Assembly (NCBI RefSeq): GCF_007197735.1 | Contig: NZ_CP041637.1 | Location: 2,141,001 to 2,205,000 of the forward strand | Reading direction: 5' to 3' | DNA length: 64,000 nucleotides | DNA from: Formosa sediminum | Lineage (GTDB): Bacteria > Bacteroidota > Bacteroidia > Flavobacteriales > Flavobacteriaceae | Part shown: positions 1-64,000 of the stretch, in pieces | Layout: every line of letters starts with the position of its first letter | Position numbering within the stretch: the first letter of the stretch is position 1 | Made by a program: the position numbers and the translations under genes | Notes under the pieces: model-generated | Databases searched by the model: none | Told to the model about the DNA's origin: nothing | Seen by the model: only the letters and a program-made list of their open reading frames with translations

Positions 1-34
1 TAAATATAAATTATTAAGATTATTTTAGTGCAAT

Positions 35-1435
35 ATGAATAATCATAAAAAAATACTCATGATAATTCCAGATGGGGTGAGCTTAAGGAACTTTGTGTAT
101 ACTTCGTTTTATAAGCAGGCGCAGGCTATGGGCTTGGATATTGTATTTCTTAACCTTACGCCATTACCATTATCAGAACTAGGATTAAAAGAAGTTATAC
201 CCCAAACCATAAAACAACATCCGTTAACGGATAGTTTTAAAAATGCCAAGAAACGAGTAGAACTCAATCAAAATATTAATCGGTTTAATGATAATGTATA
301 CAATAAATATTGGTTTCCTTTAAAGTATTCTGGATATAAAAGTGTTATAAAACATAGTATAACTAAGCTATTAATTTTAATGTTTAATAGTGAAAAAGGA
401 CTATTAAGCTTACGCAGGCGTATTCAAAATTTAGAAAGTAAAACGGAGTATTACAATTCTTGTTATGACCTTATAAAACAAGAGCAACCCGATTTGGTGT
501 ATTGTGCTAGTCAGCGTGCTATTTTAGCGATAGCACCTATTCAAGCAGCAAAACAGATAGGTATACCAACTATTGGGTTTGTGTTTTCATGGGATAATTT
601 ACCAAAATCGATGTTAGATGTAGAGACCGATTATTATCATGTTTGGAGTAAACATATGAAACAAGAACTGTTAACGTATTATCCATTTGTAAAAGATGAA
701 CAAATAACGGTAACAGGAACACCACAGTTTGAGCCTCATTATAATACAGATATTATAGTTTCTAAAACTGAATTTTACAAACACTATCATTTAAATGCAA
801 ACACCACTTATTTTTGTTTTAGTGGAGACGATATTACAACATCGCCTCAAGATCCTTTGTATTTAAAAGATGTTGCTTTGGCTATTGAAGCACTTAATGC
901 AGAAGGCCACCAATTAGGACTTATATTTAGACGTTGCCCTGTAGATTTTTCAAAGCGTTTTGATGCTGTTTTAGACGAATTTAAACATTTTATAGTTCCT
1001 ATAGCGCCGTTATGGAATGCTATAGGTGATGGATGGAATGCTAAATTACCAACTCTGGAAGATTCAAAATTATTAGTAAATATGGCAGAACATACTGCTG
1101 GTGTCATGAATTTAGGATCGTCTATGGTGTTTGATTATGTGGCACACAATAAACCTTGCGGGTACATGAATTATCATTATAATAGAGAAAATACTGTTGT
1201 AAAAGGTGTACACGTGTACGATTATGTGCATTTTAGATCTATGCCAAATGCAAACGCAGTATATTGGTTAGATCACCCAGATCGTATACAAGCTAGTTTG
1301 TTATCTATGTTAAATCATTCCTCTGTTGTTACTAGAAATGCAGCTAACTGGTTCTCAAAAATAAATGAACAACCAAGCAACGAAGCTTCAATTCGTATAC
1401 TAACAACAATTAATTTAACTCTAAATGAAAAATAA
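35..1435 (+). CDS. Glycosyltransferase-like protein (GT-B fold), polysaccharide locus
   Basis: This 466-residue protein has no signal peptide or clear membrane segment and is probably cytoplasmic. The N-terminus opens with a hydrophobic strand (KILMIIPDGVSLRNF) of the kind that begins a Rossmann domain. The middle has GFVFSWDNLPKSM (about residue 190) and VTGTPQFEPHYN (about residue 231), the interdomain pattern seen in GT-B enzymes and CDP-glycerol/UDP-sugar transferase-like proteins. Near the C-terminus, NLGSSMVFDYVAHNKPCGY resembles the donor-binding segment of that fold. It overlaps the next gene, the sulfotransferase, by 11 bases, which suggests one transcript. Donor and acceptor sugars cannot be read from sequence. 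The family call is inference from fold-level motifs. Confidence 0.6.
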   Translation: MNNHKKILMIIPDGVSLRNFVYTSFYKQAQAMGLDIVFLNLTPLPLSELGLKEVIPQTIKQHPLTDSFKNAKKRVELNQNINRFNDNVYNKYWFPLKYSGYKSVIKHSITKLLILMFNSEKGLLSLRRRIQNLESKTEYYNSCYDLIKQEQPDLVYCASQRAILAIAPIQAAKQIGIPTIGFVFSWDNLPKSMLDVETDYYHVWSKHMKQELLTYYPFVKDEQITVTGTPQFEPHYNTDIIVSKTEFYKHYHLNANTTYFCFSGDDITTSPQDPLYLKDVALAIEALNAEGHQLGLIFRRCPVDFSKRFDAVLDEFKHFIVPIAPLWNAIGDGWNAKLPTLEDSKLLVNMAEHTAGVMNLGSSMVFDYVAHNKPCGYMNYHYNRENTVVKGVHVYDYVHFRSMPNANAVYWLDHPDRIQASLLSMLNHSSVVTRNAANWFSKINEQPSNEASIRILTTINLTLNEK

Positions 1436-2231
1436 TCAAAAAATAATTTTTTCGAATTCATATTCTCCTAGAACAGGACATAATTTTGTCGCACAAGTAT
1501 TTAAAATTTTTACAGGTCTTGAAATTTTAATACATGATAAAAGTGAGACACAATTATCTAGAATATTGGATTTGTACTACACACATACTAGACGTTATAT
1601 TTATTTAGATTCTGATAAGAAATTTATGGATCATTTATTTATAAATGGTTTACGTGAACGTATTTTGTCTAAATCAGATAATTCTTATGTTTTAATAAAA
1701 GACACTAGTTTTCAGGGAGTTGATTGTTTGCCTGAATTATTCCCGAATGACATTCATATATTATTAATTAGAGACCCTAAGGATGTTTTAACTTCCGGTT
1801 TTAAGGCTATGAGATTTAAAAGAAAGTCTATAAAAAATCTTATTAAAAAAATAGGAATGAAGACTGGTTTGTTTCAGTTGTATTTTAGTTGGAGAGTAAC
1901 GCATCAGGTTATTGATATACTTCCTAATCTAGAAAATCGGATTTTAATTCGCTATGAAGATTTGGTAATTCAAAAAGAAGAAACACTTCAGTATTTAAAA
2001 GAACTTTTTAATTGTGATAAGGCTTTAGATGATATCAAGGCAGAAATAAATGAAATATCAGTAATAAATACGTCTTTCTTTAAAGAAGAAACAGGAGGAA
2101 AGCATATTTGGGATGAAAAAGAAAAAACTACGAAATTCAATCCTGTAAACAGGAAATCAAAGAATATATTTTATCGTAAAGCTATAGAGTGGGGGACAAG
2201 AGACCTTCGTAAAAAATTGGGATATGTATGA
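1425..2231 (+). CDS. Sulfotransferase family protein
   Basis: A 268-residue protein with the two signatures of PAPS-dependent sulfotransferases. The 5'-phosphosulfate loop is at residues 13-21 (YSPRTGHNF, Arg-Thr-Gly in place of the more common Lys-Ser-Gly-Thr). The 3'-phosphate loop is IRDPKDVLTSGFKAM at about residue 114. It probably transfers sulfate from PAPS to a sugar hydroxyl of the surface glycan built by the neighbouring glycosyltransferases. It overlaps the upstream gene by 11 bases and the downstream glycosyltransferase by 4 bases, so all three are probably translationally coupled. No PAPS synthesis genes lie in this window. The family is clear; a glycan substrate is inferred from context. 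Confidence 0.8.
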   Translation: MKNNQKIIFSNSYSPRTGHNFVAQVFKIFTGLEILIHDKSETQLSRILDLYYTHTRRYIYLDSDKKFMDHLFINGLRERILSKSDNSYVLIKDTSFQGVDCLPELFPNDIHILLIRDPKDVLTSGFKAMRFKRKSIKNLIKKIGMKTGLFQLYFSWRVTHQVIDILPNLENRILIRYEDLVIQKEETLQYLKELFNCDKALDDIKAEINEISVINTSFFKEETGGKHIWDEKEKTTKFNPVNRKSKNIFYRKAIEWGTRDLRKKLGYV

Positions 2232-3391
2232 AAATAGGTTTTATAGCCCCAGAATATCCTCATTTTAAAATTAAACAAGCAGCTGGTTTAGGGACTAGTA
2301 TTGGTAATTTAGTAGAAGCTTTAAGTCAGCAAGGTCATACAATCTACCTGTTTATATATGGGCAAGAACAAGAGGATTATTTTGTAGAAAATAATATTTA
2401 TTTTTATTTAATAGGAAATGTGTCTTATAGTTTTGGAAAATGGTTTAGATATAGAAAGCATATTCAAAATATTGTACAAACGGTTATCATAAAAGAAAAA
2501 TTACGACTTATTGAAGTCCCTGATTGGACTGGTATTTCAGCATTTATGAATTTTACAGTGCCTATTGTTATGCGTTTTCATGGTAGCGACAGGTATTTTT
2601 GTCATTTAGAAGGACGCAAGCAGAAATTAAAAAATAAACTATTCGAGCAGTTTGCCGTAAGAGGTGCAAGTGCATATATTGCACCTACTACATTTGCAGG
2701 GAAATTAACAAAAAGGCTATTTAAAATATCTGATCATAAATCTATTGAAACTATTTATCATGGGTTACAACTAGACGATTTTAATAACTTAACCCCATCA
2801 GTATTTGAACCCAAAACAATCCTTTATATTGGCACCATAATTAGGAAAAAAGGCATGTTAGAGTTGCCACATATTTTTAAGTTGGTGAAGCAGCAAGTTC
2901 CTAATGCTAAATTAATATTGATAGGTAGTGATGCTCCAGATATTTTAACAGGAAGTCCTTCAACTTGGGAATTAATGAAGCAGAGTTTTAATGAAAGCGA
3001 ATTAGAAACTATTCAATATCTAGAGAAAGTTCCATATAGCGAAGTGCAAAAAATTATTAAAAATGCCCATGTATGTGTTTTTCCTACTTTTGCAGAAACT
3101 TTTGGTATGGTAACAGTTGAGGCTATGGCGTTACAAAAGCCAGTTGTAAATAGTAATATAGGTTGGGCAAAAGAATTAATGGAAGATGCCCTTAGCGGAT
3201 ATTTAGTTGCTCCTGCAGCTCATAAATTATATGCAGACAAGATTAGTAAACTGTTGCAAGATGAAAATTTATGTTTAAGTATGGGGGAATCAGCAAGAAG
3301 CTTTGTCGAGGAGCATTTTGATATAAAGAAACAAGCTATTAAAAATATTGAGTTTTATAGAACTATAATTAATGGTGATAAAAAAAATTAA
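2228..3391 (+). CDS. Glycosyltransferase family 4 protein
   Basis: A 387-residue GT-B enzyme. The N-terminal acceptor domain begins KIGFIAPEYPHFK and carries the glycine-rich loop AAGLGTSIGNLVEAL. The C-terminal Glycos_transf_1 domain begins near residue 198 with YIGTIIRKKGMLELP. It contains the nucleotide-sugar EX7E-type segment FPTFAETFGMVTVEAMALQK (about 286-305), with Glu-290 and Glu-298-like positions present. A retaining transfer of a sugar from a nucleotide donor to the growing glycan is expected at the cytoplasmic membrane face. ATG overlaps the sulfotransferase stop by 4 bases, and the 3' end overlaps the next gene by 20 bases. The specific sugar is unknown. Confidence 0.85.
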   Translation: MKIGFIAPEYPHFKIKQAAGLGTSIGNLVEALSQQGHTIYLFIYGQEQEDYFVENNIYFYLIGNVSYSFGKWFRYRKHIQNIVQTVIIKEKLRLIEVPDWTGISAFMNFTVPIVMRFHGSDRYFCHLEGRKQKLKNKLFEQFAVRGASAYIAPTTFAGKLTKRLFKISDHKSIETIYHGLQLDDFNNLTPSVFEPKTILYIGTIIRKKGMLELPHIFKLVKQQVPNAKLILIGSDAPDILTGSPSTWELMKQSFNESELETIQYLEKVPYSEVQKIIKNAHVCVFPTFAETFGMVTVEAMALQKPVVNSNIGWAKELMEDALSGYLVAPAAHKLYADKISKLLQDENLCLSMGESARSFVEEHFDIKKQAIKNIEFYRTIINGDKKN

Positions 3392-4322
3392 ATTTTATTA
3401 TAAATGGTTCTTAATCTGGATACATTATTTAAAAAGATTATCTTTTAAGAAAGAATCTAAAGGAGAGATTATTATATGTTTTGATGGTATTTTCTCTCAT
3501 GGAGGATTAGTAGATCGTCTTAAGGGGATTATTTCTTTTTATGAAATTTCAAAACGATTAGATTATAACTTTTTTATTCATTTTAATTCTCCATTTAATT
3601 TAAAAGATTTTTTAGTTCCGAGCAAACTATTTTGGATAAAAGAAAAGGTATATTATAATCCTTTGACATCAAATATTCTATATTTAATGAATGATTTTAA
3701 TAGTAACCCTTATACTATCATTAAAAATTCGAATAAAAACAGGTTTATCGTTTATAGTAATATTGATTACTTAGATAAAATTTTAGATACTGATATTGAA
3801 AAAGATATTTATTTAAAATGGAGCGAAAATTACAACGCATTATTTAAACCCTCTTTTTTATTAGAATCAAAACTCAAAACGCTTTTAAGTACAAGTAAAA
3901 AAGTAGTATTTCATACACGGTTTACAACTTTACTTGGAGATTTTAAGGATACAACTAAGTTAGAACTTAAAGAGTCAGAGAAAATAGATTTAATAAAGAA
4001 TGTTTTGGTTGAAATAAATAAAAAAGTAGCTTCGTTTGAAGAATATGAGGTGTTCATTTTGTCAGATAGTATTTATTTTCTTAATTATATAAAAGAAAAC
4101 ACACCTTATAGAGTATTAGATGGGGTGCCTAAGCATATAGACTTAAATGATAATGATATTGAATCTGACTTAAAGACATTTATAGATTTTTATTTTATGA
4201 GTAGTTGTGAATTTGTTTTTTTAGTTCAGTTGCCCTTGATGTATAATAGTAATTTTTCAAAGTTTGCTTCCATTGTCGGAAATGTTAGATTTGAAAAGTT
4301 AATAACTTCAACATATGCTTAA
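3372..4322 (+). CDS. Putative fucosyltransferase-like glycan-modifying protein
   Basis: A 316-residue protein that I cannot place firmly. Residues about 29-60 (IIICFDGIFSHGGLVDRLKG and following) resemble the GG-x-x-x-R-L-x-G-I segment of GT11/GT23/NodZ-type fucosyltransferases. VVFHTRFTTLLGDF (about 178) resembles their H-x-R GDP-binding motif. The tail segment DFYFMSSCEFVFLVQLPLMY resembles the C-terminal donor pocket of the same fold. This is fold-level inference only. The gene is very AT-rich compared with the genes at 8972-12405. Start could be ATG 3372 or GTG 3375; both overlap the previous gene. It overlaps the following exostosin-like gene by 8 bases. Confidence 0.45.
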   Translation: MVIKKIKFYYKWFLIWIHYLKRLSFKKESKGEIIICFDGIFSHGGLVDRLKGIISFYEISKRLDYNFFIHFNSPFNLKDFLVPSKLFWIKEKVYYNPLTSNILYLMNDFNSNPYTIIKNSNKNRFIVYSNIDYLDKILDTDIEKDIYLKWSENYNALFKPSFLLESKLKTLLSTSKKVVFHTRFTTLLGDFKDTTKLELKESEKIDLIKNVLVEINKKVASFEEYEVFILSDSIYFLNYIKENTPYRVLDGVPKHIDLNDNDIESDLKTFIDFYFMSSCEFVFLVQLPLMYNSNFSKFASIVGNVRFEKLITSTYA

Positions 4323-5340
4323 TTTATATACAGATAAATCATTTTTAATACCAGAGCATAGAGGTAAGGTATTCCCTTTGCTATTAGATTTATATTATAA
4401 AGAATGTAACATAATAAATAAATATTATAGTATTACGGCATTAATTGAACAAGCCGATATCATTGTACTCCCCTTAGAGTATAATTATATTAAAAGTTTA
4501 AAGCCAGAAATTAAATTAAAATATTTAACTCTAGCACGTGAGCATAACATTCCATTGTGGATCTATACAGGAGGTGATTTTGGATATTCGTTTAAAGAGG
4601 AAGAAATTTTTACTTTTAGACTAGGAGGCTTTCATTCTAAACTTAATGCAAATACTTTTATAATGCCTTCATTTATTGTAGATCCATATGAATACATATT
4701 AAAATCTGAATTTAACACAATAAAAAAAAATATTAAACCTACCATAGGTTTTGTAGGACATGCTCATATTAGTTTGTTTAAGGGCATAAAAGAGTATTTA
4801 TTGTACTTAAAAGTTAATATTTTAAAGCGAAAGATTAAAAAAGAACATATAGATTACCAGTCCTTTTATCCGTCAAGTATTAAGAGAGCTTTTATTTTAA
4901 AAAAGCTTGAAGATTTAACGGAACTTACAACCCATTTTATATATAGAGAAAAGTATAGGGGAGGTGTTCAGACTGAATTAGATAAAATAAATAAAACTTT
5001 AGAGTTTTTTAAAAATATTGAAGTATCAGGGTATACGTTTTGCTTACGTGGTGTGGGAAATTTTTCTGTACGTTTATATGAGACACTTGCCATGGGAAGA
5101 ATCCCTGTATTAATAGACACAGATTGTAGATTGCCTTTAGATTGGAAGATTGATTGGACTAAGCATATTGTTTTAGTTAAGAGTGCTAATGCTGAAGTTA
5201 TAAATAAAACGATTATTGATTTTCATAATCAATTAAGTTCCTCTGATTTTATTACATTGCAATCCGAAAATAGAACTTTATGGAGAAAATATATGAATAG
5301 AAACGCCTTTTTTAAGGAAATACATGATGTTTTTAAATAA
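4315..5340 (+). CDS. Exostosin-like glycosyltransferase (GT47-type)
   Basis: A 341-residue protein. The N-terminal half carries ADIIVLPLEYNYIKSL and PLWIYTGGDFGY. The C-terminal half has the exostosin hallmark SGYTFCLRGVGNFSVRLYET (about 244-263), followed by LAMGRIPVLIDTDCRLPLD. This matches the R-G-x-G-x-x-S-x-R-x-x-E-x-L-x-x-G-x-I-P-V pattern of GT47/exostosin domains. Members transfer sugars such as glucuronate, xylose or N-acetylhexosamine; the substrate here is unknown. It lies in the overlapping gene run with the sulfotransferase, and six bases separate it from the following GT2 gene. The family call is good; no signal peptide is seen. Confidence 0.72.
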   Translation: MLNLYTDKSFLIPEHRGKVFPLLLDLYYKECNIINKYYSITALIEQADIIVLPLEYNYIKSLKPEIKLKYLTLAREHNIPLWIYTGGDFGYSFKEEEIFTFRLGGFHSKLNANTFIMPSFIVDPYEYILKSEFNTIKKNIKPTIGFVGHAHISLFKGIKEYLLYLKVNILKRKIKKEHIDYQSFYPSSIKRAFILKKLEDLTELTTHFIYREKYRGGVQTELDKINKTLEFFKNIEVSGYTFCLRGVGNFSVRLYETLAMGRIPVLIDTDCRLPLDWKIDWTKHIVLVKSANAEVINKTIIDFHNQLSSSDFITLQSENRTLWRKYMNRNAFFKEIHDVFK

Positions 5341-5346
5341 TAATTT

Positions 5347-6339
5347 ATGACTTTTTCTCTTATTGTTTGCACCTACATGCGTCCGAACGCTTTATTGAAT
5401 TTATTAGAAAGCGTACAAGTACAAGTTTTATATCCGGATGAAATTTTAATTATAGATGGATCTTCTAATAACGATACAAAACGTATGCTTGAGGCTAATG
5501 ATTTTAAAAATCTTAAGTATTACAAAGTAACTGAGCAAGACAGAGGTTTAACTAAGCAACGTAATTATGGTATATCTAAAGTTTCAGAACGTATTAATGT
5601 GGTTTGTTTTTTAGATGATGATATTACTTTAGATACATCTTATTTTGAAAATCTAATAGGAACTTATATTACTTTTCCAAAGGCATTAGGTGTTGGTGGC
5701 TATATTACAAATGAAGTGAATTGGGAACGCTCTAATGCAACATCGAATTCAAATTATTATGATTTTGATGGTTGGAGAAGAACAGAACCTTTACGATTTA
5801 AAATTCGTGCAACATTAGGTTTAAATCCCGATGCGTTACCAGGTGTTTTACCTTCTTTTTCTCATATGAGACCAATAAGTTTTTTGCCACCTTCAGGTAA
5901 AGTGTATCCAGTAGAATTGTTTATGGGTGGTGTAGCATCTTATAAAATGTCTGTTTTTAAATCTTTGTCATTTTCAACCTATTTTGAGGGTTATGGCTTG
6001 TATGAAGATGCCGATTTCTGTTTGCGATTATCTAAAATAGGACAATTATATGTAAATACAGCTGCCGTTTGCGAACATCATCATGAAGTTCATGGTAGAC
6101 CTAATACCTATAAATATGGAAAAATGATTATACGAAATGGATGGTATATTTGGCGTGTAAAATATAATAATCCTAAACTTAAAGCAAAATTAAAATGGCA
6201 TTTAACCGCTTGTTTATTAATGTTATTAGGTGTTTTAGGTGGACTAAAATCTAAAAACAAGAATCTTGAACTTCAAGAGGCCTTAGGGCGTTTTGTAGGT
6301 TGGTGGAGTTTAATAGGTAATAAACCAAAATTTAAGTAG
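5347..6339 (+). CDS. Glycosyltransferase family 2 protein
   Basis: A 330-residue GT-A enzyme. It begins TFSLIVCTYMRPNALLNLLE, the standard GT2 nucleotide-binding start. It has the metal-binding DXD-type motif VCFLDDDITL near residue 92. GLYEDADFCLRLSKIG (about 220) is the ED-x-D-x-x-x-R segment. One hydrophobic segment near the C-terminus (LTACLLMLLGVLGGL, about 285) probably anchors it to the inner membrane. It would add one sugar with inversion from a nucleotide donor. It is only 2 bases upstream of the acetyltransferase gene, so the same transcript is likely. The substrate is unknown. Confidence 0.85.
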   Translation: MTFSLIVCTYMRPNALLNLLESVQVQVLYPDEILIIDGSSNNDTKRMLEANDFKNLKYYKVTEQDRGLTKQRNYGISKVSERINVVCFLDDDITLDTSYFENLIGTYITFPKALGVGGYITNEVNWERSNATSNSNYYDFDGWRRTEPLRFKIRATLGLNPDALPGVLPSFSHMRPISFLPPSGKVYPVELFMGGVASYKMSVFKSLSFSTYFEGYGLYEDADFCLRLSKIGQLYVNTAAVCEHHHEVHGRPNTYKYGKMIIRNGWYIWRVKYNNPKLKAKLKWHLTACLLMLLGVLGGLKSKNKNLELQEALGRFVGWWSLIGNKPKFK

Positions 6340-6340
6340 G

Positions 6341-6892
6341 ATGTTTAACGTATTTAAAAAGGACTTAAATAAATATAAAACATATAGTAACACTAATAGT
6401 TTAGTTTTAATATTAACACAACAGGGGTTATGGGCAATATTTGTTTACCGTATTTCTAATTCCATATATACAAGTAAATTACCAGTCTTAATTAAGCGTA
6501 TACTATTAGTGTTTTGTTTAATATTTCAAAAATGGATAGAAATTATAACAGGGATATCTTTACCTTATTCTGCTAATATAGGAGAACGTTTTTATATTGG
6601 ACATTTTGGAGGTATCATTATTAATGCACATGCTGTAATTGGTGCTAATTGTAATCTTTCCCAGGGGGTTACCATTGGAGTAAGCGGTGTAGACCAAAAG
6701 CGTGGTGTACCGGTTATTGGTAATCATGTTTATATAGGAGCACATGCTGTAGTGGTAGGTAAAATTACAGTAGGTGATGGTGCTGTTATAGGTGCAAATT
6801 CTTTGGTTACAAAAGATGTTTTACCACATACAACAGTTTTAGGAGTGCCTGCAATAAAAATAAATAATCATGATTCAAAAGAGTATATATGA
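6341..6892 (+). CDS. Serine acetyltransferase-like hexapeptide O-acetyltransferase
   Basis: A 183-residue protein. The N-terminal third is helical (LTQQGLWAIFVYRISNSIY). A left-handed beta-helix follows from about residue 75, with [LIV]-G-x4 hexapeptide repeats such as IGERFYIGHFGGIIINAHAV, VIGANCNLSQGVTIG and VGDGAVIGANSLVTKDV. It ends in the usual GVPA. This is the CysE/WcaB-like arrangement. Here it most likely acetylates a sugar of the exported glycan rather than making cysteine, because it lies between GT2 and GT4 genes. It overlaps the next gene by 4 bases. The family is confident; the acceptor is inferred. Confidence 0.82.
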   Translation: MFNVFKKDLNKYKTYSNTNSLVLILTQQGLWAIFVYRISNSIYTSKLPVLIKRILLVFCLIFQKWIEIITGISLPYSANIGERFYIGHFGGIIINAHAVIGANCNLSQGVTIGVSGVDQKRGVPVIGNHVYIGAHAVVVGKITVGDGAVIGANSLVTKDVLPHTTVLGVPAIKINNHDSKEYI

Positions 6893-8034
6893 ATAATAAA
6901 ACAAAAAAATTGTTAATAGTCTCTTTAGCTCCCACAATTTTAAAAGAAGGTAAATATTGGTCGTATTCACCATATGTTAATGAAATGGATTTGTGGTTTA
7001 AATATGCCGATGAGCAGCGTATTATTTCTCCATTTACTTATCCAGAAGAGGTGTTAATGAAACCTTTTAGTACAAGTACGATACAGCGTTATTACATTCC
7101 GTTTTTTGCTTTTAATACCATTATAAATATTTTAAAAGCAATGCTGTTAATGCCATTGATTGTTTTACAGATGATTAGAGCTATGGCATGGGCAGATCAT
7201 ATTCATTTACGATGTCCTGCAAATGTGAGTTTAGTGGCTTGTTTTGTTCAAATTTTATTTCCCTCTAAACAAAAATCTACAAAATACGCAGGGAATTGGG
7301 ATCCGAATTCCAATCAGCCTTGGACCTATAGATTGCAACAAGCCATTTTACGGAATACATTTTTAACCCGTAATATGAAGGTGTTGGTGTATGGGAACTG
7401 GCCAGGAGAAACCTCTAATATCTATCCGTTTATTTCGGCAACCTATCGAGATGCCGAGCGAGTGCCTTTTCAGCCTAAAGACTATACCGAAACATTGGTG
7501 TTTGTATTTGCAGGGATGTTAGTGCCTGGAAAACGTCCGTTGTTAACTATTCAATTTATAGAAGCATTAAATATACAAGGTATTCCGGCACGTTTGGAAT
7601 TGTTTGGAGATGGCCCCTTACGATCAGAAATAGAAAGCTATATTGCAACACAGCAGTTGGAGTCGCAAATTACAGTACATGGCAATCAAGATAAAACCGT
7701 AGTGAAAGCTGCTTTGTTAACTGCGCATTTTAATATTTTACTGTCTAAAAGCGAAGGCTGGCCTAAGGCTGTTGCCGAAGGTATGTTTTACGGGTGTATA
7801 CCAGTAACCACAGCAGTGTCTTGTGTGGCTTGGATGGTAGGAGAAGGGCAACGCGGGATTATTGTTGCACCCGATTTAGAACAAGCAGTAAGTCACTTTA
7901 AAGCTGTGTTTAACAGAGAAGACCTTAATGGTATGGCAGCACATGCTTTAAACTGGTCGCAACAGTATACCTATGACCGTATGGAGGCCGATATTGAAAG
8001 CGTATTGGCAGGAACGTTTGTGAGTCAAGTATAA
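6889..8034 (+). CDS. Glycosyltransferase (GT4/GT1-type)
   Basis: A 381-residue GT-B enzyme. The C-terminal nucleotide-sugar domain starts near residue 205 (TLVFVFAGMLVPGKRPLLTI). It includes LELFGDGPLRSEIESYI and the donor-binding LLSKSEGWPKAVAEGMFYGC (about 283-302). The N-terminal half has hydrophobic stretches (TIINILKAMLLMPLIVLQMI) that suggest monotopic membrane association. The GC content rises in its second half relative to the AT-rich genes upstream. It is the last gene of the overlapping run; after it comes a 0.94 kb stretch holding a decayed gene. The sugar is unknown. Confidence 0.82.
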   Translation: MNNKTKKLLIVSLAPTILKEGKYWSYSPYVNEMDLWFKYADEQRIISPFTYPEEVLMKPFSTSTIQRYYIPFFAFNTIINILKAMLLMPLIVLQMIRAMAWADHIHLRCPANVSLVACFVQILFPSKQKSTKYAGNWDPNSNQPWTYRLQQAILRNTFLTRNMKVLVYGNWPGETSNIYPFISATYRDAERVPFQPKDYTETLVFVFAGMLVPGKRPLLTIQFIEALNIQGIPARLELFGDGPLRSEIESYIATQQLESQITVHGNQDKTVVKAALLTAHFNILLSKSEGWPKAVAEGMFYGCIPVTTAVSCVAWMVGEGQRGIIVAPDLEQAVSHFKAVFNREDLNGMAAHALNWSQQYTYDRMEADIESVLAGTFVSQV

Positions 8035-8379
8035 GTAAACCTATAAACAGCGCCATATTGTATTGAAGCAATCCAGTTTTTGTTAATGTATTTTATAGGT
8101 AAGTTGCGGGATTTTATATAATATGTACCATTAATATACTACTTAAAGGCAACATAACTTTAAACTTAACCTTTTAATATTATGATAATTTAATAGCTGA
8201 AGGAGAGGTGAAATTGATAACTAATTCTCCATACTATTGGTTAAAAAATAGCGCTCTTATAGGGTTGTTTTGAAAAATTGTTAAAGGGAAATACGTATAA
8301 ATATACTCGAGAAAAAGCCTATCACTTTTATTGAAGAAAGCTGTTAACCTGTTTTAAGAGGTCCAGCCTGTTTCTTGAG

Positions 8380-8740
8380 TCGTTTACATTTTACATTATA
8401 TTTCACTATGCTGCTGGAGTAGGGGTAAGACGGACACTGGAGCAGCTTTTACGCCTGTTAAATGATATAGAACGCCTTAAAAAATATCTTATTTTATTTT
8501 AAAGCGGTTGGCGTGACACGGGAGGGTATTCTCATTTATTTGAAATTTATGGAGCACCGTGTGATGAGCCATAACGTGATAGTACCACCCCTTTACACTC
8601 CAGATTACCTCATGCCAGTGTTAAAAATGTACGGAAGGATAAAGACATTAGTGTTTGAATTTGTAGCTCCTAGTGTTGCTTTAAGGCCGTTTAATTTGTA
8701 AATTATTTATGTGCCGACTTTACAAAATGATATGTTTATA
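8380..8740 (+). pseudogene. Decayed NAD-dependent epimerase/dehydratase
   Basis: No intact reading frame exists, but three frames joined in order give recognisable pieces of a sugar-nucleotide epimerase. From 8398 one frame reads IFHYAAGVGVRRTLEQ. Near 8548 another reads EIYGAPCDEP, corresponding to the S-S-x-E-x-Y-G-x-P catalytic segment. It is followed at 8585-8635 by TTPLHSRLPHASVKNV, which matches the x-P-x-x-x-R-x-x-Y-x-x-x-K stretch with the catalytic Tyr replaced by His. Near 8673 comes LRPFNL, with a stop where the usual YGP follows. The rest of 8035-8971 holds no gene I can recognise; short open stretches such as 8513-8701 are readings of this ruin. The call rests on motif order, not on an alignment. 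Confidence 0.6.
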
Positions 8741-8971
8741 CATTGTCCTGCACATACCAAAAAAAAAGCACTTTTGCAGTGTGAGTTAACACCTTTAGAC
8801 AACGGATTACCGTATATGATAATATTATAAATTTTAGAGAAGAACCCTTTGCCGTTTAAAGTTGAAAAGTGATTTGAACCCGTGACTTTAATAAGGTAAA
8901 TAATATGGCTAAAAACACTTTAAGTTCTTTACAAATTTAGTATTTTCGACTCCAAAATAAGACGTGCGATT

Positions 8972-10042
8972 TTGAGAGTATTACAACTTATAGATAGTTT
9001 AGAAGCAGGAGGCGCAGAGCGGATGGCCGTTAATCTTGCAAATGCTTTGGTTGTTAGTATAGAGAGATCGTATTTATGTGCTACACGTGCAGAAGGCTTG
9101 TTAAAGCAAAGCTTAAATGCTGAGGTGGGCTATTTGTTTTTAAAGCGTAGGCATACCTTAGATTTTTTAGCATTACAACGGTTGGTACGCTTTATAACCC
9201 AAGAGCGAATTACCGTTATTCATGCCCATGCCTCTTCTTTTTTTATGGCTAGCCTTTTAACATTAAGGGTCCCTAAACTCCGTTTAATTTGGCATGACCA
9301 TTATGGAAATAGCGAATATTTAGACCAACGCCCCAAACGAGTTTTACAGTGGTGCTCAAAACGATTTGCAGGAATTATAGCTGTAAATGCGCATTTGGAA
9401 ACATGGAATAGAAAAGCACTTTATTGCAAAACGGTAGTATTTCTTCCTAATTTTGTAGTTAAATCTAGCACCATTACAGCCGTAACCGAATTGGAAGGCG
9501 TGTTAGGAAAGCGGTTGTTATGTTTGGCAAATTTACGGCCACAAAAGGACCATATTACCTTATTAGAAGCCTGTAAAGTTGTGTTTGAAATTTATCCAGA
9601 TTGGAGTTTGCATTGTGTAGGCCAAGAGGGTGATGGGGACTATATACAAACAATTAAAACGTCTGTACATGCGTTAGGTATAGCACAACAGGTATGGTTT
9701 TATGGCAGTTGTCCTGATACCGAACATATTATATCTCAGGCGGATATTGGAGTGTTGGCTTCAACCTCTGAAGGCTTACCATTGGCATTATTAGAATATG
9801 GACAAGGCAGGCTAGCTGTAGTTGCAACCGCTGTAGGGGATTGTGAACGCGTAATTCCCACTAAGGCGTACGGTATATTGGTTCCGCCAAATAATGTACA
9901 AGCTTTAGCAGCGGCTATTATAGCTTATATTGATGACGCAACAGCCCGTGCTAAAGCTGCAACTGCTTTGCATACTTATATTGGAGAACACTATGCCCAA
10001 GAAGCCATTATAATACAGCTGCTTACTCTTTACAAGTCTTAA
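8972..10042 (+). CDS. Glycosyltransferase family 4 protein (TTG start)
   Basis: A 356-residue GT4 enzyme. The start is TTG at 8972, giving MRVLQLIDSLEAGGAERMAV, the very typical family N-terminus with the G-G-A-E-R loop, so the start is well placed despite the codon. The C-terminal domain starts about residue 178 (RLLCLANLRPQKDHITLLEA). It contains the donor segment LASTSEGLPLALLEYGQGRL (about 266-285) with both Glu positions. It is followed after one base by the polymerase gene. Its base composition is less AT-rich than that of genes at 1425-5340, suggesting a different origin for this half of the locus. Confidence 0.85.
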   Translation: MRVLQLIDSLEAGGAERMAVNLANALVVSIERSYLCATRAEGLLKQSLNAEVGYLFLKRRHTLDFLALQRLVRFITQERITVIHAHASSFFMASLLTLRVPKLRLIWHDHYGNSEYLDQRPKRVLQWCSKRFAGIIAVNAHLETWNRKALYCKTVVFLPNFVVKSSTITAVTELEGVLGKRLLCLANLRPQKDHITLLEACKVVFEIYPDWSLHCVGQEGDGDYIQTIKTSVHALGIAQQVWFYGSCPDTEHIISQADIGVLASTSEGLPLALLEYGQGRLAVVATAVGDCERVIPTKAYGILVPPNNVQALAAAIIAYIDDATARAKAATALHTYIGEHYAQEAIIIQLLTLYKS

Positions 10043-10043
10043 C

Positions 10044-11438
10044 ATGAAAGGAAATAAAAAGAAGAAAAAAAAGTATCATTTTACTAACGATTTGTATGTG
10101 CTTTTGGTGATATTACATTTGTTTGTAGGTGTAGGAATTTTTTATATCCCCTTATTTTCTAAACTGTATTTTACCATTGTGTGTTTTTATTTTATTGGTA
10201 AAGTGATTTTATCTCCCACACGTTCTAAAACCATGTGGGTGTTGTTTGGGTGTGCCTATATAGCCGCGGCAGAATCACTATTCCGGATGACTGGAGGTGG
10301 GTTGTTTTATGAATTTTCTAAATATTACATTATTTTATTAGTGCTTATTGGGATGTTTTTTACGGGAGTTTCTAACAAGAGTTATCCGTATTTTATTTAT
10401 TTTATTTTGCTTGTGCCTTCTGTACTCGTGGCTTCGACCACATTGGGTTATGATTTAAATTTTAGAAAATCTATAGCCTTTGTATTGAGTGGTCCTGTAT
10501 GTTTAGGAGCTTCGGCTTTGTATTGCTACGATAAAAAACTCACCCAAGAACAGTTGTTACAAATATTAGCTTGCATGACGTTTCCGGTACTAAGTATGAT
10601 GGTGTATTTGTTTTTATATAACCCAAGTATTAAAGAGGTGTTAAATGATACGGGTTCAAATTTTGCCGCTTCTGGAGGTTTTGGCCCCAATCAGGTTTCT
10701 ACCTTATTGGGGTTGGGTATGGTAGCACTAACCGTGCGGTTTTTTTTTAAATCGCCTTCTGTATTTTTAAAAGTGTTTAATTTAATACTACTCGCTTTAG
10801 TCTCTTTTCGTGCATTAGTTACCTTTAGTCGGGGTGGAGTGATTACTGCAGCAATGATGGTTGTCGGGTTTTTAGTGGTATTGTATGGTAGGTCTAATTT
10901 TAAACGCCGCCAACACATTAAAGGTTCTTTAATACTTTTATGTATAGGAGTGGCAATCACTTGGATTGTCTCTGCAAATCAGACCGATGGATTAATTGAA
11001 AATCGCTATACCAATAAGGACGCTACAGGTCGAGAAAAGGAAGATTTGTCTACCGGCCGTCTCGGTTTATTTGAGCAAGAATTTGAAGGGTTTTTAAGAC
11101 ATCCGTTTTTAGGGGTAGGGGCTAGTGGGATGAAGCAAATTCGTTTAGAAGAAGAAGGTGAAATTATTGCCTCACACAATGAGGTGAGCCGTTTGTTGTC
11201 TGAGCATGGTATGTTTGGAGTTATTATTTTATGCTTATTAATCGTTACGCCTTTGGCATTTAGAACGCGGCATCAAGGGAATATGTTATTTTATTCGTTT
11301 TTAATTTTTTGGTTTGCCACCATTAACCACTCTGCCATGCGTATTGCGGCACCAGGCTTTATTTATGGTTTATCGTTACTACATATTACACATGAAAAAA
11401 AACGTCCTGTATCTAGGAAACAACTTATCGAACAGTAA
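10044..11438 (+). CDS. O-antigen ligase/Wzy-type polymerase family membrane protein
   Basis: A 464-residue polytopic membrane protein with roughly ten or more hydrophobic segments, for example residues 14-35, 55-80 and 90-110. A large periplasmic loop follows the run ending near residue 310, with FLRHPFLGVGASGMKQIRLE and SHNEVSRLLSEHGMFGVIIL. That G-x-G loop with an H-N-x-x-x-x-x-x-x-E-x-G block is the Wzy_C/O-antigen-ligase signature. It most likely polymerises undecaprenyl-linked repeat units or ligates glycan to an acceptor in the periplasm. Ligase and polymerase cannot be separated from sequence alone. It overlaps the next glycosyltransferase by 47 bases. Confidence 0.78.
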   Translation: MKGNKKKKKKYHFTNDLYVLLVILHLFVGVGIFYIPLFSKLYFTIVCFYFIGKVILSPTRSKTMWVLFGCAYIAAAESLFRMTGGGLFYEFSKYYIILLVLIGMFFTGVSNKSYPYFIYFILLVPSVLVASTTLGYDLNFRKSIAFVLSGPVCLGASALYCYDKKLTQEQLLQILACMTFPVLSMMVYLFLYNPSIKEVLNDTGSNFAASGGFGPNQVSTLLGLGMVALTVRFFFKSPSVFLKVFNLILLALVSFRALVTFSRGGVITAAMMVVGFLVVLYGRSNFKRRQHIKGSLILLCIGVAITWIVSANQTDGLIENRYTNKDATGREKEDLSTGRLGLFEQEFEGFLRHPFLGVGASGMKQIRLEEEGEIIASHNEVSRLLSEHGMFGVIILCLLIVTPLAFRTRHQGNMLFYSFLIFWFATINHSAMRIAAPGFIYGLSLLHITHEKKRPVSRKQLIEQ

Positions 11439-12405
11439 AACTAATGTCTCTTATATGAAAGGCTTAACACAAGCTTTAGAGGGAGAAGGGGTTGCTGTAA
11501 TTTGTAAATCGGCTATACAACATAAACTAGGGCGTGTTTTGGATATGGTTAAAGGTGTTTTAATATCTGCCCATCGTGTGGATATTGCTTTAATTGACAC
11601 CTATAGCACTCAGAATTTTTACTATGCCTTAATTGTGAGTCAGTTTTGTAGGGTCTTGCGGTTGCCTTATATCCCTATATTACATGGCGGGAATTTACCG
11701 TACCGCTTGGCGCATTATCCTAAAATGAGTCGCATGCTATTTACCCATGCCAAAGTGTTAGTGTCTCCGTCCTTGTATTTAAAAGAAGCTTTTGTAAAAC
11801 AAGGTTTTAATCATGTGGTGTATATTCCTAATAGTTTGCAACTCCAAAATTATCCGTTTACGGTTAGAGCTATAGATACAATTCGCTTATTGTGGGTGCG
11901 TTCTTTTTCTGAAATTTATAATCCGTGTTTAGCAGTCGATATTCTAAAAGCCTTACAAGATCTAGGCTATCACACAGAATTGTGTATGGCTGGCCCGGAT
12001 ACCGATGGATCACTTACTACTGTTAAAGCACATGCTCAAGCTTTAGGTGTAGCTATTAAAACACCAGGAAAGTTAACTAAAACAGAATGGACTACACTCG
12101 CTAAAGATTATAATGTATTTATAAACACCACTAATTTTGATAATATGCCGGTGAGTGTGATAGAGGCTATGGCATTGGGTTTACCAATAGTATCGACACA
12201 TGTAGGCGGAATGCCCTTTTTGATTGAAGCCGATGTTGATGGGGTATTGGTGCCACCAAATGATTGTCAGGCTTTTGTAGCGGCTATTTTAAAATTGAAG
12301 GCTGCTCCAGAATATACTTATAATATGGTGGTTAAAGCTCGTGAAAAGGTTGAGGGGTTTGATTGGGACGTGGTAAAGGCGCAGTGGTTGGAGGTTTTAG
12401 ATTAA
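11392..12405 (+). CDS. Glycosyltransferase family 4 protein
   Basis: A 337-residue GT4 enzyme, counted from ATG 11392. An in-frame ATG at 11314 exists, but the 26 residues it adds are a second reading of the polymerase gene, whereas MKKNVLYLGNNLSNSKTNVS is a normal GT4 beginning. The donor-binding segment NTTNFDNMPVSVIEAMALGL lies near the C-terminus. The first Glu of the usual EX7E motif is replaced by Asn-Phe-Asp, a variation seen in this family. IPILHGGNLPYRLAHYP (about 92) forms the acceptor-side loop. It is the last gene of this strand run before the repeat array. Confidence 0.82.
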   Translation: MKKNVLYLGNNLSNSKTNVSYMKGLTQALEGEGVAVICKSAIQHKLGRVLDMVKGVLISAHRVDIALIDTYSTQNFYYALIVSQFCRVLRLPYIPILHGGNLPYRLAHYPKMSRMLFTHAKVLVSPSLYLKEAFVKQGFNHVVYIPNSLQLQNYPFTVRAIDTIRLLWVRSFSEIYNPCLAVDILKALQDLGYHTELCMAGPDTDGSLTTVKAHAQALGVAIKTPGKLTKTEWTTLAKDYNVFINTTNFDNMPVSVIEAMALGLPIVSTHVGGMPFLIEADVDGVLVPPNDCQAFVAAILKLKAAPEYTYNMVVKAREKVEGFDWDVVKAQWLEVLD

Positions 12406-12430
12406 ATGTTTTGTTTGTTTTTCATGATGT

Positions 12431-12560
12431 TCATTTTTATTCGCGTTATTATTTTTATGGACTCTTGATGTGCTACGCAGTTTTCGTTGCTAAAAAAAGT
12501 TACACAATCTTTTTGTTTTGGATAAGGGTATTTGGGGTAAGAAAGTATTTTTAAATTTTA
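12431..12560 (+). repeat. Array A copy 1, short variant
   Basis: It shares the first block with the full repeat (ttattatttttatggactc...). It then diverges to acacaatctttttgttttgg and gaaagtatttttaaatttta, without the ctaggcttacg block. The same short variant also stands immediately before a full copy at 16359 and 16894. Confidence 0.8.
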
Positions 12561-12577
12561 TCAAGTATATTGCCTGT

Positions 12578-12957
12578 TTCTTTACTTTTTATTCGTGTTA
12601 TTATTTTTATGGACTCATGATGTGCTACGCAGTTTTCATTGCTAAAAAAAGTAACAAAAAAATCTAGGCTTACGAAAGTATCTCTAAATGTTATGTTCCA
12701 ACTCTAAATTTTAAGAACTCGCATTTGTGTGTATTCTATTGAATATGATTCGGTTTTATATGATATGTTAGTGTTTTTAATGTGATTTGTTTAGCTCATA
12801 CAGCTTAAAATTTTACGCGTTGTTCACTGCACATTTTACGATATACTTTCGATAGGCCGGGGTCTAAAACTTCATGTTTACTACTTTGTAGTGCAGTTTC
12901 GCTTCTTCGTTCATTATGACTGAAAATTCATGGCTTGTAATTGTGATTTTGGTTTTT
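12578..12957 (+). repeat. Array A copy 2, full unit
   Basis: It contains all three blocks, with the ggccggggtctaaaac block ending at about 12871. It is nearly identical to copy 3 over the first 200 bases. The tail contains tagtgcagtttcgcttcttc. Confidence 0.85.
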
Positions 12958-12960
12958 GTT

Positions 12961-13339
12961 CTCTTTACTTTTTATTCGTGTTATTATTTTTATGGACTCA
13001 TGATGTGCTACGCAGTTTTCATTGCTAAAAAAAGTAACAAAAAAATCTAGGCTTACGAAAGTATCTCTAAATGTTATGTTTCAACTCTAAATTTTAAGAA
13101 CTCGCATTTGTGTGTATTCTATTGAATATGATTTGGTTTTATATGATATGCTAGTGTTTTTAATGTAATACGTTTAGCTCAAACAGCTTAAAATTTTACG
13201 TGTTGTTCACTGCACATTTTACGATATACTTTCGATAGGCCGGGGTCTAAAATTTCGGCTTTTGGGTTTTAATATTTCTTTTTCTCTGGTTGTTCATTAT
13301 GACTGAAAATTCATGGCTTGTAATTGTGATTTTGGTTTT
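12961..13339 (+). repeat. Array A copy 3, full unit
   Basis: It contains all three blocks in the same order and orientation as copy 2. Differences from copy 2 in the first 200 bases are a few single-base changes, implying recent duplication or gene conversion. Confidence 0.85.
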
Positions 13340-13342
13340 TGT

Positions 13343-13740
13343 TCTCTTTACTTTTTATTCGTGTTATTATTTTTATGGACTCATGATGTGCTACGCAGTT
13401 TTCATTGCTAAAAAAAGTAACAAAAAAATCTAGGCTTACGAAAGTATCTCTAAATGTTATGTTCCAACTCTAAATTTTAAGAACTCGCTACATTGGTCTT
13501 GTTTTTTTATAGTGTCATGTCTTTATTCAGAGTATTTTAGTTTCTGTATTATTTTGTTAAGCTCAAACAGCTTAAAATTTTACGCGTTGTTCACTGTATA
13601 TTTTGATGTATATTTTTGATATGCCAGGGTCTAAAACTTCAGCTTTAGGGTTTTTAATATTTCTTTTTTTCTGGATTACTACTGCGTAGTGCAGCTTCGC
13701 TTCTTCGTTTATTATGACTGAACATTCAGGATTAATTAAG
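13343..13740 (+). repeat. Array A copy 4, full unit with altered middle
   Basis: The first and second blocks match copies 2 and 3. The stretch after aactcgc diverges (tacattggtcttg). The third block is more diverged: ttttgatgtatatttttgat replaces the usual acgatatactttcgatag. Confidence 0.8.
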
Positions 13741-13766
13741 ATGGTTAATAAACAAATAATTAGTTT

Positions 13767-13807
13767 CACTACTCACTACTCACTACTCACTACTCACTAC
13801 TCACTAC
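13767..13807 (+). repeat. Heptamer microsatellite (CACTACT)n
   Basis: Five complete copies of the 7-base unit CACTACT followed by six bases of a sixth lie 131 bases upstream of the TonB start codon. Such tracts can change length by replication slippage. The position suggests a possible effect on promoter spacing, but no promoter could be placed firmly next to it. Confidence 0.95.
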
Positions 13808-13938
13808 ATCTATTTTTTAATACGTTTTATTTAGGTGTTAACTGCCTTAAAACATGATATTTATCATAGTAATTTGAAGTCTTTTTTTCTACCTTAATAT
13901 AAGTTAAGAAAGGAGTATTAACCATAAAATATATCGTT

Positions 13939-14676
13939 ATGAACGCTAAAAAAAATCCAAACCTAGATATTGGGAGAAATAGCAGTATATATTTTGCTAT
14001 TGGGTTAAACATTATGTTATTATTGACTTGGAATGCCTTAGAGTATAGATCGTTTGAAACTGCAGAGCCTTCTATAGTGCGTCTTGATTTGGAAGCTGAA
14101 TATGAAGAAGATATCCCTATAACCAATTTGAACACGCCACCACCTCCACCACCTCCAGTGGCTATATCAGAATCTATTGAAGTTGTAGAGTCTATTGCAG
14201 AAATTGAGGAAACGGTTATAGAAAGTACCGAATCGTCTCAAGAAGATGCTATTATAGCACCAGAACCTGTAATTGCAGTAGAGGATGTGAATGTAGAAGA
14301 AGTAGAAGAAGATGTTGAGGTACCCTTTTCTGTAATTGAAAATATTCCGGTATTTCCGGGGTGCGAAGGGTTGTCTAATGCCGCTTCTAAAGCTTGTTTT
14401 CAAACTAAAATGAATGCACATATCACTTCTAATTTTAAATATCCAGAAGAGGCTTTAGAACTGGGGTTACAAGGGCGCGTGTCTGTGATGTTTATTATTG
14501 ATGAACACGGACAAATAACTGGAGTACGCTCTAGAGGACCTGAAAAAATTTTAGAGCAAGAAGCCGAACGTATTATCCGGCTATTACCTAAAATGAAACC
14601 TGGAAAACAACGTGGTAAACCTGTAAAAGTATCCTATGCAGTACCTATCTTTTTTAGATATAAAGCACCTTTATAG
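13939..14676 (+). CDS. Energy transducer TonB-family protein
   Basis: A 245-residue protein with the TonB layout. The short cytoplasmic N-terminus is followed by one membrane helix (SIYFAIGLNIMLLLTWNALE, about 16-35). A periplasmic linker follows with a proline run (TPPPPPPPVA, about 67-76) and a long acidic stretch rich in Glu and Val. The C-terminal TonB_C domain spans about 135-243 (NFKYPEEALELGLQGRVSVM, then VKVSYAVPIFFRYK). It would transmit proton-motive force to outer-membrane TonB-dependent receptors. It stands alone between the two repeat arrays, and no ExbB/ExbD is in the window. The acidic linker is unusual next to the Lys/Pro linker of classical TonB. Confidence 0.85.
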   Translation: MNAKKNPNLDIGRNSSIYFAIGLNIMLLLTWNALEYRSFETAEPSIVRLDLEAEYEEDIPITNLNTPPPPPPPVAISESIEVVESIAEIEETVIESTESSQEDAIIAPEPVIAVEDVNVEEVEEDVEVPFSVIENIPVFPGCEGLSNAASKACFQTKMNAHITSNFKYPEEALELGLQGRVSVMFIIDEHGQITGVRSRGPEKILEQEAERIIRLLPKMKPGKQRGKPVKVSYAVPIFFRYKAPL

Positions 14677-14715
14677 GTACAGTGTGTGGTTAATACAAGG
14701 TGTTTTAAGTTGTAT

Positions 14716-14748
14716 ATACGCTACATGTCATTGTGTAGCGTATTTTTT
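14716..14748 (+). terminator. Rho-independent terminator after the TonB gene
   Basis: A perfect 10-bp stem, atacgctaca (14716-14725) and tgtagcgtat (14734-14743), with an 8-base loop is followed by a T run. It lies 39 bases after the TonB stop codon. Confidence 0.85.
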
Positions 14749-14954
14749 ATGTGGTTTAGTCATATGGTTTGCTACTAAAAGATTATTACCATTATGAGGG
14801 TCAAGAAAGTGTTATTTATGGGGGAAATAGGTCTGTTAATAGAATGGGGGATGGCATTCTTATTTTTTTTGTTTGATGCTATGTATAGTTTAGTTTAAAT
14901 ACACTTATATTTCCATCCTAATGCCTATATTTACCTTGTAATTGTTATTGCATT

Positions 14955-16340
14955 ATGTTTAAAAACTCGATTTCTTTCAATATATCTGAACGAAAGATTT
15001 TATTACGGCTTATTGATATTTGTATTGTGCTTATCGTACTGTATGGGTTGGGCGCTTATTTCAAATTTGATTACTTTACAATTTCTAATGAAAATTGGTC
15101 TTGGGTAATTGTCCTTATTCTATACTTGACTATTTTTGGAACCGTGTTTGAAATTTACGATCTTCAAAAATCGAGTGTCTTTCAATCTACCTTACCTAAT
15201 GTGTTTTTAACGGCCATGGTCGTTGTGGCTGTGTATTTGATGACCCCGCGATTTACCCCTTTTTTACCCGAAAAACGAATACAAATTTTGGTGTTCTTTT
15301 TGGGCATATTAGGTAGTATTTTATTTTGGCGCGCCATTTATATTACGTGTATTTCAACCCCGCGATTTTATAAGCATGTATTGCTAGTGGGTGAACCTCA
15401 GCATATAGACGACATTGTAACCTCTTTAAAACAAGTAGATCCGCATTACAATATTGTAGGTTTTATAAATTGTGAGCCTTCTAACCCGATACACCCCACG
15501 TTAACCCAGTCGTATAATGCAGCCGACCTGAACGCTTTAATTGCTAAACATAAAGTCTCTGAAATTTTAGTTGCGACTTATAATTCGGAATTGATAACTA
15601 CTGAACTGTACCAAGAGTTAATGCGCTTATTGGAACGTGGCTTTCCTATAAAAGAATATACACAGGCTTTTGAGGAAATGACCTATAGAATTCCGGTGCA
15701 TTATTTGGGAAAAGATTTTTATAAGTATTTTCCGTTTAACCGTAATAACCAAAATAAACTCTATTTGTTACAGCGCTGGATTTTTGACAAAGGTTTTGGC
15801 GTATGTTGCCTGTTGGTGTGTTTGCTTATTATTCCCGTGGTCCTGCTAGGGAATGCTATTGGAAATAGAGGACCGTTATTTTATAAACAACAGCGAGTGG
15901 GGTTGCATGGCAAACTATTTTCTATTATTAAATTTAGAAGTATGGTGGTTAATGCTGAACAGCATGGAGCCGTTTGGGCCTCTAAAAATGATGCGCGTAT
16001 TACTGCCTTTGGAAAATTTTTAAGACTTACTCGAATTGATGAAATTCCGCAATGTTTAAATGTATTAAAAGGGGAAATGAGTCTTATTGGCCCCAGACCA
16101 GAACGGCCGGAGTTTGTAAAACAGCTGGCAGAAGTGATTCCGTTTTATGAAGCTAGACATATGGTAAAGCCTGGAATTACAGGTTGGGCGCAGGTAAAGG
16201 TCCGTTATGGTGATTCTGTTGAAGATAGCTTGATGAAGTTGCAATATGATTTGTTTTATATTAAAAAACGTAGTTTTTTCTTGGATTTAAATATACTTGT
16301 TAAAACTGTTACTGCAGTGGTGTTTTTTAGAGGGCAGTAG
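14955..16340 (+). CDS. Undecaprenyl-phosphate sugar phosphotransferase (WcaJ/exopolysaccharide initiating transferase)
   Basis: A 461-residue polyprenyl glycosylphosphotransferase. The N-terminus has four membrane segments within residues 14-135. A Rossmann-like CoA_binding_3 region follows (about 140-240, HVLLVGEPQHIDDIV). The C-terminal bac_transf catalytic domain begins with a helix near 280 (CCLLVCLLIIPVVLLGNAIG). It carries IIKFRSMVVNAEQHG, LRLTRIDEIPQCLNVLKGEM, SLIGPRPERPEFV and PGITGWAQVKVRYG. It starts glycan assembly by moving a sugar-1-phosphate onto undecaprenyl phosphate at the inner membrane. Repeat arrays lie on both sides. It is probably the priming enzyme for the glycan made by the genes at 35-12405. 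Confidence 0.9.
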   Translation: MFKNSISFNISERKILLRLIDICIVLIVLYGLGAYFKFDYFTISNENWSWVIVLILYLTIFGTVFEIYDLQKSSVFQSTLPNVFLTAMVVVAVYLMTPRFTPFLPEKRIQILVFFLGILGSILFWRAIYITCISTPRFYKHVLLVGEPQHIDDIVTSLKQVDPHYNIVGFINCEPSNPIHPTLTQSYNAADLNALIAKHKVSEILVATYNSELITTELYQELMRLLERGFPIKEYTQAFEEMTYRIPVHYLGKDFYKYFPFNRNNQNKLYLLQRWIFDKGFGVCCLLVCLLIIPVVLLGNAIGNRGPLFYKQQRVGLHGKLFSIIKFRSMVVNAEQHGAVWASKNDARITAFGKFLRLTRIDEIPQCLNVLKGEMSLIGPRPERPEFVKQLAEVIPFYEARHMVKPGITGWAQVKVRYGDSVEDSLMKLQYDLFYIKKRSFFLDLNILVKTVTAVVFFRGQ

Positions 16341-16358
16341 GTTTTTTGAGGGGATTGT

Positions 16359-16505
16359 TTTCTTTACTTTTTATTCGTGTTATTATTTTTATGGACTCAT
16401 GATGTGCTACGCAGTTTTAATTGTCAAAAGAAGTTACTACATCTTTTTGTTTAGGTTATGGATGATATATGGGATAAGAAAGTATTTTTAAATTTTATCA
16501 AGCTT
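16359..16505 (+). repeat. Array B copy 1, short variant
   Basis: First block as in the full repeat, then taattgtcaaaagaagttac and the gaaagtatttttaaatttta ending. Close to the copy at 16894, and like 12431 it sits just upstream of a full copy. Confidence 0.8.
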
Positions 16506-16514
16506 ATTGTTTGT

Positions 16515-16890
16515 TTCTTTACTTTTTATTCGTGTTATTATTTTTATGGACTCATGATGTGCTACGCAGTTTTCATTGCTAAAAAAAGTAACAAAAAAAT
16601 CTAGGCTTACGAAAGTATCTCTAAATGTTATGTTCCAACTCTAAATTTTAAGAACTCGCATTTGTATGTATTCTTTTGAATATGATTTGGTTTTATATGA
16701 TATGTAAGTGTTTTTAATGTAATTTGTTCAGCTCAAACAGCTTAAAATTTTACGCGTTGTTCACTGCACATTTTACGATATACTTTCGATAGGCCGGGGT
16801 CTAAAACTTCATCTTTTGGGGTTATAATATTTCTTTTTTTCTGGATGTTTATTAGGTTTGGAAGTTCATGGTTTGTAATCGTGTTTTTTT
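16515..16890 (+). repeat. Array B copy 2, full unit
   Basis: All three blocks are present, with the ggccggggtctaaaac block ending at about 16809. It shares cgcatttgtatgtattcttt with the other array B copies, where array A has cgcatttgtgtgtattctat. Copies are therefore more alike within an array than between arrays. Confidence 0.85.
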
Positions 16891-16893
16891 TGT

Positions 16894-17046
16894 TCTCTTT
16901 ACTTTTTATTCGTGTTATTATTTTTATGGACTCATGATGTGCTACGCAGTTTTAATTGTCAAAAGAAGTTACTACATCTTTTTGTTTAGGTTATGGATAT
17001 ATGGGATAAGAAAGTATTTTTAAATTTTATCAAGCTTATTGTTTGT
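16894..17046 (+). repeat. Array B copy 3, short variant
   Basis: Nearly identical to the short variant at 16359, with a short deletion in the tatggatgatatatggg segment. Followed directly by a full-type copy. Confidence 0.8.
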
Positions 17047-17395
17047 TTCTTTACTTTTTTTCATTGCTAAAAAAAGTAACAAAAAAATCTAGGCTTACGA
17101 AAGTATCTCTAAATGTTATGTTCCAACTCTAAATTTTAAGAACTCGCATTTGTATGTATTCTTTTGAATATGATTTGGTTTTATATGATATGTAAGTGTT
17201 TTTAATGTAATTTGTTCAGCTCAAACAGCTTAAAATTTTACGCGTTGTTCACTGCACATTTTACGATATACTTTCGATAGGCCGGGGTCTAAAACTTCAT
17301 CTTTTGGGTTTATAATATTTCTTTTTTCTGGATGTTTATTAGGTTTGGAAGTTCATGGTTTGTAATCGTGATTGTGGTTTTTGTTCAAATTGCTT
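17047..17395 (+). repeat. Array B copy 4, with internal deletion in first block
   Basis: The first block is reduced to ctttactttttttcattgct followed by aaaaaaagtaac. It lacks the roughly 50 bases that carry the gtgttatt...tgctacgcag segment. What remains is a compact A/T-rich hairpin (ttactttttt pairing with aaaaaagtaa). The second and third blocks are intact. Confidence 0.85.
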
Positions 17396-17448
17396 AAAGT
17401 TTTATGCGTTGTTTGCTTTATATTTTATAACTGATTATTCTTGGTATC

Positions 17449-17480
17449 GTCATGCCGAACTAGTTTCGGTATCACATTCA
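17449..17480. repeat. REP-like short palindrome
   Basis: The segment catgccgaactagtttcggt forms an imperfect hairpin (ccgaa/ttcgg around ctagt), followed by atcacattcaatatc. It resembles the short intergenic palindromes common in flavobacterial genomes with the pattern catgctgaactngtttcagc. The resemblance is from memory, not a search. Confidence 0.55.
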
Positions 17481-17510
17481 ATATCTTGTTTAAAGTTGTC
17501 TCTTGTTCAT

Positions 17511-17885
17511 TTTTATTCGTGTTATTATTTTTATGGACTCATGATGTGCTACGCAGTTTTCATTGCTAAAAAAACGAACCAAAAAAATCTAGGCTTACGA
17601 AAGTATCTCTAAATGTTATGTTCCAACTCTAAATTTTAAGAACACACATTTGTATGTATTCTTTTGAATATGATTTGGTTTTATATGATATGTAAGTGTT
17701 TTTAATGTAATTTGTTCAGCTCAAACAGCTTAAAATTTTACGCGTTGTTCACTGCACATTTTACGATATACTTTCGATAGGCCGGGGTCTAAAACTTCAT
17801 CTTTTGGGTTTATAATATTTCTTTTTTTCTGGATGTTTATTAGGTTTGGAAGTTCATGGTTTGTAATCGTGTTTTTTTTGTTCAA
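17511..17885 (+). repeat. Array B copy 5, full unit
   Basis: It begins at ttttattcgtgttattattt without the preceding ctttac. The hairpin arm reads aaaaaaacgaacc instead of aaaaaaagtaac. The second and third blocks match copies 2 and 4. Confidence 0.85.
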
Positions 17886-18050
17886 ATTGCTAAGAATTTT
17901 ATGTGTTGTTTACTGTATATTTTGTGATATATTTTCGATAGGCCGGGGTCTAAAACTTCAGCTTTAGGGTTTTAATATTTCTTTTTTCTTGATTACTACT
18001 GCATAGTGCAGTTTCGCTTCTTCATTTATTAGGTCTGAAAATTCATGGTC
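17886..18050 (+). repeat. Array B copy 6, 3' part only
   Basis: Only the third block and tail are present (ggccggggtctaaaac at about 17941-17956, then tagtgcagtttcgcttcttc). This marks the right edge of the array next to the proA terminator. Confidence 0.75.
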
Positions 18051-18071
18051 TACACTTATGGTCTATAAAAC

Positions 18072-18105
18072 AATACAGGCTACCAAATGGTAGCCTGTAT
18101 TTATA
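18072..18105 (-). terminator. Terminator of the pro operon (bidirectional hairpin)
   Basis: A near-perfect 14-bp stem, aatacaggctacca (18072-18085) and tggtagcctgtatt (18088-18101), forms a strong hairpin 27 bases downstream of the proA stop codon on the minus strand. It would also stop transcription coming from the repeat array. Confidence 0.8.
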
Positions 18106-18127
18106 TTGAAAACTATAATGTTAAAAC

Positions 18128-19327
18128 TTATTCACGAATGTGACCGTCTCCAAAAATATAGTATTTATTAGTAACTAATTCATTGAGTCCTAAAGGACCT
18201 CTGTGGTGTAATTTATCGGTACTAATGGCAAGTTCTGCACCTACACCCATTTTTCCGCCATCGGTAAAACGTGTAGACGCATTTTGATAGACTGCAGCAC
18301 AGTCTACATCTTCCATAAATTGTAAGGCTTTTTCTTTGCTATTCGTCATAATAGTAGCAGAGTGCCCGCCAGAATAGGTATTAATTTTTTCAATCGCAGC
18401 ATCTAAAGATTCTACGGTACCAATTACACATTTTAAAGCCAGAAACTCTTCAACCCAAACGTTGTCGTTGGGAATTAAAGGTTCGTCTTGAAGTGTTTTT
18501 TGAGTTTCAGAATCTACTAAAATCGATACGTTATGTGCTTTTAGTAGTGCTTCTAAATCTTTTAATTTGGCGGCGTAATCCGGAACATCTTTCTGAATTA
18601 GAATTTTGTCTAAGGCATTACAAGCCGAAATTTTATCGGTTTTTGCATTTAAAATTACTGTTTTGGTTTTTTCCCAATCGGCCGTTTTATCTACAAACAA
18701 AAAGTTGTTTCCGCGGCCGCTAATTAAGACGGCACAACGCGCATGTTCTTTTACAAATTGTATTAATCGTTCGCCACCACGGGGTACGATTAAATCTAGT
18801 GGCTCTGAAGGATTTTTAAGAAAATCCTGAGTCTCTTGTCGGTTTAAGGTTAATAGCTGAATGTAGCTACTGTCTAAACCATGAGCGTTTAAGGCTTGAT
18901 GCCAAAAATTGACTAATACTTTATTACTGTATATGGCTTCTTTTCCGCCTTTTAATAAAATTTTGTTATTGGCCTTAAAGGCTAATACAGCAGCTTCTAT
19001 GGTAACATCTGGTCGTGATTCATAAATGATCATAATGGTTCCAAAAGGTGCTGTTTTATTGGTGATTTCCAAGCCGTCGTCTAACACACGGTGGGAAATG
19101 GTTTTTCCAATAGGATCGTCTTGAGACATCACTTCCTTTACTGCGGTAATCATGCCGTCTATTTTCTTGTCATCTACGATTAACCGATCGTACATGGCTT
19201 GGTCGTCTTTACTAAATGCTTCTAAATCTTTCTTGTTCGCGCTTAAAAGTTCTGCTCTATGGGTATCCAGTAATTCAATCATGGATTGTAGAACATTATT
19301 TTTTAAGTCGGTCTTTAATAATTTCAT
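18128..19327 (-). CDS. proA: Glutamate-5-semialdehyde dehydrogenase
   Basis: A 399-residue aldehyde-dehydrogenase-fold enzyme that reduces gamma-glutamyl phosphate with NADPH to glutamate-5-semialdehyde, the second step of proline synthesis. Motifs seen are IMIIYESRPDVTIEAAVLAF (about 99-118), KGGKEAIYSN, LIVPRGGERLIQFV and the catalytic cysteine in TDKISACNALDKILI (about 231-245). CAAVYQNASTRFTDGGKMGV lies near the C-terminus. Length is usual for the family. It is the last gene of proC-proB-proA, 9 bases after proB, with a strong terminator downstream. Confidence 0.96.
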   Translation of the reverse strand: MKLLKTDLKNNVLQSMIELLDTHRAELLSANKKDLEAFSKDDQAMYDRLIVDDKKIDGMITAVKEVMSQDDPIGKTISHRVLDDGLEITNKTAPFGTIMIIYESRPDVTIEAAVLAFKANNKILLKGGKEAIYSNKVLVNFWHQALNAHGLDSSYIQLLTLNRQETQDFLKNPSEPLDLIVPRGGERLIQFVKEHARCAVLISGRGNNFLFVDKTADWEKTKTVILNAKTDKISACNALDKILIQKDVPDYAAKLKDLEALLKAHNVSILVDSETQKTLQDEPLIPNDNVWVEEFLALKCVIGTVESLDAAIEKINTYSGGHSATIMTNSKEKALQFMEDVDCAAVYQNASTRFTDGGKMGVGAELAISTDKLHHRGPLGLNELVTNKYYIFGDGHIRE

Positions 19328-19336
19328 CTTTTGTTT

Positions 19337-20122
19337 TTAAATTTCTACTTTAGTTCCTACAGCTTTACCATCTATAATATCGATAATGGTATTTTCGCTT
19401 TTTCCATTGGCAATAATGGTAGGAATGTTTTTTGCTGCAGTTTGTTTGGCATAGTTTAATTTTGATAACATACCACCTCGGCCTTCAGCTTCACCTTTAT
19501 GCCCATCGTTTATGAAATGGTTTACATTTTCATCAATTCCTACTTCTTCTACCAAAGAGGAGTCGTCTGCATCGGGATGTCCGTCGTATAATCCATCAAT
19601 ATCTGTTAAAATGATGAGTTTATCGGCATCAATCATCTCTGCAATCAAACTCGCTAACTCGTCGTTATCGGAAAACATGGCATGAGTTAAGGATACAGTA
19701 TCATCTTCATTGGCAATAGGAATTACGCCTTCAGATAATAGATTCTCGTAACAATTTTGCATGTTTCTACGATGCTCTCCAGGATCAAAATCGTTTTTAG
19801 TAGGTAAAACCTGTGCACATTTCATACCATAATCGTGAAAAATATTATAGTATAAACGCATCATTCGGGGTTGTCCGATTGCAGAATACACTTGACGTCT
19901 AGAGGCTTTATCCTTAATATCTGAATGGCCTAGAACTTCCATACCTGCAATAACAGATCCAGAAGATACTAATACGGTAATTATATCACGCTCGTATAAT
20001 TCGGCAATTTGCTTAACCAAACGGTCTAGTACAGGTCTTACAATTCTATTGTCTCTATTGGTCATTACGTTGGTTCCAACCTTAATGACGATTCTTTGTT
20101 TATATTTTTTACTTGTTTCCAC
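19337..20122 (-). CDS. proB: Glutamate 5-kinase (short form without PUA domain)
   Basis: A 261-residue amino-acid kinase that phosphorylates glutamate on its gamma carboxylate. Seen are RIVIKVGTNVMTNRDN (N-terminal phosphate loop), VLVSSGSVIAGMEVLG, PIANEDDTVS, FSDNDELASLIAEMIDADKL and RGGMLSKLNYAKQTAA. The protein ends with the kinase domain; the C-terminal PUA domain found in the roughly 367-residue enterobacterial form is absent, as in other short ProB proteins. The start overlaps the proC stop by 14 bases, pointing to translational coupling. Proline feedback cannot be judged. Confidence 0.94.
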   Translation of the reverse strand: METSKKYKQRIVIKVGTNVMTNRDNRIVRPVLDRLVKQIAELYERDIITVLVSSGSVIAGMEVLGHSDIKDKASRRQVYSAIGQPRMMRLYYNIFHDYGMKCAQVLPTKNDFDPGEHRRNMQNCYENLLSEGVIPIANEDDTVSLTHAMFSDNDELASLIAEMIDADKLIILTDIDGLYDGHPDADDSSLVEEVGIDENVNHFINDGHKGEAEGRGGMLSKLNYAKQTAAKNIPTIIANGKSENTIIDIIDGKAVGTKVEI

Positions 20123-20915
20123 CTAGTTCTATAGCTCTATTAAAGGCAGCAAAAGCGGCCTCTTTAATTAATTCATTTACATTATTATCATCCATACTAT
20201 CTAAAGCTGCACGTGTGGTGCCACCTTTAGAAGCAACGCGTTCCATCCAAGTATTTGGCGATATGTTGTCTTGGTTAAATAAATCTACTGCACCTGTAAA
20301 GGTCTGACTTACCAAGACTTTAGAATTTTGTTCTGAGAATCCCATTTGTTGAGCGGCTTCCATCATACTTTGCATAAAGTAAAAGACATACGCTGGTCCG
20401 CTTCCAGAAATACCTGTAGAAGCATCAATAAAGTTTTCATTTTTTACCTGAATAGATTTTCCTGTGGTATTTAATAGGTTTTCAATAGTTAATAATTCAA
20501 TTCGTGATACTTGGTCTGAAGCCGTATAAGAAGTTAGTCCTTTACCTACTTTTGCTGGTAAATTAGGCATAGTACGTACCACTTTAGGTAAATCTAATGC
20601 AGTTTGTATATGATTAATGGTAACACCTGCCATTAAAGAAATGACAATTTGCCCCTTAGTAACCAATCCCGCCATTTTGCTAAATAAGTCGTCTGCATGA
20701 TACGGTTTAACTGCTAAAAAAATTAAATCTGCTTGAGGGACGCAGTCTTTAGGTGATTTGAAGACGTCGAAATGTGAGATTTTATTTAAACTCTCAATTT
20801 TCTCGTCGGAGCTGTCTAAAATCATGATGTTTCTTTTCTTAAGAAGCTTCGATTTTGACATCGCTTCGGCATAGGTTAACCCCATATTTCCCGCTCCAAT
20901 TACTAATAGTTTCAT
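20109..20915 (-). CDS. proC: Pyrroline-5-carboxylate reductase
   Basis: A 268-residue NAD(P)H-dependent reductase that converts pyrroline-5-carboxylate to proline. The N-terminal Rossmann motif is MKLLVIGAGNMGLTYAEAMS. The central region has VISLMAGVTINHIQ and VRTMPNLPAKVGKG. The C-terminal signature includes GISGSGPAYVFYFMQSM and VASKGGTTRAALDSM. Length is standard. It is the first gene of the operon, so all the proline genes from glutamate are together and transcribed from a promoter upstream of 20915. Confidence 0.95.
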   Translation of the reverse strand: MKLLVIGAGNMGLTYAEAMSKSKLLKKRNIMILDSSDEKIESLNKISHFDVFKSPKDCVPQADLIFLAVKPYHADDLFSKMAGLVTKGQIVISLMAGVTINHIQTALDLPKVVRTMPNLPAKVGKGLTSYTASDQVSRIELLTIENLLNTTGKSIQVKNENFIDASTGISGSGPAYVFYFMQSMMEAAQQMGFSEQNSKVLVSQTFTGAVDLFNQDNISPNTWMERVASKGGTTRAALDSMDDNNVNELIKEAAFAAFNRAIELGGNK

Positions 20916-21267
20916 TATGTTATTTTTATGATTAAAATTAATGATAGGGACAAACTACTAAAAAATCTGAATTATCAAAATCTGAGCAGTTTAATGCCTT
21001 TTTTGAAGGGATTTTTATATTATATGAACTTGATTAACGGTTTTGTTGTGAATTTTGTAATAGTTTGAGTTTATACTACTTATAGATAAACTCTATTTTA
21101 AAGGGGCCATGCAGGGTAAATATTTGCTTGATATGGTAACAAATTTTGATTGATGGATTAGAACTGTATTGAATGAGGTTGAACTTAGTATTGAGTCCAA
21201 AATTGAGAAGCCAAAACGTGTTAAACGCCCCTTTTATTTTGTAATAAGGGATAAATGGCACTGAATT
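20916..21267. other. Intergenic region with no recognised gene
   Basis: It should hold the proC promoter near 20925-20990. A 61-codon minus-strand ORF at 21076-21261 has no recognisable motif or family resemblance and is not annotated. Confidence 0.5.
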
Positions 21268-21723
21268 TTAACTTTCGTGTTGAGATACACGAACAACTTT
21301 ACCCTGCTTAAAATATAGATCTAGCACTTGTGGGTCTATATTGAAGAGACCCGGTAGAACACCAAGCGTATAAGATATGTGGTTCTCGTTATACACATAA
21401 TAATCTGAACCCAGTACGTCTGCAATTTCCGCTTTGGTTTTTCCGATAAACATTTCACTTTCGATGATGTCTTGAGTCATTGTATACCGTGTTTCGGGAT
21501 GGGTGTTCCATTGCAATTTGCTAAACTCGTGTTTAGCGTAGTAGGAAGACGACCCTATCCAAATTAATATGATTACGATATAACACAACGGACTTAAAAT
21601 AAAAGTAGGACATAAGGCGATATAATTGCGGTTTTTAGGTGTCCCGATATCTAACTTTTTTAAGCACCATTTGCAGATGAAAAAGGTAGGGATAGCCAAA
21701 AGAAGTATAAATAGAAGCGCCAT
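21268..21723 (-). CDS. Hypothetical membrane protein
   Basis: A 151-residue protein of unknown function. Two hydrophobic segments are at about residues 2-20 (ALLFILLLAIPTFFICKWCL) and 40-62 (FILSPLCYIVIILIWIG), followed by a soluble tail. The tail has SEMFIGKTKAEIADVLGSDY, which recalls the helix-turn of BamE/SmpA-type small domains that begin G-M-T-x-x-x-V. The resemblance is weak. It is a single gene, divergent from the copper locus at 21860. I cannot name a function. Confidence 0.6.
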   Translation of the reverse strand: MALLFILLLAIPTFFICKWCLKKLDIGTPKNRNYIALCPTFILSPLCYIVIILIWIGSSSYYAKHEFSKLQWNTHPETRYTMTQDIIESEMFIGKTKAEIADVLGSDYYVYNENHISYTLGVLPGLFNIDPQVLDLYFKQGKVVRVSQHES

Positions 21724-21844
21724 ATAGAACTGCGTACTGTAATTGTGACTTAATATACCGTTTTTATATGATATAAAACGCTGTTAAAATTGAACCCATA
21801 CTGTAAAAATTTAAGTTCTTAAATCGTGTTTAAATTAAAATGCC

Positions 21845-21852
21845 TAATTTTG
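21845..21852 (+). promoter_or_regulatory. Candidate -7 element TAATTTTG upstream of the HYC_CC_PP gene
   Basis: TAATTTTG matches the Bacteroidota -7 consensus TAnnTTTG. It ends 7 bases before the ATG at 21860, so the leader would be very short. No convincing -33 TTG at the expected spacing is seen, so this is a weak call. Confidence 0.4.
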
Positions 21853-21859
21853 TAAACGT

Positions 21860-22276
21860 ATGCAAACATTTTTTCGCAACATTACAGCACTTTTTATGGC
21901 CTTTGTGGTCTTATTGTCTACCTTATCTTTTAGTGTAGATATGCATTATTGTGGCGATACCTTAGTAGATGTGGCGGTTAATACAGATGCGGCTACTTGC
22001 GGCATGGAAGTTATGGTCGAAACGCCTTTGAAAACCTCAATAACCACATCTGGATGTTGTACAGACCAGAAGGTAGTGGTTAGCGGTCAAGATGAATTAA
22101 ATTTAGGTGTTAATGCCTTATCTTTAGACCATCAGATATTTGTTACTACGTTTGTATATGTATACCAAAATTTAATATTCGAAACTTTACCCAAGGCTCA
22201 TATTCCGTTTCAGGAGTATAGTCCGCCCACACTCGTCTCCGATTATCAAGTCTGTTACGAGACCTTCTTAATTTGA
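21860..22276 (+). CDS. HYC_CC_PP family protein
   Basis: A 138-residue small secreted or membrane-anchored protein. The N-terminal signal-like segment is ALFMAFVVLLSTLSFSVDMH. The three features that name the family are present in order: His-Tyr-Cys (MHYCGDTLVDVA, about 27-38), a Cys-Cys pair (SGCCTDQKVVV, about 56) and a Pro-Pro near the end (YSPPTLVSDY). Such proteins are often found beside heavy-metal efflux genes in Bacteroidota; the Cys/His residues suggest metal binding, which is inference. It is 95 bases upstream of the CusA gene in the same direction and may be first in the operon. Confidence 0.82.
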   Translation: MQTFFRNITALFMAFVVLLSTLSFSVDMHYCGDTLVDVAVNTDAATCGMEVMVETPLKTSITTSGCCTDQKVVVSGQDELNLGVNALSLDHQIFVTTFVYVYQNLIFETLPKAHIPFQEYSPPTLVSDYQVCYETFLI

Positions 22277-22370
22277 TTCATTACACCCTAAACAGTGCTT
22301 AAACCTTGTGTTTTAGCAGAATTGCGGTATGCAATTCCATTACCTATGTTTAATTGTTTATAAATGAATC

Positions 22371-25300
22371 ATGCTGAATAGAAGCATAAAATTTTTAATT
22401 GCACATAAGTTTGTCGCCGTACTATTACTTGTTCTGTTAATAGGATGGGGCGTCGTGCATTCGCCATTTGGCTGGGATACAGGCCTATTGCCTAGTGATC
22501 CGGTAGCTGTAGATGCCATTCCAGATATAGGAGAAAATCAACAAATTGTTTACACGACTTGGGAGGGGCGTTCGCCTCAAGATATTGAAGACCAAATTAC
22601 TTACCCACTCACTACAACTTTATTGGGGATTCCGGGCGTGAAAACCATACGAAGTTCGTCTATGTTTGGCGTGTCTAGTATTTACATCATTTTTGAGGAA
22701 GATGTAGAGTTTTATTGGAGTAGGAGTCGCATTTTAGAAAAATTAAATGCCTTACCTAACGGGATATTACCTGCAGAAGTAAACCCTGCCTTAGGTCCTG
22801 ATGCCACGGGATTGGGACAGTTGTTTTGGTATACCTTAGAAGGTCGTGACAAGGATGGTAATGTTACTGGGGGTTGGAACCTTCAAGAGTTACGAAGTAC
22901 ACAAGACTATTTTGTGAAATACGGTTTATCTTCGGCAAGTGGTGTTTCCGAAGTGGCATCTATAGGTGGGTATGTGCAGGAATATCAGGTAGATGTGAAT
23001 CCTGAACTGATGAAACAGTACGGCATTACCTTACAGCAAGTGGTTAAAGCTATTAAAGGTACCAATCAAGATATAGGGGCGCAAACTATTGAAATTAACC
23101 GGGCTGAATATTTAGTAAGAGGGTTGGGGTATGTAAAATCTATAGCAGACTTAGAGCAGACTGTAGTGGCGGCACAAGCCTTTACATCCATTCGTATAAA
23201 AGATATTGCTCAAGTTGTTTTAGGACCAGAAGCGCGACGCGGCATTTTAGATAAAGAAGGCGCAGAAGTCGTTGGGGGTGTGGTTGTAGCCAGATATGGC
23301 GCTAACCCCATGGAGGTAATCACCAATGTAAAAGCAAAAATTGCAGAACTACATAAGGGCTTGCCTTCTAAAGTATTGGCAGATGGTACGGTGTCTCAAC
23401 TTACTATAGTTCCGTTTTACGACCGCTCTGTTTTAATTAAAGAAACCTTGCATACCTTAGACGAAGCTCTCACCTTAGAGGTGCTCATTACCATATTGGT
23501 GGTTGTGGTTATGGTGTTTAATTTAAGAGCATCGCTCCTCATTTCAGGCTTGCTTCCTGTAGCCGTATTAATGGTATTTATAGCCATGAAATATGTAAAT
23601 GTAAGTGCTAACATTGTAGCCTTATCTGGAATTGCTATTGCTATTGGGACTATGGTTGATGTTGGAGTGATTTTGACTGAAAATATTATCAGACATCTTG
23701 ATGACAACCATGACAATAAACCCATAAACGATGTGGTGTATCAGGCCTCTACAGAAATCTCTGGAGCCATTCTTACTGCAGTAGCCACAACAATAATAAG
23801 TTTTTTACCAGTATTTACTATGTTGGGAGCAGAAGGCAAATTGTTTAGACCTTTAGCATTTACCAAAACCATGGCCTTACTAGCCGCTGTAGGGGTTGCC
23901 CTGTTTTTGATTCCGCCATTTGCAGCATTTTTATTCCGAAAACGAAAGCTTAAAACAGAGTTTACAGCAGTCTTAAATAGTCTGCTAATGGGCTTGGGTG
24001 TGTGGGCTGTGTTTTGTGGGTTTATGGTGGGATTATTACTGGTGGTTTTTGGTATTGTAGCTCTTTTAAAACTAAAATTTAAATGGTCTGATACACGTAT
24101 ACTTACCATTAAGAATGTGAGTGTTGCCATTACCATTGTTTTTATGTTGGCCGAGTATTGGAGACCGTTAGGTGTGAGTAAAAGTATATTTACCAACCTA
24201 ATTTTTGTGGCTGTAATTTGTTTTGGATTACTTGGTGTATTCTGGTTGTTTAGACGGTATTATACCCAGCTATTACACTGGGCATTGCAATATAAACTCC
24301 TGTTTTTAATCTTCCCAACCACGCTGGTGGTGTTTGGATTTATTATAATGAAAAATACAGGTAAAGAATTTATGCCTGCTTTAAACGAGGGGACCTTTTT
24401 ACTCATGCCCACCTCGATGCCACATGCCGGAGTGACCGAAAATAAACGGGTGCTGCAACACTTAGATATGGCTGTAGCAAGTATTCCGGAAGTAGAAACG
24501 GTAGTTGGGAAAGCAGGACGAACCGAATCGGCTTTAGACCCAGCGCCTCTATCCATGTATGAAAATATTATACAATACAAACCCGAGTATGTATTGAATG
24601 AAGCTGGAGAACGGCAGCGCTATCGGGTGAATGCCAAGGGTTATTTTGTAATGAAAGATGGCCGGTTTATAAAAAATGTAAATACAACTGCGGGAAACGA
24701 AGCGGTTGCATCTGGCGTATTATTGTCTACAGAACTTAAGGTTGAAGCGCAACAACTAATCGCTGATGAAGCTGGTGCGTTTTATAGAAACTGGCGACCA
24801 GAAATTAAATCGGCTGACGATATTTGGGCGGCTATCATTTCAAAAACCAACCTTCCAGGAGTCACTTCTGCACCTAAATTACAACCTATAGAAACCCGAT
24901 TGGTGATGTTGCAAACAGGTATGCGTGCACCTATGGGGATAAAAATTAAAGGGCAGGATTTAGAACAAATTGAAGCCTTTGGTAAACTGCTAGAACCCAT
25001 CTTAAAAACAGCTGAAGGTGTAAAAGCAGATGCTGTTTTTGCCGACCGTATAGTTGGGAAACCCTATATTTTAATTGATATTAATCGTGAGCAATTGGCG
25101 CGTTATGGCCTATCTCTAGCTACGGTTCAAGATGAACTTAAAGTAGCTGTTGGCGGTATGGTGCTTACTCAAACTATAGAAGGTCGTGAACGTTATGGGG
25201 TTCGGGTGCGTTATCCGCGAGAGTTACGAGCTACCCCAGACGATTTAAATTCCATTTATATTCCTGTTGCACAAGGTAACCCTATACCATTAAGTGAATT

Positions 25301-26117
25301 GGCTACAATCCGCTATGAACAAGGTCCGCAAGTTATAAAAAGTGAAGATACGTTTTTAGTAGGCTATGTTCTGTTTGATAAATTAGATGGCTATGCCGAA
25401 GTTAATGTGGTAGAAACTGCACAGGACCTTATACAAGATAAAATTGATAAAGGAGAGTTGGTGGTCCCTAAAGGCATTACCTATCAGTTTACAGGAACTT
25501 ATGAAAATCAATTGCGTGCCGAGAAGACGTTACGTATAGTGGTGCCATTGGCCTTAGCTATAATTTTTCTGATTCTTTACTTTCAATTTAAATCTGTGTC
25601 CACCACTCTCATGGTGTTTACTGGTATAGCAGTAGCCTTTGCAGGAGGCTTTATTATGATGTGGTTCTATGGGCAGGACTGGTTTTTAAACTTTAGTGTG
25701 TTTGGCGAACATTTGCGGACAGTATTTCAGATGCATCCCATCAATTTAAGTGTAGCCGTTTGGGTAGGCTTTATTGCATTGTTTGGTATTGCTACAGACG
25801 ACGGTGTGGTTATGGCAACGTATCTAACTCAGACATTTAAAAAAGAGAAGCCTCAAAACATACAAAGTATTCGTCGGGCAGCAATTCAGGCAGCAGACAA
25901 ACGTATTCGTCCGTGTTTAATGACAACAGCCACAACAATTTTAGCGTTGTTACCAGTATTAACGGCAACAGGACGCGGTAGTGATATTATGATACCGATG
26001 TCTATTCCTGCATTTGGAGGGATGCTCATAGATATAACCTCTTATTTTATTGTACCTGTATTATACAGCTGGAAACAAGAATTACTATGGAAGAAAAACA
26101 AAAATCATGAACACTAA
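22371..26117 (+). CDS. cusA: CusA/CzcA-family heavy-metal RND efflux pump
   Basis: A 1248-residue inner-membrane RND pump that drives metal ion efflux with the proton gradient. The N-terminal helix is followed by a porter domain with TTWEGRSPQDIEDQITYPLT, and TM4 carries AIAIGTMVDVGVILTENIIR, the metal-RND version with conserved Asp and Glu. The C-terminal half has FGIATDDGVVMATYLTQTF and RIRPCLMTTATTILALLPVL. It is about 200 residues longer than E. coli CusA. The extra length includes a hydrophobic stretch at about 530-640 (SLLMGLGVWAVFCGFMVGLL and more), common in Bacteroidota pumps. It overlaps the TolC-like gene by 11 bases. Cu/Ag specificity is inferred from neighbours. Confidence 0.9.
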   Translation: MLNRSIKFLIAHKFVAVLLLVLLIGWGVVHSPFGWDTGLLPSDPVAVDAIPDIGENQQIVYTTWEGRSPQDIEDQITYPLTTTLLGIPGVKTIRSSSMFGVSSIYIIFEEDVEFYWSRSRILEKLNALPNGILPAEVNPALGPDATGLGQLFWYTLEGRDKDGNVTGGWNLQELRSTQDYFVKYGLSSASGVSEVASIGGYVQEYQVDVNPELMKQYGITLQQVVKAIKGTNQDIGAQTIEINRAEYLVRGLGYVKSIADLEQTVVAAQAFTSIRIKDIAQVVLGPEARRGILDKEGAEVVGGVVVARYGANPMEVITNVKAKIAELHKGLPSKVLADGTVSQLTIVPFYDRSVLIKETLHTLDEALTLEVLITILVVVVMVFNLRASLLISGLLPVAVLMVFIAMKYVNVSANIVALSGIAIAIGTMVDVGVILTENIIRHLDDNHDNKPINDVVYQASTEISGAILTAVATTIISFLPVFTMLGAEGKLFRPLAFTKTMALLAAVGVALFLIPPFAAFLFRKRKLKTEFTAVLNSLLMGLGVWAVFCGFMVGLLLVVFGIVALLKLKFKWSDTRILTIKNVSVAITIVFMLAEYWRPLGVSKSIFTNLIFVAVICFGLLGVFWLFRRYYTQLLHWALQYKLLFLIFPTTLVVFGFIIMKNTGKEFMPALNEGTFLLMPTSMPHAGVTENKRVLQHLDMAVASIPEVETVVGKAGRTESALDPAPLSMYENIIQYKPEYVLNEAGERQRYRVNAKGYFVMKDGRFIKNVNTTAGNEAVASGVLLSTELKVEAQQLIADEAGAFYRNWRPEIKSADDIWAAIISKTNLPGVTSAPKLQPIETRLVMLQTGMRAPMGIKIKGQDLEQIEAFGKLLEPILKTAEGVKADAVFADRIVGKPYILIDINREQLARYGLSLATVQDELKVAVGGMVLTQTIEGRERYGVRVRYPRELRATPDDLNSIYIPVAQGNPIPLSELATIRYEQGPQVIKSEDTFLVGYVLFDKLDGYAEVNVVETAQDLIQDKIDKGELVVPKGITYQFTGTYENQLRAEKTLRIVVPLALAIIFLILYFQFKSVSTTLMVFTGIAVAFAGGFIMMWFYGQDWFLNFSVFGEHLRTVFQMHPINLSVAVWVGFIALFGIATDDGVVMATYLTQTFKKEKPQNIQSIRRAAIQAADKRIRPCLMTTATTILALLPVLTATGRGSDIMIPMSIPAFGGMLIDITSYFIVPVLYSWKQELLWKKNKNHEH

Positions 26118-27360
26118 ACAGATGAAAACAACTATAAAATATAAGGTTGCATGCAGTATTGTTTTGGGGTGTTTTATAGGGTGTATTCCAAAGCTTGTCG
26201 CCCAAGATTTACAAACGTTAATTCAGTTGGGGTTAGAAGATAATCCAGGAATTAATACCGCCGATTTGCAATACCAAATAGCTTCAGAACGCGTAAATGA
26301 AGCTAACGCTTTGCCAGATACAGAATTTGGATTGGGATATTTTGTAAGCGAACCTGAAACACGAACAGGACCTCAAAAGTTTAAAGTCTCGGTCAACCAG
26401 ATGTTGCCATGGTTTGGAGCAATTACAGCACGTGAGAATTATGCAACGGCACTCGCAGATGCAGAATATGAACAGCTTGCAATTGCCCAACGTCAATTGG
26501 TGATGTCTATTTCTCAGAAATACTATAAATTATGGGCTAATCAAGAAACCCAACACGTTATGTTGGCTCAAAACGACATTTTAAACCAGTATAAAACACT
26601 GGCGTTAACTCGTGTAGAAGTGGGGCAAGCTACAGCAGTAGATGTGCTAAAATTGGAAATGCGAGCAAACGATATTTTAGAACGGCTAGCCATTTTAAAA
26701 CAAGAATATTTAGCCTTGCAAACAGCGCTTAATATGGATTTAAATCGCCAGAAAACAATAGACATTACAGTCACTTCAGATTTAAAAATTCCAGACCAAG
26801 AGCATTTAGATGAGGTAGAAATTACGAATTTGCATCCCGAATTATTACAGTATGATAAGTTGTATGAATCTGTAGAACACTCCGACCAATTGATAGCGAA
26901 ATCTCGAGCGCCAAGCATTGGTTTTGGAGTAGATTATATTGCGATAGAAAAACGGCAAGAGTATGTTGTCGATAATGGAAAGGACGTTTTAATGCCCATG
27001 TTGTCGGTGTCTATTCCTATATTTCAATCAAAATACAAATCTAAAAGTGTTCAAAATAAAATTCAAAAAGAAGCCTATCGTACTCAAAAAGTAGAACGAA
27101 AAAATAAACTGATTGCTTTGTTAGACACTGCAGAAAAAAATAGAACTGCGGCTAAAATTAGTTTTAATACACAAACTAAAAATTTAGAACAAGCCAAATA
27201 TGCGCAAGATATACTAATAAAAAGTTATGAAACAGGAGGCATAGATTTTAATGATGTTTTAGATATTCAGGAGTTGCAGTTGCAATATGACATTAAACGT
27301 ATTGAGGCCATCACCTCCTATTATCAAAACCAAACTATAATTAATTATATTACACAATAA
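26107..27360 (+). CDS. TolC-family outer-membrane efflux protein
   Basis: A 417-residue protein, counted from ATG 26107; the longer frame from 26050 only re-reads the end of cusA. A signal peptide is plausible (KYKVACSIVLGCFIGCIPKL, cleavage near VAQDLQ). The body is helical with OEP repeats: LQTLIQLGLEDNPGINTADL, VSVNQMLPWFGAITARENYA, VDVLKLEMRANDILERLA and the second repeat near the C-terminus (GGIDFNDVLDIQELQLQYDI). It would form the outer-membrane channel of the CusA/CusB system. It is followed after 25 bases by the DUF3347 lipoprotein gene. Confidence 0.88.
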   Translation: MNTKQMKTTIKYKVACSIVLGCFIGCIPKLVAQDLQTLIQLGLEDNPGINTADLQYQIASERVNEANALPDTEFGLGYFVSEPETRTGPQKFKVSVNQMLPWFGAITARENYATALADAEYEQLAIAQRQLVMSISQKYYKLWANQETQHVMLAQNDILNQYKTLALTRVEVGQATAVDVLKLEMRANDILERLAILKQEYLALQTALNMDLNRQKTIDITVTSDLKIPDQEHLDEVEITNLHPELLQYDKLYESVEHSDQLIAKSRAPSIGFGVDYIAIEKRQEYVVDNGKDVLMPMLSVSIPIFQSKYKSKSVQNKIQKEAYRTQKVERKNKLIALLDTAEKNRTAAKISFNTQTKNLEQAKYAQDILIKSYETGGIDFNDVLDIQELQLQYDIKRIEAITSYYQNQTIINYITQ

Positions 27361-27385
27361 ACAATAGAACTTAAGTATTTAAATT

Positions 27386-27910
27386 ATGACACACGTAAAA
27401 CAAATTATCAGTACAACCGTATTAGGAATCGTATTACTAACAGCAGCTTCTTGTAAACAAGACCCCAAGAAAACCGAAACACATGCAGCAGAAAGTGCAA
27501 CAGCAACGGTACAAGCTTCTCCAGAATTTAAGGATGCAACTGTTGCAGAAACATTTACACAGTATTTACAATTAAAAGATGCATTGGTACAAACAGATGC
27601 TGCGGCAGCTAAAAAGGCAGCCGAAGGTCTGGCAAGTACCACAGCTAATGATAGCATTAAGTCCTTAGCCACAGCAATAGCTGCCGCTAACGATATAGCC
27701 CAACAACGCGAGCAGTTTTCAGCCTTAACCACAACCTTAAAACCAGTACTAGTCGCAAATTTATCAGCAGGAGAAGTGTACGAACAACATTGCCCGATGG
27801 CTTTAAATGGCGGAGCTAACTGGTTTGCGGTAGAACAGCAAATTAACAATCCGTATTATGGCGATAAAATGTTACGTTGCGGCTTGGTGCAAGAGACCTT
27901 AAAGTTATAA
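27386..27910 (+). CDS. DUF3347 lipoprotein
   Basis: A 174-residue lipoprotein. The signal peptide ends with a lipobox (LLTAASCKQD, Cys-23). The DUF3347 domain (about 45-174) begins FTQYLQLKDALVQTD and ends with the family hallmark EQHCPMALNGGANWF and NNPYYGDKMLRCG. The conserved Cys-Pro-Met and Met-x-x-Cys residues are good Cu/Ag ligands. Known relatives are fused to, or encoded beside, CusB-like adaptors, and indeed the CusB at 31888 carries the same domain at its C-terminus. A periplasmic metal carrier role is inferred. Confidence 0.85.
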   Translation: MTHVKQIISTTVLGIVLLTAASCKQDPKKTETHAAESATATVQASPEFKDATVAETFTQYLQLKDALVQTDAAAAKKAAEGLASTTANDSIKSLATAIAAANDIAQQREQFSALTTTLKPVLVANLSAGEVYEQHCPMALNGGANWFAVEQQINNPYYGDKMLRCGLVQETLKL

Positions 27911-27978
27911 AACAAGCGTTTCTAATATTAAGAAGCGTGGGCAGCTACGATTGGTAATTTAGTAAGACAATAAAGACT

Positions 27979-28542
27979 ATGATGCAACAGCTTTACATTA
28001 AAAATATGGTATGCGACCGCTGTAAAACCTCTGTAAAACAGGTGTTGGAAGCACTTCATGTGCCTGTGCATGCTGTACATTTAGGGCAGGTGTATGTGGA
28101 GCAGATAAACCCTAATACATATGCGTTGCTAGATGAAAGGCTTAATGCCTTGGGATTTGAGTTGATTGCTGATGAAGATGATGTACTTATTGAACAGATT
28201 AAAACGCTACTCATTAAAAATTTAGAAGCAAAAACACCTTTGCACTTGAAAACTTCCGACATGTTAACTCAGTCCATACCTAAAACATATTCGGTATTAA
28301 GTAAACTATTTAGCAAGCGTATGGGCATTACCATAGAGAAATATGTTATTCAGTTAAAAATTGAAAAAGTGAAAGAGTACTTGCAACTTGGGCAGTTACA
28401 ATTTTCGGAAATCGCAGATAGTTTGGGGTATACCAGTAGCAGTCATTTGGCAAATCAGTTTAAATCCGTAACCGGAATGTCTATGAGCGATTATAAGGCT
28501 TTAGAAGATTGGGACCGTAAAACCATTGACAAAATTATATAA
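27979..28542 (+). CDS. AraC-family regulator with N-terminal HMA-like domain
   Basis: A 187-residue protein with two parts. Residues 1-75 look like a heavy-metal-associated domain: LYIKNMVCDRCKTSVKQVLE has the C-x-x-C motif at Cys-12/Cys-15, followed by the usual beta-alpha-beta pattern and LNALGFELI. Residues about 95-187 are an AraC DNA-binding domain: KLFSKRMGITIEKYVIQLKI, LQLGQLQFSEIADSLGYTSS and SSHLANQFKSVTGMSMSDYK. It is most simply a one-component metal sensor controlling the surrounding copper genes. It lies 68 bases after the DUF3347 gene and 68 bases before copA. Metal sensing is inference from the CxxC domain. Confidence 0.85.
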   Translation: MMQQLYIKNMVCDRCKTSVKQVLEALHVPVHAVHLGQVYVEQINPNTYALLDERLNALGFELIADEDDVLIEQIKTLLIKNLEAKTPLHLKTSDMLTQSIPKTYSVLSKLFSKRMGITIEKYVIQLKIEKVKEYLQLGQLQFSEIADSLGYTSSSHLANQFKSVTGMSMSDYKALEDWDRKTIDKII

Positions 28543-28584
28543 GTATTGTCCATAATAATGCAATAGGAGTTGGTGATTAAATGG

Positions 28585-28592
28585 TAATTTTG
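28585..28592 (+). promoter_or_regulatory. Candidate -7 element TAATTTTG upstream of copA
   Basis: TAATTTTG matches the Bacteroidota -7 consensus and ends 18 bases before the copA ATG. No good -33 TTG at 19-21 bases is present, which would fit an activator-dependent promoter, but the call is weak. Confidence 0.4.
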
Positions 28593-28610
28593 TAGTCTAA
28601 TATAAAGAGA

Positions 28611-31394
28611 ATGAAACATATATATAACATATCTGGAATGACCTGTAATGGCTGTCGTGGCCATGTGGAGACTATATTGTCTAATGTGGAAGGCGTGACT
28701 AAAGCCGAAGTGAATTTAGAACGCGCTGAAGCGATACTTACAATGAAAACGCATATCCCCTTAGAAACATTTCAACAAGCTTTAGAAGCCGATGGCGGAC
28801 GTTATGGTATAGACCAATCGCCACGCACGCCTACAAACGAAATGGAAACAGATGGAGATGCAACGTCCTATTGTGCTTCAACTACAGCGCATGCTAAAAC
28901 ACAGACTACAACGTATCAGGTACATGGGATGACGTGTAACGGTTGTCGAGCTCATGTAGAAACGATTTTAAATCAAGTTGAAGGGGTTAAACACGCAGCA
29001 GTAGATTTAGAAACATCTGAAGCAACTATTACTGCTGAAAATCCAATACCTATAGAAACGTTTCAACATGCCTTAAAAGCCGATGGCGATACCTATACCT
29101 TGCATCCGTTAGGTACACCCAAGGCTAAATTGCCAACAAAAAAAGCTAAAGCTACTGGTGCAGGTACATATTATTGTCCTATGCATTGTGAAGGAGATAA
29201 AACGTATGATACACCTGGAGACTGCCCAGTGTGCGGGATGGATTTGGTAAAGGAACAAACAGCATCTCCCACTAAAACCCAATATACTTGCCCGATGCAT
29301 CCAGAAGTGGTGCACGATACACCTGGAGATTGTCCCATATGCGGGATGGATTTAGTCCCTATGGCACCCGAACCGTCGGCAGAAGAACACACGTATAATA
29401 CTCTGGTTAACAAATTAAAAATAGCCACTGTATTTACCATTCCAATTTTTATAATTACAATGTCTGATATGCTTCCTAATAATCCGTTATACCAAATTCT
29501 ACCACTAAAAATGTGGAATTGGGTACAGTTTGCCTTATCGATTCCGGTGGTGTTTTATGCCACGTGGATGTTTTTTGAGCGGGCTTTTAGAAGTGTAAAA
29601 ACAGGACACCTCAATATGTTTACACTTATTGGTATAGGTGCGGGTATTGCCTGGTTATTTAGTGTGTTTGGGTTGTTATTTCCAGCAGTAATTCCCACTC
29701 AGTTTAAAACAGATTCAGGTACGGTACATGTGTATTTTGAAGCTGCTACAGTAATACTTACCTTGGTATTAATGGGGCAAGTCTTAGAAGCTCGGGCACA
29801 CAGTAAAACCAATGATGCCATAAAGGCCTTATTAAATCTAGCACCAAACGAGGCCACACGTGTAGTAGATGGAAAAGATGAGGTTGTTGCAATAGACATT
29901 ATACAAGAAGGTGATCTATTACGTGTGAAGCCAGGCGGTAAAATTCCGGTAGATGGACATGTTCAAGAGGGGGTAAGTACCGTAGACGAATCTATGATTA
30001 CTGGCGAACCTGTTCCTGTAACAAAACAGCAAGGCGATGCGGTAAGTGCCGGAACAATAAACGGTAAACAATCCTTTTTAATGCGTGCAGAAAAGGTGGG
30101 TAACGATACCTTATTATCTCAAATTATAGAACTGGTAAATACTGCCAGCCGTAGTCAAGCTCCTATTCAGAAATTAGCCGATAAAATATCTGGGTATTTT
30201 GTGCCAGTAGTGGTCGGTATTGCAGTGCTAACTTTTATATTATGGGCTGTATTCGGGCCAGAGCCAAGGTATGCCTATGCGTTTGTAAATGCCATTGCTG
30301 TCCTCATTATAGCTTGTCCCTGTGCGTTAGGGTTAGCAACACCCATGTCTGTTATGGTAGGAATTGGAAAAGGTGCCCAACAGGGTGTGCTAATTAAAAA
30401 TGCAGAAGCCTTGCAGCGTTTACATGCCGTAAATACATTAATTATTGATAAAACCGGAACTATTACAGAAGGGAAACCATCGGTAGAAGCGGTTCAGAGC
30501 GTTTCTGAATCTTTAGATGAGACGACCATATTGCAATATATAGCCTCTTTAAACACACATAGTGAACACCCCCTTGCCGAAGCGACCCTAGCTTATGCCC
30601 AATCAAAATCTGTAACTCTACGTCCTGTAACCGATTTTAACGCCATATCTGGACAAGGTGTTACGGGTATAATAGATAATACATTTATGGCTTTAGGGAA
30701 TGCTAAACTTATGGAGACTACAAATGCTACGGTTCCTACAGCGTTAGAAACTACGGTAACAAAAGCCCAAAAACAAGGAAAAACAGTATCTTATTTAGCA
30801 GTGAATGGTGCTGCGGTGGGCTGTGTTATAATTACAGATAAAATAAAATTTACGAGTAAACAAACGCTTAAAACCTTACAAGATTCTGGAATAGACGTTT
30901 TAATGTTAACTGGAGACAATGAAGATACTGCCCGCGCTGTAGCCGAAGAATTAGGATTAGCCCATTATAAAGGTAGTATGTTGCCGCAAGATAAATTAGC
31001 GGAAGTAGAACGGTTGCAGGCTGAAGGTAACATTGTAGCTATGGCGGGCGATGGTGTTAATGATGCGCCTGCGTTAGCAAAAAGTAATGTGGGTATTGCT
31101 ATGGGTACTGGAACAGACGTGGCTATAGAAAGTGCAGAAATTACATTAGTAAAAGGGGATTTACATGGTATTTTAAAAGCACGTCATTTAAGTACGGCTG
31201 TCATGAAAAATATTAAACAAAACCTTTTCTTTGCTTTAGTATATAATAGCGTTGGGGTGCCCATTGCTGCAGGTATTTTATATCCCATTTTTGGGCTATT
31301 ATTATCACCAATGATTGCCGCTTTAGCAATGAGTTTTAGTTCAGTTTCTGTAATTGCAAATGCATTACGTTTACGAACGACCAACATAAATTAA
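28611..31394 (+). CDS. copA: Copper-translocating P1B-type ATPase
   Basis: A 927-residue pump that exports Cu(I)/Ag(I) across the inner membrane using ATP. The N-terminus carries two HMA domains ([17 protein letters not shown] at about 5 and [17 protein letters not shown] at about 104). Two heavy-metal-binding Cys/His modules follow ([20 protein letters not shown] at about 184 and [20 protein letters not shown] at about 224). The membrane core has the copper motif [14 protein letters not shown]. The cytoplasmic part has [27 protein letters not shown], the HP motif in [10 protein letters not shown] and [15 protein letters not shown]. Four N-terminal metal sites is rich for this family. It lies 12 bases before the DUF305 gene. 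Confidence 0.95.
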
Positions 31395-31406
31395 AATTAA
31401 AAAATT

Positions 31407-31895
31407 ATGGAACAGTTAAAGACATATTTTAAAGAGAATACATATTCACGCTTTTTTTTAATGCTTGGAGCATCCTTTATTTGCATGTATGTTACCATGT
31501 ACTTAAATACATATGCGATAGCGCATGTATACTTTAGTTTAACACGGTTTTACATGACGTGTTTAGGCATTTCTACAATGGCTATAATTATGTTGTTGTT
31601 TATGCTAAACATGTATAAGAACAAGGCTAAGAACAGTGCTATAATTATAGGGAGCATCGTGCTTTTTATGACGGCATTAACTTTGGTAAGAATGCAAAAA
31701 CCATTAGTTGGAGATTTACTGTGGTTAAGAGCAATGATTCCGCATCATTCTATTGCTATTTTAACTAGTGAACGTGCAGATATTCAAGACCCAGAAGTGA
31801 AACAATTGGCTGAAGATATAATTGAAACACAACGCAAAGAGATTGAAACTATGAAGCTTATGATTAAACGTCTTGAACAGCAACAAAATGACTAA
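31407..31895 (+). CDS. DUF305 membrane protein
   Basis: A 162-residue protein with three hydrophobic segments (about 16-38, 42-68 and 78-94), followed by a short DUF305 C-terminus. That region has LLWLRAMIPHHSIAILTSER (about 104-123), the conserved MIPHH metal-ligand-like motif, then LAEDIIETQRKEIETMKLMI. DUF305 proteins are often beside copper genes and may bind copper through Met/His; the precise role is unknown. It overlaps the CusB gene by 8 bases from ATG 31888, so the two are probably coupled. Confidence 0.82.
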   Translation: MEQLKTYFKENTYSRFFLMLGASFICMYVTMYLNTYAIAHVYFSLTRFYMTCLGISTMAIIMLLFMLNMYKNKAKNSAIIIGSIVLFMTALTLVRMQKPLVGDLLWLRAMIPHHSIAILTSERADIQDPEVKQLAEDIIETQRKEIETMKLMIKRLEQQQND

Positions 31896-33648
31896 GAATT
31901 TTTTATATCTCGGTTTAGCTTTGGTCGTGGGTATTGGCCTTGGATATTTGTTCTTTAGCCAGTCGTCGGCTACAGATTCTGAAGTATCTCACGAGCATAA
32001 TCAGGATCATTTACTAGGTGCAGAACAACAATGGACCTGTGCCATGCATCCACAAATTGTAAGAACCGAGCCTGGAGATTGCCCAATATGTGGCATGTCA
32101 CTTATTCCTCTACAGCTGGAGAGCGATCGTATCTCACCACAGCAGTTTCAATTAACAGCACATGCCGCTGCTTTGGCAAATATTGAAACGACTACAGTTG
32201 GTGAGACCTGGTCGGGTGCTGCTCAGTTACAATTGTCTGGAACTATAGCTGTAAATGAAGATGAGGTGTTTGTGCAACCTGCCCATTTTAATGGGCGTAT
32301 AGAAAAACTTTATGTCACTTCTGTAGGTCAACATATTACAAAAGGCCAGTTAGTGGCAAAAATATATTCTCCAGCCTTAATTAGTGCACAACAGGAATTA
32401 ATCACGGCTTATAAGCTACGGGCTTCGCAACCCGATTTATATCTCGCTGTACGAAAGAAGTTTAAAAATTGGATGATTCACGACACGCAATTGCAAGAGA
32501 TTGAGCATTCGGGTAGGGTTATTAATCCGTTTAATATCTATGCGCATGTCTCTGGAACAGTCTCTGAAATTACAGTAAAAGAAGGCGACCACATAATGGA
32601 TGGCAATGCAATTTTTAAAGTGGCCAATTTAAAGACGGTTTGGGCTGAATTTGATGCTTACGAAAATCAGCTTCGCGATGTGTCGGTTGGGCAGGACGTA
32701 ACAATAGCTACAAAAGCATATCCTAACCAAACGCATACGTCTAAAATTGCATTTATAGATCCTATTTTAAATGCCAACACAAGAACGGTAGCAGTACGCG
32801 TGGTTTTGAATAATACTGATCAAAAATTTAAACCAGGCATGTTTGTCTCTGGAATTATTTCTAGAGCACAACAGGAACCTTCGGAACTGTTAAGTATTCC
32901 TGCATCGGCAGTGCTATGGACAGGTAAACGGTCGGTAGTGTATTTAAAAATGCGCAACGATACACCTGTTTTTGAAATGCGCGAAATAGAACTAGGAGCA
33001 AAAGTAGGCGAAAATTACGACGTGCTAAACGGATTGCATCGTGGCGATGTTGTAGTCACACATGGTACATTTACTGTAGATGCAGCCGCACAATTACAAG
33101 GAAAGCCGTCTATGATGAATAAGCAGATGGATTTAAAATCCGATTCAATAACTGTTATTGATACCAAAATACATACGGTGCAATCTTTTGATGCTGTTCC
33201 TATAGCTTTTCAAAAAGAACTGGAAACCTTCCTATATTCCTATATTAATTTAAAAGATAAATTGGTGGCAAGCGATTTGGAATTGGCAACTAAACAGGCA
33301 AAACAGCTTTGGGAGCAATTACAAGCTATAGAGGCTACGGCTCTGTCTGCTCATCCAAAAATGCAGGAGACGTGGTTAACATTATCTCATCAAATGAAAA
33401 ATGATATGGTTGATATTCAAAATGTTAAAGCCTTGTCGGAATTGCGTTCACAATTTTCTGTATTAAGCTTAGATTTAAAACAGCTAATTGAAACTTTTGG
33501 AATTTCGGTTCAAGTGTATGTGCAATATTGCCCTATGGCTAACAAAAATAGAGGTGGATATTGGTTGAGTTTATCTGAAGATATTTTAAATCCGTATTAT
33601 GGAGATCAAATGTTGAGCTGTGGCGAAAATGATAAAATACTAGGTTAA
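31888..33648 (+). CDS. cusB: CusB-type RND periplasmic adaptor with metal-binding and DUF3347 domains
   Basis: A 586-residue protein from ATG 31888; a TTG at 31873 would add five residues. The N-terminus is one membrane helix (LYLGLALVVGIGLGYLFF). A heavy-metal-binding module follows (WTCAMHPQIVRTEPGDCPIC, about 50-69). The adaptor proper has IEKLYVTSVGQHITKGQLVA, VSGTVSEITVKEGDHIMDGN and VGQDVTIATKAYPNQ. A C-terminal DUF3347 domain starts at about 440 (LYSYINLKDKLVASDLEL) and ends QYCPMANKNRGGYWLSLSED and NPYYGDQMLSCGEND. It would deliver metal to CusA and join it to the TolC-like channel. It lies far from cusA, on the other side of copA, an uncommon order. Confidence 0.9.
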   Translation: MTKNFLYLGLALVVGIGLGYLFFSQSSATDSEVSHEHNQDHLLGAEQQWTCAMHPQIVRTEPGDCPICGMSLIPLQLESDRISPQQFQLTAHAAALANIETTTVGETWSGAAQLQLSGTIAVNEDEVFVQPAHFNGRIEKLYVTSVGQHITKGQLVAKIYSPALISAQQELITAYKLRASQPDLYLAVRKKFKNWMIHDTQLQEIEHSGRVINPFNIYAHVSGTVSEITVKEGDHIMDGNAIFKVANLKTVWAEFDAYENQLRDVSVGQDVTIATKAYPNQTHTSKIAFIDPILNANTRTVAVRVVLNNTDQKFKPGMFVSGIISRAQQEPSELLSIPASAVLWTGKRSVVYLKMRNDTPVFEMREIELGAKVGENYDVLNGLHRGDVVVTHGTFTVDAAAQLQGKPSMMNKQMDLKSDSITVIDTKIHTVQSFDAVPIAFQKELETFLYSYINLKDKLVASDLELATKQAKQLWEQLQAIEATALSAHPKMQETWLTLSHQMKNDMVDIQNVKALSELRSQFSVLSLDLKQLIETFGISVQVYVQYCPMANKNRGGYWLSLSEDILNPYYGDQMLSCGENDKILG

Positions 33649-33809
33649 AAAAGGATAAATATTTGTTTTATAATAACATCCGTATTTCTTTAATAAGAAT
33701 AATTCAATATTTAGTATAAACAAAATCTATGGTTAATGTGCTATTGTTTAAAAATTTTAATGTTTATTTGTGTCTGTTTTAATCACCTAATTAATTAAAA
33801 AATTAAATA

Positions 33810-34070
33810 ATGGAAGTCTTATTAGATAATGTAATACCAGAGAATAACCCTCGAACTTTTACAACAAATGCTTCAGAACACAAGGATTTAATTAAAATAA
33901 AACAGGCTATAATGGCATTGGAAGGCGTAGAATCTGTAGAGTTTACGGATGTTGTTTTTCCAAAACAATTTATCGTATCGGTCTCCGAAATGATTGAAGT
34001 GAGATTTGTTGAAGAAGCCGTAAATGATTTGGGTTTTAATGCATTACCAAAAGAGTTTTTATCTTTCTAA
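33810..34070 (+). CDS. Small HMA-like protein lacking the metal-binding cysteines
   Basis: An 86-residue protein. Residues 20-80 have the beta-alpha-beta-beta-alpha-beta pattern of heavy-metal-associated domains (DLIKIKQAIMALEGVESVEF, then VSEMIEVRFVEEAVNDLGFN), but there is no Cys at all in the protein. It may be a degenerate chaperone-like domain or have a protein-binding role. It has its own 161-base upstream region and a strong terminator downstream, so it may be a separate unit from the cus/cop operon. The function is unknown. Confidence 0.65.
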   Translation: MEVLLDNVIPENNPRTFTTNASEHKDLIKIKQAIMALEGVESVEFTDVVFPKQFIVSVSEMIEVRFVEEAVNDLGFNALPKEFLSF

Positions 34071-34080
34071 ATATAAAGAA

Positions 34081-34113
34081 AAGCTAGTAAAATTATTTAC
34101 TAGCTTTTTTTTA
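34081..34113 (+). terminator. Rho-independent terminator between convergent genes
   Basis: A perfect 11-bp stem, aagctagtaaa (34081-34091) and tttactagctt (34096-34106), with a 4-base loop is followed by a T run. Flanking A and T runs let it work in both directions, for the gene at 33810 and the minus-strand gene at 34130. Confidence 0.9.
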
Positions 34114-34129
34114 TAGGTGCTTGTAATGT

Positions 34130-34567
34130 TTATTTTAGACCGTAAAGTGTGACATCTGCAGTACCATTTAGGATTCCTTTAGTATCGTACCAAAATTCTA
34201 TACTTCTTAATTTACGCTTGCCTCCAATTAGATCAATAATGCGACTTTCACCATTTTTAGGAATGGTAAAACGCGTTTCTACCTTTTGTGCAGTACCAGT
34301 TTCATAATTTACCACTAAACGGTGCATGTTTACTGGAGCGTCTTTGACTTTAAATTTAATTTTTCTATAAGAATCAAATGGGCCAGGGATATTAATTTTG
34401 TCGTGGTCTCCGGTGTGTTTTGCATGTGTAGTCCCGAGTTTTACCCAGCTTACAGCAGCGGTTTTATTAATAGGCCTTGTTTTTATGTTGCGTTGAGCTA
34501 TAATATATTGTATGCTACATAAGCAGATAGCAAACATTACAACTAGCGTTTTTGTGGTTAGTTTCAT
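34130..34567 (-). CDS. Secreted hypothetical protein (DUF2541-like)
   Basis: A 145-residue protein from ATG 34567, chosen because MKLTTKTLVVMFAICLCSIQ then begins a normal signal peptide ending near IIAQR; an upstream ATG at 34591 adds eight residues. The mature part is all beta in character. VSWVKLGTTHAKHTGDHDKI, YRKIKFKVKDAPVNMHRLVV and LRSIEFWYDTKGILNGTADV resemble small periplasmic DUF2541 proteins. The family resemblance is from memory and the function is unknown. It ends 17 bases beyond the shared terminator. Confidence 0.6.
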   Translation of the reverse strand: MKLTTKTLVVMFAICLCSIQYIIAQRNIKTRPINKTAAVSWVKLGTTHAKHTGDHDKINIPGPFDSYRKIKFKVKDAPVNMHRLVVNYETGTAQKVETRFTIPKNGESRIIDLIGGKRKLRSIEFWYDTKGILNGTADVTLYGLK

Positions 34568-34655
34568 ATGAGTATTATTAATTATTAGCATTTAAAGATA
34601 CTTAAAAACTATAATAAAAATATAGTTGTAATAAAATGTAATACTGAGTTTACTT

Positions 34656-35405
34656 TTATATAATTTTTTTTATAACTCGAAGTTTATGGGTGTGCATATT
34701 TCTATCTACATTATAAATTCCAGAATGATCTAGTCTGTCTATGCGTACTTTACCATGAGCATGTATAATATAATTGTCATTCATAATAAGGCCTACGTGA
34801 ACAATTTTGCCTTCATTATTATCAAAAAATGCAAGATCTCCGGCTTCACTTTCTTCAATAAAACTAAGGGCTTCACCTTGGGTAGCTTGTTCAGAAGCGT
34901 CTCTGAAAATTTTGTAGCCATTTAATTTATATACCATTTGCGTTAAGCCCGAACAATCTATACCAAAAGGTGTTTTACCGCCCCATAAATATGGTGCATT
35001 TAAATACATAAAAGCCGTATGTATAAGATTAGATTTGGGTAAAACAGCTTCAGAAGTGGTGCCATCGTGTGTGTGATGAAGCACGTCTAAACTATTCAAT
35101 GTTGCGCCTAAAGGTATAGGATAAAGCTGATTATTGGCATCGTTAACAAATTCAACCAAATCGGTCGCAATTTTAGGTGATTCAGAATCCAGTCTATTAT
35201 AAATCGCTTCAGGGATTTCTACATATTGTTTGGTATCAATCCAGCCTTCATAAGCATCGAAAGCTAATCTTATTCTACACCAGTTTTTTCGTTGTTCTAA
35301 CACTTTAAAATGTTCGCCATAAAGTACCTGAGACACAAGCTCGGAAGCATCAGAAGGTTCTATTCTTAAAGGTACAATGCTTAAATTACAAACGCCGTAT
35401 TGCAT
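34656..35405 (-). CDS. C40 family peptidase (NlpC/P60) with SH3-like domain
   Basis: A 249-residue protein. The N-terminal half has a bacterial SH3 fold (VLYGEHFKVLEQRKNWCRIR, AYEGWIDTKQYVEI). The C-terminal NlpC/P60 domain (about 125-249) has the catalytic Cys in GIDCSGLTQMVYKLNGY, His in KIVHVGLIMND and the third residue in IIHAHGKVRIDRL. It would cut peptide stems or cross-links of peptidoglycan. No signal peptide is evident at MQYGVCNLSIVPLRIEPSDA, so it may act on imported muropeptides, as YkfC-like enzymes do; that is inference. It lies 66 bases downstream of the thiolase gene. Confidence 0.9.
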   Translation of the reverse strand: MQYGVCNLSIVPLRIEPSDASELVSQVLYGEHFKVLEQRKNWCRIRLAFDAYEGWIDTKQYVEIPEAIYNRLDSESPKIATDLVEFVNDANNQLYPIPLGATLNSLDVLHHTHDGTTSEAVLPKSNLIHTAFMYLNAPYLWGGKTPFGIDCSGLTQMVYKLNGYKIFRDASEQATQGEALSFIEESEAGDLAFFDNNEGKIVHVGLIMNDNYIIHAHGKVRIDRLDHSGIYNVDRNMHTHKLRVIKKII

Positions 35406-35471
35406 TAATTAACTATTGGATTTTGGTCTAAATATAGAATTTAATGAGTTTTTAAAAAATAATATTGACAT

Positions 35472-36650
35472 TTAAAGTCGTTCTAAAATCATTGCCGAAG
35501 CACCACCACCGCCATTACAAATTGCAGCAGCACCAATTTTAGCTTGATTTTGTTCTAGAATATTTAAGAGTGAGATTACAATACGGACACCAGAACACCC
35601 TAGTGGATGCCCTAGTGATATGGCACCTCCGTTTACATTTATATTAGTAGCCGTTAAACCTAAGAGTTTCATGTTGGCTAAAGCCACGACAGCAAAAGCT
35701 TCATTCAATTCAAAATAATCTATATCTTCAAGTTTTAAGTCTGCTTTATTCAACGTTTTCTGTAAAGCCTTAGCAGGAGAGGTGGTAAACCATTCAGGGG
35801 CTTGTGATGCATCTGCATAACTTCTAATTCTCGCTAAGGGATGTAATCCTAAGGTGTCGGCTTTGTCTTTACTCATCATAATAACTGCGCCTGCACCATC
35901 GTTTATAGTGGATGCATTTGCAGCAGTTACAGTGCCATCTTTAGAAAATACAGGACGTAAAGTTGGAATTTTATCAATTTTTACATTTGTAAATTCTTCG
36001 TCCTTATCAATAATGAGAGGTGTACCATGACGTTGCGGTATCTCTACAGGAACAACCTCGTTATTAAATTTTCCGGCAGCCCATGCTGCTGCAGATCGGG
36101 TATAGGATTGTATGGCATACGCATCTTGATCTTCACGAGAAAGGTTGTATTTAGCAGCACAAACATCTGCACAAGCCCCCATCGTATTCGCATTATATGC
36201 ATCTATTAAACCGTCTTTTTGTAGACCGTCTAAAACAGTTAGAGGACCAAATTTTGTGCCTGTTCTTGAATATACATAATGAGGAATAAGACTCATATTT
36301 TCCATACCTCCAGCAACAACCACATCAGCATCACCTAAGGCAATAGATTGAGCAGCAAGTGTCAAGGCTTTCATGCCTGAAGCACACACTTTATTTACAG
36401 TGGTGCAAGGCACAGTATTAGGAATTCCTGCATAAATCGCAGCTTGCTTAGCAGGTGCTTGACCGGTTCCAGCTTGTACCACTTGCCCCATAAAAACTTC
36501 ATCAACAAGATTATGAGCTAAATTAATTTTTTGTAGGGCGCCTTTTATAGCTACAGCCCCTAATTCTGGAGCAGGAATTGTAGAAAGTGTACCTAAAAAA
36601 CGTCCTATAGGAGTTCTAGCAGCGGAAACGATGACAACTTCTTTACTCAT
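35472..36650 (-). CDS. Acetyl-CoA C-acyltransferase (thiolase)
   Basis: A 392-residue thiolase from ATG 36650; the frame can be read from a TTG at 36656, but ATG giving MSKEVVIVSAARTPIGRFLG is the standard beginning. The acyl-accepting cysteine is in VNKVCASGMKALTLAAQSIA (about 88). The second signature is NVNGGAISLGHPLGCSGVRI with the catalytic His. The third is AAICNGGGGASAMILERL at the C-terminus with the second catalytic Cys. It makes or cleaves acetoacetyl-CoA or 3-ketoacyl-CoA; biosynthetic and degradative forms cannot be told apart here. Confidence 0.95.
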   Translation of the reverse strand: MSKEVVIVSAARTPIGRFLGTLSTIPAPELGAVAIKGALQKINLAHNLVDEVFMGQVVQAGTGQAPAKQAAIYAGIPNTVPCTTVNKVCASGMKALTLAAQSIALGDADVVVAGGMENMSLIPHYVYSRTGTKFGPLTVLDGLQKDGLIDAYNANTMGACADVCAAKYNLSREDQDAYAIQSYTRSAAAWAAGKFNNEVVPVEIPQRHGTPLIIDKDEEFTNVKIDKIPTLRPVFSKDGTVTAANASTINDGAGAVIMMSKDKADTLGLHPLARIRSYADASQAPEWFTTSPAKALQKTLNKADLKLEDIDYFELNEAFAVVALANMKLLGLTATNINVNGGAISLGHPLGCSGVRIVISLLNILEQNQAKIGAAAICNGGGGASAMILERL

Positions 36651-36749
36651 AAACAATGTTTTTAGGTTTAATTGTTGCGAAATTAATGAAATTAATAGGA
36701 AATAGGAAGGATTCCTGCTTTAGAAACCTGTTAAAACGCTTTAATTTAT

Positions 36750-36757
36750 TACATTTG
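36750..36757 (+). promoter_or_regulatory. Promoter -7 element TACATTTG upstream of the HD hydrolase gene
   Basis: TACATTTG is an exact TAnnTTTG match. A CTG at 36728-36730 stands 19 bases upstream in place of the -33 TTG. The predicted start of transcription is only a few bases before ATG 36768, favouring the second in-frame ATG at 36777. Confidence 0.55.
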
Positions 36758-36767
36758 ATATACCTTA

Positions 36768-38828
36768 ATGACTTACATGAAAGACTTTGTAAATACCTTA
36801 TACAGGAATCATACCTTGTTATATAAAGTATTGCTTTTTATATGCACGACTTTTTTAATCGTGTATTTATTTCCAAAAAGCGGACGGTTTAAATACGACT
36901 TTGAGAAAGGTAAACCATGGCAATCGGAAAATTTATATGCCCCTTTTAATTTTGCAATAAAAAAGAGTCCTGAAGAAATATCTGAAGAAAAGCGAATCAT
37001 TACCACAAATGCGATTCGCTATTTTGATATTGATAGTGGTATTAAAGAACAAGTCTTTAAAGATTATAAAAACACGTTTAATTTAACCATACCCGATACC
37101 ATACCTGCTCGAGATGCAAAAGCCTTATATCGAGAAGGGACTAAAATTTTAAATCAGTTCTATAATTTTGGTGTATTACACGAAGATTATAGTTTTAATG
37201 GCAATACCACTGTAATCCTTTTAGATAATCGAGTTGAAAAAGTTAATGCTGAATACTCAAATCTCGTAAAGCAAGAGAATATAAAACCCTTGCTTATAAA
37301 AACAGTTACAGATCATGATTTGAAACGTTATGAGCGACTGTTTTTAGCTCTCTTTTATGATGTAATACAGCCAAATTTAACCTATAATAAAGAGTTTACA
37401 GAACGAGCTCTAGAAGAGGCTTTAAGTAAAATTTCGTATACTCGAGGGAGTGTAGAAAAAGAAACCCTTTTAATTTCTAAGGGAGAAGTTGTAGAGGGAG
37501 ATAAATTTCAGATTTTAAAATCTTTAGAATCGGAATACGAATCTCAGGTGTGGAGCGCCTCTAATTACAATTGGATAGTGTTTGCCTATACGCTTTTAGT
37601 ATCGCTTGCTCTGTTAATGCTATTGCTGTTTTTAAGAAAATACAGACGCGATGTTTTTGCTAATAATAATAAAGTAACCTTTATATTTTTTAATGTGTTA
37701 TTTATGGTGTTTATAACGTCTATGGTTGTAAACTATAATGCCCATTACATTTATGTGGTACCGATTTGTATGCTGCCATTGGTGTTAAAAGCTTTTTTTG
37801 ATTCGAGACTAGGATTGTTTACTCATGTGGTTACAATGTTGCTTTTAGGATCTATAGTGCCGAATAGTTACGAGTATATGTTTTTGCAAATTATTGCGGG
37901 TATTGTAACCATATTAACGGTTTCCGAGCTCTATAAACGAGCCAATTTATTTATATCTATTGGCCAAATTACTCTAATTTATATTGTAGCCTATTTTGCG
38001 TTTTTCGTCATTCATGAAGGTAGCGTAGACAACCTAAAGTGGGAAACGTTTTTAATGTTTATTTTATGTGGATTGGCAACACTGTTTGTACAGCCATTAA
38101 TTTACGTTTACGAAAAAATGTTTGGATTAGTATCTGATGTATCTCTATTAGAACTTACTGATACAAATAGTAAATTATTAAAAGAGTTAGCAGAAAAAGC
38201 ACCAGGAACTTTTCACCATTCTTTAAATGTAGCCAATTTAGCCGAAGCTTGTGCAAATGAAATTGGTGCCAATAGTATGCTCATGCGTGTTGGTGCACTA
38301 TATCATGATATTGGTAAAATGAAAAATCCAACCTACTTTACAGAAAACCAATCTACAGGAATTAACCCTCATGATGAATTGGCGCCAAAAGAAAGTGCTA
38401 AAATTATTGTAGACCACGTGTTAAACGGTATTGAAATTGGAAAGAAAAATAATTTACCCGATCGGGTTATTGATTTTATACGTACACATCACGGTACAAG
38501 TGTGGTTTATTATTTTTATATGATGGAAAAAAAATCGCAACCCGATGATGTTGAGATAGATGATTTTAGATATTTAGGACCGAAACCATTTAGTAAAGAA
38601 ACAGCAATTTTAATGATGTGTGATAGCGTTGAAGCGGCTTCTAAAAGTTTAAAAGAACCTACATCTACAAAAATTGATGCTTTTGTAGAATCTATTATAA
38701 ATAAGCAGATGGAAGAGGGACAATTTTTAAATTCTAATATTACCTTTAAAGATATTCAATCTATAAAAAAAGTGCTAAAGCTCAAGTTAGCAAACATTTA
38801 CCATTTAAGAATTGAGTATCCAGAATAA
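36768..38828 (+). CDS. 7TM-HD family phosphohydrolase (PgpH-like)
   Basis: A 686-residue membrane enzyme. The first helix (about 17-35) is followed by an extracellular 7TMR-HDED domain (about 40-260). Seven hydrophobic segments span roughly 270-460. A cytoplasmic HD domain (about 480-680) carries GTFHHSLNVANLAEACANEI, GALYHDIGKMKNPTYFTENQ, DFIRTHHGTSVVYYFY and AILMMCDSVEAASKSL. Proteins of this plan hydrolyse cyclic di-AMP to pApA. ATG 36768 or 36777 may be used. The downstream intergenic region carries the tRNA promoter. Substrate assignment rests on the family, not on this sequence. Confidence 0.92.
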   Translation: MTYMKDFVNTLYRNHTLLYKVLLFICTTFLIVYLFPKSGRFKYDFEKGKPWQSENLYAPFNFAIKKSPEEISEEKRIITTNAIRYFDIDSGIKEQVFKDYKNTFNLTIPDTIPARDAKALYREGTKILNQFYNFGVLHEDYSFNGNTTVILLDNRVEKVNAEYSNLVKQENIKPLLIKTVTDHDLKRYERLFLALFYDVIQPNLTYNKEFTERALEEALSKISYTRGSVEKETLLISKGEVVEGDKFQILKSLESEYESQVWSASNYNWIVFAYTLLVSLALLMLLLFLRKYRRDVFANNNKVTFIFFNVLFMVFITSMVVNYNAHYIYVVPICMLPLVLKAFFDSRLGLFTHVVTMLLLGSIVPNSYEYMFLQIIAGIVTILTVSELYKRANLFISIGQITLIYIVAYFAFFVIHEGSVDNLKWETFLMFILCGLATLFVQPLIYVYEKMFGLVSDVSLLELTDTNSKLLKELAEKAPGTFHHSLNVANLAEACANEIGANSMLMRVGALYHDIGKMKNPTYFTENQSTGINPHDELAPKESAKIIVDHVLNGIEIGKKNNLPDRVIDFIRTHHGTSVVYYFYMMEKKSQPDDVEIDDFRYLGPKPFSKETAILMMCDSVEAASKSLKEPTSTKIDAFVESIINKQMEEGQFLNSNITFKDIQSIKKVLKLKLANIYHLRIEYPE

Positions 38829-38854
38829 TTTTTAAAAAAAAGACAAAAAAAAGG

Positions 38855-38884
38855 TTGGATATTTAATAACAAAGCTTAAATTTG
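38855..38884 (+). promoter_or_regulatory. tRNA promoter (TTG-N19-TAAATTTG)
   Basis: TTG at 38855-38857, a 19-base spacer and TAAATTTG at 38877-38884 match the Bacteroidota housekeeping promoter exactly. The tRNA-Ser gene starts 34 bases after the -7 element. Confidence 0.85.
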
Positions 38885-38918
38885 CAACCGCAAAAATAAT
38901 GAAAGTTCATTGTTTTTA

Positions 38919-39002
38919 GGAGAGGTGCCAGAGTGGTAATGGAGCAGATTGCTAATCTGTCGACGGGTAACTGTCGCCAGGGTTCGAGTCCCTGTCTCTC
39001 CG
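38919..39002 (+). tRNA. tRNA-Ser (anticodon GCT)
   Basis: 84 bases with a paired acceptor stem (ggagagg with tctctcc, one G-T pair) and discriminator G. The D region is followed by an anticodon loop ttgctaa reading AGC/AGT. A long class II variable arm (gacgg/ctgtc) and a T-loop ggttcgagtcc are present. CCA is not encoded. Confidence 0.96.
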
Positions 39003-39052
39003 CAGAAGTCTTTAAATGTAAATATCGGGAATTTAAAGATAAACATACACTT

Positions 39053-39127
39053 CGGGGTGTAGCGTAGCCCGGTTATCGCGCCGCGTTTGGGACGCGGAGG
39101 TCGCAGGTTCGAATCCTGCCACCCCGA
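39053..39127 (+). tRNA. tRNA-Pro (anticodon TGG)
   Basis: 75 bases with a perfect 7-bp acceptor stem (cggggtg/caccccg), an anticodon stem of CG pairs around loop tttggga, and T-arm caggttcgaatcctg. CCA is not encoded. It probably shares the promoter at 38855 with tRNA-Ser. The DNA directly downstream contains integrase material, so its 3' end is a likely attachment site. Confidence 0.96.
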
Positions 39128-39148
39128 CTATTTTAAAGTACAATTAGT

Positions 39149-39188
39149 GTCAAAACCTTGGTAATCTTCAGATTACCAAGGTTTTGAC
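39149..39188 (+). terminator. Perfect 18-bp palindrome after tRNA-Pro
   Basis: gtcaaaaccttggtaatc (39149-39166) is followed by a ttca loop and its exact reverse complement (39171-39188). It lies 21 bases after tRNA-Pro and most simply ends the tRNA transcript, although the T run downstream is poor. Confidence 0.65.
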
Positions 39189-39240
39189 GTTTATGTCCAT
39201 TCATATTAATTGAATTGATTTAATTAAAAATGTGACTTAT

Positions 39241-39279
39241 TCGGTTACCAATATAAAAAACGTCAAAAAAGGTAACCGA
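39241..39279. repeat. Second inverted repeat, tcggttacc/ggtaaccga
   Basis: A 9-bp stem with a 21-base A-rich loop. It shares the gttaccaa and acgtcaaaa words with the 18-bp palindrome just upstream, so the two look related, perhaps as marks of an element end. Confidence 0.55.
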
Positions 39280-39331
39280 GATTTTTGATTTGACTTTTGT
39301 TTTTAATGTTCAATTTTTAAAACAAAAGTGT

Positions 39332-39590
39332 ATGAAAACCACACAAACTTTCAGTATTCTGCTTTAGTTAAAGCAATCTATGACCAAAAACGGAAAAGCG
39401 TCTCTTTACGCTCATATTACAGGTAATGGTAAATGCGCAGAACTTTCCTTAAAACGAAAAGTAAATATCTCGTTATTGGGATTCGAACAAAAGCCGTATA
39501 AAAGGCTTGAATGAGGAATCTAGATTACTCAATGATTATTTAAAGCAAGTTAGTGCAGAACTTTTTAAGATATTTCACATGACCTTACTA
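39332..39590 (+). pseudogene. N-terminal remnant of a Bacteroidota tyrosine integrase
   Basis: From ATG 39332 the frame reads MKTTQTFSILL, then a TAG (39365-39367) where relatives have the Trp of the F-W-L-K motif. It continues LKQSMTKNGKASLYAHITGN and AELSLKRKVNIS. A frameshift near 39478 then leads to WDSNKSRIKGLNEESRLLND and YLKQVSAELFK. This is the arm-type DNA-binding domain of IntDOT-like integrases, with no catalytic domain following. It is a dead fragment, different in sequence from the integrase at 41299. Confidence 0.8.
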
Positions 39591-39615
39591 TATAATATTT
39601 TTTAATCTTTTAAAA

Positions 39616-40752
39616 ATGAAATCAATTTATTTCATAATCCTATTTTTTTCTATTCATCCAATATTATATGCTCAATTTGAAATTACTGGCACAATATCAT
39701 CTGACAGTATTAAACTAGAGAGTGTTAATATAGCTGTTTTAAACTCAAATAGAGGAACAATAACTAATTCCAAAGGACAATTTAAGCTTAATAATGTAAG
39801 CACTACAGACACAATTCGTTTTTCAATGATGGGTTACCAAACTCTAGATACTCTATTTTATAAAGGTGTGGGAGATGCTAAAATCAAATTAAAGCAATCA
39901 ATTATTGAGATTTCAGAAATTGAAATAACTACACCCAATTATGTATCAGACATATTAAAAAATGTACTTGTAAATTTGGAAAATAATTACCCTGTAAATT
40001 CAAGTATTATTAATGCCATTTTTCGCAAGCAAATTGTTCAAAATGGAGATTACTTATTTTTAGGAAATTCTCAAATTTCAATATTCTGTCCTTCTTATCT
40101 CTCAAACGAAAAGAAGAACGTTTATTTAAACACTATTAAACTGACAAAAAACGAATTAGTCAATATAAATATGGATATACCTCCATCCTCGCTTCTTGAT
40201 TTTTCGCCAAAATTTGGATTTATTACATCTCCAGAATATTTTGATTTCACTTTTCTAAAATCAATCAAATGGAATAATGCAGTATTTTTAAAAATAGCAT
40301 TTAAAACAAAACAAAAGTACTGGGATGACTCTCCTTTTGAAGGTGTCCTGACAATTGAAAAATCATCATATGCTATCTCTGAAATTGAATGGACCACCCA
40401 TAAAAAAGATGAAACAAAAAAAGGATATAATAGAGAAATGGGTATATATAAAGGAACTTTCGTAACCAATCAATTAAAGAATCACATTAGTTATACCAAA
40501 AAAAATGATAATAAATGGCATTTTAGCTACAATCGCATTATTTGGGATGTTACTATTAAGTATAAAAAATATCCTGATGAAAATCAAAATCTTATACTAA
40601 AATCCGATTTATATGTACAAGAAAATGATCTACTTTCAAGCATAAAAAATCTCGAATCAATTAATATAAATGTTGATTTATTTAATAAGCAAAAGTCTTT
40701 AAATTATTCAGAATGGGATGATTTGAATCCTATTTTACCTGATTTTAAGTAA
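39616..40752 (+). CDS. Carboxypeptidase-like regulatory domain protein, secreted
   Basis: A 378-residue protein with a signal peptide (MKSIYFIILFFSIHPILYAQ). A CarboxypepD_reg-like beta-sandwich follows (about 22-95: FEITGTISSDSIKLESVNIA, GTITNSKGQFKLNNVS, IRFSMMGYQTLDT). The remainder is an uncharacterised domain seen with this module in Bacteroidota outer-membrane-associated proteins. It lies between the integrase remnant and the second integrase, so it is probably cargo of an integrated element. It has no TonB-receptor barrel. The cellular role is unknown. Confidence 0.72.
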   Translation: MKSIYFIILFFSIHPILYAQFEITGTISSDSIKLESVNIAVLNSNRGTITNSKGQFKLNNVSTTDTIRFSMMGYQTLDTLFYKGVGDAKIKLKQSIIEISEIEITTPNYVSDILKNVLVNLENNYPVNSSIINAIFRKQIVQNGDYLFLGNSQISIFCPSYLSNEKKNVYLNTIKLTKNELVNINMDIPPSSLLDFSPKFGFITSPEYFDFTFLKSIKWNNAVFLKIAFKTKQKYWDDSPFEGVLTIEKSSYAISEIEWTTHKKDETKKGYNREMGIYKGTFVTNQLKNHISYTKKNDNKWHFSYNRIIWDVTIKYKKYPDENQNLILKSDLYVQENDLLSSIKNLESININVDLFNKQKSLNYSEWDDLNPILPDFK

Positions 40753-40758
40753 ATTAGT

Positions 40759-41108
40759 TATGAGAGAAATAATTTTTGTTGAAAGCAGAGAAAGATTAAA
40801 AAATATTGCGAAAAAATTCCTTTTGGAGAAGAAATTACATCTATAGATTTCATCAATAAAAACCCTAGGTTTTACCTATATTATTCATATCTTTTTTCAG
40901 ATGTCTTTAAATATTACGATTTAACGACTTTAAATAAGTTATCCTTTCAAGCTGAAGCAATGGAGATTTTAACAAGTATCTTTAATTCAAAATCAAATTT
41001 TGGAAATATTTTAAAAAGCGAAAGTTAGAATTACTAGAGGAGCAAAATATTGAAGACGAATTAAATAATAATTTCACTTTTAAGAAATATAAAAAACTTT
41101 CGGATTGA
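40759..41108 (+). pseudogene. Small gene broken by two frameshifts, function unknown
   Basis: Joining three frames gives a continuous protein of about 116 residues: MREIIFVESRERLKNIAKK, then IPFGEEITSIDFINKNPRFY with YDLTTLNKLSFQAEAMEIL, then KKRKLELLEEQNIEDELNNN and YKKLSD with a stop at 41106-41108. The shifts fall in the A-rich runs near 40815 and 41015. I do not recognise the family. The A-run positions mean sequencing error should be excluded. Confidence 0.55.
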
Positions 41109-41298
41109 CTTCTGGCTGAAAAAAAGATCCATTAAAAGTAATGGTCAAATTCCTATTTATGCCCGTATTTTAGTAAATGGTGTTGGAGCTGATATTAGTA
41201 TCCAGCGTTCTACCTTAGCCTCTAATTGGTATAATAAATCTTTTAGGGTAAAATCTAGGTTAAAAGAATCTAAGAATATTAATTTTTACCTCGATGAA

Positions 41299-42363
41299 GT
41301 GTATTCAGATTTATTAGAATGTCACAGACAACTTTCTTCTGAAGGCATACCTGTAACGGCAAAAAAGATAAAATTACGTTATTTAGGCAAAGACAAAACA
41401 TTAGAAACACTTGAAGATGTTTTAAATTATCATAAAACTGTAGAATCTAAAAAACTGCAACAAGGCACTTTAAAAAACTATGTGGCTACGGAAAAGTATT
41501 TGAAGCGTTTTTTACAACAAAAGCATAGTGTTTCAGATATTCATTTACATTGCATTGATTACTCTTTTATCATCGAGTTTGAGGATTTTCTTCGGACTTG
41601 CAAACCTCTTCGTGCATCTCAATCCTTGAGTAATAATGGGATTATGAAGCATATGGAACGTTTCCAGAAACTCATCAATATTGCGATGAAGTTTGGATGT
41701 TATAGAAACAATCCATTTAATTTATATGGTCTGAAATATGAAGATTATGACAGTGAATTTCTTGAAGTCAAAGAAATAATAAAATTAAAAAGCGTTGTTT
41801 TGTCTTCTCCAAGTTTGAAACAGACAAGAGATTTTTTTGTGTTCGCTTGTTACACAGGTTTGTCTTATATAGAAGTTCAAAAGCTAAATCGTAGTGATAT
41901 TGTAGAGGGGATTGATGGAGTATTATGGATAAATGTTAAACGTCAAAAAACAAAAACACCTGTTAGAGTGCCATTGTTATCTCAAGCATTGGAAATATTA
42001 GAATGCTATAAATCCTATCCCTGTGAGAGTAATAATTATTGTTTACTTCCTATTTTATCCAACCAAAAAGTTAATGCACATCTTAAGGATATTGCAAAAT
42101 CGGCAGGAATATATAAATATTTAACCTTTCATGTAGCGAGGCATACATTTGCCACAACCATAACATTATTAAATGATGTGCCCTTGGAAACAGTTTCGAA
42201 ATTATTGGGACATACTAAATTGTCGACCACACAAAAATACGCTAGAGTTGTTGAAAAGAAAATAAGTAAGGATATTGGGCGCTTAAAGAATGTTTTGAAT
42301 CGGCAAGAAGAATGTATATTAAAACAGCCTATAGTTAAGTCTGTTCAACTACGGATTGTTTAA
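41299..42363 (+). CDS. Tyrosine-type site-specific integrase (IntDOT-like), N-terminus without a start codon
   Basis: Annotated from GTG 41299 (354 residues). The same frame is open back to 41065 and encodes the arm-type domain there (RIDFWLKKRSIKSNGQIPIY), but with no ATG, GTG or TTG before its beginning. The SAM-like core-binding domain is about residues 30-150. The catalytic domain has FACYTGLSYIEVQKLNRSD, where Ser stands at the usual first Arg, then HVARHTFATTI, LLGHTKLSTTQKYARVVEKK and the Tyr nucleophile at Y-A-R-V. Loss of Arg I is known for IntDOT. It would integrate or excise an element, probably at the nearby tRNA-Pro. It may be inactive. Confidence 0.85.
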   Translation: MYSDLLECHRQLSSEGIPVTAKKIKLRYLGKDKTLETLEDVLNYHKTVESKKLQQGTLKNYVATEKYLKRFLQQKHSVSDIHLHCIDYSFIIEFEDFLRTCKPLRASQSLSNNGIMKHMERFQKLINIAMKFGCYRNNPFNLYGLKYEDYDSEFLEVKEIIKLKSVVLSSPSLKQTRDFFVFACYTGLSYIEVQKLNRSDIVEGIDGVLWINVKRQKTKTPVRVPLLSQALEILECYKSYPCESNNYCLLPILSNQKVNAHLKDIAKSAGIYKYLTFHVARHTFATTITLLNDVPLETVSKLLGHTKLSTTQKYARVVEKKISKDIGRLKNVLNRQEECILKQPIVKSVQLRIV

Positions 42364-42431
42364 TTTTACATTAAACGACTCATTAACGTAAATATAAAAT
42401 ATTAATTTAGCGATATATATTAAACCTCAAA

Positions 42432-42611
42432 TTTAAGAAAGAACTATTAAAATAAATCAACGCTCAATATGAAGCGTTTCACAGTGATGCTGGTGCATTG
42501 TTAGAAAGTGGAAATAAGGCAGCAGGAACACGTGCTCGTAAAGCTACACTTGAAATGACCAAACTAATGAAAGATTTTAGAAAGATGTCTATAGAAGCTT
42601 CAAAAAAATAA
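42432..42611 (+). pseudogene. Decayed histone H1-like DNA-binding protein gene
   Basis: The frame reads FKKELLK, a TAA stop at 42453-42455, then INAQYEAFHSDAGALLESGN, KAAGTRARKATLEMTKLMKD and FRKMSIEASKK with a stop at 42609. This is the short histone H1-like (Hc1-type) protein common in Bacteroidota. Relatives have Glu where the TAA stands, and the start ATG is also missing. The terminator downstream is intact. Confidence 0.78.
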
Positions 42612-42636
42612 TTTTTTTATCTTTTTAAAGAAGAAC

Positions 42637-42665
42637 CCCTTCATATTTTGAAGGGATTTTTTTTT
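42637..42665 (+). terminator. Terminator of the decayed histone-like gene
   Basis: A 7-bp stem cccttca/tgaaggg with a short loop is followed by a run of nine or more T. It sits 25 bases after the pseudogene stop. Confidence 0.8.
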
Positions 42666-43331
42666 AAGTTAAGATTGTATAGTTTCGATATTAACTAGTT
42701 GACCATGCTTATTTCATGTCAATACAAAATATGTTGATGAAAATAATATTAATTATCAGGTTTTAAAGGCGCTATTGGAATTTTCTCATCAAAAGATTAT
42801 GGTATGAAAACAATTATATATTGCCTAATCAAATTTATTTTTCTCTACTTAAGAATATAGCTTTTACTTACATCTGAGGACTTATTAAATAATGTTAATT
42901 TAAACTTTAAAAGCTATGTAATAACAAGATTTACAGTAGGTCGATATCTTTTTTCGATCAAAAATGAAATCCTTAAAACAGTTAAGATTTTATATTGCAC
43001 AAGTCTGGTTTAAAAATTTATAACATACTAAGTAGAAATTTTCCTTGTATATTGGTTCTACAGGTGGGTATTTTAATAGTATGTGTTTTTAATTGTTTGA
43101 TATAAAAAGGTGCTTATAAAGTAAAAGGTTAATCCGTTTAACTAGGAATAAAAATCAAAATAAGGAATTCTTGTATTCCTTTCTAAATTATTTAGGTATT
43201 TATTCTACGCTAATATTCAATATGCTATCTCAATTAACAATTAGTTAAACTTTAGTTTGCAATCCCTTTATATTATTTGTTGGGGGTATTCTATAATTTT
43301 CGACTCCTATAAGTAAAAGGGTAAACTTTGT
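42666..43331. other. AT-rich intergenic region, no recognised gene
   Basis: No ORF of note on either strand and no recognisable remnant. A short stretch near 42758 (GFKGAIGIFSSKDYG in one frame) looks protein-like but cannot be assigned. The FecR promoter is expected near 43270-43325; only TAAACTTTG, one base off the -7 spacing, is seen at 43322-43330. Confidence 0.4.
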
Positions 43332-44306
43332 ATGAAAATTAATAGAAGGGAAAAGAAATGTATAAGGTATTTAACTAATGAAATGTCTCAGGCAGATCGA
43401 GCTGTTTTTGAAATAGAGCTTGCCTTAGATCATGATTTAAAAAACCTTTATGAAAATTATAGTCTAATTTGGAAACATTATCCAATACCTGAGCAAATTG
43501 ACGATCCTAATTATGAATCAAAACAAAGTTTGTCAAAGGATTCTAGTTTCATTAAAGATTCTAAACAAAGGTGGTCCAAAAAATATATCGCTATAAGTGC
43601 TTTTGCTTTAGTTATACTAACTGTATCCGTTTTTATATATCATTCGCAAGACATTAATTATACTAACCAAATTGTAACTGAAAAAGGAGAAAGGCGATCA
43701 CTTTATCTGCCAGATAGTACCTTGGTTGTTCTAAATTCTTTAAGTGAGATACATTTTCCTAACGCATTCAATAAAACAAGAGATGTTTTTGTGAGCGGAG
43801 AAGTGTTTTTTGATGTCACGCATAATGAAGAAAAACCTTTTACAGTGCATACAACCGATTTGGATGTACAAGTGTTAGGAACCGCTTTTAATGTGAATAC
43901 CTCTTCATCAAATAAAATCATATCCTTAGAACGTGGTAAAGTGAATGTGTTATTAAAAGAGTCGAATAATCAATTAACTCTTTCTCCTAACGAACAACTT
44001 ATTTATAATAATGCCACAAACAATATTACAAAGAAAAATTTTAATGCAATAGAGGTCTTAGGCTGGAAGGATGAAATGCTTATTTTAGATAACACACCAT
44101 TTAAAGAAGCCATAAAAAAACTTAATCAGTTTTACGGAGTAACCTTTAGACTAAAAGATAAAACTCTTGAAAGTAAAAAAATAACGGGCGCATTCAAAGG
44201 ATTAGACATAAAGGGGGTTATATCCTCATTAGAATTTATTGCAAATATTACTATAGTTCCAATTCATAAAAATGAATACTTAATAATCGGAAATGATGCA
44301 AATTAG
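43332..44306 (+). CDS. FecR-family anti-sigma factor
   Basis: A 324-residue protein. The N-terminal cytoplasmic part (KKCIRYLTNEMSQADRAVFE) would bind the sigma factor. One membrane helix lies at about 86-105 (YIAISAFALVILTVSVFIYH). The periplasmic FecR domain has TEKGERRSLYLPDSTLVVLN, VFVSGEVFFDVTHNEEKPF and VLGTAFNVN. The C-terminal DUF4974 domain is at about 245-320 (LILDNTPFKEAIKKLNQFYG). It would sense the state of the TonB-dependent receptor and hold or release the sigma factor. It precedes the sigma gene and overlaps it by 14 bases, the reverse of the usual sigma-FecR order. Confidence 0.9.
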   Translation: MKINRREKKCIRYLTNEMSQADRAVFEIELALDHDLKNLYENYSLIWKHYPIPEQIDDPNYESKQSLSKDSSFIKDSKQRWSKKYIAISAFALVILTVSVFIYHSQDINYTNQIVTEKGERRSLYLPDSTLVVLNSLSEIHFPNAFNKTRDVFVSGEVFFDVTHNEEKPFTVHTTDLDVQVLGTAFNVNTSSSNKIISLERGKVNVLLKESNNQLTLSPNEQLIYNNATNNITKKNFNAIEVLGWKDEMLILDNTPFKEAIKKLNQFYGVTFRLKDKTLESKKITGAFKGLDIKGVISSLEFIANITIVPIHKNEYLIIGNDAN

Positions 44307-44877
44307 AGGAGTGAATGTAAGTAATGCTGTAACTGAAGATCTTCTTCTTTTTAAGCAAATTCAATTAGGAAACCCTAAAGCAGTAGATGTTTTGTTTAAG
44401 AAATATTACCATAGCTTATGTCGGTTCGGAATCCTTTATGAGTCTAATATTCACATTATAGAAGAAAAAGCTTCAGATGTTTTTATGATCTTATGGAAGG
44501 AAAAGCATAAACTACATACTATTAAAAATCCAAAATCATATATATACGTAATCCTAAAAAACAACCTAAGAAAGCCATGTAAAAACCACAAAATAAGACC
44601 AATACTTCATGAAGATCAATTTGAGAATCAAAATTTGTATCCAAGTATTGAAGATGAAATTATAGCTAATGAGCAGTTAGAAATCAATAAACACATCATT
44701 AGAACTATTTTAAATGAAATTCCTAAACGCACACGTCAGATCTTTGAAATGAGTAGAATAGACGGATTTAAGTATAAAGAAATTTCAGAACTCTTAGATA
44801 TAGCTCCTAAAACTGTAGAAAATCACATCGGGTTAGCTCTTAAATATATAAGTAAGGGGTTGATTACTTACAAGTAA
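44293..44877 (+). CDS. ECF RNA polymerase sigma factor
   Basis: A 194-residue sigma-70 family protein of the Bacteroidota ECF type. Region 2 is about 25-90 (ALCRF-like LCRFGILYESNIHIIEEKAS, DVFMILWKEKHKLHTIKNPK). Region 4 is about 135-190 (LNEIPKRTRQIFEMSRIDGF, YKEISELLDIAPKTVENHIG). It would turn on the SusC/SusD genes downstream when released by the FecR protein. The start is taken at ATG 44293 inside the fecR end; a GTG at 44311 preceded by AGGAG-like bases is an alternative. Confidence 0.9.
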   Translation: MMQIRGVNVSNAVTEDLLLFKQIQLGNPKAVDVLFKKYYHSLCRFGILYESNIHIIEEKASDVFMILWKEKHKLHTIKNPKSYIYVILKNNLRKPCKNHKIRPILHEDQFENQNLYPSIEDEIIANEQLEINKHIIRTILNEIPKRTRQIFEMSRIDGFKYKEISELLDIAPKTVENHIGLALKYISKGLITYK

Positions 44878-44908
44878 TATTAAATTAAATCATATCATTT
44901 AAAAAAAA

Positions 44909-44923
44909 TCCTATGTCATAGGA
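44909..44923. promoter_or_regulatory. Perfect 15-base palindrome upstream of susC
   Basis: tcctatg-t-cataggA is a perfect 7-bp inverted repeat with a one-base centre, 48 bases before the SusC ATG. There is no T run after it, so it looks like a protein-binding site rather than a terminator. It could be an operator or part of the ECF promoter. Confidence 0.5.
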
Positions 44924-44970
44924 CAGGGGATTCCTATTCAAAATTTAAAACATAATTAAAGCATAATTTT

Positions 44971-47900
44971 ATGAAATTTAAAAGCCTAATTATAGTTCTT
45001 GTCCTATCCATGGCAAGCAGTTTACACGCATTTTCAAGTGCTTATTTAATACCGCCTAATACAGATAGTATTAATTTGAATTTAAAGAATACCTCTTTAA
45101 GTCAAGTATTTAATCTTATAGAAAAACAGACACATATACCATTTATTTATGTGTCAAATCAGTCCTATTTATCGACTAAGATTGATTTAAATGTACATAA
45201 TGAAACTCTAGAGATTGTTCTAAATACCTTGAAAGAAAAGTCTTCTTTAGATTTTAAAATTACCGATAGCGGTATTTTGGTTAAGAAGCAGGTGGTTATT
45301 TCTAACCAACAAGAATCTCAAATTAAAGGTACTGTAAAAGACAACAATGGGTTACCTATTTTAGGAGCCAATGTTTTTGTGAAAGGTACAAATATAGGAA
45401 CATCTACAGATTATGATGGTCATTTTAAATTAACAATTCCGGCGAATATAGAGACTATTACTATAACTTATTTAGGGTATCAGAAACAGGATGTTAATAT
45501 AATTGGTCAAAACATAGTTTCTATTGTTTTATTGGAAGATGCGAATGAATTAGATGAAATATTAGTGGTGGGGTATGGCACAGAAAAACGTGAAAATATT
45601 ACAGCTGCTATTTCTTCGGTAGATCCGGATGACATTAAAACGTTGCCTAAAGCTAATGTAGAGGAAATGTTACAAGGTAGAATGCCAGGTGTCCAGGTTA
45701 TGAGTGATAATAGTCCAGGAGGAGGAACATCCATTCGTGTAAGAGGATTTAGTACGATTAATAATAATGATCCTCTTGTTGTTATTGATGGTGTTCCTAC
45801 CTCTAACGGATTAAATAGTATTAATCCTCAAGATATAGAAAGCATACAGGTCCTTAAGGATGCTGCTTCATCTTCTATCTATGGTTCACGTGCTGCTAAT
45901 GGTGTTATTGTAATTACGACTAAAAAAGGAGCTGGTAAAGATTCTTTTGAGGTTAATATAGATGGTTATGCAGGAATACAAACTGCTATTAACTTACCAA
46001 AAATGTTAAATGCGCAACAATATGGAGATTTATTATGGCAAGCATATAAGAACGATGGACAAACACCATCGCATGATATTTATGGAGATAACCCAGATCA
46101 AGCCGTAATACCAATATGGTTAAATAGTGAGGAAACACTACCAAGTAGCGATGTAAATTGGATTCAAGAAATTATGCAACCTGCTTTTGTTCAAAATTAT
46201 AATCTTTCCATCCAGAAAGGTTCAGAAAAAGGACAACATGCCTTTTCTTTAGGGTATTATGATCAAGAAGGCGTTGTGAAATATACCGGTTTTACTAGAT
46301 ATTCGGCACGTTTTAATTCAAATTATAATATTACAGATTGGTTAGCTATAGGAGAAAATTTTACAGGATCTTATACGGAAGATGTGTCTGCAACTACGAA
46401 TAGTGCTTTAGGAAGTATAATTTACAATGCGTTTCAATTTCCTTCAATAATTCCTGTAAGAGATAATAATGGAGATTTTGGAGGTAACCCCATTAACGAT
46501 ATAGGAAATCCGCTTGCCAGTCTTTACCGATCAAAAGATAATAAAGATAAAAATGTACGTGCCTTTGGTAATGTTTATGCCGAACTCAATTTTGGAGATT
46601 TTATATTTAAATCGTCCTTTGGATTAGATTATAATAATTATAATTATAGAGGGTTTTCTTCCGTATATGATGAAATTCTTTCTCAAAACACCATAAACAG
46701 CTTAAGTACTTCTAATAGTTTTAACCATCAGTTTACTTATACCAATACCATCAATTATTCTAAATCTATAGGCGGTCATAATATAGATGTATTACTAGGG
46801 CAGGAAGCTATAGAATATTATGCAGAATCTTTTTCAGCTTCTAGACAAGATTTTTTATATGAAGATCCTAATTTTTGGTATTTAAGTTATGGAACGGATA
46901 ATCAATTAAACTCGGGATCAGCGAGTGAATGGACATTAAACTCGTATTTCGGAAGGTTTAGATATAATTTTAATGAAAAGTATCTAGTTACTGCAACAGT
47001 TAGAAGAGACGGTACTTCGCGCTTAGCCAATAATAATTGGGGGACATTTCCAGCCTTTTCAGTAGGATGGCGCTTAGATAAAGAAGACTTCTTTGACTTT
47101 GGAACAGTGTTTACAAGTATGTTGCTTAGAGCAAGTTGGGGACAAACTGGTAATCAAGAGGTTCCATCTTATTCTACAGTAGATAGTTATACTAATAATA
47201 GTAGTAATAGTGATTATGCTATAGATGGCGGACAAAATTCGGTGTCGACAGGGCTTACTCAAACTAGAATTTCTAATTCAGATCTTAATTGGGAGACCAC
47301 AACACAAACCTCTATAGGTGTTGATTTAGGCTTTTTTAATAATAAATTAAACATCACCGCAGAAGTATATAAGAAGGTTACTGATGATATTTTGGTTTAT
47401 AATTCTGTACCACTAACATATGGAGGCACAAATGATGGACAGTGGATTAATGATGGTGTTATGGAGAATAAAGGATACGAACTTAATTTAAGATATAGCG
47501 ATAAAAGCCATGATTTTGGTTATGATTTAGGTCTTAATATATCTGGTTATAAAAATGAATTGACAGAACTTCACAATGTTGCTTACTTAGGGATTCCTAG
47601 TTCATCACTACATAGCGTGAATTTTGATCAAGAGGTTTCTAGAAGCGCCGTGGGGCAACCTATCGCATCTTTTTATGGCTACCGTTCTGAAGGATTGTTT
47701 AGAAGTCAAGAAGACGTTGATAGTTATGGCTTACAACCCAATGCGCAACCTGGAGATTTAAAATTTGCAGATGTGAACGGTGATGGTGAAATAAATGATG
47801 AAGATAGAACCTTTATAGGTTCTCCGCATCCCGATGTTGTTATAGGATTTAATATAAACGTTAATTACAAGAATTTTGACTTAGGTATGTTTTTTAACGC

Positions 47901-48336
47901 AAGTATTGGTAACGATATTTATAACCTAACAAAATACAAGACATACTTCTTTAACCAATCTGCATATAATAAAGACTCGGCTTTATTAGGCGCGTGGAGT
48001 ACAGAGAATCCAAATTCAGATATACCAAGATTAAGTTTGGACGATCCAAATAATAACATCAGACCTTCATCGTATTATGTTGAGGATGGCTCTTATTTAA
48101 AATTAAATAATTTACAAATTGGTTATACGCTTCCAGCAAATATTTTAAACAATTTAGGGCTCAGAATATATGCTCAAGCGAGTAATGTATTTACAATAAC
48201 AGATTATAGTGGGATGACTCCAGAAATTGGGCTTCAGAATTATTCAAGTAGCAGTAGAAACTTAGATATTGGTGTAGATCGTGGTATTTATCCTCCTTCA
48301 AGAACATTCATTTTAGGATTTAACCTTAACTTTTAA
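44971..48336 (+). CDS. SusC/RagA-type TonB-dependent receptor with STN domain
   Basis: A 1121-residue outer-membrane importer. Signal peptide MKFKSLIIVLVLSMASSLHA. The STN signalling domain is about 32-105 (LKNTSLSQVFNLIEKQTHIP). The CarboxypepD_reg domain is about 114-195 (IKGTVKDNNGLPILGANVFV). The plug has the SusC signature (ENITAAISSVDPDDIKTLPK, NVEEMLQGRMPGVQV, ADVNGDGEINDEDRTFIG later in the barrel). The TonB box region is near LDEILVVGYGTEKRE. The barrel ends with the terminal aromatic-rich strand RTFILGFNLNF. The STN domain pairs with the upstream FecR/ECF system for self-induced expression. It imports glycan pieces captured with the SusD partner. Confidence 0.95.
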   Translation: MKFKSLIIVLVLSMASSLHAFSSAYLIPPNTDSINLNLKNTSLSQVFNLIEKQTHIPFIYVSNQSYLSTKIDLNVHNETLEIVLNTLKEKSSLDFKITDSGILVKKQVVISNQQESQIKGTVKDNNGLPILGANVFVKGTNIGTSTDYDGHFKLTIPANIETITITYLGYQKQDVNIIGQNIVSIVLLEDANELDEILVVGYGTEKRENITAAISSVDPDDIKTLPKANVEEMLQGRMPGVQVMSDNSPGGGTSIRVRGFSTINNNDPLVVIDGVPTSNGLNSINPQDIESIQVLKDAASSSIYGSRAANGVIVITTKKGAGKDSFEVNIDGYAGIQTAINLPKMLNAQQYGDLLWQAYKNDGQTPSHDIYGDNPDQAVIPIWLNSEETLPSSDVNWIQEIMQPAFVQNYNLSIQKGSEKGQHAFSLGYYDQEGVVKYTGFTRYSARFNSNYNITDWLAIGENFTGSYTEDVSATTNSALGSIIYNAFQFPSIIPVRDNNGDFGGNPINDIGNPLASLYRSKDNKDKNVRAFGNVYAELNFGDFIFKSSFGLDYNNYNYRGFSSVYDEILSQNTINSLSTSNSFNHQFTYTNTINYSKSIGGHNIDVLLGQEAIEYYAESFSASRQDFLYEDPNFWYLSYGTDNQLNSGSASEWTLNSYFGRFRYNFNEKYLVTATVRRDGTSRLANNNWGTFPAFSVGWRLDKEDFFDFGTVFTSMLLRASWGQTGNQEVPSYSTVDSYTNNSSNSDYAIDGGQNSVSTGLTQTRISNSDLNWETTTQTSIGVDLGFFNNKLNITAEVYKKVTDDILVYNSVPLTYGGTNDGQWINDGVMENKGYELNLRYSDKSHDFGYDLGLNISGYKNELTELHNVAYLGIPSSSLHSVNFDQEVSRSAVGQPIASFYGYRSEGLFRSQEDVDSYGLQPNAQPGDLKFADVNGDGEINDEDRTFIGSPHPDVVIGFNINVNYKNFDLGMFFNASIGNDIYNLTKYKTYFFNQSAYNKDSALLGAWSTENPNSDIPRLSLDDPNNNIRPSSYYVEDGSYLKLNNLQIGYTLPANILNNLGLRIYAQASNVFTITDYSGMTPEIGLQNYSSSSRNLDIGVDRGIYPPSRTFILGFNLNF

Positions 48337-48348
48337 AACTAATTTACA

Positions 48349-50016
48349 ATGAAATTTAAAACATATATAGCAAAAATTATGATTGTTCCTACAGTCATAT
48401 TAAGTATTACGTCGTGTGCTAACGATTATTTAGAAGAAGTTACCTATGGAGAAGTTTCTCCTTCAGAAATGACTAGTCCAGCGAATGTAGAATTGGCAAT
48501 AATTTCAGCTTATAGCGTCTTAAATGGGCAGTTTGACGGTGCAAGTAATGCTTATAATTCACCTGCTTCTAATTGGAGTTTTGGAGATGTTGTTTCAGAC
48601 GATGCCTATAAAGGTGGTGGTGGTACTGGTGATCAAAATAATATTCACCAAATGGAGATCTTTAATACACTACCTACTACAATTGATGTTGAACGTAAAT
48701 GGATGGCATTGTATGAAGGTGTTAAAAGAGCTAATGAAGCGATGCGCTTACTTGAAGCATCTGAAGATTTTGATGATGATTTAAGAATTCAGAGAAAAGC
48801 CGAGTTACAATTTTTGCGTGGACATTTTTATTTTGAATTGAAAAAGATTTATAATCATATTCCTTATATAGATGAAACGGCAGAAACTGTAAATGACTAT
48901 GCTAAATCTAATACTGAATTTACTTCAGAAGAATTATGGAACAAAATAGAAGCCGATTTTCAAGCCGCTTATAACGTCTTGCCAACTACACAAGACGAAG
49001 TGGGTAGACCTACAAAAATTGCGGCACAAGCCTATTTAGCTAAAACGTACTTGTTTCAAGATAAATGGCAATTGGCTTATGATGCGACTACAGAAGTTCT
49101 AAATAGTAACTACGGTTTGATGGATGATTTTCAAGAATTATTCTTGCCAGAAAATGATAATAATAAAGAAGTTATTTTTGCCGTTCAACACTCTGTAAAT
49201 GATGGTCAGGCTAGTAATTATAATGGAAGTATAGGCGACCGATTATTAGCTCCAGGAGGACCTTTCTATTCTCAATATGGATTTCAAAGACCATCTCAAA
49301 ATTTAGTAAATGCTTTTAAGGTTACTTCAGAAGGTATTCCTGCACATAGTAATGAAACCCTAACCGATACTGATTTTGTAGACCCTAGATTAGATATTAC
49401 TATAGGAAGACCTGGGATTCCTTATAAAGATCTTGATATTTTGTACGATAGCAGTTGGGCAAGAGACTTAGCAACTTATGGTGAATTTAGTCCTAAGAAA
49501 AGAATTGTTTCAGCCAATTCTGAATATTTTGTAACTGTTTGGCCGTATGTAAGTGCTTTAGATTATTATATCATTAGATATGGAGAAGTTGTGTTATGGA
49601 GAGCAGAAGCCGCAGTAGAAATTGGTCAATTAGAAGAAGCAAGGTCTTTAGTAAACCAACTTAGAGATAGAGCTAAAAACTCCCAGTATGTAAAGACCTT
49701 AGATGGAAGTCAAGATGCCGCAAATTACAAGATAGCGTTGTATGCTAATGTATGGAGTAGTCAAGATGATGCTAGAGAGGCTGTGCGTTTAGAATCACGT
49801 TTAGAATTGGCTTTAGAAGGACATCGATTTTTTAACTTAGTACGTTGGGGAAATGCAGATAATGTTATCTCGGACTATCTTGAGGTTGAGAAAACCAGAA
49901 GAACCCACTTGTCTAATGCTACATTTCAAGCCGGAAAAAATGAATATTGGCCTATACCTCAGGCTTATATAGATGGTGTAACGGACGGCATGGTTACTCA
50001 AAACGACGGATATTAA
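48349..50016 (+). CDS. RagB/SusD-family nutrient-binding lipoprotein
   Basis: A 555-residue lipoprotein. The lipobox is ILSITSCANDYLEE (Cys-23). The SusD TPR-like helical part has YEGVKRANEAMRLLEASEDF, AELQFLRGHFYFELKKIYNH and GRPTKIAAQAYLAKTYLFQD. The C-terminal region has YYIIRYGEVVLWRAEAAVEI, RLELALEGHRFFNLVRWGNA and the typical ending NEYWPIPQAYIDG. It caps the SusC pore and binds the glycan at the cell surface. It starts 12 bases after susC; a terminator follows. Confidence 0.95.
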   Translation: MKFKTYIAKIMIVPTVILSITSCANDYLEEVTYGEVSPSEMTSPANVELAIISAYSVLNGQFDGASNAYNSPASNWSFGDVVSDDAYKGGGGTGDQNNIHQMEIFNTLPTTIDVERKWMALYEGVKRANEAMRLLEASEDFDDDLRIQRKAELQFLRGHFYFELKKIYNHIPYIDETAETVNDYAKSNTEFTSEELWNKIEADFQAAYNVLPTTQDEVGRPTKIAAQAYLAKTYLFQDKWQLAYDATTEVLNSNYGLMDDFQELFLPENDNNKEVIFAVQHSVNDGQASNYNGSIGDRLLAPGGPFYSQYGFQRPSQNLVNAFKVTSEGIPAHSNETLTDTDFVDPRLDITIGRPGIPYKDLDILYDSSWARDLATYGEFSPKKRIVSANSEYFVTVWPYVSALDYYIIRYGEVVLWRAEAAVEIGQLEEARSLVNQLRDRAKNSQYVKTLDGSQDAANYKIALYANVWSSQDDAREAVRLESRLELALEGHRFFNLVRWGNADNVISDYLEVEKTRRTHLSNATFQAGKNEYWPIPQAYIDGVTDGMVTQNDGY

Positions 50017-50030
50017 TACACATTAAATAT

Positions 50031-50058
50031 AGCAGGAGATATTATTCTCCTGCTTTTT
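50031..50058 (+). terminator. Terminator/attenuator between susD and the YdcF-like gene
   Basis: A 9-bp stem agcaggaga (50031-50039) / tctcctgct (50046-50054) with a 6-base loop is followed by tttttattttat. It ends just 11 bases before the next start codon, so the downstream genes are probably reached only by read-through. Confidence 0.85.
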
Positions 50059-50069
50059 ATTTTATACAC

Positions 50070-51314
50070 ATGAAAAAATATGTAATTATACTATGCTTGT
50101 TACTCACTGTAATAGGCTATAGCCAAGTTGCTCAAAATACTTACCCTAAAGTTTATCAAAAGCTAGCCAATAAAAATTATTATTTATTAAATGCCATAGA
50201 TCACTATCCAGCAGTAAAAAATATTTTTGAGGACGATACCGTTTTGAAAGACATTTCTAAAGTTAAGCATCAAGCTATAGTGGCCTCGCTTTTAGGTGAT
50301 TCTAAAACGATAGATGCGAAAGATCTGGTAAATCCGTATATTTTTACTGATTCTGAAATTTTAAGAATAAGTGAAAGATTAGAAGCATTATATGCTAAAT
50401 CTGAAGTGGTAAGAGAATTCGTAAAGACAGAACTTAAGCCTTCTGGAGCATATAACTTATATGAAGGTGAAGGTGATAAAAAATTATTGTCTCAAGCTTG
50501 GGCATTATGTGCTCGTGGTGTTAATCACGTTTTAAAAGTTTATGGTCAAGGTGAATCCCCTCAATATGCTGAAATTGATTCTATATCTTACAATGTAAAC
50601 AGTTCATATTATAAGCAAACCCTATTTGTATGGAGTGATCATTTGGTAGCTAATAATTTACAGGCTTTTTATTCTCAATCTACACAATTTGTTTTGTCCC
50701 TTTTATACTTTAATCACAGGGATGAAGCCGTAAGGTATGAGCCTTTAGCTACACTAGAAAATAAAAACGTAAAAGCGTATATATCGAATATTGATTTTGA
50801 ACAATACAAATATGCTTCTGTACTCGTTCTAGGAAATGGTCCTGAAAATTACAGAGATCGATTATCTGCTTTAGGAAAATTTAATATTAAGTTGGGAGCA
50901 GAAGCTTTTTTGTCAGGAGACGTTCCGCTTATTATAGTGTCAGGAGGTCATGCCCATCCGTATAGAGCTGCATATGCAGAAGCCATAGAAATGAAAAAGG
51001 AGTTGATTACACAATACAATATTCCTGAAAATTGCATTATTATTGAGCCTTACGCGAGACATACAACAACCAATTTAAGAAATGCCAGTAGGCTATTGAT
51101 TGCGTATAACGTGCCTATAGATCGGCTTTCATTAGTGGTTACTAATAATTTTCACAGTGAATACACAGGAAGTGAAATGTTTGTTAATCGTTGTTTTACA
51201 GAGTTAGGATATCAGCCAGTAACTATTAAAAAACGTTTAAATAAAACGACTCTTGAATATTTGCCCCAAAAGGAGTCCCTACAACAAAATCCTTTAGAAC
51301 CTCTAGATCCCTAA
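50070..51314 (+). CDS. ElyC/SanA/YdcF-family (DUF218) exported protein
   Basis: A 414-residue protein from ATG 50070, the frame upstream being a re-reading of susD. Signal peptide KYVIILCLLLTVIGYSQVAQ. The N-terminal 200 residues are helical and unassigned. The DUF218 Rossmann-like domain lies at about 235-385, with ASVLVLGNGPENYRDRLSAL, PLIIVSGGHAHPYRAAYAEA, IIIEPYARHTTTNLRNASRL and LSLVVTNNFHSEYTG. The family's reaction is not settled. Its partner here is the GH92 glycosidase 5 bases downstream, so a role in handling the same glycan is inferred. The signal peptide predicts a periplasmic location. Confidence 0.8.
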   Translation: MKKYVIILCLLLTVIGYSQVAQNTYPKVYQKLANKNYYLLNAIDHYPAVKNIFEDDTVLKDISKVKHQAIVASLLGDSKTIDAKDLVNPYIFTDSEILRISERLEALYAKSEVVREFVKTELKPSGAYNLYEGEGDKKLLSQAWALCARGVNHVLKVYGQGESPQYAEIDSISYNVNSSYYKQTLFVWSDHLVANNLQAFYSQSTQFVLSLLYFNHRDEAVRYEPLATLENKNVKAYISNIDFEQYKYASVLVLGNGPENYRDRLSALGKFNIKLGAEAFLSGDVPLIIVSGGHAHPYRAAYAEAIEMKKELITQYNIPENCIIIEPYARHTTTNLRNASRLLIAYNVPIDRLSLVVTNNFHSEYTGSEMFVNRCFTELGYQPVTIKKRLNKTTLEYLPQKESLQQNPLEPLDP

Positions 51315-51319
51315 TATAT

Positions 51320-53398
51320 ATGTTTAGATATCTTTTTATTATTATACTACTTGTTCTAATAACAAGTCGCTTAAAAGCTCAAGAACGTACTAGTTTGACT
51401 GGTAGACCGGTAGATGCGGTTAATGTTTTTTTAGGTACCTCTGGAGATCATGGTCAATTATCTCCTGCGGCATCATCTCCTTTTAATATGATGAGTATTG
51501 GTCCACAAACCAAACCACATATACATACTGGTTATGATTATTATGCAAAAGTGTTTGAAGGGTTTACCCATACACGCATTGAAGGAGTAGGATGCACTGG
51601 AAGCGGAGGTAATATTTTAGTGAAACCCATTTTAGGAGAAGATCTCACAACAGAGCTTTACAAAAAACAGGATTATGCTTATCCTGGATTTTATAGTGTA
51701 TCTTTTGAGAATGGTATTAAGGCTGAAATGTCAGTAGATACTAATTTTGGCATTCATAAGTACGAATTTCCAAATGAAGAAAGTAGTTTGTTCCTTGATT
51801 TATCTTATGCTTTTGCAGATCGATTTGTAGCTGAAAAACATACCTTACATGCCAATGTTATCACAGGATATATTGATACAAAAACAACCTGTGATGTTGG
51901 GGTGTATCGTATTTATTATGCCATTGAAATACGTAATGTTTCTGAGCTTAAACCGAGCGGAAATCATGGGCTTATAGCTGTCCGTGAAAATAAGCATAAA
52001 CCTATGGAAGTCCGTGTTGGATTTTCTTCAGTAGCTGAAGATTATGCTTTAAAAAAAATAGAAAATTCATCCATAAGTTTAGAAACTTTAAAAGAACATA
52101 CGATTACGAATTGGAATCAGTTGCTGAGTCGTGTAGAGGTCAAGGGGGAGAAAGATCGTGAAGCTCTTTTCTATTCTTTATTGTATAGAGGACTTCAATC
52201 TCCATATCTTATTTCAGAAACAGATGGTGTTTATCGTGCCATAGATGGATCTAGACAAACATCAGATTTTCCTGCTTATAATGGTTGGGCTATTTGGGAT
52301 AACTATAGAGAGCAGTTGCCTATGTTATCACTATTGTATCAAGATACATTTGCATCAATAGCAAAGTCTATTGCTAATTTATACCGTTACGGCAAGCAAA
52401 GTTGGGCTACAATGCACGAGCCTTCACCTACTGTTAGGACAGAACATGCCATTGTAGTGTTGCTAGATGCTTATAACAAAGGATATGCTGTTAATTTTGA
52501 AGCTATACAAGAAGCATTAATTACAGAAGTTGAACAACTTGATTATAGTGCACCAGATAAAGCCTTAGAATCCTCTTACGATACTTGGGCAATGTCGGAA
52601 ATCTTAAAAATTACTGGAGATACTTCGCTAAGTGAGAACTATGCACTTAAAGCTTTAAAGTATAAATCCTATTGGAATACAGATTTTGCAGATCTATCAA
52701 AAGACGATGTAGATAAAATGCAAGCGCGCGGTCTGTATCAAGGTACGATTTGGCAATACAGATGGTTTGTACCATTTGATGTTGATGGATTAAAAACTTT
52801 AATAGGAGGAGAAGATCTGTTTGTAAAACAATTAAATCAATTTTTTGCAGATTATAATTACAATCATGCAAATCAACCCGATTTACAAGTTCCAGGACTT
52901 TATAATGCTACCAAACAACCTTGGAAATCTCAAAAGCTTTTTAGAAATATTATGTTAGATACCGTGGTGCAAACTTATTTTAATAATAATAGTAAAGGTG
53001 TAGATCCCTATATCGGTAAAATATATAATAATAGACCAAAAGCCTATTTACGTACTATGGACGACGATGCAGGTACCATGTCGTCTTGGTTTGTGATGAG
53101 AAGTATTGGACTTTCTCCTGCTAATATTGGTGATCCGATTTATTATTTAACAGCTCCAATATTTAAATCTGTAAAAATAAATATGGGAGATAGTAAAATT
53201 TTAAATATAGAAGTAAAGCATTATAATAAAGATCATTTTTACATTCAAACCGTTTATTTTAATGGGAAGAAATTAGAAAGAAATTGGTTAACTCAAAAGG
53301 AACTTACTCAAGGTGGTCAACTCTTAATAGAAACAGGTCCGAAACCCAATAAAAGTTTTGGAATTCATAATCAATGGATCTCTAGTCTAAAAGAATGA
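51320..53398 (+). CDS. GH92-family glycosidase, divergent, with Gln at the catalytic-acid position
   Basis: A 692-residue secreted protein (signal peptide FRYLFIIILLVLITSRLKAQ). The GH92 layout is complete. The N-terminal beta domain has VNVFLGTSGDHGQLSPAASS and GFTHTRIEGVGCTGSGGNIL. The alpha/alpha barrel has FYSLLYRGLQSPYLI, NGWAIWDNYREQLPMLSLLY and MQARGLYQGTIWQYRW. Residues 581-585 read DDDAG, keeping the acidic pair used as base. The usual G-N-E-P-x-x-H-x-P segment is ANQPDLQVP, placing Gln at 519 where the acid Glu is expected. GH92 enzymes are calcium-dependent inverting alpha-mannosidases. Loss of the acid suggests a phosphodiester substrate or an inactive protein. Shorter than the usual 740-760 residues. 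Confidence 0.88.
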   Translation: MFRYLFIIILLVLITSRLKAQERTSLTGRPVDAVNVFLGTSGDHGQLSPAASSPFNMMSIGPQTKPHIHTGYDYYAKVFEGFTHTRIEGVGCTGSGGNILVKPILGEDLTTELYKKQDYAYPGFYSVSFENGIKAEMSVDTNFGIHKYEFPNEESSLFLDLSYAFADRFVAEKHTLHANVITGYIDTKTTCDVGVYRIYYAIEIRNVSELKPSGNHGLIAVRENKHKPMEVRVGFSSVAEDYALKKIENSSISLETLKEHTITNWNQLLSRVEVKGEKDREALFYSLLYRGLQSPYLISETDGVYRAIDGSRQTSDFPAYNGWAIWDNYREQLPMLSLLYQDTFASIAKSIANLYRYGKQSWATMHEPSPTVRTEHAIVVLLDAYNKGYAVNFEAIQEALITEVEQLDYSAPDKALESSYDTWAMSEILKITGDTSLSENYALKALKYKSYWNTDFADLSKDDVDKMQARGLYQGTIWQYRWFVPFDVDGLKTLIGGEDLFVKQLNQFFADYNYNHANQPDLQVPGLYNATKQPWKSQKLFRNIMLDTVVQTYFNNNSKGVDPYIGKIYNNRPKAYLRTMDDDAGTMSSWFVMRSIGLSPANIGDPIYYLTAPIFKSVKINMGDSKILNIEVKHYNKDHFYIQTVYFNGKKLERNWLTQKELTQGGQLLIETGPKPNKSFGIHNQWISSLKE

Positions 53399-53507
53399 TT
53401 TCGTTGCTTTTTTTAATAACAATATATATCAAAAATGTAATTGTCAACACTTATGTATATACAGTTTTAAGGTATTAGTAGTAAATACTATATATAATTG
53501 TAATAAA

Positions 53508-53999
53508 AAATTTATTTATTATTATAAATTACTTTCCATTCTGTTATGCTTATTAAGTTTTCCTTCAATTGCACAAGAATTTCAAACTAAGAATTATTTC
53601 GGGTTGGAAACATCCATGAAAGAAGGTATTCTTTCAAAGGTATCAAAATTAAATAATTCAGAACGTTTTAACGCGAACATGAATAGTATGATGCCTCATT
53701 CTAACTATGAATATTATTCTAATACCAATAACGGAATTAATATTCCTTTTGCAAGTATTAACGATGGATCAAATGTATATATTACGGGAACAAGTTCTAA
53801 CCCCAATACCCCAAAAGGAGATTTTGTTACAATTAAGGTTGACGAAAATGGAAATGTTCTATGGGAAGTAAGAGAAGAGTCAAATCTATATAGTGTTGAA
53901 TTTGGAATGGTAATTACATTAGACGGATTAGGAAATCCGATTGTAAGCGGGGTAAACTGGAATGGGGATAATATGGATATCCTCAATTTTTGTACTTAA
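53508..53999 (+). pseudogene. Truncated secreted protein with beta-propeller-like repeat
   Basis: The frame is open from about 53499 with no ATG. It encodes a signal-peptide-like stretch (KLLSILLCLLSFPSIAQ) and a mature part with ASINDGSNVYITGTSSNPNT, FVTIKVDENGNVLWEVREES and VITLDGLGNPIVSGVNWNGD. The last blocks look like SBBP/PQQ-type propeller repeats (G-x-x-Y-x-T-G, D-x-x-G-N-x-x-W). It stops after about two repeats, whereas such proteins usually run to many repeats. Both the start and most of the body are missing, so I call it a remnant. Confidence 0.6.
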
Positions 54000-54002
54000 G
54001 TT

Positions 54003-54679
54003 TCAAAATATTTTTTTACATAGATTTAAATAGGGAATAATTTTCTCTGTTATTAGGGCTATTCTATCTTTAGCACGTGGTTTAAAACTGGAGGTAATAG
54101 CGAATACTAATTCTAATTTTTTCTCTACCAGAATAATATTTCCACTATCACCAATTGCAGCATAGGTATTACGGTTAATTACCCACCATAAATATCCATA
54201 AGATTTATTATTCCATTGGCTATGTGCAATGGTACTCTCTCGTATCCAATTAGAAGGTACTAATTGTTGGTTATTCCATTTTCCCTCTTTAAGGTACAGT
54301 TGGCCAATTTTAGCAATATCTCTTGTGGTTAAACAGATTCCCCAACCGGAGGTGTTTACACATTTAGGGTCTATTACCCAGCCATGCACATGCTTATTTT
54401 TAAGAAAAGCAAAGTGTTCACATCTTTAGTGTGTATTCTTATAGGTTTTGGTGGATTAATTTCTAACGGAAGAAATAGATGTTTGGTAGCAAAATCCAAA
54501 ACGGAACTGCCAGTTGCATTACAAATTAAACCGGATAAAACTTGAATTCCAACAGTTGTATATTTAAAATCTTCACTTAATTTTTTGCCTCCTAAGAGGT
54601 CTAAAGCAGATTTTGTCCAATCTTCACTTGCGTATACTTTGGTATAAGGTTCGTATTTAAATTTATAAGGCGCCGTCAT
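54003..54679 (-). pseudogene. Beta-lactamase-family serine hydrolase, frameshifted and 5'-truncated
   Basis: Two overlapping minus-strand frames make one protein. From 54679 the first reads YKFKYEPYTKVYASEDWTKS, KYTTVGIQVLSGLICNATGS and LFLPLEINPPKPI. After a shift near 54385-54420 the second reads MHGWVIDPKCVNTSGWGICL, TTRDIAKIGQLYLKEGKWNN and NKSYGYLWWVINRNTYAAIG. This is the C-terminal two thirds of a class-C-type beta-lactamase/serine hydrolase (Y-T-T-x-G, W-G-x-x-x-T-x-x-D-x-A-K-x-G, Y-G-Y-x-W-W). The S-x-x-K active-site half is missing. Confidence 0.8.
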
Positions 54680-56040
54680 AGTTAATACCTGTTTGGACTA
54701 CCTAATAAATTTGGTGATATTTTTATGCAACATTAAACATAGGTTTAATTTTTAATTCTGACTCTTTTTCAGTCAGTGCTTTAAAATCCAAAGTTGAAAG
54801 GATTCTAACGTTTTTATACTACTTTATATAATTATCAATAATATTGTAAGCTTCTAAATAAGATTATCTGTAATTTGTCAATTTTTCTAACAAAAACCTA
54901 GGGCTCTTAAACCGTATTTTCTGTAGTAATATCGTCAATTAAAATCCATTAGAACATCATTCTATCTGCTAAAATCTTATAATAGTAGTTATATTATAAC
55001 ATAGGGGAACTACAATTTATAAATACTGATTACATACAATTTAGTTATTTATACAGCTTCCTTTTGTTTAATTTATAAAGGTGATTTAATATTACAAATA
55101 GGACTTTTAGATTCTAACATCCTTAAAACGACTAGCTATTTCTAAAAGATAATTAAAATTAGTGTTCCTCATTTGGAAGACATGCTATTTGTATTTAATA
55201 ACACAAATATACTCCTGTTGATATAATGTCTGTTGAAAATGAACCTTTACAAAATTTAAGTTTTAATCCGGTCAATCCTATTTCTATTTTGTCAGGACTC
55301 AATAATGTAAAAAAGCGATTGACTTTTAAAAGACTTGAACATAACTTCAAAGCTTTCACTGTCCATTTTGTTTCCCTATAAAGGCAAATGAAACGTATTC
55401 GCAACTTTAGTTTTAAAGTCAAATCCGCTAAAACAGAAAATAGGTTTATAATTCGTGTTCTTCTACTATTTATGATTTTATATTTCTCAATCTAACTTTC
55501 AAATACACCACGATATATATCACGATTTTTTTTTTTTTTATTTTTTTGAAAGCAAAATAAAAACATTCAAAGGTGGATAGAGATATAAATTGGTTTACTT
55601 GAATTTTACCAATCACAGAATATTCTAAATTTTTAAACTTTGAATATTAAATTATTTAAGGTAGTTTATGCGGGAAGATTGATGTTTTAGAATTGATTTT
55701 GAAAATATCATAACAAATTATCCTAAACTGTTATTCATTTTCATTTTATTTTAGTCAATTTGATTAGTGAATGTCGAAAACTCATTAAATATGTCCTATA
55801 GCGTGTCCTATTATGATTGTTATTATTATAAGTTATTGAAATAATGGTTATTGTGACTTTGTTATTATTATTGGTTTAAATTAATTGAAAGAAGTATTTA
55901 GTTTTCTATTTCTTAAACATACTGTGTTTATAATTGTATCGAAACTAATATGAGGCCTTTTTGTTCAACGTGTTTTATCTAAATAATGTAATGAGTCCAC
56001 AATATTTTTTTAGTTAAACAAAATTATAATCAGTTTTATA
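54680..56040. other. 1.36 kb AT-rich stretch, no intact gene recognised
   Basis: No ORF over 75 codons. A minus-strand stretch at 55195-55470 looks protein-like in places (VKALKLCSSLLKVNRFFTLL) with stops and shifts, perhaps an old transposase or other remnant, but I cannot name it. A homopolymer T run lies near 55527-55548. Confidence 0.4.
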
Positions 56041-57306
56041 TTATCCTTTTAACTTTCTAACGGCATCTTTTAAGATTAGGATAAAGCGAATCATTATGTT
56101 TTTTTTCATTCGTCGAACTTCTCTTCGAAGTTTAGCATTTTCTATTTTTGTAAATTGTAATTGATTTATTAGAAATACATTCTGATTTTGATTTGTAACC
56201 AAGTCATCAAAGTTATTATAAAGGTAATTTAGTCTATCCTTCATAATAGAACCAATGGTGTAAAAGGATAATTTATCTTTTACAAAAAGGCTGGCGTTAC
56301 TGGTTTTTAAATGTCTTAAATCTGAATTTTCGTAAATAGTTCTTAATTTATCTGCAGTCTCTTTTAGTAATGGATTAGCCCATAATGTTTTTGAACAAAA
56401 GTTGTTATCTGGGTTTTCAATGTAACTAAGTTTATAATCAACTAAATAGCTATTGTCTTCCTTCATGAATTCAGTATTGCCTGAATAATTTGTTGCTATA
56501 GTTGGTTTTCCTAAATACATAGCTTCAGCTAGCGTTAATCCAAATCCTTCTGAATGATGCATTGAAACATAAGAGTCGCAAGTGTTTATTAAGTGGTTTA
56601 CACCGTTTTTATCCAGTTCTACATCATATATTTTTATGTTTTTAGAGGCGCATAATTCTAAGCGTTGTTTTTGTTTCTTATGTTGTTTTCCTCCTACGGT
56701 TTTGATAACTAATTCTACGTTGTCGTTATCTCTAAAAGCAGTGTTAAAAGCTTCGATTAGGAAAAAAGGATTCTTTCTCTCTAAAGAGCTATGGTAGCTA
56801 AATATAAATAGAAAACTGAATTTTTCGTTATCAAAAAAATTAATGTTATTTTGGTTTGATAGCGGTGCTAGATGAACTTCGACTGGGTGAGGAACTACAA
56901 TTATGGGGTTATTGTATGTTCTCTGGAATATGTTTTTACAGTATTCTGAAGGCGTCCAAATTTCATTAAATAGATTTAAGTTTTCAACTAATTCGGGAGC
57001 AATGTATTCTGATTCCCATACTAAGAAAAGAATAGTATATTTTTTTTTAAACAGATCAGGATCTATAACAGCTAAAAAGGATTCGAGATCTTTTAAAGAT
57101 ATTTGAATTAGATTAATAGCATAGTTAAAGGAATATTGATAGTTGGTGCTTTGTTTTACTTTGTCGTAATTTATTAAATTAAGAGGGATATCTAGTTTTT
57201 TAGCAGCATTGATATTTAGCCTGATAGCTTCACCTAAGCCAAACATAGCTTCTGTATATCCAATAATGTTAAGCCCTTGTATATCTAGTTTCATGTCGTG
57301 TTGCAT
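56041..57306 (-). CDS. Glycosyltransferase family 4 protein with basic helical tail
   Basis: A 421-residue GT-B enzyme. The N-terminal GLNIIGYTEAMFGLGEAIRL is the pattern of GT4 enzymes that act on O-polysaccharides. The central YTILFLVWESEYIAPELVEN and EIWTPSEYCKNIFQ follow. The donor domain has NINFFDNEKFSFLFIFSYHS, SMHHSEGFGLTLAEAMYLGK and TIATNYSGNTEFM. The last 40 residues (LRREVRRMKKNIMIRFILIL) are basic and amphipathic, probably for membrane association. ATG 57306 or 57294. It is the downstream end of a four-gene minus-strand cluster. Confidence 0.85.
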   Translation of the reverse strand: MQHDMKLDIQGLNIIGYTEAMFGLGEAIRLNINAAKKLDIPLNLINYDKVKQSTNYQYSFNYAINLIQISLKDLESFLAVIDPDLFKKKYTILFLVWESEYIAPELVENLNLFNEIWTPSEYCKNIFQRTYNNPIIVVPHPVEVHLAPLSNQNNINFFDNEKFSFLFIFSYHSSLERKNPFFLIEAFNTAFRDNDNVELVIKTVGGKQHKKQKQRLELCASKNIKIYDVELDKNGVNHLINTCDSYVSMHHSEGFGLTLAEAMYLGKPTIATNYSGNTEFMKEDNSYLVDYKLSYIENPDNNFCSKTLWANPLLKETADKLRTIYENSDLRHLKTSNASLFVKDKLSFYTIGSIMKDRLNYLYNNFDDLVTNQNQNVFLINQLQFTKIENAKLRREVRRMKKNIMIRFILILKDAVRKLKG

Positions 57307-57422
57307 TTATTTTTTAGTTGTTCAGTAAGAATTTAAGCATGGTATTCTGCTTCTCCATTTGTCTCTGATCCATATCTTGATAAAATGATTGCGATTTTAG
57401 ACCTGTTTAAAAAATGGATTTA

Positions 57423-59255
57423 CTAATTAAATTCTAGTGATTGAAGAGCGACTAAATTATGGTAAGTTCCTTTGGTGTTTAGTAATGTTTCGTGTGTGCC
57501 TTGTTCTATAATCTCTCCTTTTTTCATAACCACAATGTGATCTGCATTTCGTATGGTCGATAGCCTGTGTGCTATTGCTATGGATGTACGGTTTTCCATC
57601 ATGTTTTCAAGGGCGTCTTGCACTAGTTTTTCAGATTCGGTATCTAGGGCAGATGTTGCTTCATCAAGAATCATGATAGGAGGATTTTTTATAACAGCTC
57701 TAGCTATGGCGATACGTTGTCGTTGACCGCCTGAAAGTAAACTACCTCCATCTCCAACATTATTCTGGTATTTATTAGGGAAGTCAGAAATAAAATTATG
57801 GGCATTTGCTATTTTAGCAGCCTTAATAATATCTTCTTCATTGGTTTCTTCTATGCCTAAGGATATGTTATTAGCAATACTCTCATTAAATAAAATAGAA
57901 TCTTGTGCTACAATCCCCATTTGTTCTCTTAAAGACTTTGTTGTTACATCTCTAATATCAACACCATCAAAAGTAATACTACCTTCAGTGACATCGTAAA
58001 ATCGTGTTATTAAATTGGCAATGGTAGATTTACCACTTCCTGATTCACCAACTAGTGCTACTATTTTTCCTTTAGGAACAGTAAGGCTAAAGTTTTTTAG
58101 AACAAAATCATCTTTGTATTTAAAGGATACGTTATTAAATTTTATTTCATGATTAAACTCAGTGATCACTTTAGCATTTGGTTTATCTTTTAATGGGTTT
58201 TCGGCATCCAAGATAAAAGCGATTCTTTCATAGGCAGCATTTCCTCCCTGTAAGGCGTGGTTGGCTTTTGTAATGGCTTTAGCGGGTGTTAGAATTTGAT
58301 ATGCCAATCCAATGTATGCCATAAACGCACCACCACTCAAAGATTTATCAATTAACACTAACGACCCTCCGTAAATAAGTAAAATAGAAATAACTAGAAT
58401 GCCTAAAAACTCACTCGTTGGTGCAGATAAGCTCATGACTTTACCAATGGAATTGTTAAGGTTATTTATGTTCTTTGTGAGGTCATTAAATTTTTTAGAA
58501 AAATAACTTTCAGAAGTAAAATTTTTGATAATTTTTATACCGCCTAGTGTTTCTTCTATGTTTGATAATAAGTGGCCTTCTAATGAAAAAATATCACCAG
58601 ATTGACTTTTAATGCCTTTACTTAGTTTTGAAATTAAAAATCCAGAGATAGGAATAAAGAAGAATACAAAAACACTTAGTTTCCAGCTAATCGCAATCAT
58701 GGCAATCAATGTGAAAAGGATGGTTAAAGGTTCTCTAATCATCATTAAAACACTCATAAAAGATACTTTGATGGTATTAATATCAGCAGTCATTCTAGAA
58801 ATAAGATCTCCTTTTCTTTCATTAGAAAAAAAGGCTACATTTAAGCTTATTACTTTATTATAAACATCTTGTCTTAGGTCTTTTAAAATACCATTGTTTA
58901 AATACGTCATATATAAAATGGAAAGATAACTGAACACGTTTTTTAATAAGAAAGTACTCAATACAAACCCAACAATAGTAATTAATGTAGCTAATGGACC
59001 ATTGGTTTCATTCATATTGGTAATGAGATAATTAAGGTAGTTTTCAAGGTAGTTTAAGTCAAAATCTTTAATGCCATTATAAACAGGTTTTACTCTTAAT
59101 TTTTCACCTTCTTCAAATAATACTTTTACCATTGGTAGAAGAGAGAGCATGGATATTGATGAAAAAAAGGCATATAATATATTGAATAAGATGCTTAAGA
59201 ATTGATGCTTTCTATAAGGAACAAGGTATTTAAGGAATCTTTTAAAGTTTTTCAT
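57423..59255 (-). CDS. ABC exporter, fused permease and ATPase (MsbA/lipid-flippase type)
   Basis: A 610-residue half-transporter. The transmembrane domain (about 1-330) has six helices, starting KHQFLSILFNILYAFFSSIS. The nucleotide-binding domain (about 365-605) has Walker A GESGSGKST, Q-loop GIVAQDSILFNESIANNI, signature LSGGQRQRIAIARAV, Walker B PIMILDEATSALD and H-loop IAIAHRLSTI. It would flip a lipid-linked glycan or lipid A-core across the inner membrane, given glycosyltransferases on both sides. A toxin or peptide exporter is less likely as no peptidase domain is present. Confidence 0.9.
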   Translation of the reverse strand: MKNFKRFLKYLVPYRKHQFLSILFNILYAFFSSISMLSLLPMVKVLFEEGEKLRVKPVYNGIKDFDLNYLENYLNYLITNMNETNGPLATLITIVGFVLSTFLLKNVFSYLSILYMTYLNNGILKDLRQDVYNKVISLNVAFFSNERKGDLISRMTADINTIKVSFMSVLMMIREPLTILFTLIAMIAISWKLSVFVFFFIPISGFLISKLSKGIKSQSGDIFSLEGHLLSNIEETLGGIKIIKNFTSESYFSKKFNDLTKNINNLNNSIGKVMSLSAPTSEFLGILVISILLIYGGSLVLIDKSLSGGAFMAYIGLAYQILTPAKAITKANHALQGGNAAYERIAFILDAENPLKDKPNAKVITEFNHEIKFNNVSFKYKDDFVLKNFSLTVPKGKIVALVGESGSGKSTIANLITRFYDVTEGSITFDGVDIRDVTTKSLREQMGIVAQDSILFNESIANNISLGIEETNEEDIIKAAKIANAHNFISDFPNKYQNNVGDGGSLLSGGQRQRIAIARAVIKNPPIMILDEATSALDTESEKLVQDALENMMENRTSIAIAHRLSTIRNADHIVVMKKGEIIEQGTHETLLNTKGTYHNLVALQSLEFN

Positions 59256-59286
59256 TAAGAGGTGTATCGTAATTAATATGTAAGTG

Positions 59287-60387
59287 TTATTTTTCTAAAA
59301 TGCTTTTGTAAATAGCCGTATAATCTAGGGCAGCTTTATCCCAGGTAAATTGTTTTGATCGATGAATATAAGCCGTTTGGTAAGTGTCTTTGTTGTCTTC
59401 AAAAGTATTCATGCCCATTTCAAATACATTGGCCATATCTTTTGCGTCGAAATTGGACCAATAAAAGGCGTGATCTCCACCTATTTCAGGTAAAGATGTT
59501 TTGTTAGACAGGAAAACGGGTTTCCCAAAAGTCATGGCTTCTAAAACTGGAAGTCCAAAGCCTTCTCGTAATGATGGAAAAGCAAAGGCCATACAGTTTT
59601 TATAATAAAACATCTTATCGGATTCTGAAATACTGCCTAGTAAGACAACTCTGCTTTCTAACTTGAAATGTTGTATTTTTTCTTTCAGAATTTCAGCGTA
59701 TCCTGTTTTTAATCCTCCGGCGATAAACAAAACAACATCTTTTAAATGCCTTAGCATTTCTATTAATACATGAAAATTCTTTTTTTCTAAAATTTGACCT
59801 ATTGAAAAAATAAAAGGTTTATTGGGTGTGTAAATGGGCTGGTTGTTTTTAATAATATCTAAAGCGTTATTATTAAAATTATTTCCATTGTAAATTACAT
59901 ATTCAGGTATTTTTGGAATATCAAAGTGAGCATGGGTTTGCTGCTTGGTAAATTCTGAAATATACACTATAGCCGAACTTCTTTTAATTTTACTTTTCAG
60001 TTGATTTATTCTAAAATTTAAACGCTTTCCTGATTCTTCTTCTATAAAATTTACATCATGAATAGTTAATAAATAGGGGGAGTTTAAGGACGCGGGCTCT
60101 ATTTTTGTATTTTGATTTACTGAATGCCACAAATTAAACTTTTTCCTGATTCGAAAAAGAGGGTATCTGGTTATAGGTATATATGTATTGAAGGAAATTT
60201 TATCATATAATTCCTTTTTAACACTGCTATTATTGCAATTAAGGATAATCTCATGCGTGCGAAGAAATTCTGTCTCTTTACTTAAAGCTCTAGCTAAATT
60301 GTAATTGAATTGACCAAAACCGCTGTGCAGATTATTTATATTGTGAGTTTCTAAAAAAATACTTTTAGTAGGGTGTGATTTTTTCAT
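59287..60387 (-). CDS. Glycosyltransferase family 4 protein (GT1-type domain)
   Basis: A 366-residue GT-B enzyme. The N-terminal part has HNINNLHSGFGQFNYNLARA (glycine loop) and YLLTIHDVNFIEEESGKRLN. The donor domain starts near 192 with PFIFSIGQILEKKNFHVLIE. It includes MAFAFPSLREGFGLPVLEAM and TFGKPVFLSNKTSLPEIGGD with both conserved Glu residues. It resembles mannosyltransferases of O-antigen clusters, but the sugar cannot be assigned. It lies 31 bases upstream of the ABC exporter gene on the same strand. Confidence 0.87.
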   Translation of the reverse strand: MKKSHPTKSIFLETHNINNLHSGFGQFNYNLARALSKETEFLRTHEIILNCNNSSVKKELYDKISFNTYIPITRYPLFRIRKKFNLWHSVNQNTKIEPASLNSPYLLTIHDVNFIEEESGKRLNFRINQLKSKIKRSSAIVYISEFTKQQTHAHFDIPKIPEYVIYNGNNFNNNALDIIKNNQPIYTPNKPFIFSIGQILEKKNFHVLIEMLRHLKDVVLFIAGGLKTGYAEILKEKIQHFKLESRVVLLGSISESDKMFYYKNCMAFAFPSLREGFGLPVLEAMTFGKPVFLSNKTSLPEIGGDHAFYWSNFDAKDMANVFEMGMNTFEDNKDTYQTAYIHRSKQFTWDKAALDYTAIYKSILEK

Positions 60388-60542
60388 AAATATGATTTGT
60401 GAACTATTGAATGGACTAATTTTTTAATTATTATTTTGGTCAGATTTAAGGCTATATATAATATCTAATAGTTTGATAAATATTATATTAAGGTGTAATT
60501 AAAAAGTACAAAAAAAGAGTGCTTAAAAAACAAAATAAGAAC

Positions 60543-61697
60543 TCAAACTGCTTGGGTTAAAAGAGAATTTTTCATAAAAAGTTCTCTTTTTTTCATTCGG
60601 AGAAGTTTAGTAGGAGCAGTGTCTTTTTTTACAGGAATATTAAGATGGAGAAAACGATTGATCTTGTCTTTAAATAATAGTGGTTTGAATTTATTATATA
60701 AGTCCTGATTATCTTTTTTTAATTGTTTTCTAGATTTGTTGTGTAAAAGTGAAGGCAAATAATCTTTTAAATGTACTGCTTCATGATGTTTAATATGATT
60801 AAAAGTTTTCCAAATATCTTGCTCTATCCAAGACGAAAATATACTAAACGTGGGTATATTAAGTGCCTTAGCGATATTGATAGCACCACCTTCATTACCG
60901 ATTATAGCATCGCAATGGTACAAGATTGCTAAAAAGGAACGTAAGGAAGGTGTATATACTTCAAATTTAATTTTAGCCTGTGTTACAGAAGCGCATAACT
61001 TATAAAGTTTCAAGGCATCATCTAATTGTGATGGCATGTAATTAAATAATATCGTAAATTCACCTTTGCATGCAATATTGTCAATTAGTTCAGCCATATA
61101 GGGGAGTGGGTATGTTTTTTCTATACTGCTGCCTAAAATATTAATCATGATGACTGGGTTAGAAAAATCTATATTATTCTTTTCTAAAAATATACGTGCT
61201 TTTAAAATTTCATTTTTTGTTAAATGTATTTTTGGAAGACATTTCATTGCATCTATTTCTGCAATAAAGGGTTTAAGTAATTTTAGTCTGTTTTCAATCG
61301 CCAAACCTAAATTAGAATGTCCTTTTTTCGCATACTTAAAGGTTTTGGTATATAGTAGTCTAGTGTACCATTTATCCATAGAAATTTTAGTATCAGCATT
61401 AGAAAAAGAACTGACTAATATGCTTTCCAATTTTCCATAAGCATCTATAACCACATCAAATTTCTCTTGATTTATTTTATTTAAAAATTTGTAGAAGGAC
61501 CATTTGTTATTTTTATACTCTTCTTTAAAAAAAATAACCCGGTCAATATAAGGGTTATTAGTAACTATAGCTTCAGTATGAGTATTAATTAAATAATGAA
61601 TTTCACTATTTGAAATGTTCTTTTTAAGCTGTTCACAAAGCATCGTACTTAAAAGCACATCACCTATCATTTTTTGTTGAATAATTAGAATTTTCAT
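60543..61697 (-). CDS. Glycosyltransferase family 9 (heptosyltransferase-like)
   Basis: A 384-residue protein of the ADP-heptose:LPS heptosyltransferase family. The N-terminus is ILIIQQKMIGDVLLSTMLCE, the G-D-x-x-L-[ST]-x-P-type loop (here G-D-V-L-L-S-T-M). FDVVIDAYGKLESILVSSFS and VIMINILGSSIEKTYPLPYM follow. The donor site is DAIIGNEGGAINIAKALNIP, the usual D-S-G-x-x-H-x-A-x-A-x-x-x-P with Asn-Glu-Gly-Gly-Ala. It probably adds a core sugar to lipopolysaccharide. First gene of the minus-strand cluster; the IS element lies 113 bases upstream. Confidence 0.87.
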   Translation of the reverse strand: MKILIIQQKMIGDVLLSTMLCEQLKKNISNSEIHYLINTHTEAIVTNNPYIDRVIFFKEEYKNNKWSFYKFLNKINQEKFDVVIDAYGKLESILVSSFSNADTKISMDKWYTRLLYTKTFKYAKKGHSNLGLAIENRLKLLKPFIAEIDAMKCLPKIHLTKNEILKARIFLEKNNIDFSNPVIMINILGSSIEKTYPLPYMAELIDNIACKGEFTILFNYMPSQLDDALKLYKLCASVTQAKIKFEVYTPSLRSFLAILYHCDAIIGNEGGAINIAKALNIPTFSIFSSWIEQDIWKTFNHIKHHEAVHLKDYLPSLLHNKSRKQLKKDNQDLYNKFKPLLFKDKINRFLHLNIPVKKDTAPTKLLRMKKRELFMKNSLLTQAV

Positions 61698-61848
61698 AAT
61701 TGAGTTGTTCTAAGTAGATGCAAAAAAAACAAACAGGTTGCTTGGGTATATGTTAAATAAATATTAATAAAAAATATTTTGATTTTACCTTTTGTTGATA
61801 TTAGAAACTATGGACTTGCAACAAAAAACTGGACAAATAGTTGAATGA

Positions 61849-62703
61849 CTATGCAGCTAGTTTAAGGTTATATATGTCTAATTCAAATTCTCTTATAGTT
61901 TTATTTCCTAAAAAGGAATGTCTTCTTCTATTATTGTACCAGGTTTCTATCCATCCAAAGATGGATAACTCCGCTTCAGATCTCAACTTATAATTGTGCC
62001 TATAAACCCATTCTACCTTTAAAGATTTAAAGAACGATTCTGCAACTGCGTTATCCCAGCAATTACCTTTTCTGCTCATAGATTGGTTTACTAAGCCTTT
62101 GTAACTTTTAATTAAAGAGGTGAACTTATGGCTGGCATATTGTATACCTCGGTCAGAATGAAAAATTAAAGACTGGGTTAAAGTTTTTTTCTTTATAGCC
62201 ATATGCCAAGCTTTAATAATAGTATCCTCTGTGCTTAGGTTATCGCTTAGAGCCCACCCAACAACTTTACGGTTAAACAAATCAATAATGACAGTAAAAT
62301 ATAACCAGCCTTGCTTGGTTTTAATATAGGTAATATCACTTACCCAAACTTGATTTTGTCTGCTTACTTCAAAGTTTTGGTTTAATAAATTAGGTGCTAT
62401 AGGATAATTATGCTTACTATCTGTGGTTGCTCTAAACTTACGTTTTCGTTTTTCAAACAAATAATTAGCACTCATAATACGCGCCACTCTGGGCTTTGAT
62501 ATTTTATAGCCTAATGTCTCCAGTTCTGTTTTTATTCTAGGAGAACCATAGCTTTGAAAACTATCCTTAAATATACCTTTAATAAGCGCAGTTACCTTTT
62601 GATTTTCTAACCATAATTTACTTGGTCCTGATTGCAACCAATGGTAATAACCGATTTTGCTTACCTTTAATATTTGACACATCGTCTCGACATGAAATCT
62701 CAT
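61849..62703 (-). CDS. IS3-family transposase OrfB (DDE integrase domain)
   Basis: A 284-residue catalytic part. The HTH_21-like start has VETMCQILKVSKIGYYHWLQ. The DDE core (rve) has VWVSDITYIKTKQGWLYFTV (first Asp), IFHSDRGIQYASHKF (second Asp) and NAVAESFFKSLKVEW (Glu); all three acidic residues are present. The same frame is open upstream to about 62741 (RQEKYRFIKQHL), overlapping orfA, as expected for -1 programmed frameshifting in IS3 elements. Annotated start ATG 62703 is therefore only the first Met in the frame. Confidence 0.92.
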   Translation of the reverse strand: MRFHVETMCQILKVSKIGYYHWLQSGPSKLWLENQKVTALIKGIFKDSFQSYGSPRIKTELETLGYKISKPRVARIMSANYLFEKRKRKFRATTDSKHNYPIAPNLLNQNFEVSRQNQVWVSDITYIKTKQGWLYFTVIIDLFNRKVVGWALSDNLSTEDTIIKAWHMAIKKKTLTQSLIFHSDRGIQYASHKFTSLIKSYKGLVNQSMSRKGNCWDNAVAESFFKSLKVEWVYRHNYKLRSEAELSIFGWIETWYNNRRRHSFLGNKTIREFELDIYNLKLAA

Positions 62704-62714
62704 AAGGTGTTGTT

Positions 62715-63029
62715 TTATAAATCTGTATTTTTCTTGTCGCTAGCGGAGAAGATGCTGATGACCTTTTTTAAGATGTCACGTTCCATTTCAGTATCCTTTA
62801 AAGCTTTTTTTAATCGAACTATCTCTTTTTCTTCATCGGTTATTTTAGGATTACCACGGCCTGGAAAACTGTTCTTACCGTAATCTTTTAACTCTTTACG
62901 CTAACGGTAAAGTACGGATGGGAATATGTCCAGGTCTTCACATACTTGCTTTACATTGCCCTTGGCATAACTCAACTCGACTGCTTTTTGTTTAAATTCT
63001 AAGGTGTAATGTTTAGATTTTCTTCTCAA
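62715..63029 (-). pseudogene. IS3-family transposase OrfA with an internal stop
   Basis: The minus-strand frame from TTG 63029 reads LRRKSKHYTLEFKQKAVELS, then YAKGNVKQVCEDLD and LYR. A TAG (62901-62903) stands where relatives have Trp in L-Y-x-W-R-K-E. It continues RKELKDYGKNSFPGRGNPKI and LKKALKDTEMERDILKKVIS to the stop at 62715. This is the HTH_Tnp_1/leucine-zipper half. The stop should prevent the OrfAB fusion transposase, so the element is probably unable to move by itself. Confidence 0.82.
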
Positions 63030-63097
63030 AATGGCTAAGATAAAAACTAACTAAAATATTCTCTCATCTTTACGTCCAGTCTAATATAGGAAGTCCA

Positions 63098-63559
63098 CAA
63101 ATAAAAGGTTAAAAACACGCCAATAAAGGAAATAGGAATCATGCTAATAATTGCAAGTGGTTGTTTTAGCGACTCCAATAAAATATCACAAATAAAGAAA
63201 ATAATTAAAATAACGATAAACAAGGAGTAGTATTGATTTTCTCCTTCTTTATCCCAGTTATTATTTATAGTCTTACCTATATTAAACCCTAACGGTAATT
63301 TCTCTTTAAAAGATTTTATATTATCAACTTTTACTTTATTTTCCAATTGGTAGGTGCCAATTAAATCGTAAGCCACTAACAAACTATATTTTTGATTGGT
63401 TTTAGAAATCGTATTCCCCGAATTTCGCTTATCAATAGTAGCCAATTGATTTAATTTGTATTGCTGATTTCTAATCCACAGCGGTGTGTTTTTTAAATCC
63501 CACACATTAAATTTTTTGTAATTGTCAGACTCCAATTTTACAGATTGCATTTCATCCAA
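63098..63559 (-). pseudogene. C-terminal fragment of an RND efflux permease, cut by the IS element
   Basis: The frame carries periplasmic-domain-like sequence (VWDLKNTPLWIRNQQYKLNQ, KYSLLVAYDLIGTYQLENKV) and then two membrane helices (YYSLFIVILIIFFICDILLE and PLAIISMIPISFIGVFLTFY). The pattern L-E-S-x-x-x-P-L-A-I-I-x-x-I-P is that of TM9/TM10 of CusA/AcrB-type pumps. From 63097 the reading continues into the IS to 63047. The N-terminal part of the pump is missing too, so this is doubly truncated. Confidence 0.75.
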
Positions 63560-63605
63560 TCCTTATATAAGATTACATCTTTTATATTTTCACATAAATT
63601 TATAT

Positions 63606-64000
63606 TTACTTTTTTTTACTCAACCAAACTATAAAACCAGTTACGGGTAAACTAGCACAAATTAGACTAATAAAAAATGCAAATATTTTACCTGTTAACC
63701 CAAGAGCTGCTCCAATGTGAATATCATAATTCAGCATGGTTAATTGATCTGAAAAGTCAGCTTCTTCGTAGCGATCACCTTTCATTCTTAGAGGTTTTAA
63801 GGTATATTGATCATAATAATATTCATTCTTATTATAATAAGATTTATTGTCTTGAAAGGCAATAATTTCAATAGCATCATCGTCATCTTTTAAAATAGGA
63901 GTCATGTAAAAACCTTGAGCATCCATTTCTTGTATACGTGTTGCATACCAAGCTTTGTCGAGCGAATAACTACTATTATTAGCCACTAAATTGGCATAAT
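63606..64000 (-). CDS. PepSY-associated TM protein, C-terminal part (runs off the window)
   Basis: The frame is open through 64000 and continues beyond the window, so GTG 63986 is not its start. The visible 131 or so residues end in YDIHIGAALGLTGKIFAFFI, SLICASLPVTGFIVWLSKKK. That is the last helix of PepSY_TM proteins, with the conserved His-x-Gly before it. A soluble loop precedes it (YATRIQEMDAQGFYMTPILK). Members act in iron/siderophore or flavin-linked membrane reduction; the role here is not certain. Its neighbour is the RND remnant. Confidence 0.75.
   Translation of the reverse strand, partial: YANLVANNSSYSLDKAWYATRIQEMDAQGFYMTPILKDDDDAIEIIAFQDNKSYYNKNEYYYDQYTLKPLRMKGDRYEEADFSDQLTMLNYDIHIGAALGLTGKIFAFFISLICASLPVTGFIVWLSKKK

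Follow-up and report, generated by a model that had tools for sequence, protein, structure and literature searches.

The window, i.e. the whole 64,000-nucleotide stretch of Formosa sediminum DNA analysed, contains a gene run on the forward (+) strand in which a FecR-type anti-sigma factor (43332..44306; PF04773, PF16344), an ECF-type sigma factor (44293..44877; Sigma70_r4_2), a SusC-type TonB-dependent receptor (44971..48336; Plug, CarbopepD_reg_2), a SusD-type binding lipoprotein (48349..50016; SusD_RagB) and a two-domain DUF218 protein (50070..51314; C-terminal PF02698) are followed, as the last gene, by a GH92 gene (51320..53398). Adjacent SusC and SusD genes together with a degradative enzyme are the features of a polysaccharide utilisation locus. 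Pfam finds no other glycosidases among the scanned locus proteins, and a PADLOC scan of seven window proteins gave no match. Elsewhere in the genome there are two GDPD genes and one further DUF218 gene.

The GH92 gene is an intact open reading frame of 692 codons, the product of which matches the GH92 catalytic domain PF07971 (1.7e-80) and the N-terminal domain PF17678 (1.1e-32), both above their curated cut-offs, as well as TIGR01180. The family assignment made in an earlier, sequence-only reading is thus borne out; the protein is the single GH92 match in the 3.93-Mb genome. Calcium dependence and inversion of configuration are described as properties of the family (PMC5930347, PMC10167667) and, by analogy, may be expected of the window enzyme.

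The sequence-only reading had proposed that Gln519 (codon 52874..52876), in a segment reading ANQPDLQ, replaces the catalytic-acid Glu, and that the acidic base residues Asp581-Asp583 (53060..53068) are retained. Both segments are present, at residues 517-523 and 581-583, respectively, but the acid position lies elsewhere. For BT3130, BT3965 and BT3990 the GH92 general acid is described as Glu535, Glu531 and Glu533, respectively, and for the first two the general base is described as Asp637 and Asp633 (PMC5930347). Counted onto the chains with an offset that is constant for each (BT3130 +16, BT3965 0, BT3990 +19), the published acids coincide with the E of TEGNAWQY (BT3130), TEGFTMQY (BT3965) and TEGNSWHY (BT3990), and the published bases with the final D of NDD; Cys393 and His584/Glu585 of BT3990 agree with the same +19 offset. 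In the alignment, the acid column of the window protein is occupied by Gln474 (codon 52739..52741), in GLYQGTIWQY, opposite Glu in the BT enzymes and opposite Gln536 in the chain of CcMan5 from Cellulosimicrobium cellulans (PDB 2xsg), whereas the base column, that of BT3130 Asp637, holds Asp583.

The position of Gln519 is also Q in the alpha-1,2-mannosidase BT3990 (HGNQPIQ) and in BT2199, and is for this reason not diagnostic of acid loss. Of the 85 clade sequences (window included), 46 have Q and 39 have E at this position; across the alignment it is mixed in the group of CcMan5-like proteins described below (the Q group), and 23 of 24 ordinary GH92 rows have E. Given this mixture, and the Q of BT3990 and BT2199, Gln519 was rejected as the catalytic acid. 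By contrast, Gln474 is present in 85/85 clade sequences, as are Asp581, Asp582 and Asp583 (a set that includes near-copies, the window and L051 proteins being 96% identical and L003/L095 and L004/L124 looking like duplicate genomes, and a broken copy, L062, carried with X), whereas the acid column is E in 44/44 other GH92s of the first alignment. The E-to-Q exchange at residue 474 is thus, as judged from these alignments, more than a chance substitution; the proposed exchange at the acid was real, but the residue named for it was wrong, and the retention of the base holds for Asp583. The window protein therefore has the general base of a GH92 enzyme and lacks the general-acid Glu (BT3990 Glu533) of an acid-assisted alpha-mannosidase; CcMan5 lacks it too, yet is a GH92 enzyme by its PDB title. 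Sequence alignment places no substitute Glu at the acid position, although a group-specific Glu, Glu375, is nearby.

The clade to which the window protein belongs is a discrete one. A GH92 match at 1e-20 occurs in 92 of 296 Bacteroidota genomes, and clade members in four of the 296, its own among them; the other three have 66, 54 and 51% identity, and beyond the clade identity drops to 29% at the next match (208 bits vs 767). Among 59 relatives, the clade GH92 is present in two, its own genome and that of one congener (79%). A contig scan identified 175 relatives; the 80 best of these, the window protein and four further sequences make up the 85. Most of the 80 are from Bacteroidota by title, with one metagenome-assembled genome titled Thalassovita; the clade sequences are 50% to 96% identical to the window protein, the nearest being from an uncultured Formosa sp. 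The window and L051 genes differ at 29 synonymous and 26 non-synonymous codons over 692.

A tree of 54 rows, from which the acid columns were removed and the long row L137 was left out, unites 25 clade rows with CcMan5, a Streptomyces homologue, two Novosphingobium proteins, one Persicobacter protein and one Catenovulum protein, with support of 100/99 and in 100% of 200 bootstrap trees; the window protein is thus on the same branch as CcMan5. The Catenovulum copy has E at the acid column and is placed with Novosphingobium (99/95), though, with several rows long or odd in composition, the inner branching is less secure than the group as a whole. The minimum number of changes at the acid column on a quick tree is two, and its history is best read, from these sequences, as a single E-to-Q event plus a reversal. 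The Catenovulum copy would then provide a natural control for the loss of the acid.

The Q group (25 clade rows and six others) also shares architectural features that distinguish it from 24 ordinary GH92s in the same alignment. Arg373 and Glu375 (Arg373-x-Glu375, codons 52436..52444) are present in 31/31 Q-group rows and in 0/24 ordinary rows, with BT3990, BT3130 and BT3965 all without them; Asp581 is present in 31/31 compared with 1/24 (BT3990). The loop preceding Asn518 is 8-17 residues long in the Q group vs 23-33 in ordinary GH92s, and its equivalent in BT3990 includes His584-Glu585, which are described as +1 subsite residues (PMC5930347). The stretch ahead of the base, by contrast, is longer, with 34-44 residues vs 12-13. 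The Arg373 and Glu375 columns are two and four after BT3990 Cys393, respectively, a residue described as lying at a subsite boundary (PMC5930347), and from this position Arg373 may be placed to meet a phosphate.

An AlphaFold2 model of the window protein (pLDDT 87.9) has CcMan5 as its best Foldseek match (PDB 2xsg / 4aq0; TMq 0.87 and 0.86), with other GH92 chains at 0.82 or below among the matches listed. The E494Q variant of EfMan-I (PDB 7fe2) also appears, by title, among the Foldseek matches. Distant fold matches to GH94 phosphorylases were considered as a pointer to phosphorolysis and set aside, as retention of the base with loss of the acid would be the opposite of what a phosphorylase should display. 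Gln at the acid column (536 vs 474), the VRxE motif, the shorter +1 loop, the insert before the base, the tree grouping and the fold match are all in common with CcMan5, so that the likeness to the Cellulosimicrobium phospho-enzyme raised in the sequence-only reading stands. The two proteins differ, however, in that identity over the fold alignment is 24-25%, the loop and the insert are longer in CcMan5, and CcMan5 has E at the GNxP place where the window protein has Q. The ordinary GH92 alpha-mannosidases BT3990, BT3130, BT3965 and BT2199 resemble the window protein in fold, base Asp and Pfam domains, but differ from it in having the acid Glu and a long +1 loop.

The genes around GH92 recur in relatives. 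On clustering of neighbours over 81 loci (window included), the SusC cluster is found in 61, the SusD cluster in 59 and the DUF218 cluster in 45. By profile over the full flanks, DUF218 is present at 44 of the 80 fetched clade loci vs 0/40 ordinary GH92 loci; within 6 kb the counts are 31/80 and 0/40 (Fisher 3.5e-7, which is indicative only, as the loci are related). Thirty-six of the 80 clade loci are without DUF218 in the stretch examined, which flanks shorter than 9 kb (17/80) explain only in part. The order SusC-SusD-DUF218-GH92 is found at 23 of the 81 loci, DUF218 is downstream of GH92 at three (L089, L092, L096), and eight have the order DUF218-c7-SusC-SusD-GH92-GDPD, c7 being a cluster of which two scanned members gave no Pfam match. 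That DUF218 and GH92 occur together in several gene orders speaks for a functional link.

GDPD genes are present over the full flanks at 15/80 clade loci, all 15 of which also have DUF218, vs 1/40 ordinary loci (13/80 vs 1/40 within 6 kb). Any of DUF218, GDPD, alkaline phosphatase, purple acid phosphatase and EEP is found at 48/80 clade loci, compared with 3/40 ordinary loci. Alkaline phosphatase itself is not enriched (2/80 Q-type vs 2/40 ordinary loci) and was discarded as a marker; it adjoins GH92 at L080, and at L078 of the same cluster. When the Pfam families of close operon neighbours were counted (at most two per locus, with the DUF218, SusD and GH92 clusters excluded), GDPD accounted for 12 of the 64 proteins scanned on the clade side, out of 77; the other 13, two each from L068, L075, L076, L077 and L079 and one each from L086, L091 and L125, are all from clusters other than that of GDPD. 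The 66 close neighbours of ordinary GH92s include, by contrast, Asparaginase_2 (13), GH125 (3), GH47 (2) and GH20 (2), with neither GDPD nor DUF218 among the 25 families listed of 37, and the operon neighbours of the 40 ordinary loci look like N-glycan degradation. Individual clade loci have other neighbours, e.g. a purple acid phosphatase adjoining GH92 at L083, a PIG-L gene near L124, an EEP gene near L114 and a GH125 gene adjoining L128, and several are near rhamnosidase, sulfatase, 3-keto-disaccharide hydrolase or chondroitinase-B-type genes. The presence of such unrelated enzymes near some of the clade loci that lack DUF218 suggests that substrates may differ among subclades.

Beyond the clade, and in part in another phylum, two Novosphingobium plasmids and Persicobacter have a two-domain DUF218 gene immediately upstream of their Q-type GH92, the Persicobacter run being SusC-SusD-DUF218-GH92-PI-PLC-C1; the Novosphingobium GH92 is followed by a GH3 gene and no phosphodiesterase. 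No DUF218 match was obtained near the E-type Catenovulum copy, which has inositol oxygenase and sugar-phosphate isomerase/epimerase genes nearby, and no DUF218 or GDPD match near the CcMan5-like copy of Streptomyces. Among the literature matches listed (titles and abstract starts), there is no description of an acid-less GH92 from Bacteroidota or of a GH92-DUF218 pair.

Inverting GH92 enzymes use the acid to protonate the leaving oxygen and the base to activate water, so loss of the acid with retention of the base should favour substrates having a leaving group that needs no proton. The Gln at the acid position of CcMan5 reportedly reflects its phosphodiester substrate, according to the original paper on that enzyme by Tiels et al. 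(2012). We consider it fairly likely, with moderate confidence, that the window GH92 releases mannose from a Man-alpha-1-P-X linkage, or from a closely similar activated alpha-mannoside, as part of a locus for phosphoglycan uptake; CcMan5 is described as acting on the mannose-phosphate-mannose linkage (PMC5930347). The sequences show the exchange at the acid position, the common architecture, the grouping in the tree, and the locus with its recurrence; the substrate, the catalysis, the cellular place and the role of the DUF218 protein we infer as follows. Asp583 would act as the base that activates water; a departing phosphate would require no proton, and the acid Glu could hence have become Gln474; the phosphate would be held by Arg373 and the opened +1 pocket. 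The predicted site of action is the periplasm or the cell surface, together with the SusC/SusD importer and the DUF218 partner; the latter would handle the phosphorylated remainder or an adjacent phosphodiester. If this is correct, acid-less GH92 enzymes extend beyond one actinobacterial case to a branch that many Bacteroidota and some sphingomonads carry, and are linked to the import of phosphate-linked sugars, which could supply both carbon and phosphorus.

A rival reading is that of a mannosyl-inositol phosphate substrate, e.g. a phosphatidylinositol mannoside, the head group of a fungal or plant inositol-phospho-glycolipid, or a GPI-like glycan, in which an ordinary O-glycosidic bond is cleaved with a proton supplied by the substrate's own phosphate, beside the glycosidic oxygen. 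The PI-PLC-C1 gene directly after the Persicobacter Q-type GH92, the GDPD genes at 15/80 clade loci, the PIG-L gene near L124 and the inositol oxygenase and sugar-phosphate isomerase/epimerase genes near the Catenovulum copy are all consistent with such a substrate. However, the inositol genes adjoin only the Glu-bearing copy, PIG-L and PI-PLC are single cases, and CcMan5, the one enzyme of the group with a stated substrate, is described as cutting a mannose-phosphate-mannose link (PMC5930347); we therefore regard a mannosyl-inositol phosphate as a rather unlikely substrate, though one to be kept in mind.

It is improbable that the window protein works as an ordinary alpha-mannosidase with a replacement acid, for which Glu375, on the segment bordering the -1/+1 sites, would be the most likely residue. 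The conservation of Glu375 throughout the Q group and its absence from the ordinary rows, together with its column four past the subsite-boundary residue Cys393 of BT3990, fit such a replacement, but CcMan5 also has Glu375 and is described as a phosphodiester enzyme (PMC5930347), and the Catenovulum protein has both Glu375 and the acid Glu, so that at least there Glu375 does not make the acid superfluous.

Slightly less probable again is the suggestion, made as an alternative in the sequence-only reading, that the protein binds mannosyl ligands without cutting, as a lectin-like or sensor component of the locus. Without the acid, ordinary mannosides should no longer be cleaved efficiently, and the SusC/SusD and FecR/sigma genes are those of an uptake and sensing locus; yet CcMan5, with the same swap, is described as active (PMC5930347), and a binder has no need of a base, whereas Asp583, Asp581 and most of the listed pocket positions are invariant in 85 sequences. 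GH92 genes as such are common in mannan loci. A place in a yeast phosphomannan degradation pathway, as had been suggested and for which CcMan5 is a precedent (PMC5930347), is nevertheless very improbable and unsupported by the genome, which has no GH76 or GH125 match (0 of each) and one GH92, or by the locus, which has no other glycosidase among its scanned proteins, whereas ordinary GH92 operons elsewhere do hold glycan-degrading families (Asparaginase_2, 13; GH125, 3; GH47, 2; of 66). Thus the phospho-glycan character proposed for the locus is in keeping with the GDPD and PI-PLC-C1 neighbours in some relatives, but its extension to yeast phosphomannan is not.

With hydrolysis of a mannosyl phosphodiester as the preferred reading, the DUF218 partner is of interest as a possible second enzyme. 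The mechanically called reading frame opens at 49947, inside SusD, and the true start is likely the ATG at 50070, which gives a protein with a signal-peptide-like start, a helical N-terminal domain and then the C-terminal DUF218 domain (PF02698; 1.2e-11, 45.1 bits vs a cut-off of 27.6). Its first PDB fold match is YdcF (prob 1.00, E 0.018), with none at E 0.001, and the DUF218 profile gave three matches to PDB sequences, with E values of 0.09 to 0.8, which were taken as chance. The C-terminal DUF218 domain is shared with ElyC, SanA and YdcF, but the partner differs from these in having its own helical N-terminal domain and in belonging to a SusC/SusD locus. Inner-membrane anchoring is described for SanA and ElyC, and a Thr-His-Glu triad has been proposed for SanA (PMC12176290); ElyC has been linked to phosphoglyceride-linked enterobacterial common antigen, ECA (PMC8609368). 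A recurrent partner of this type would make a family known from envelope phenotypes testable as an enzyme and, if it is catabolic, would provide a biochemical handle on ElyC/SanA.

The two-domain DUF218 protein is not confined to GH92 loci. It is present in 5 of the 296 genomes, three of them without the clade GH92, and the clade-GH92 genomes G080 and G138 gave no two-domain DUF218 match. In the absence of the clade GH92 the order is SusC-SusD-DUF218 at L183 and DUF218-c7-SusC-SusD-GDPD at L184, while at L185 large open reading frames unmatched by the SusC/SusD profiles are present, with an alkaline-phosphatase-like match ~7 kb away. It may be, and we propose this tentatively, as a possibility on the doubtful side, that a TonB-dependent receptor, a two-domain DUF218 protein and an interchangeable phosphodiester-cutting enzyme make up a widespread, undescribed nutrient system of Bacteroidota and sphingomonads, in which DUF218 would act catabolically on sugar-phosphate or glycosyl-phosphodiester products; the acid-less GH92, GDPD, PI-PLC-C1 and a nuclease-like protein are candidates for the interchangeable enzyme. 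The last of these is seen in two sphingomonad plasmids (L190, L192), where DUF218 is flanked on one side by a TonB-dependent receptor and on the other by an annotated nuclease that has no Pfam and no PDB match, but whose His/Asp/Glu spacing we take to resemble that of zinc phospholipase C / S1-P1 nucleases.

Just upstream of the FecR-sigma-SusCD-DUF218-GH92 run of the window lies a gene for a phage-type tyrosine integrase with a SAM-like domain (positions 41299-42363, assigned by domain match), itself preceded by two tRNA genes, tRNA-Ser (38919-39003) and tRNA-Pro (39053-39128). The locus may be carried by a mobile island.

Among the related GH92 genes, that on a plasmid of Catenovulum adriaticum (fetched locus L132, 8537-10663) has Glu at the acid position, yet its product nests inside the group otherwise lacking the acid; a GH28 gene adjoins it, and an inositol oxygenase gene lies a few kilobases off. 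The copy of Flavobacterium hiemivividum (L062, 10001-12327) is broken, with four in-frame stops within the matched stretch.

Of the neighbouring proteins, one of about 290 residues, termed c7, is present in 14 of the 80 clade loci, i.e. L090 (3837-4709) and 13 others; a Pfam scan of two members, that of L090 and the homologue from L184, a DUF218 locus without GH92, returned no match. Two sphingomonad plasmids (L190, 7122-11807; L192, 7092-11816) combine a TonB-dependent receptor, a two-domain DUF218 protein and a nuclease-annotated gene, the last of which matched no Pfam family in the Pfam scan.

Elsewhere in the window, a metal-efflux-like block (22371-33648) encodes an AcrB-type RND pump, an outer-membrane efflux protein, a heavy-metal P-type ATPase and a HlyD/CusB-type adaptor, and a transposase-like ORF (61849-62703) presumably resembles an IS3-type orfB.
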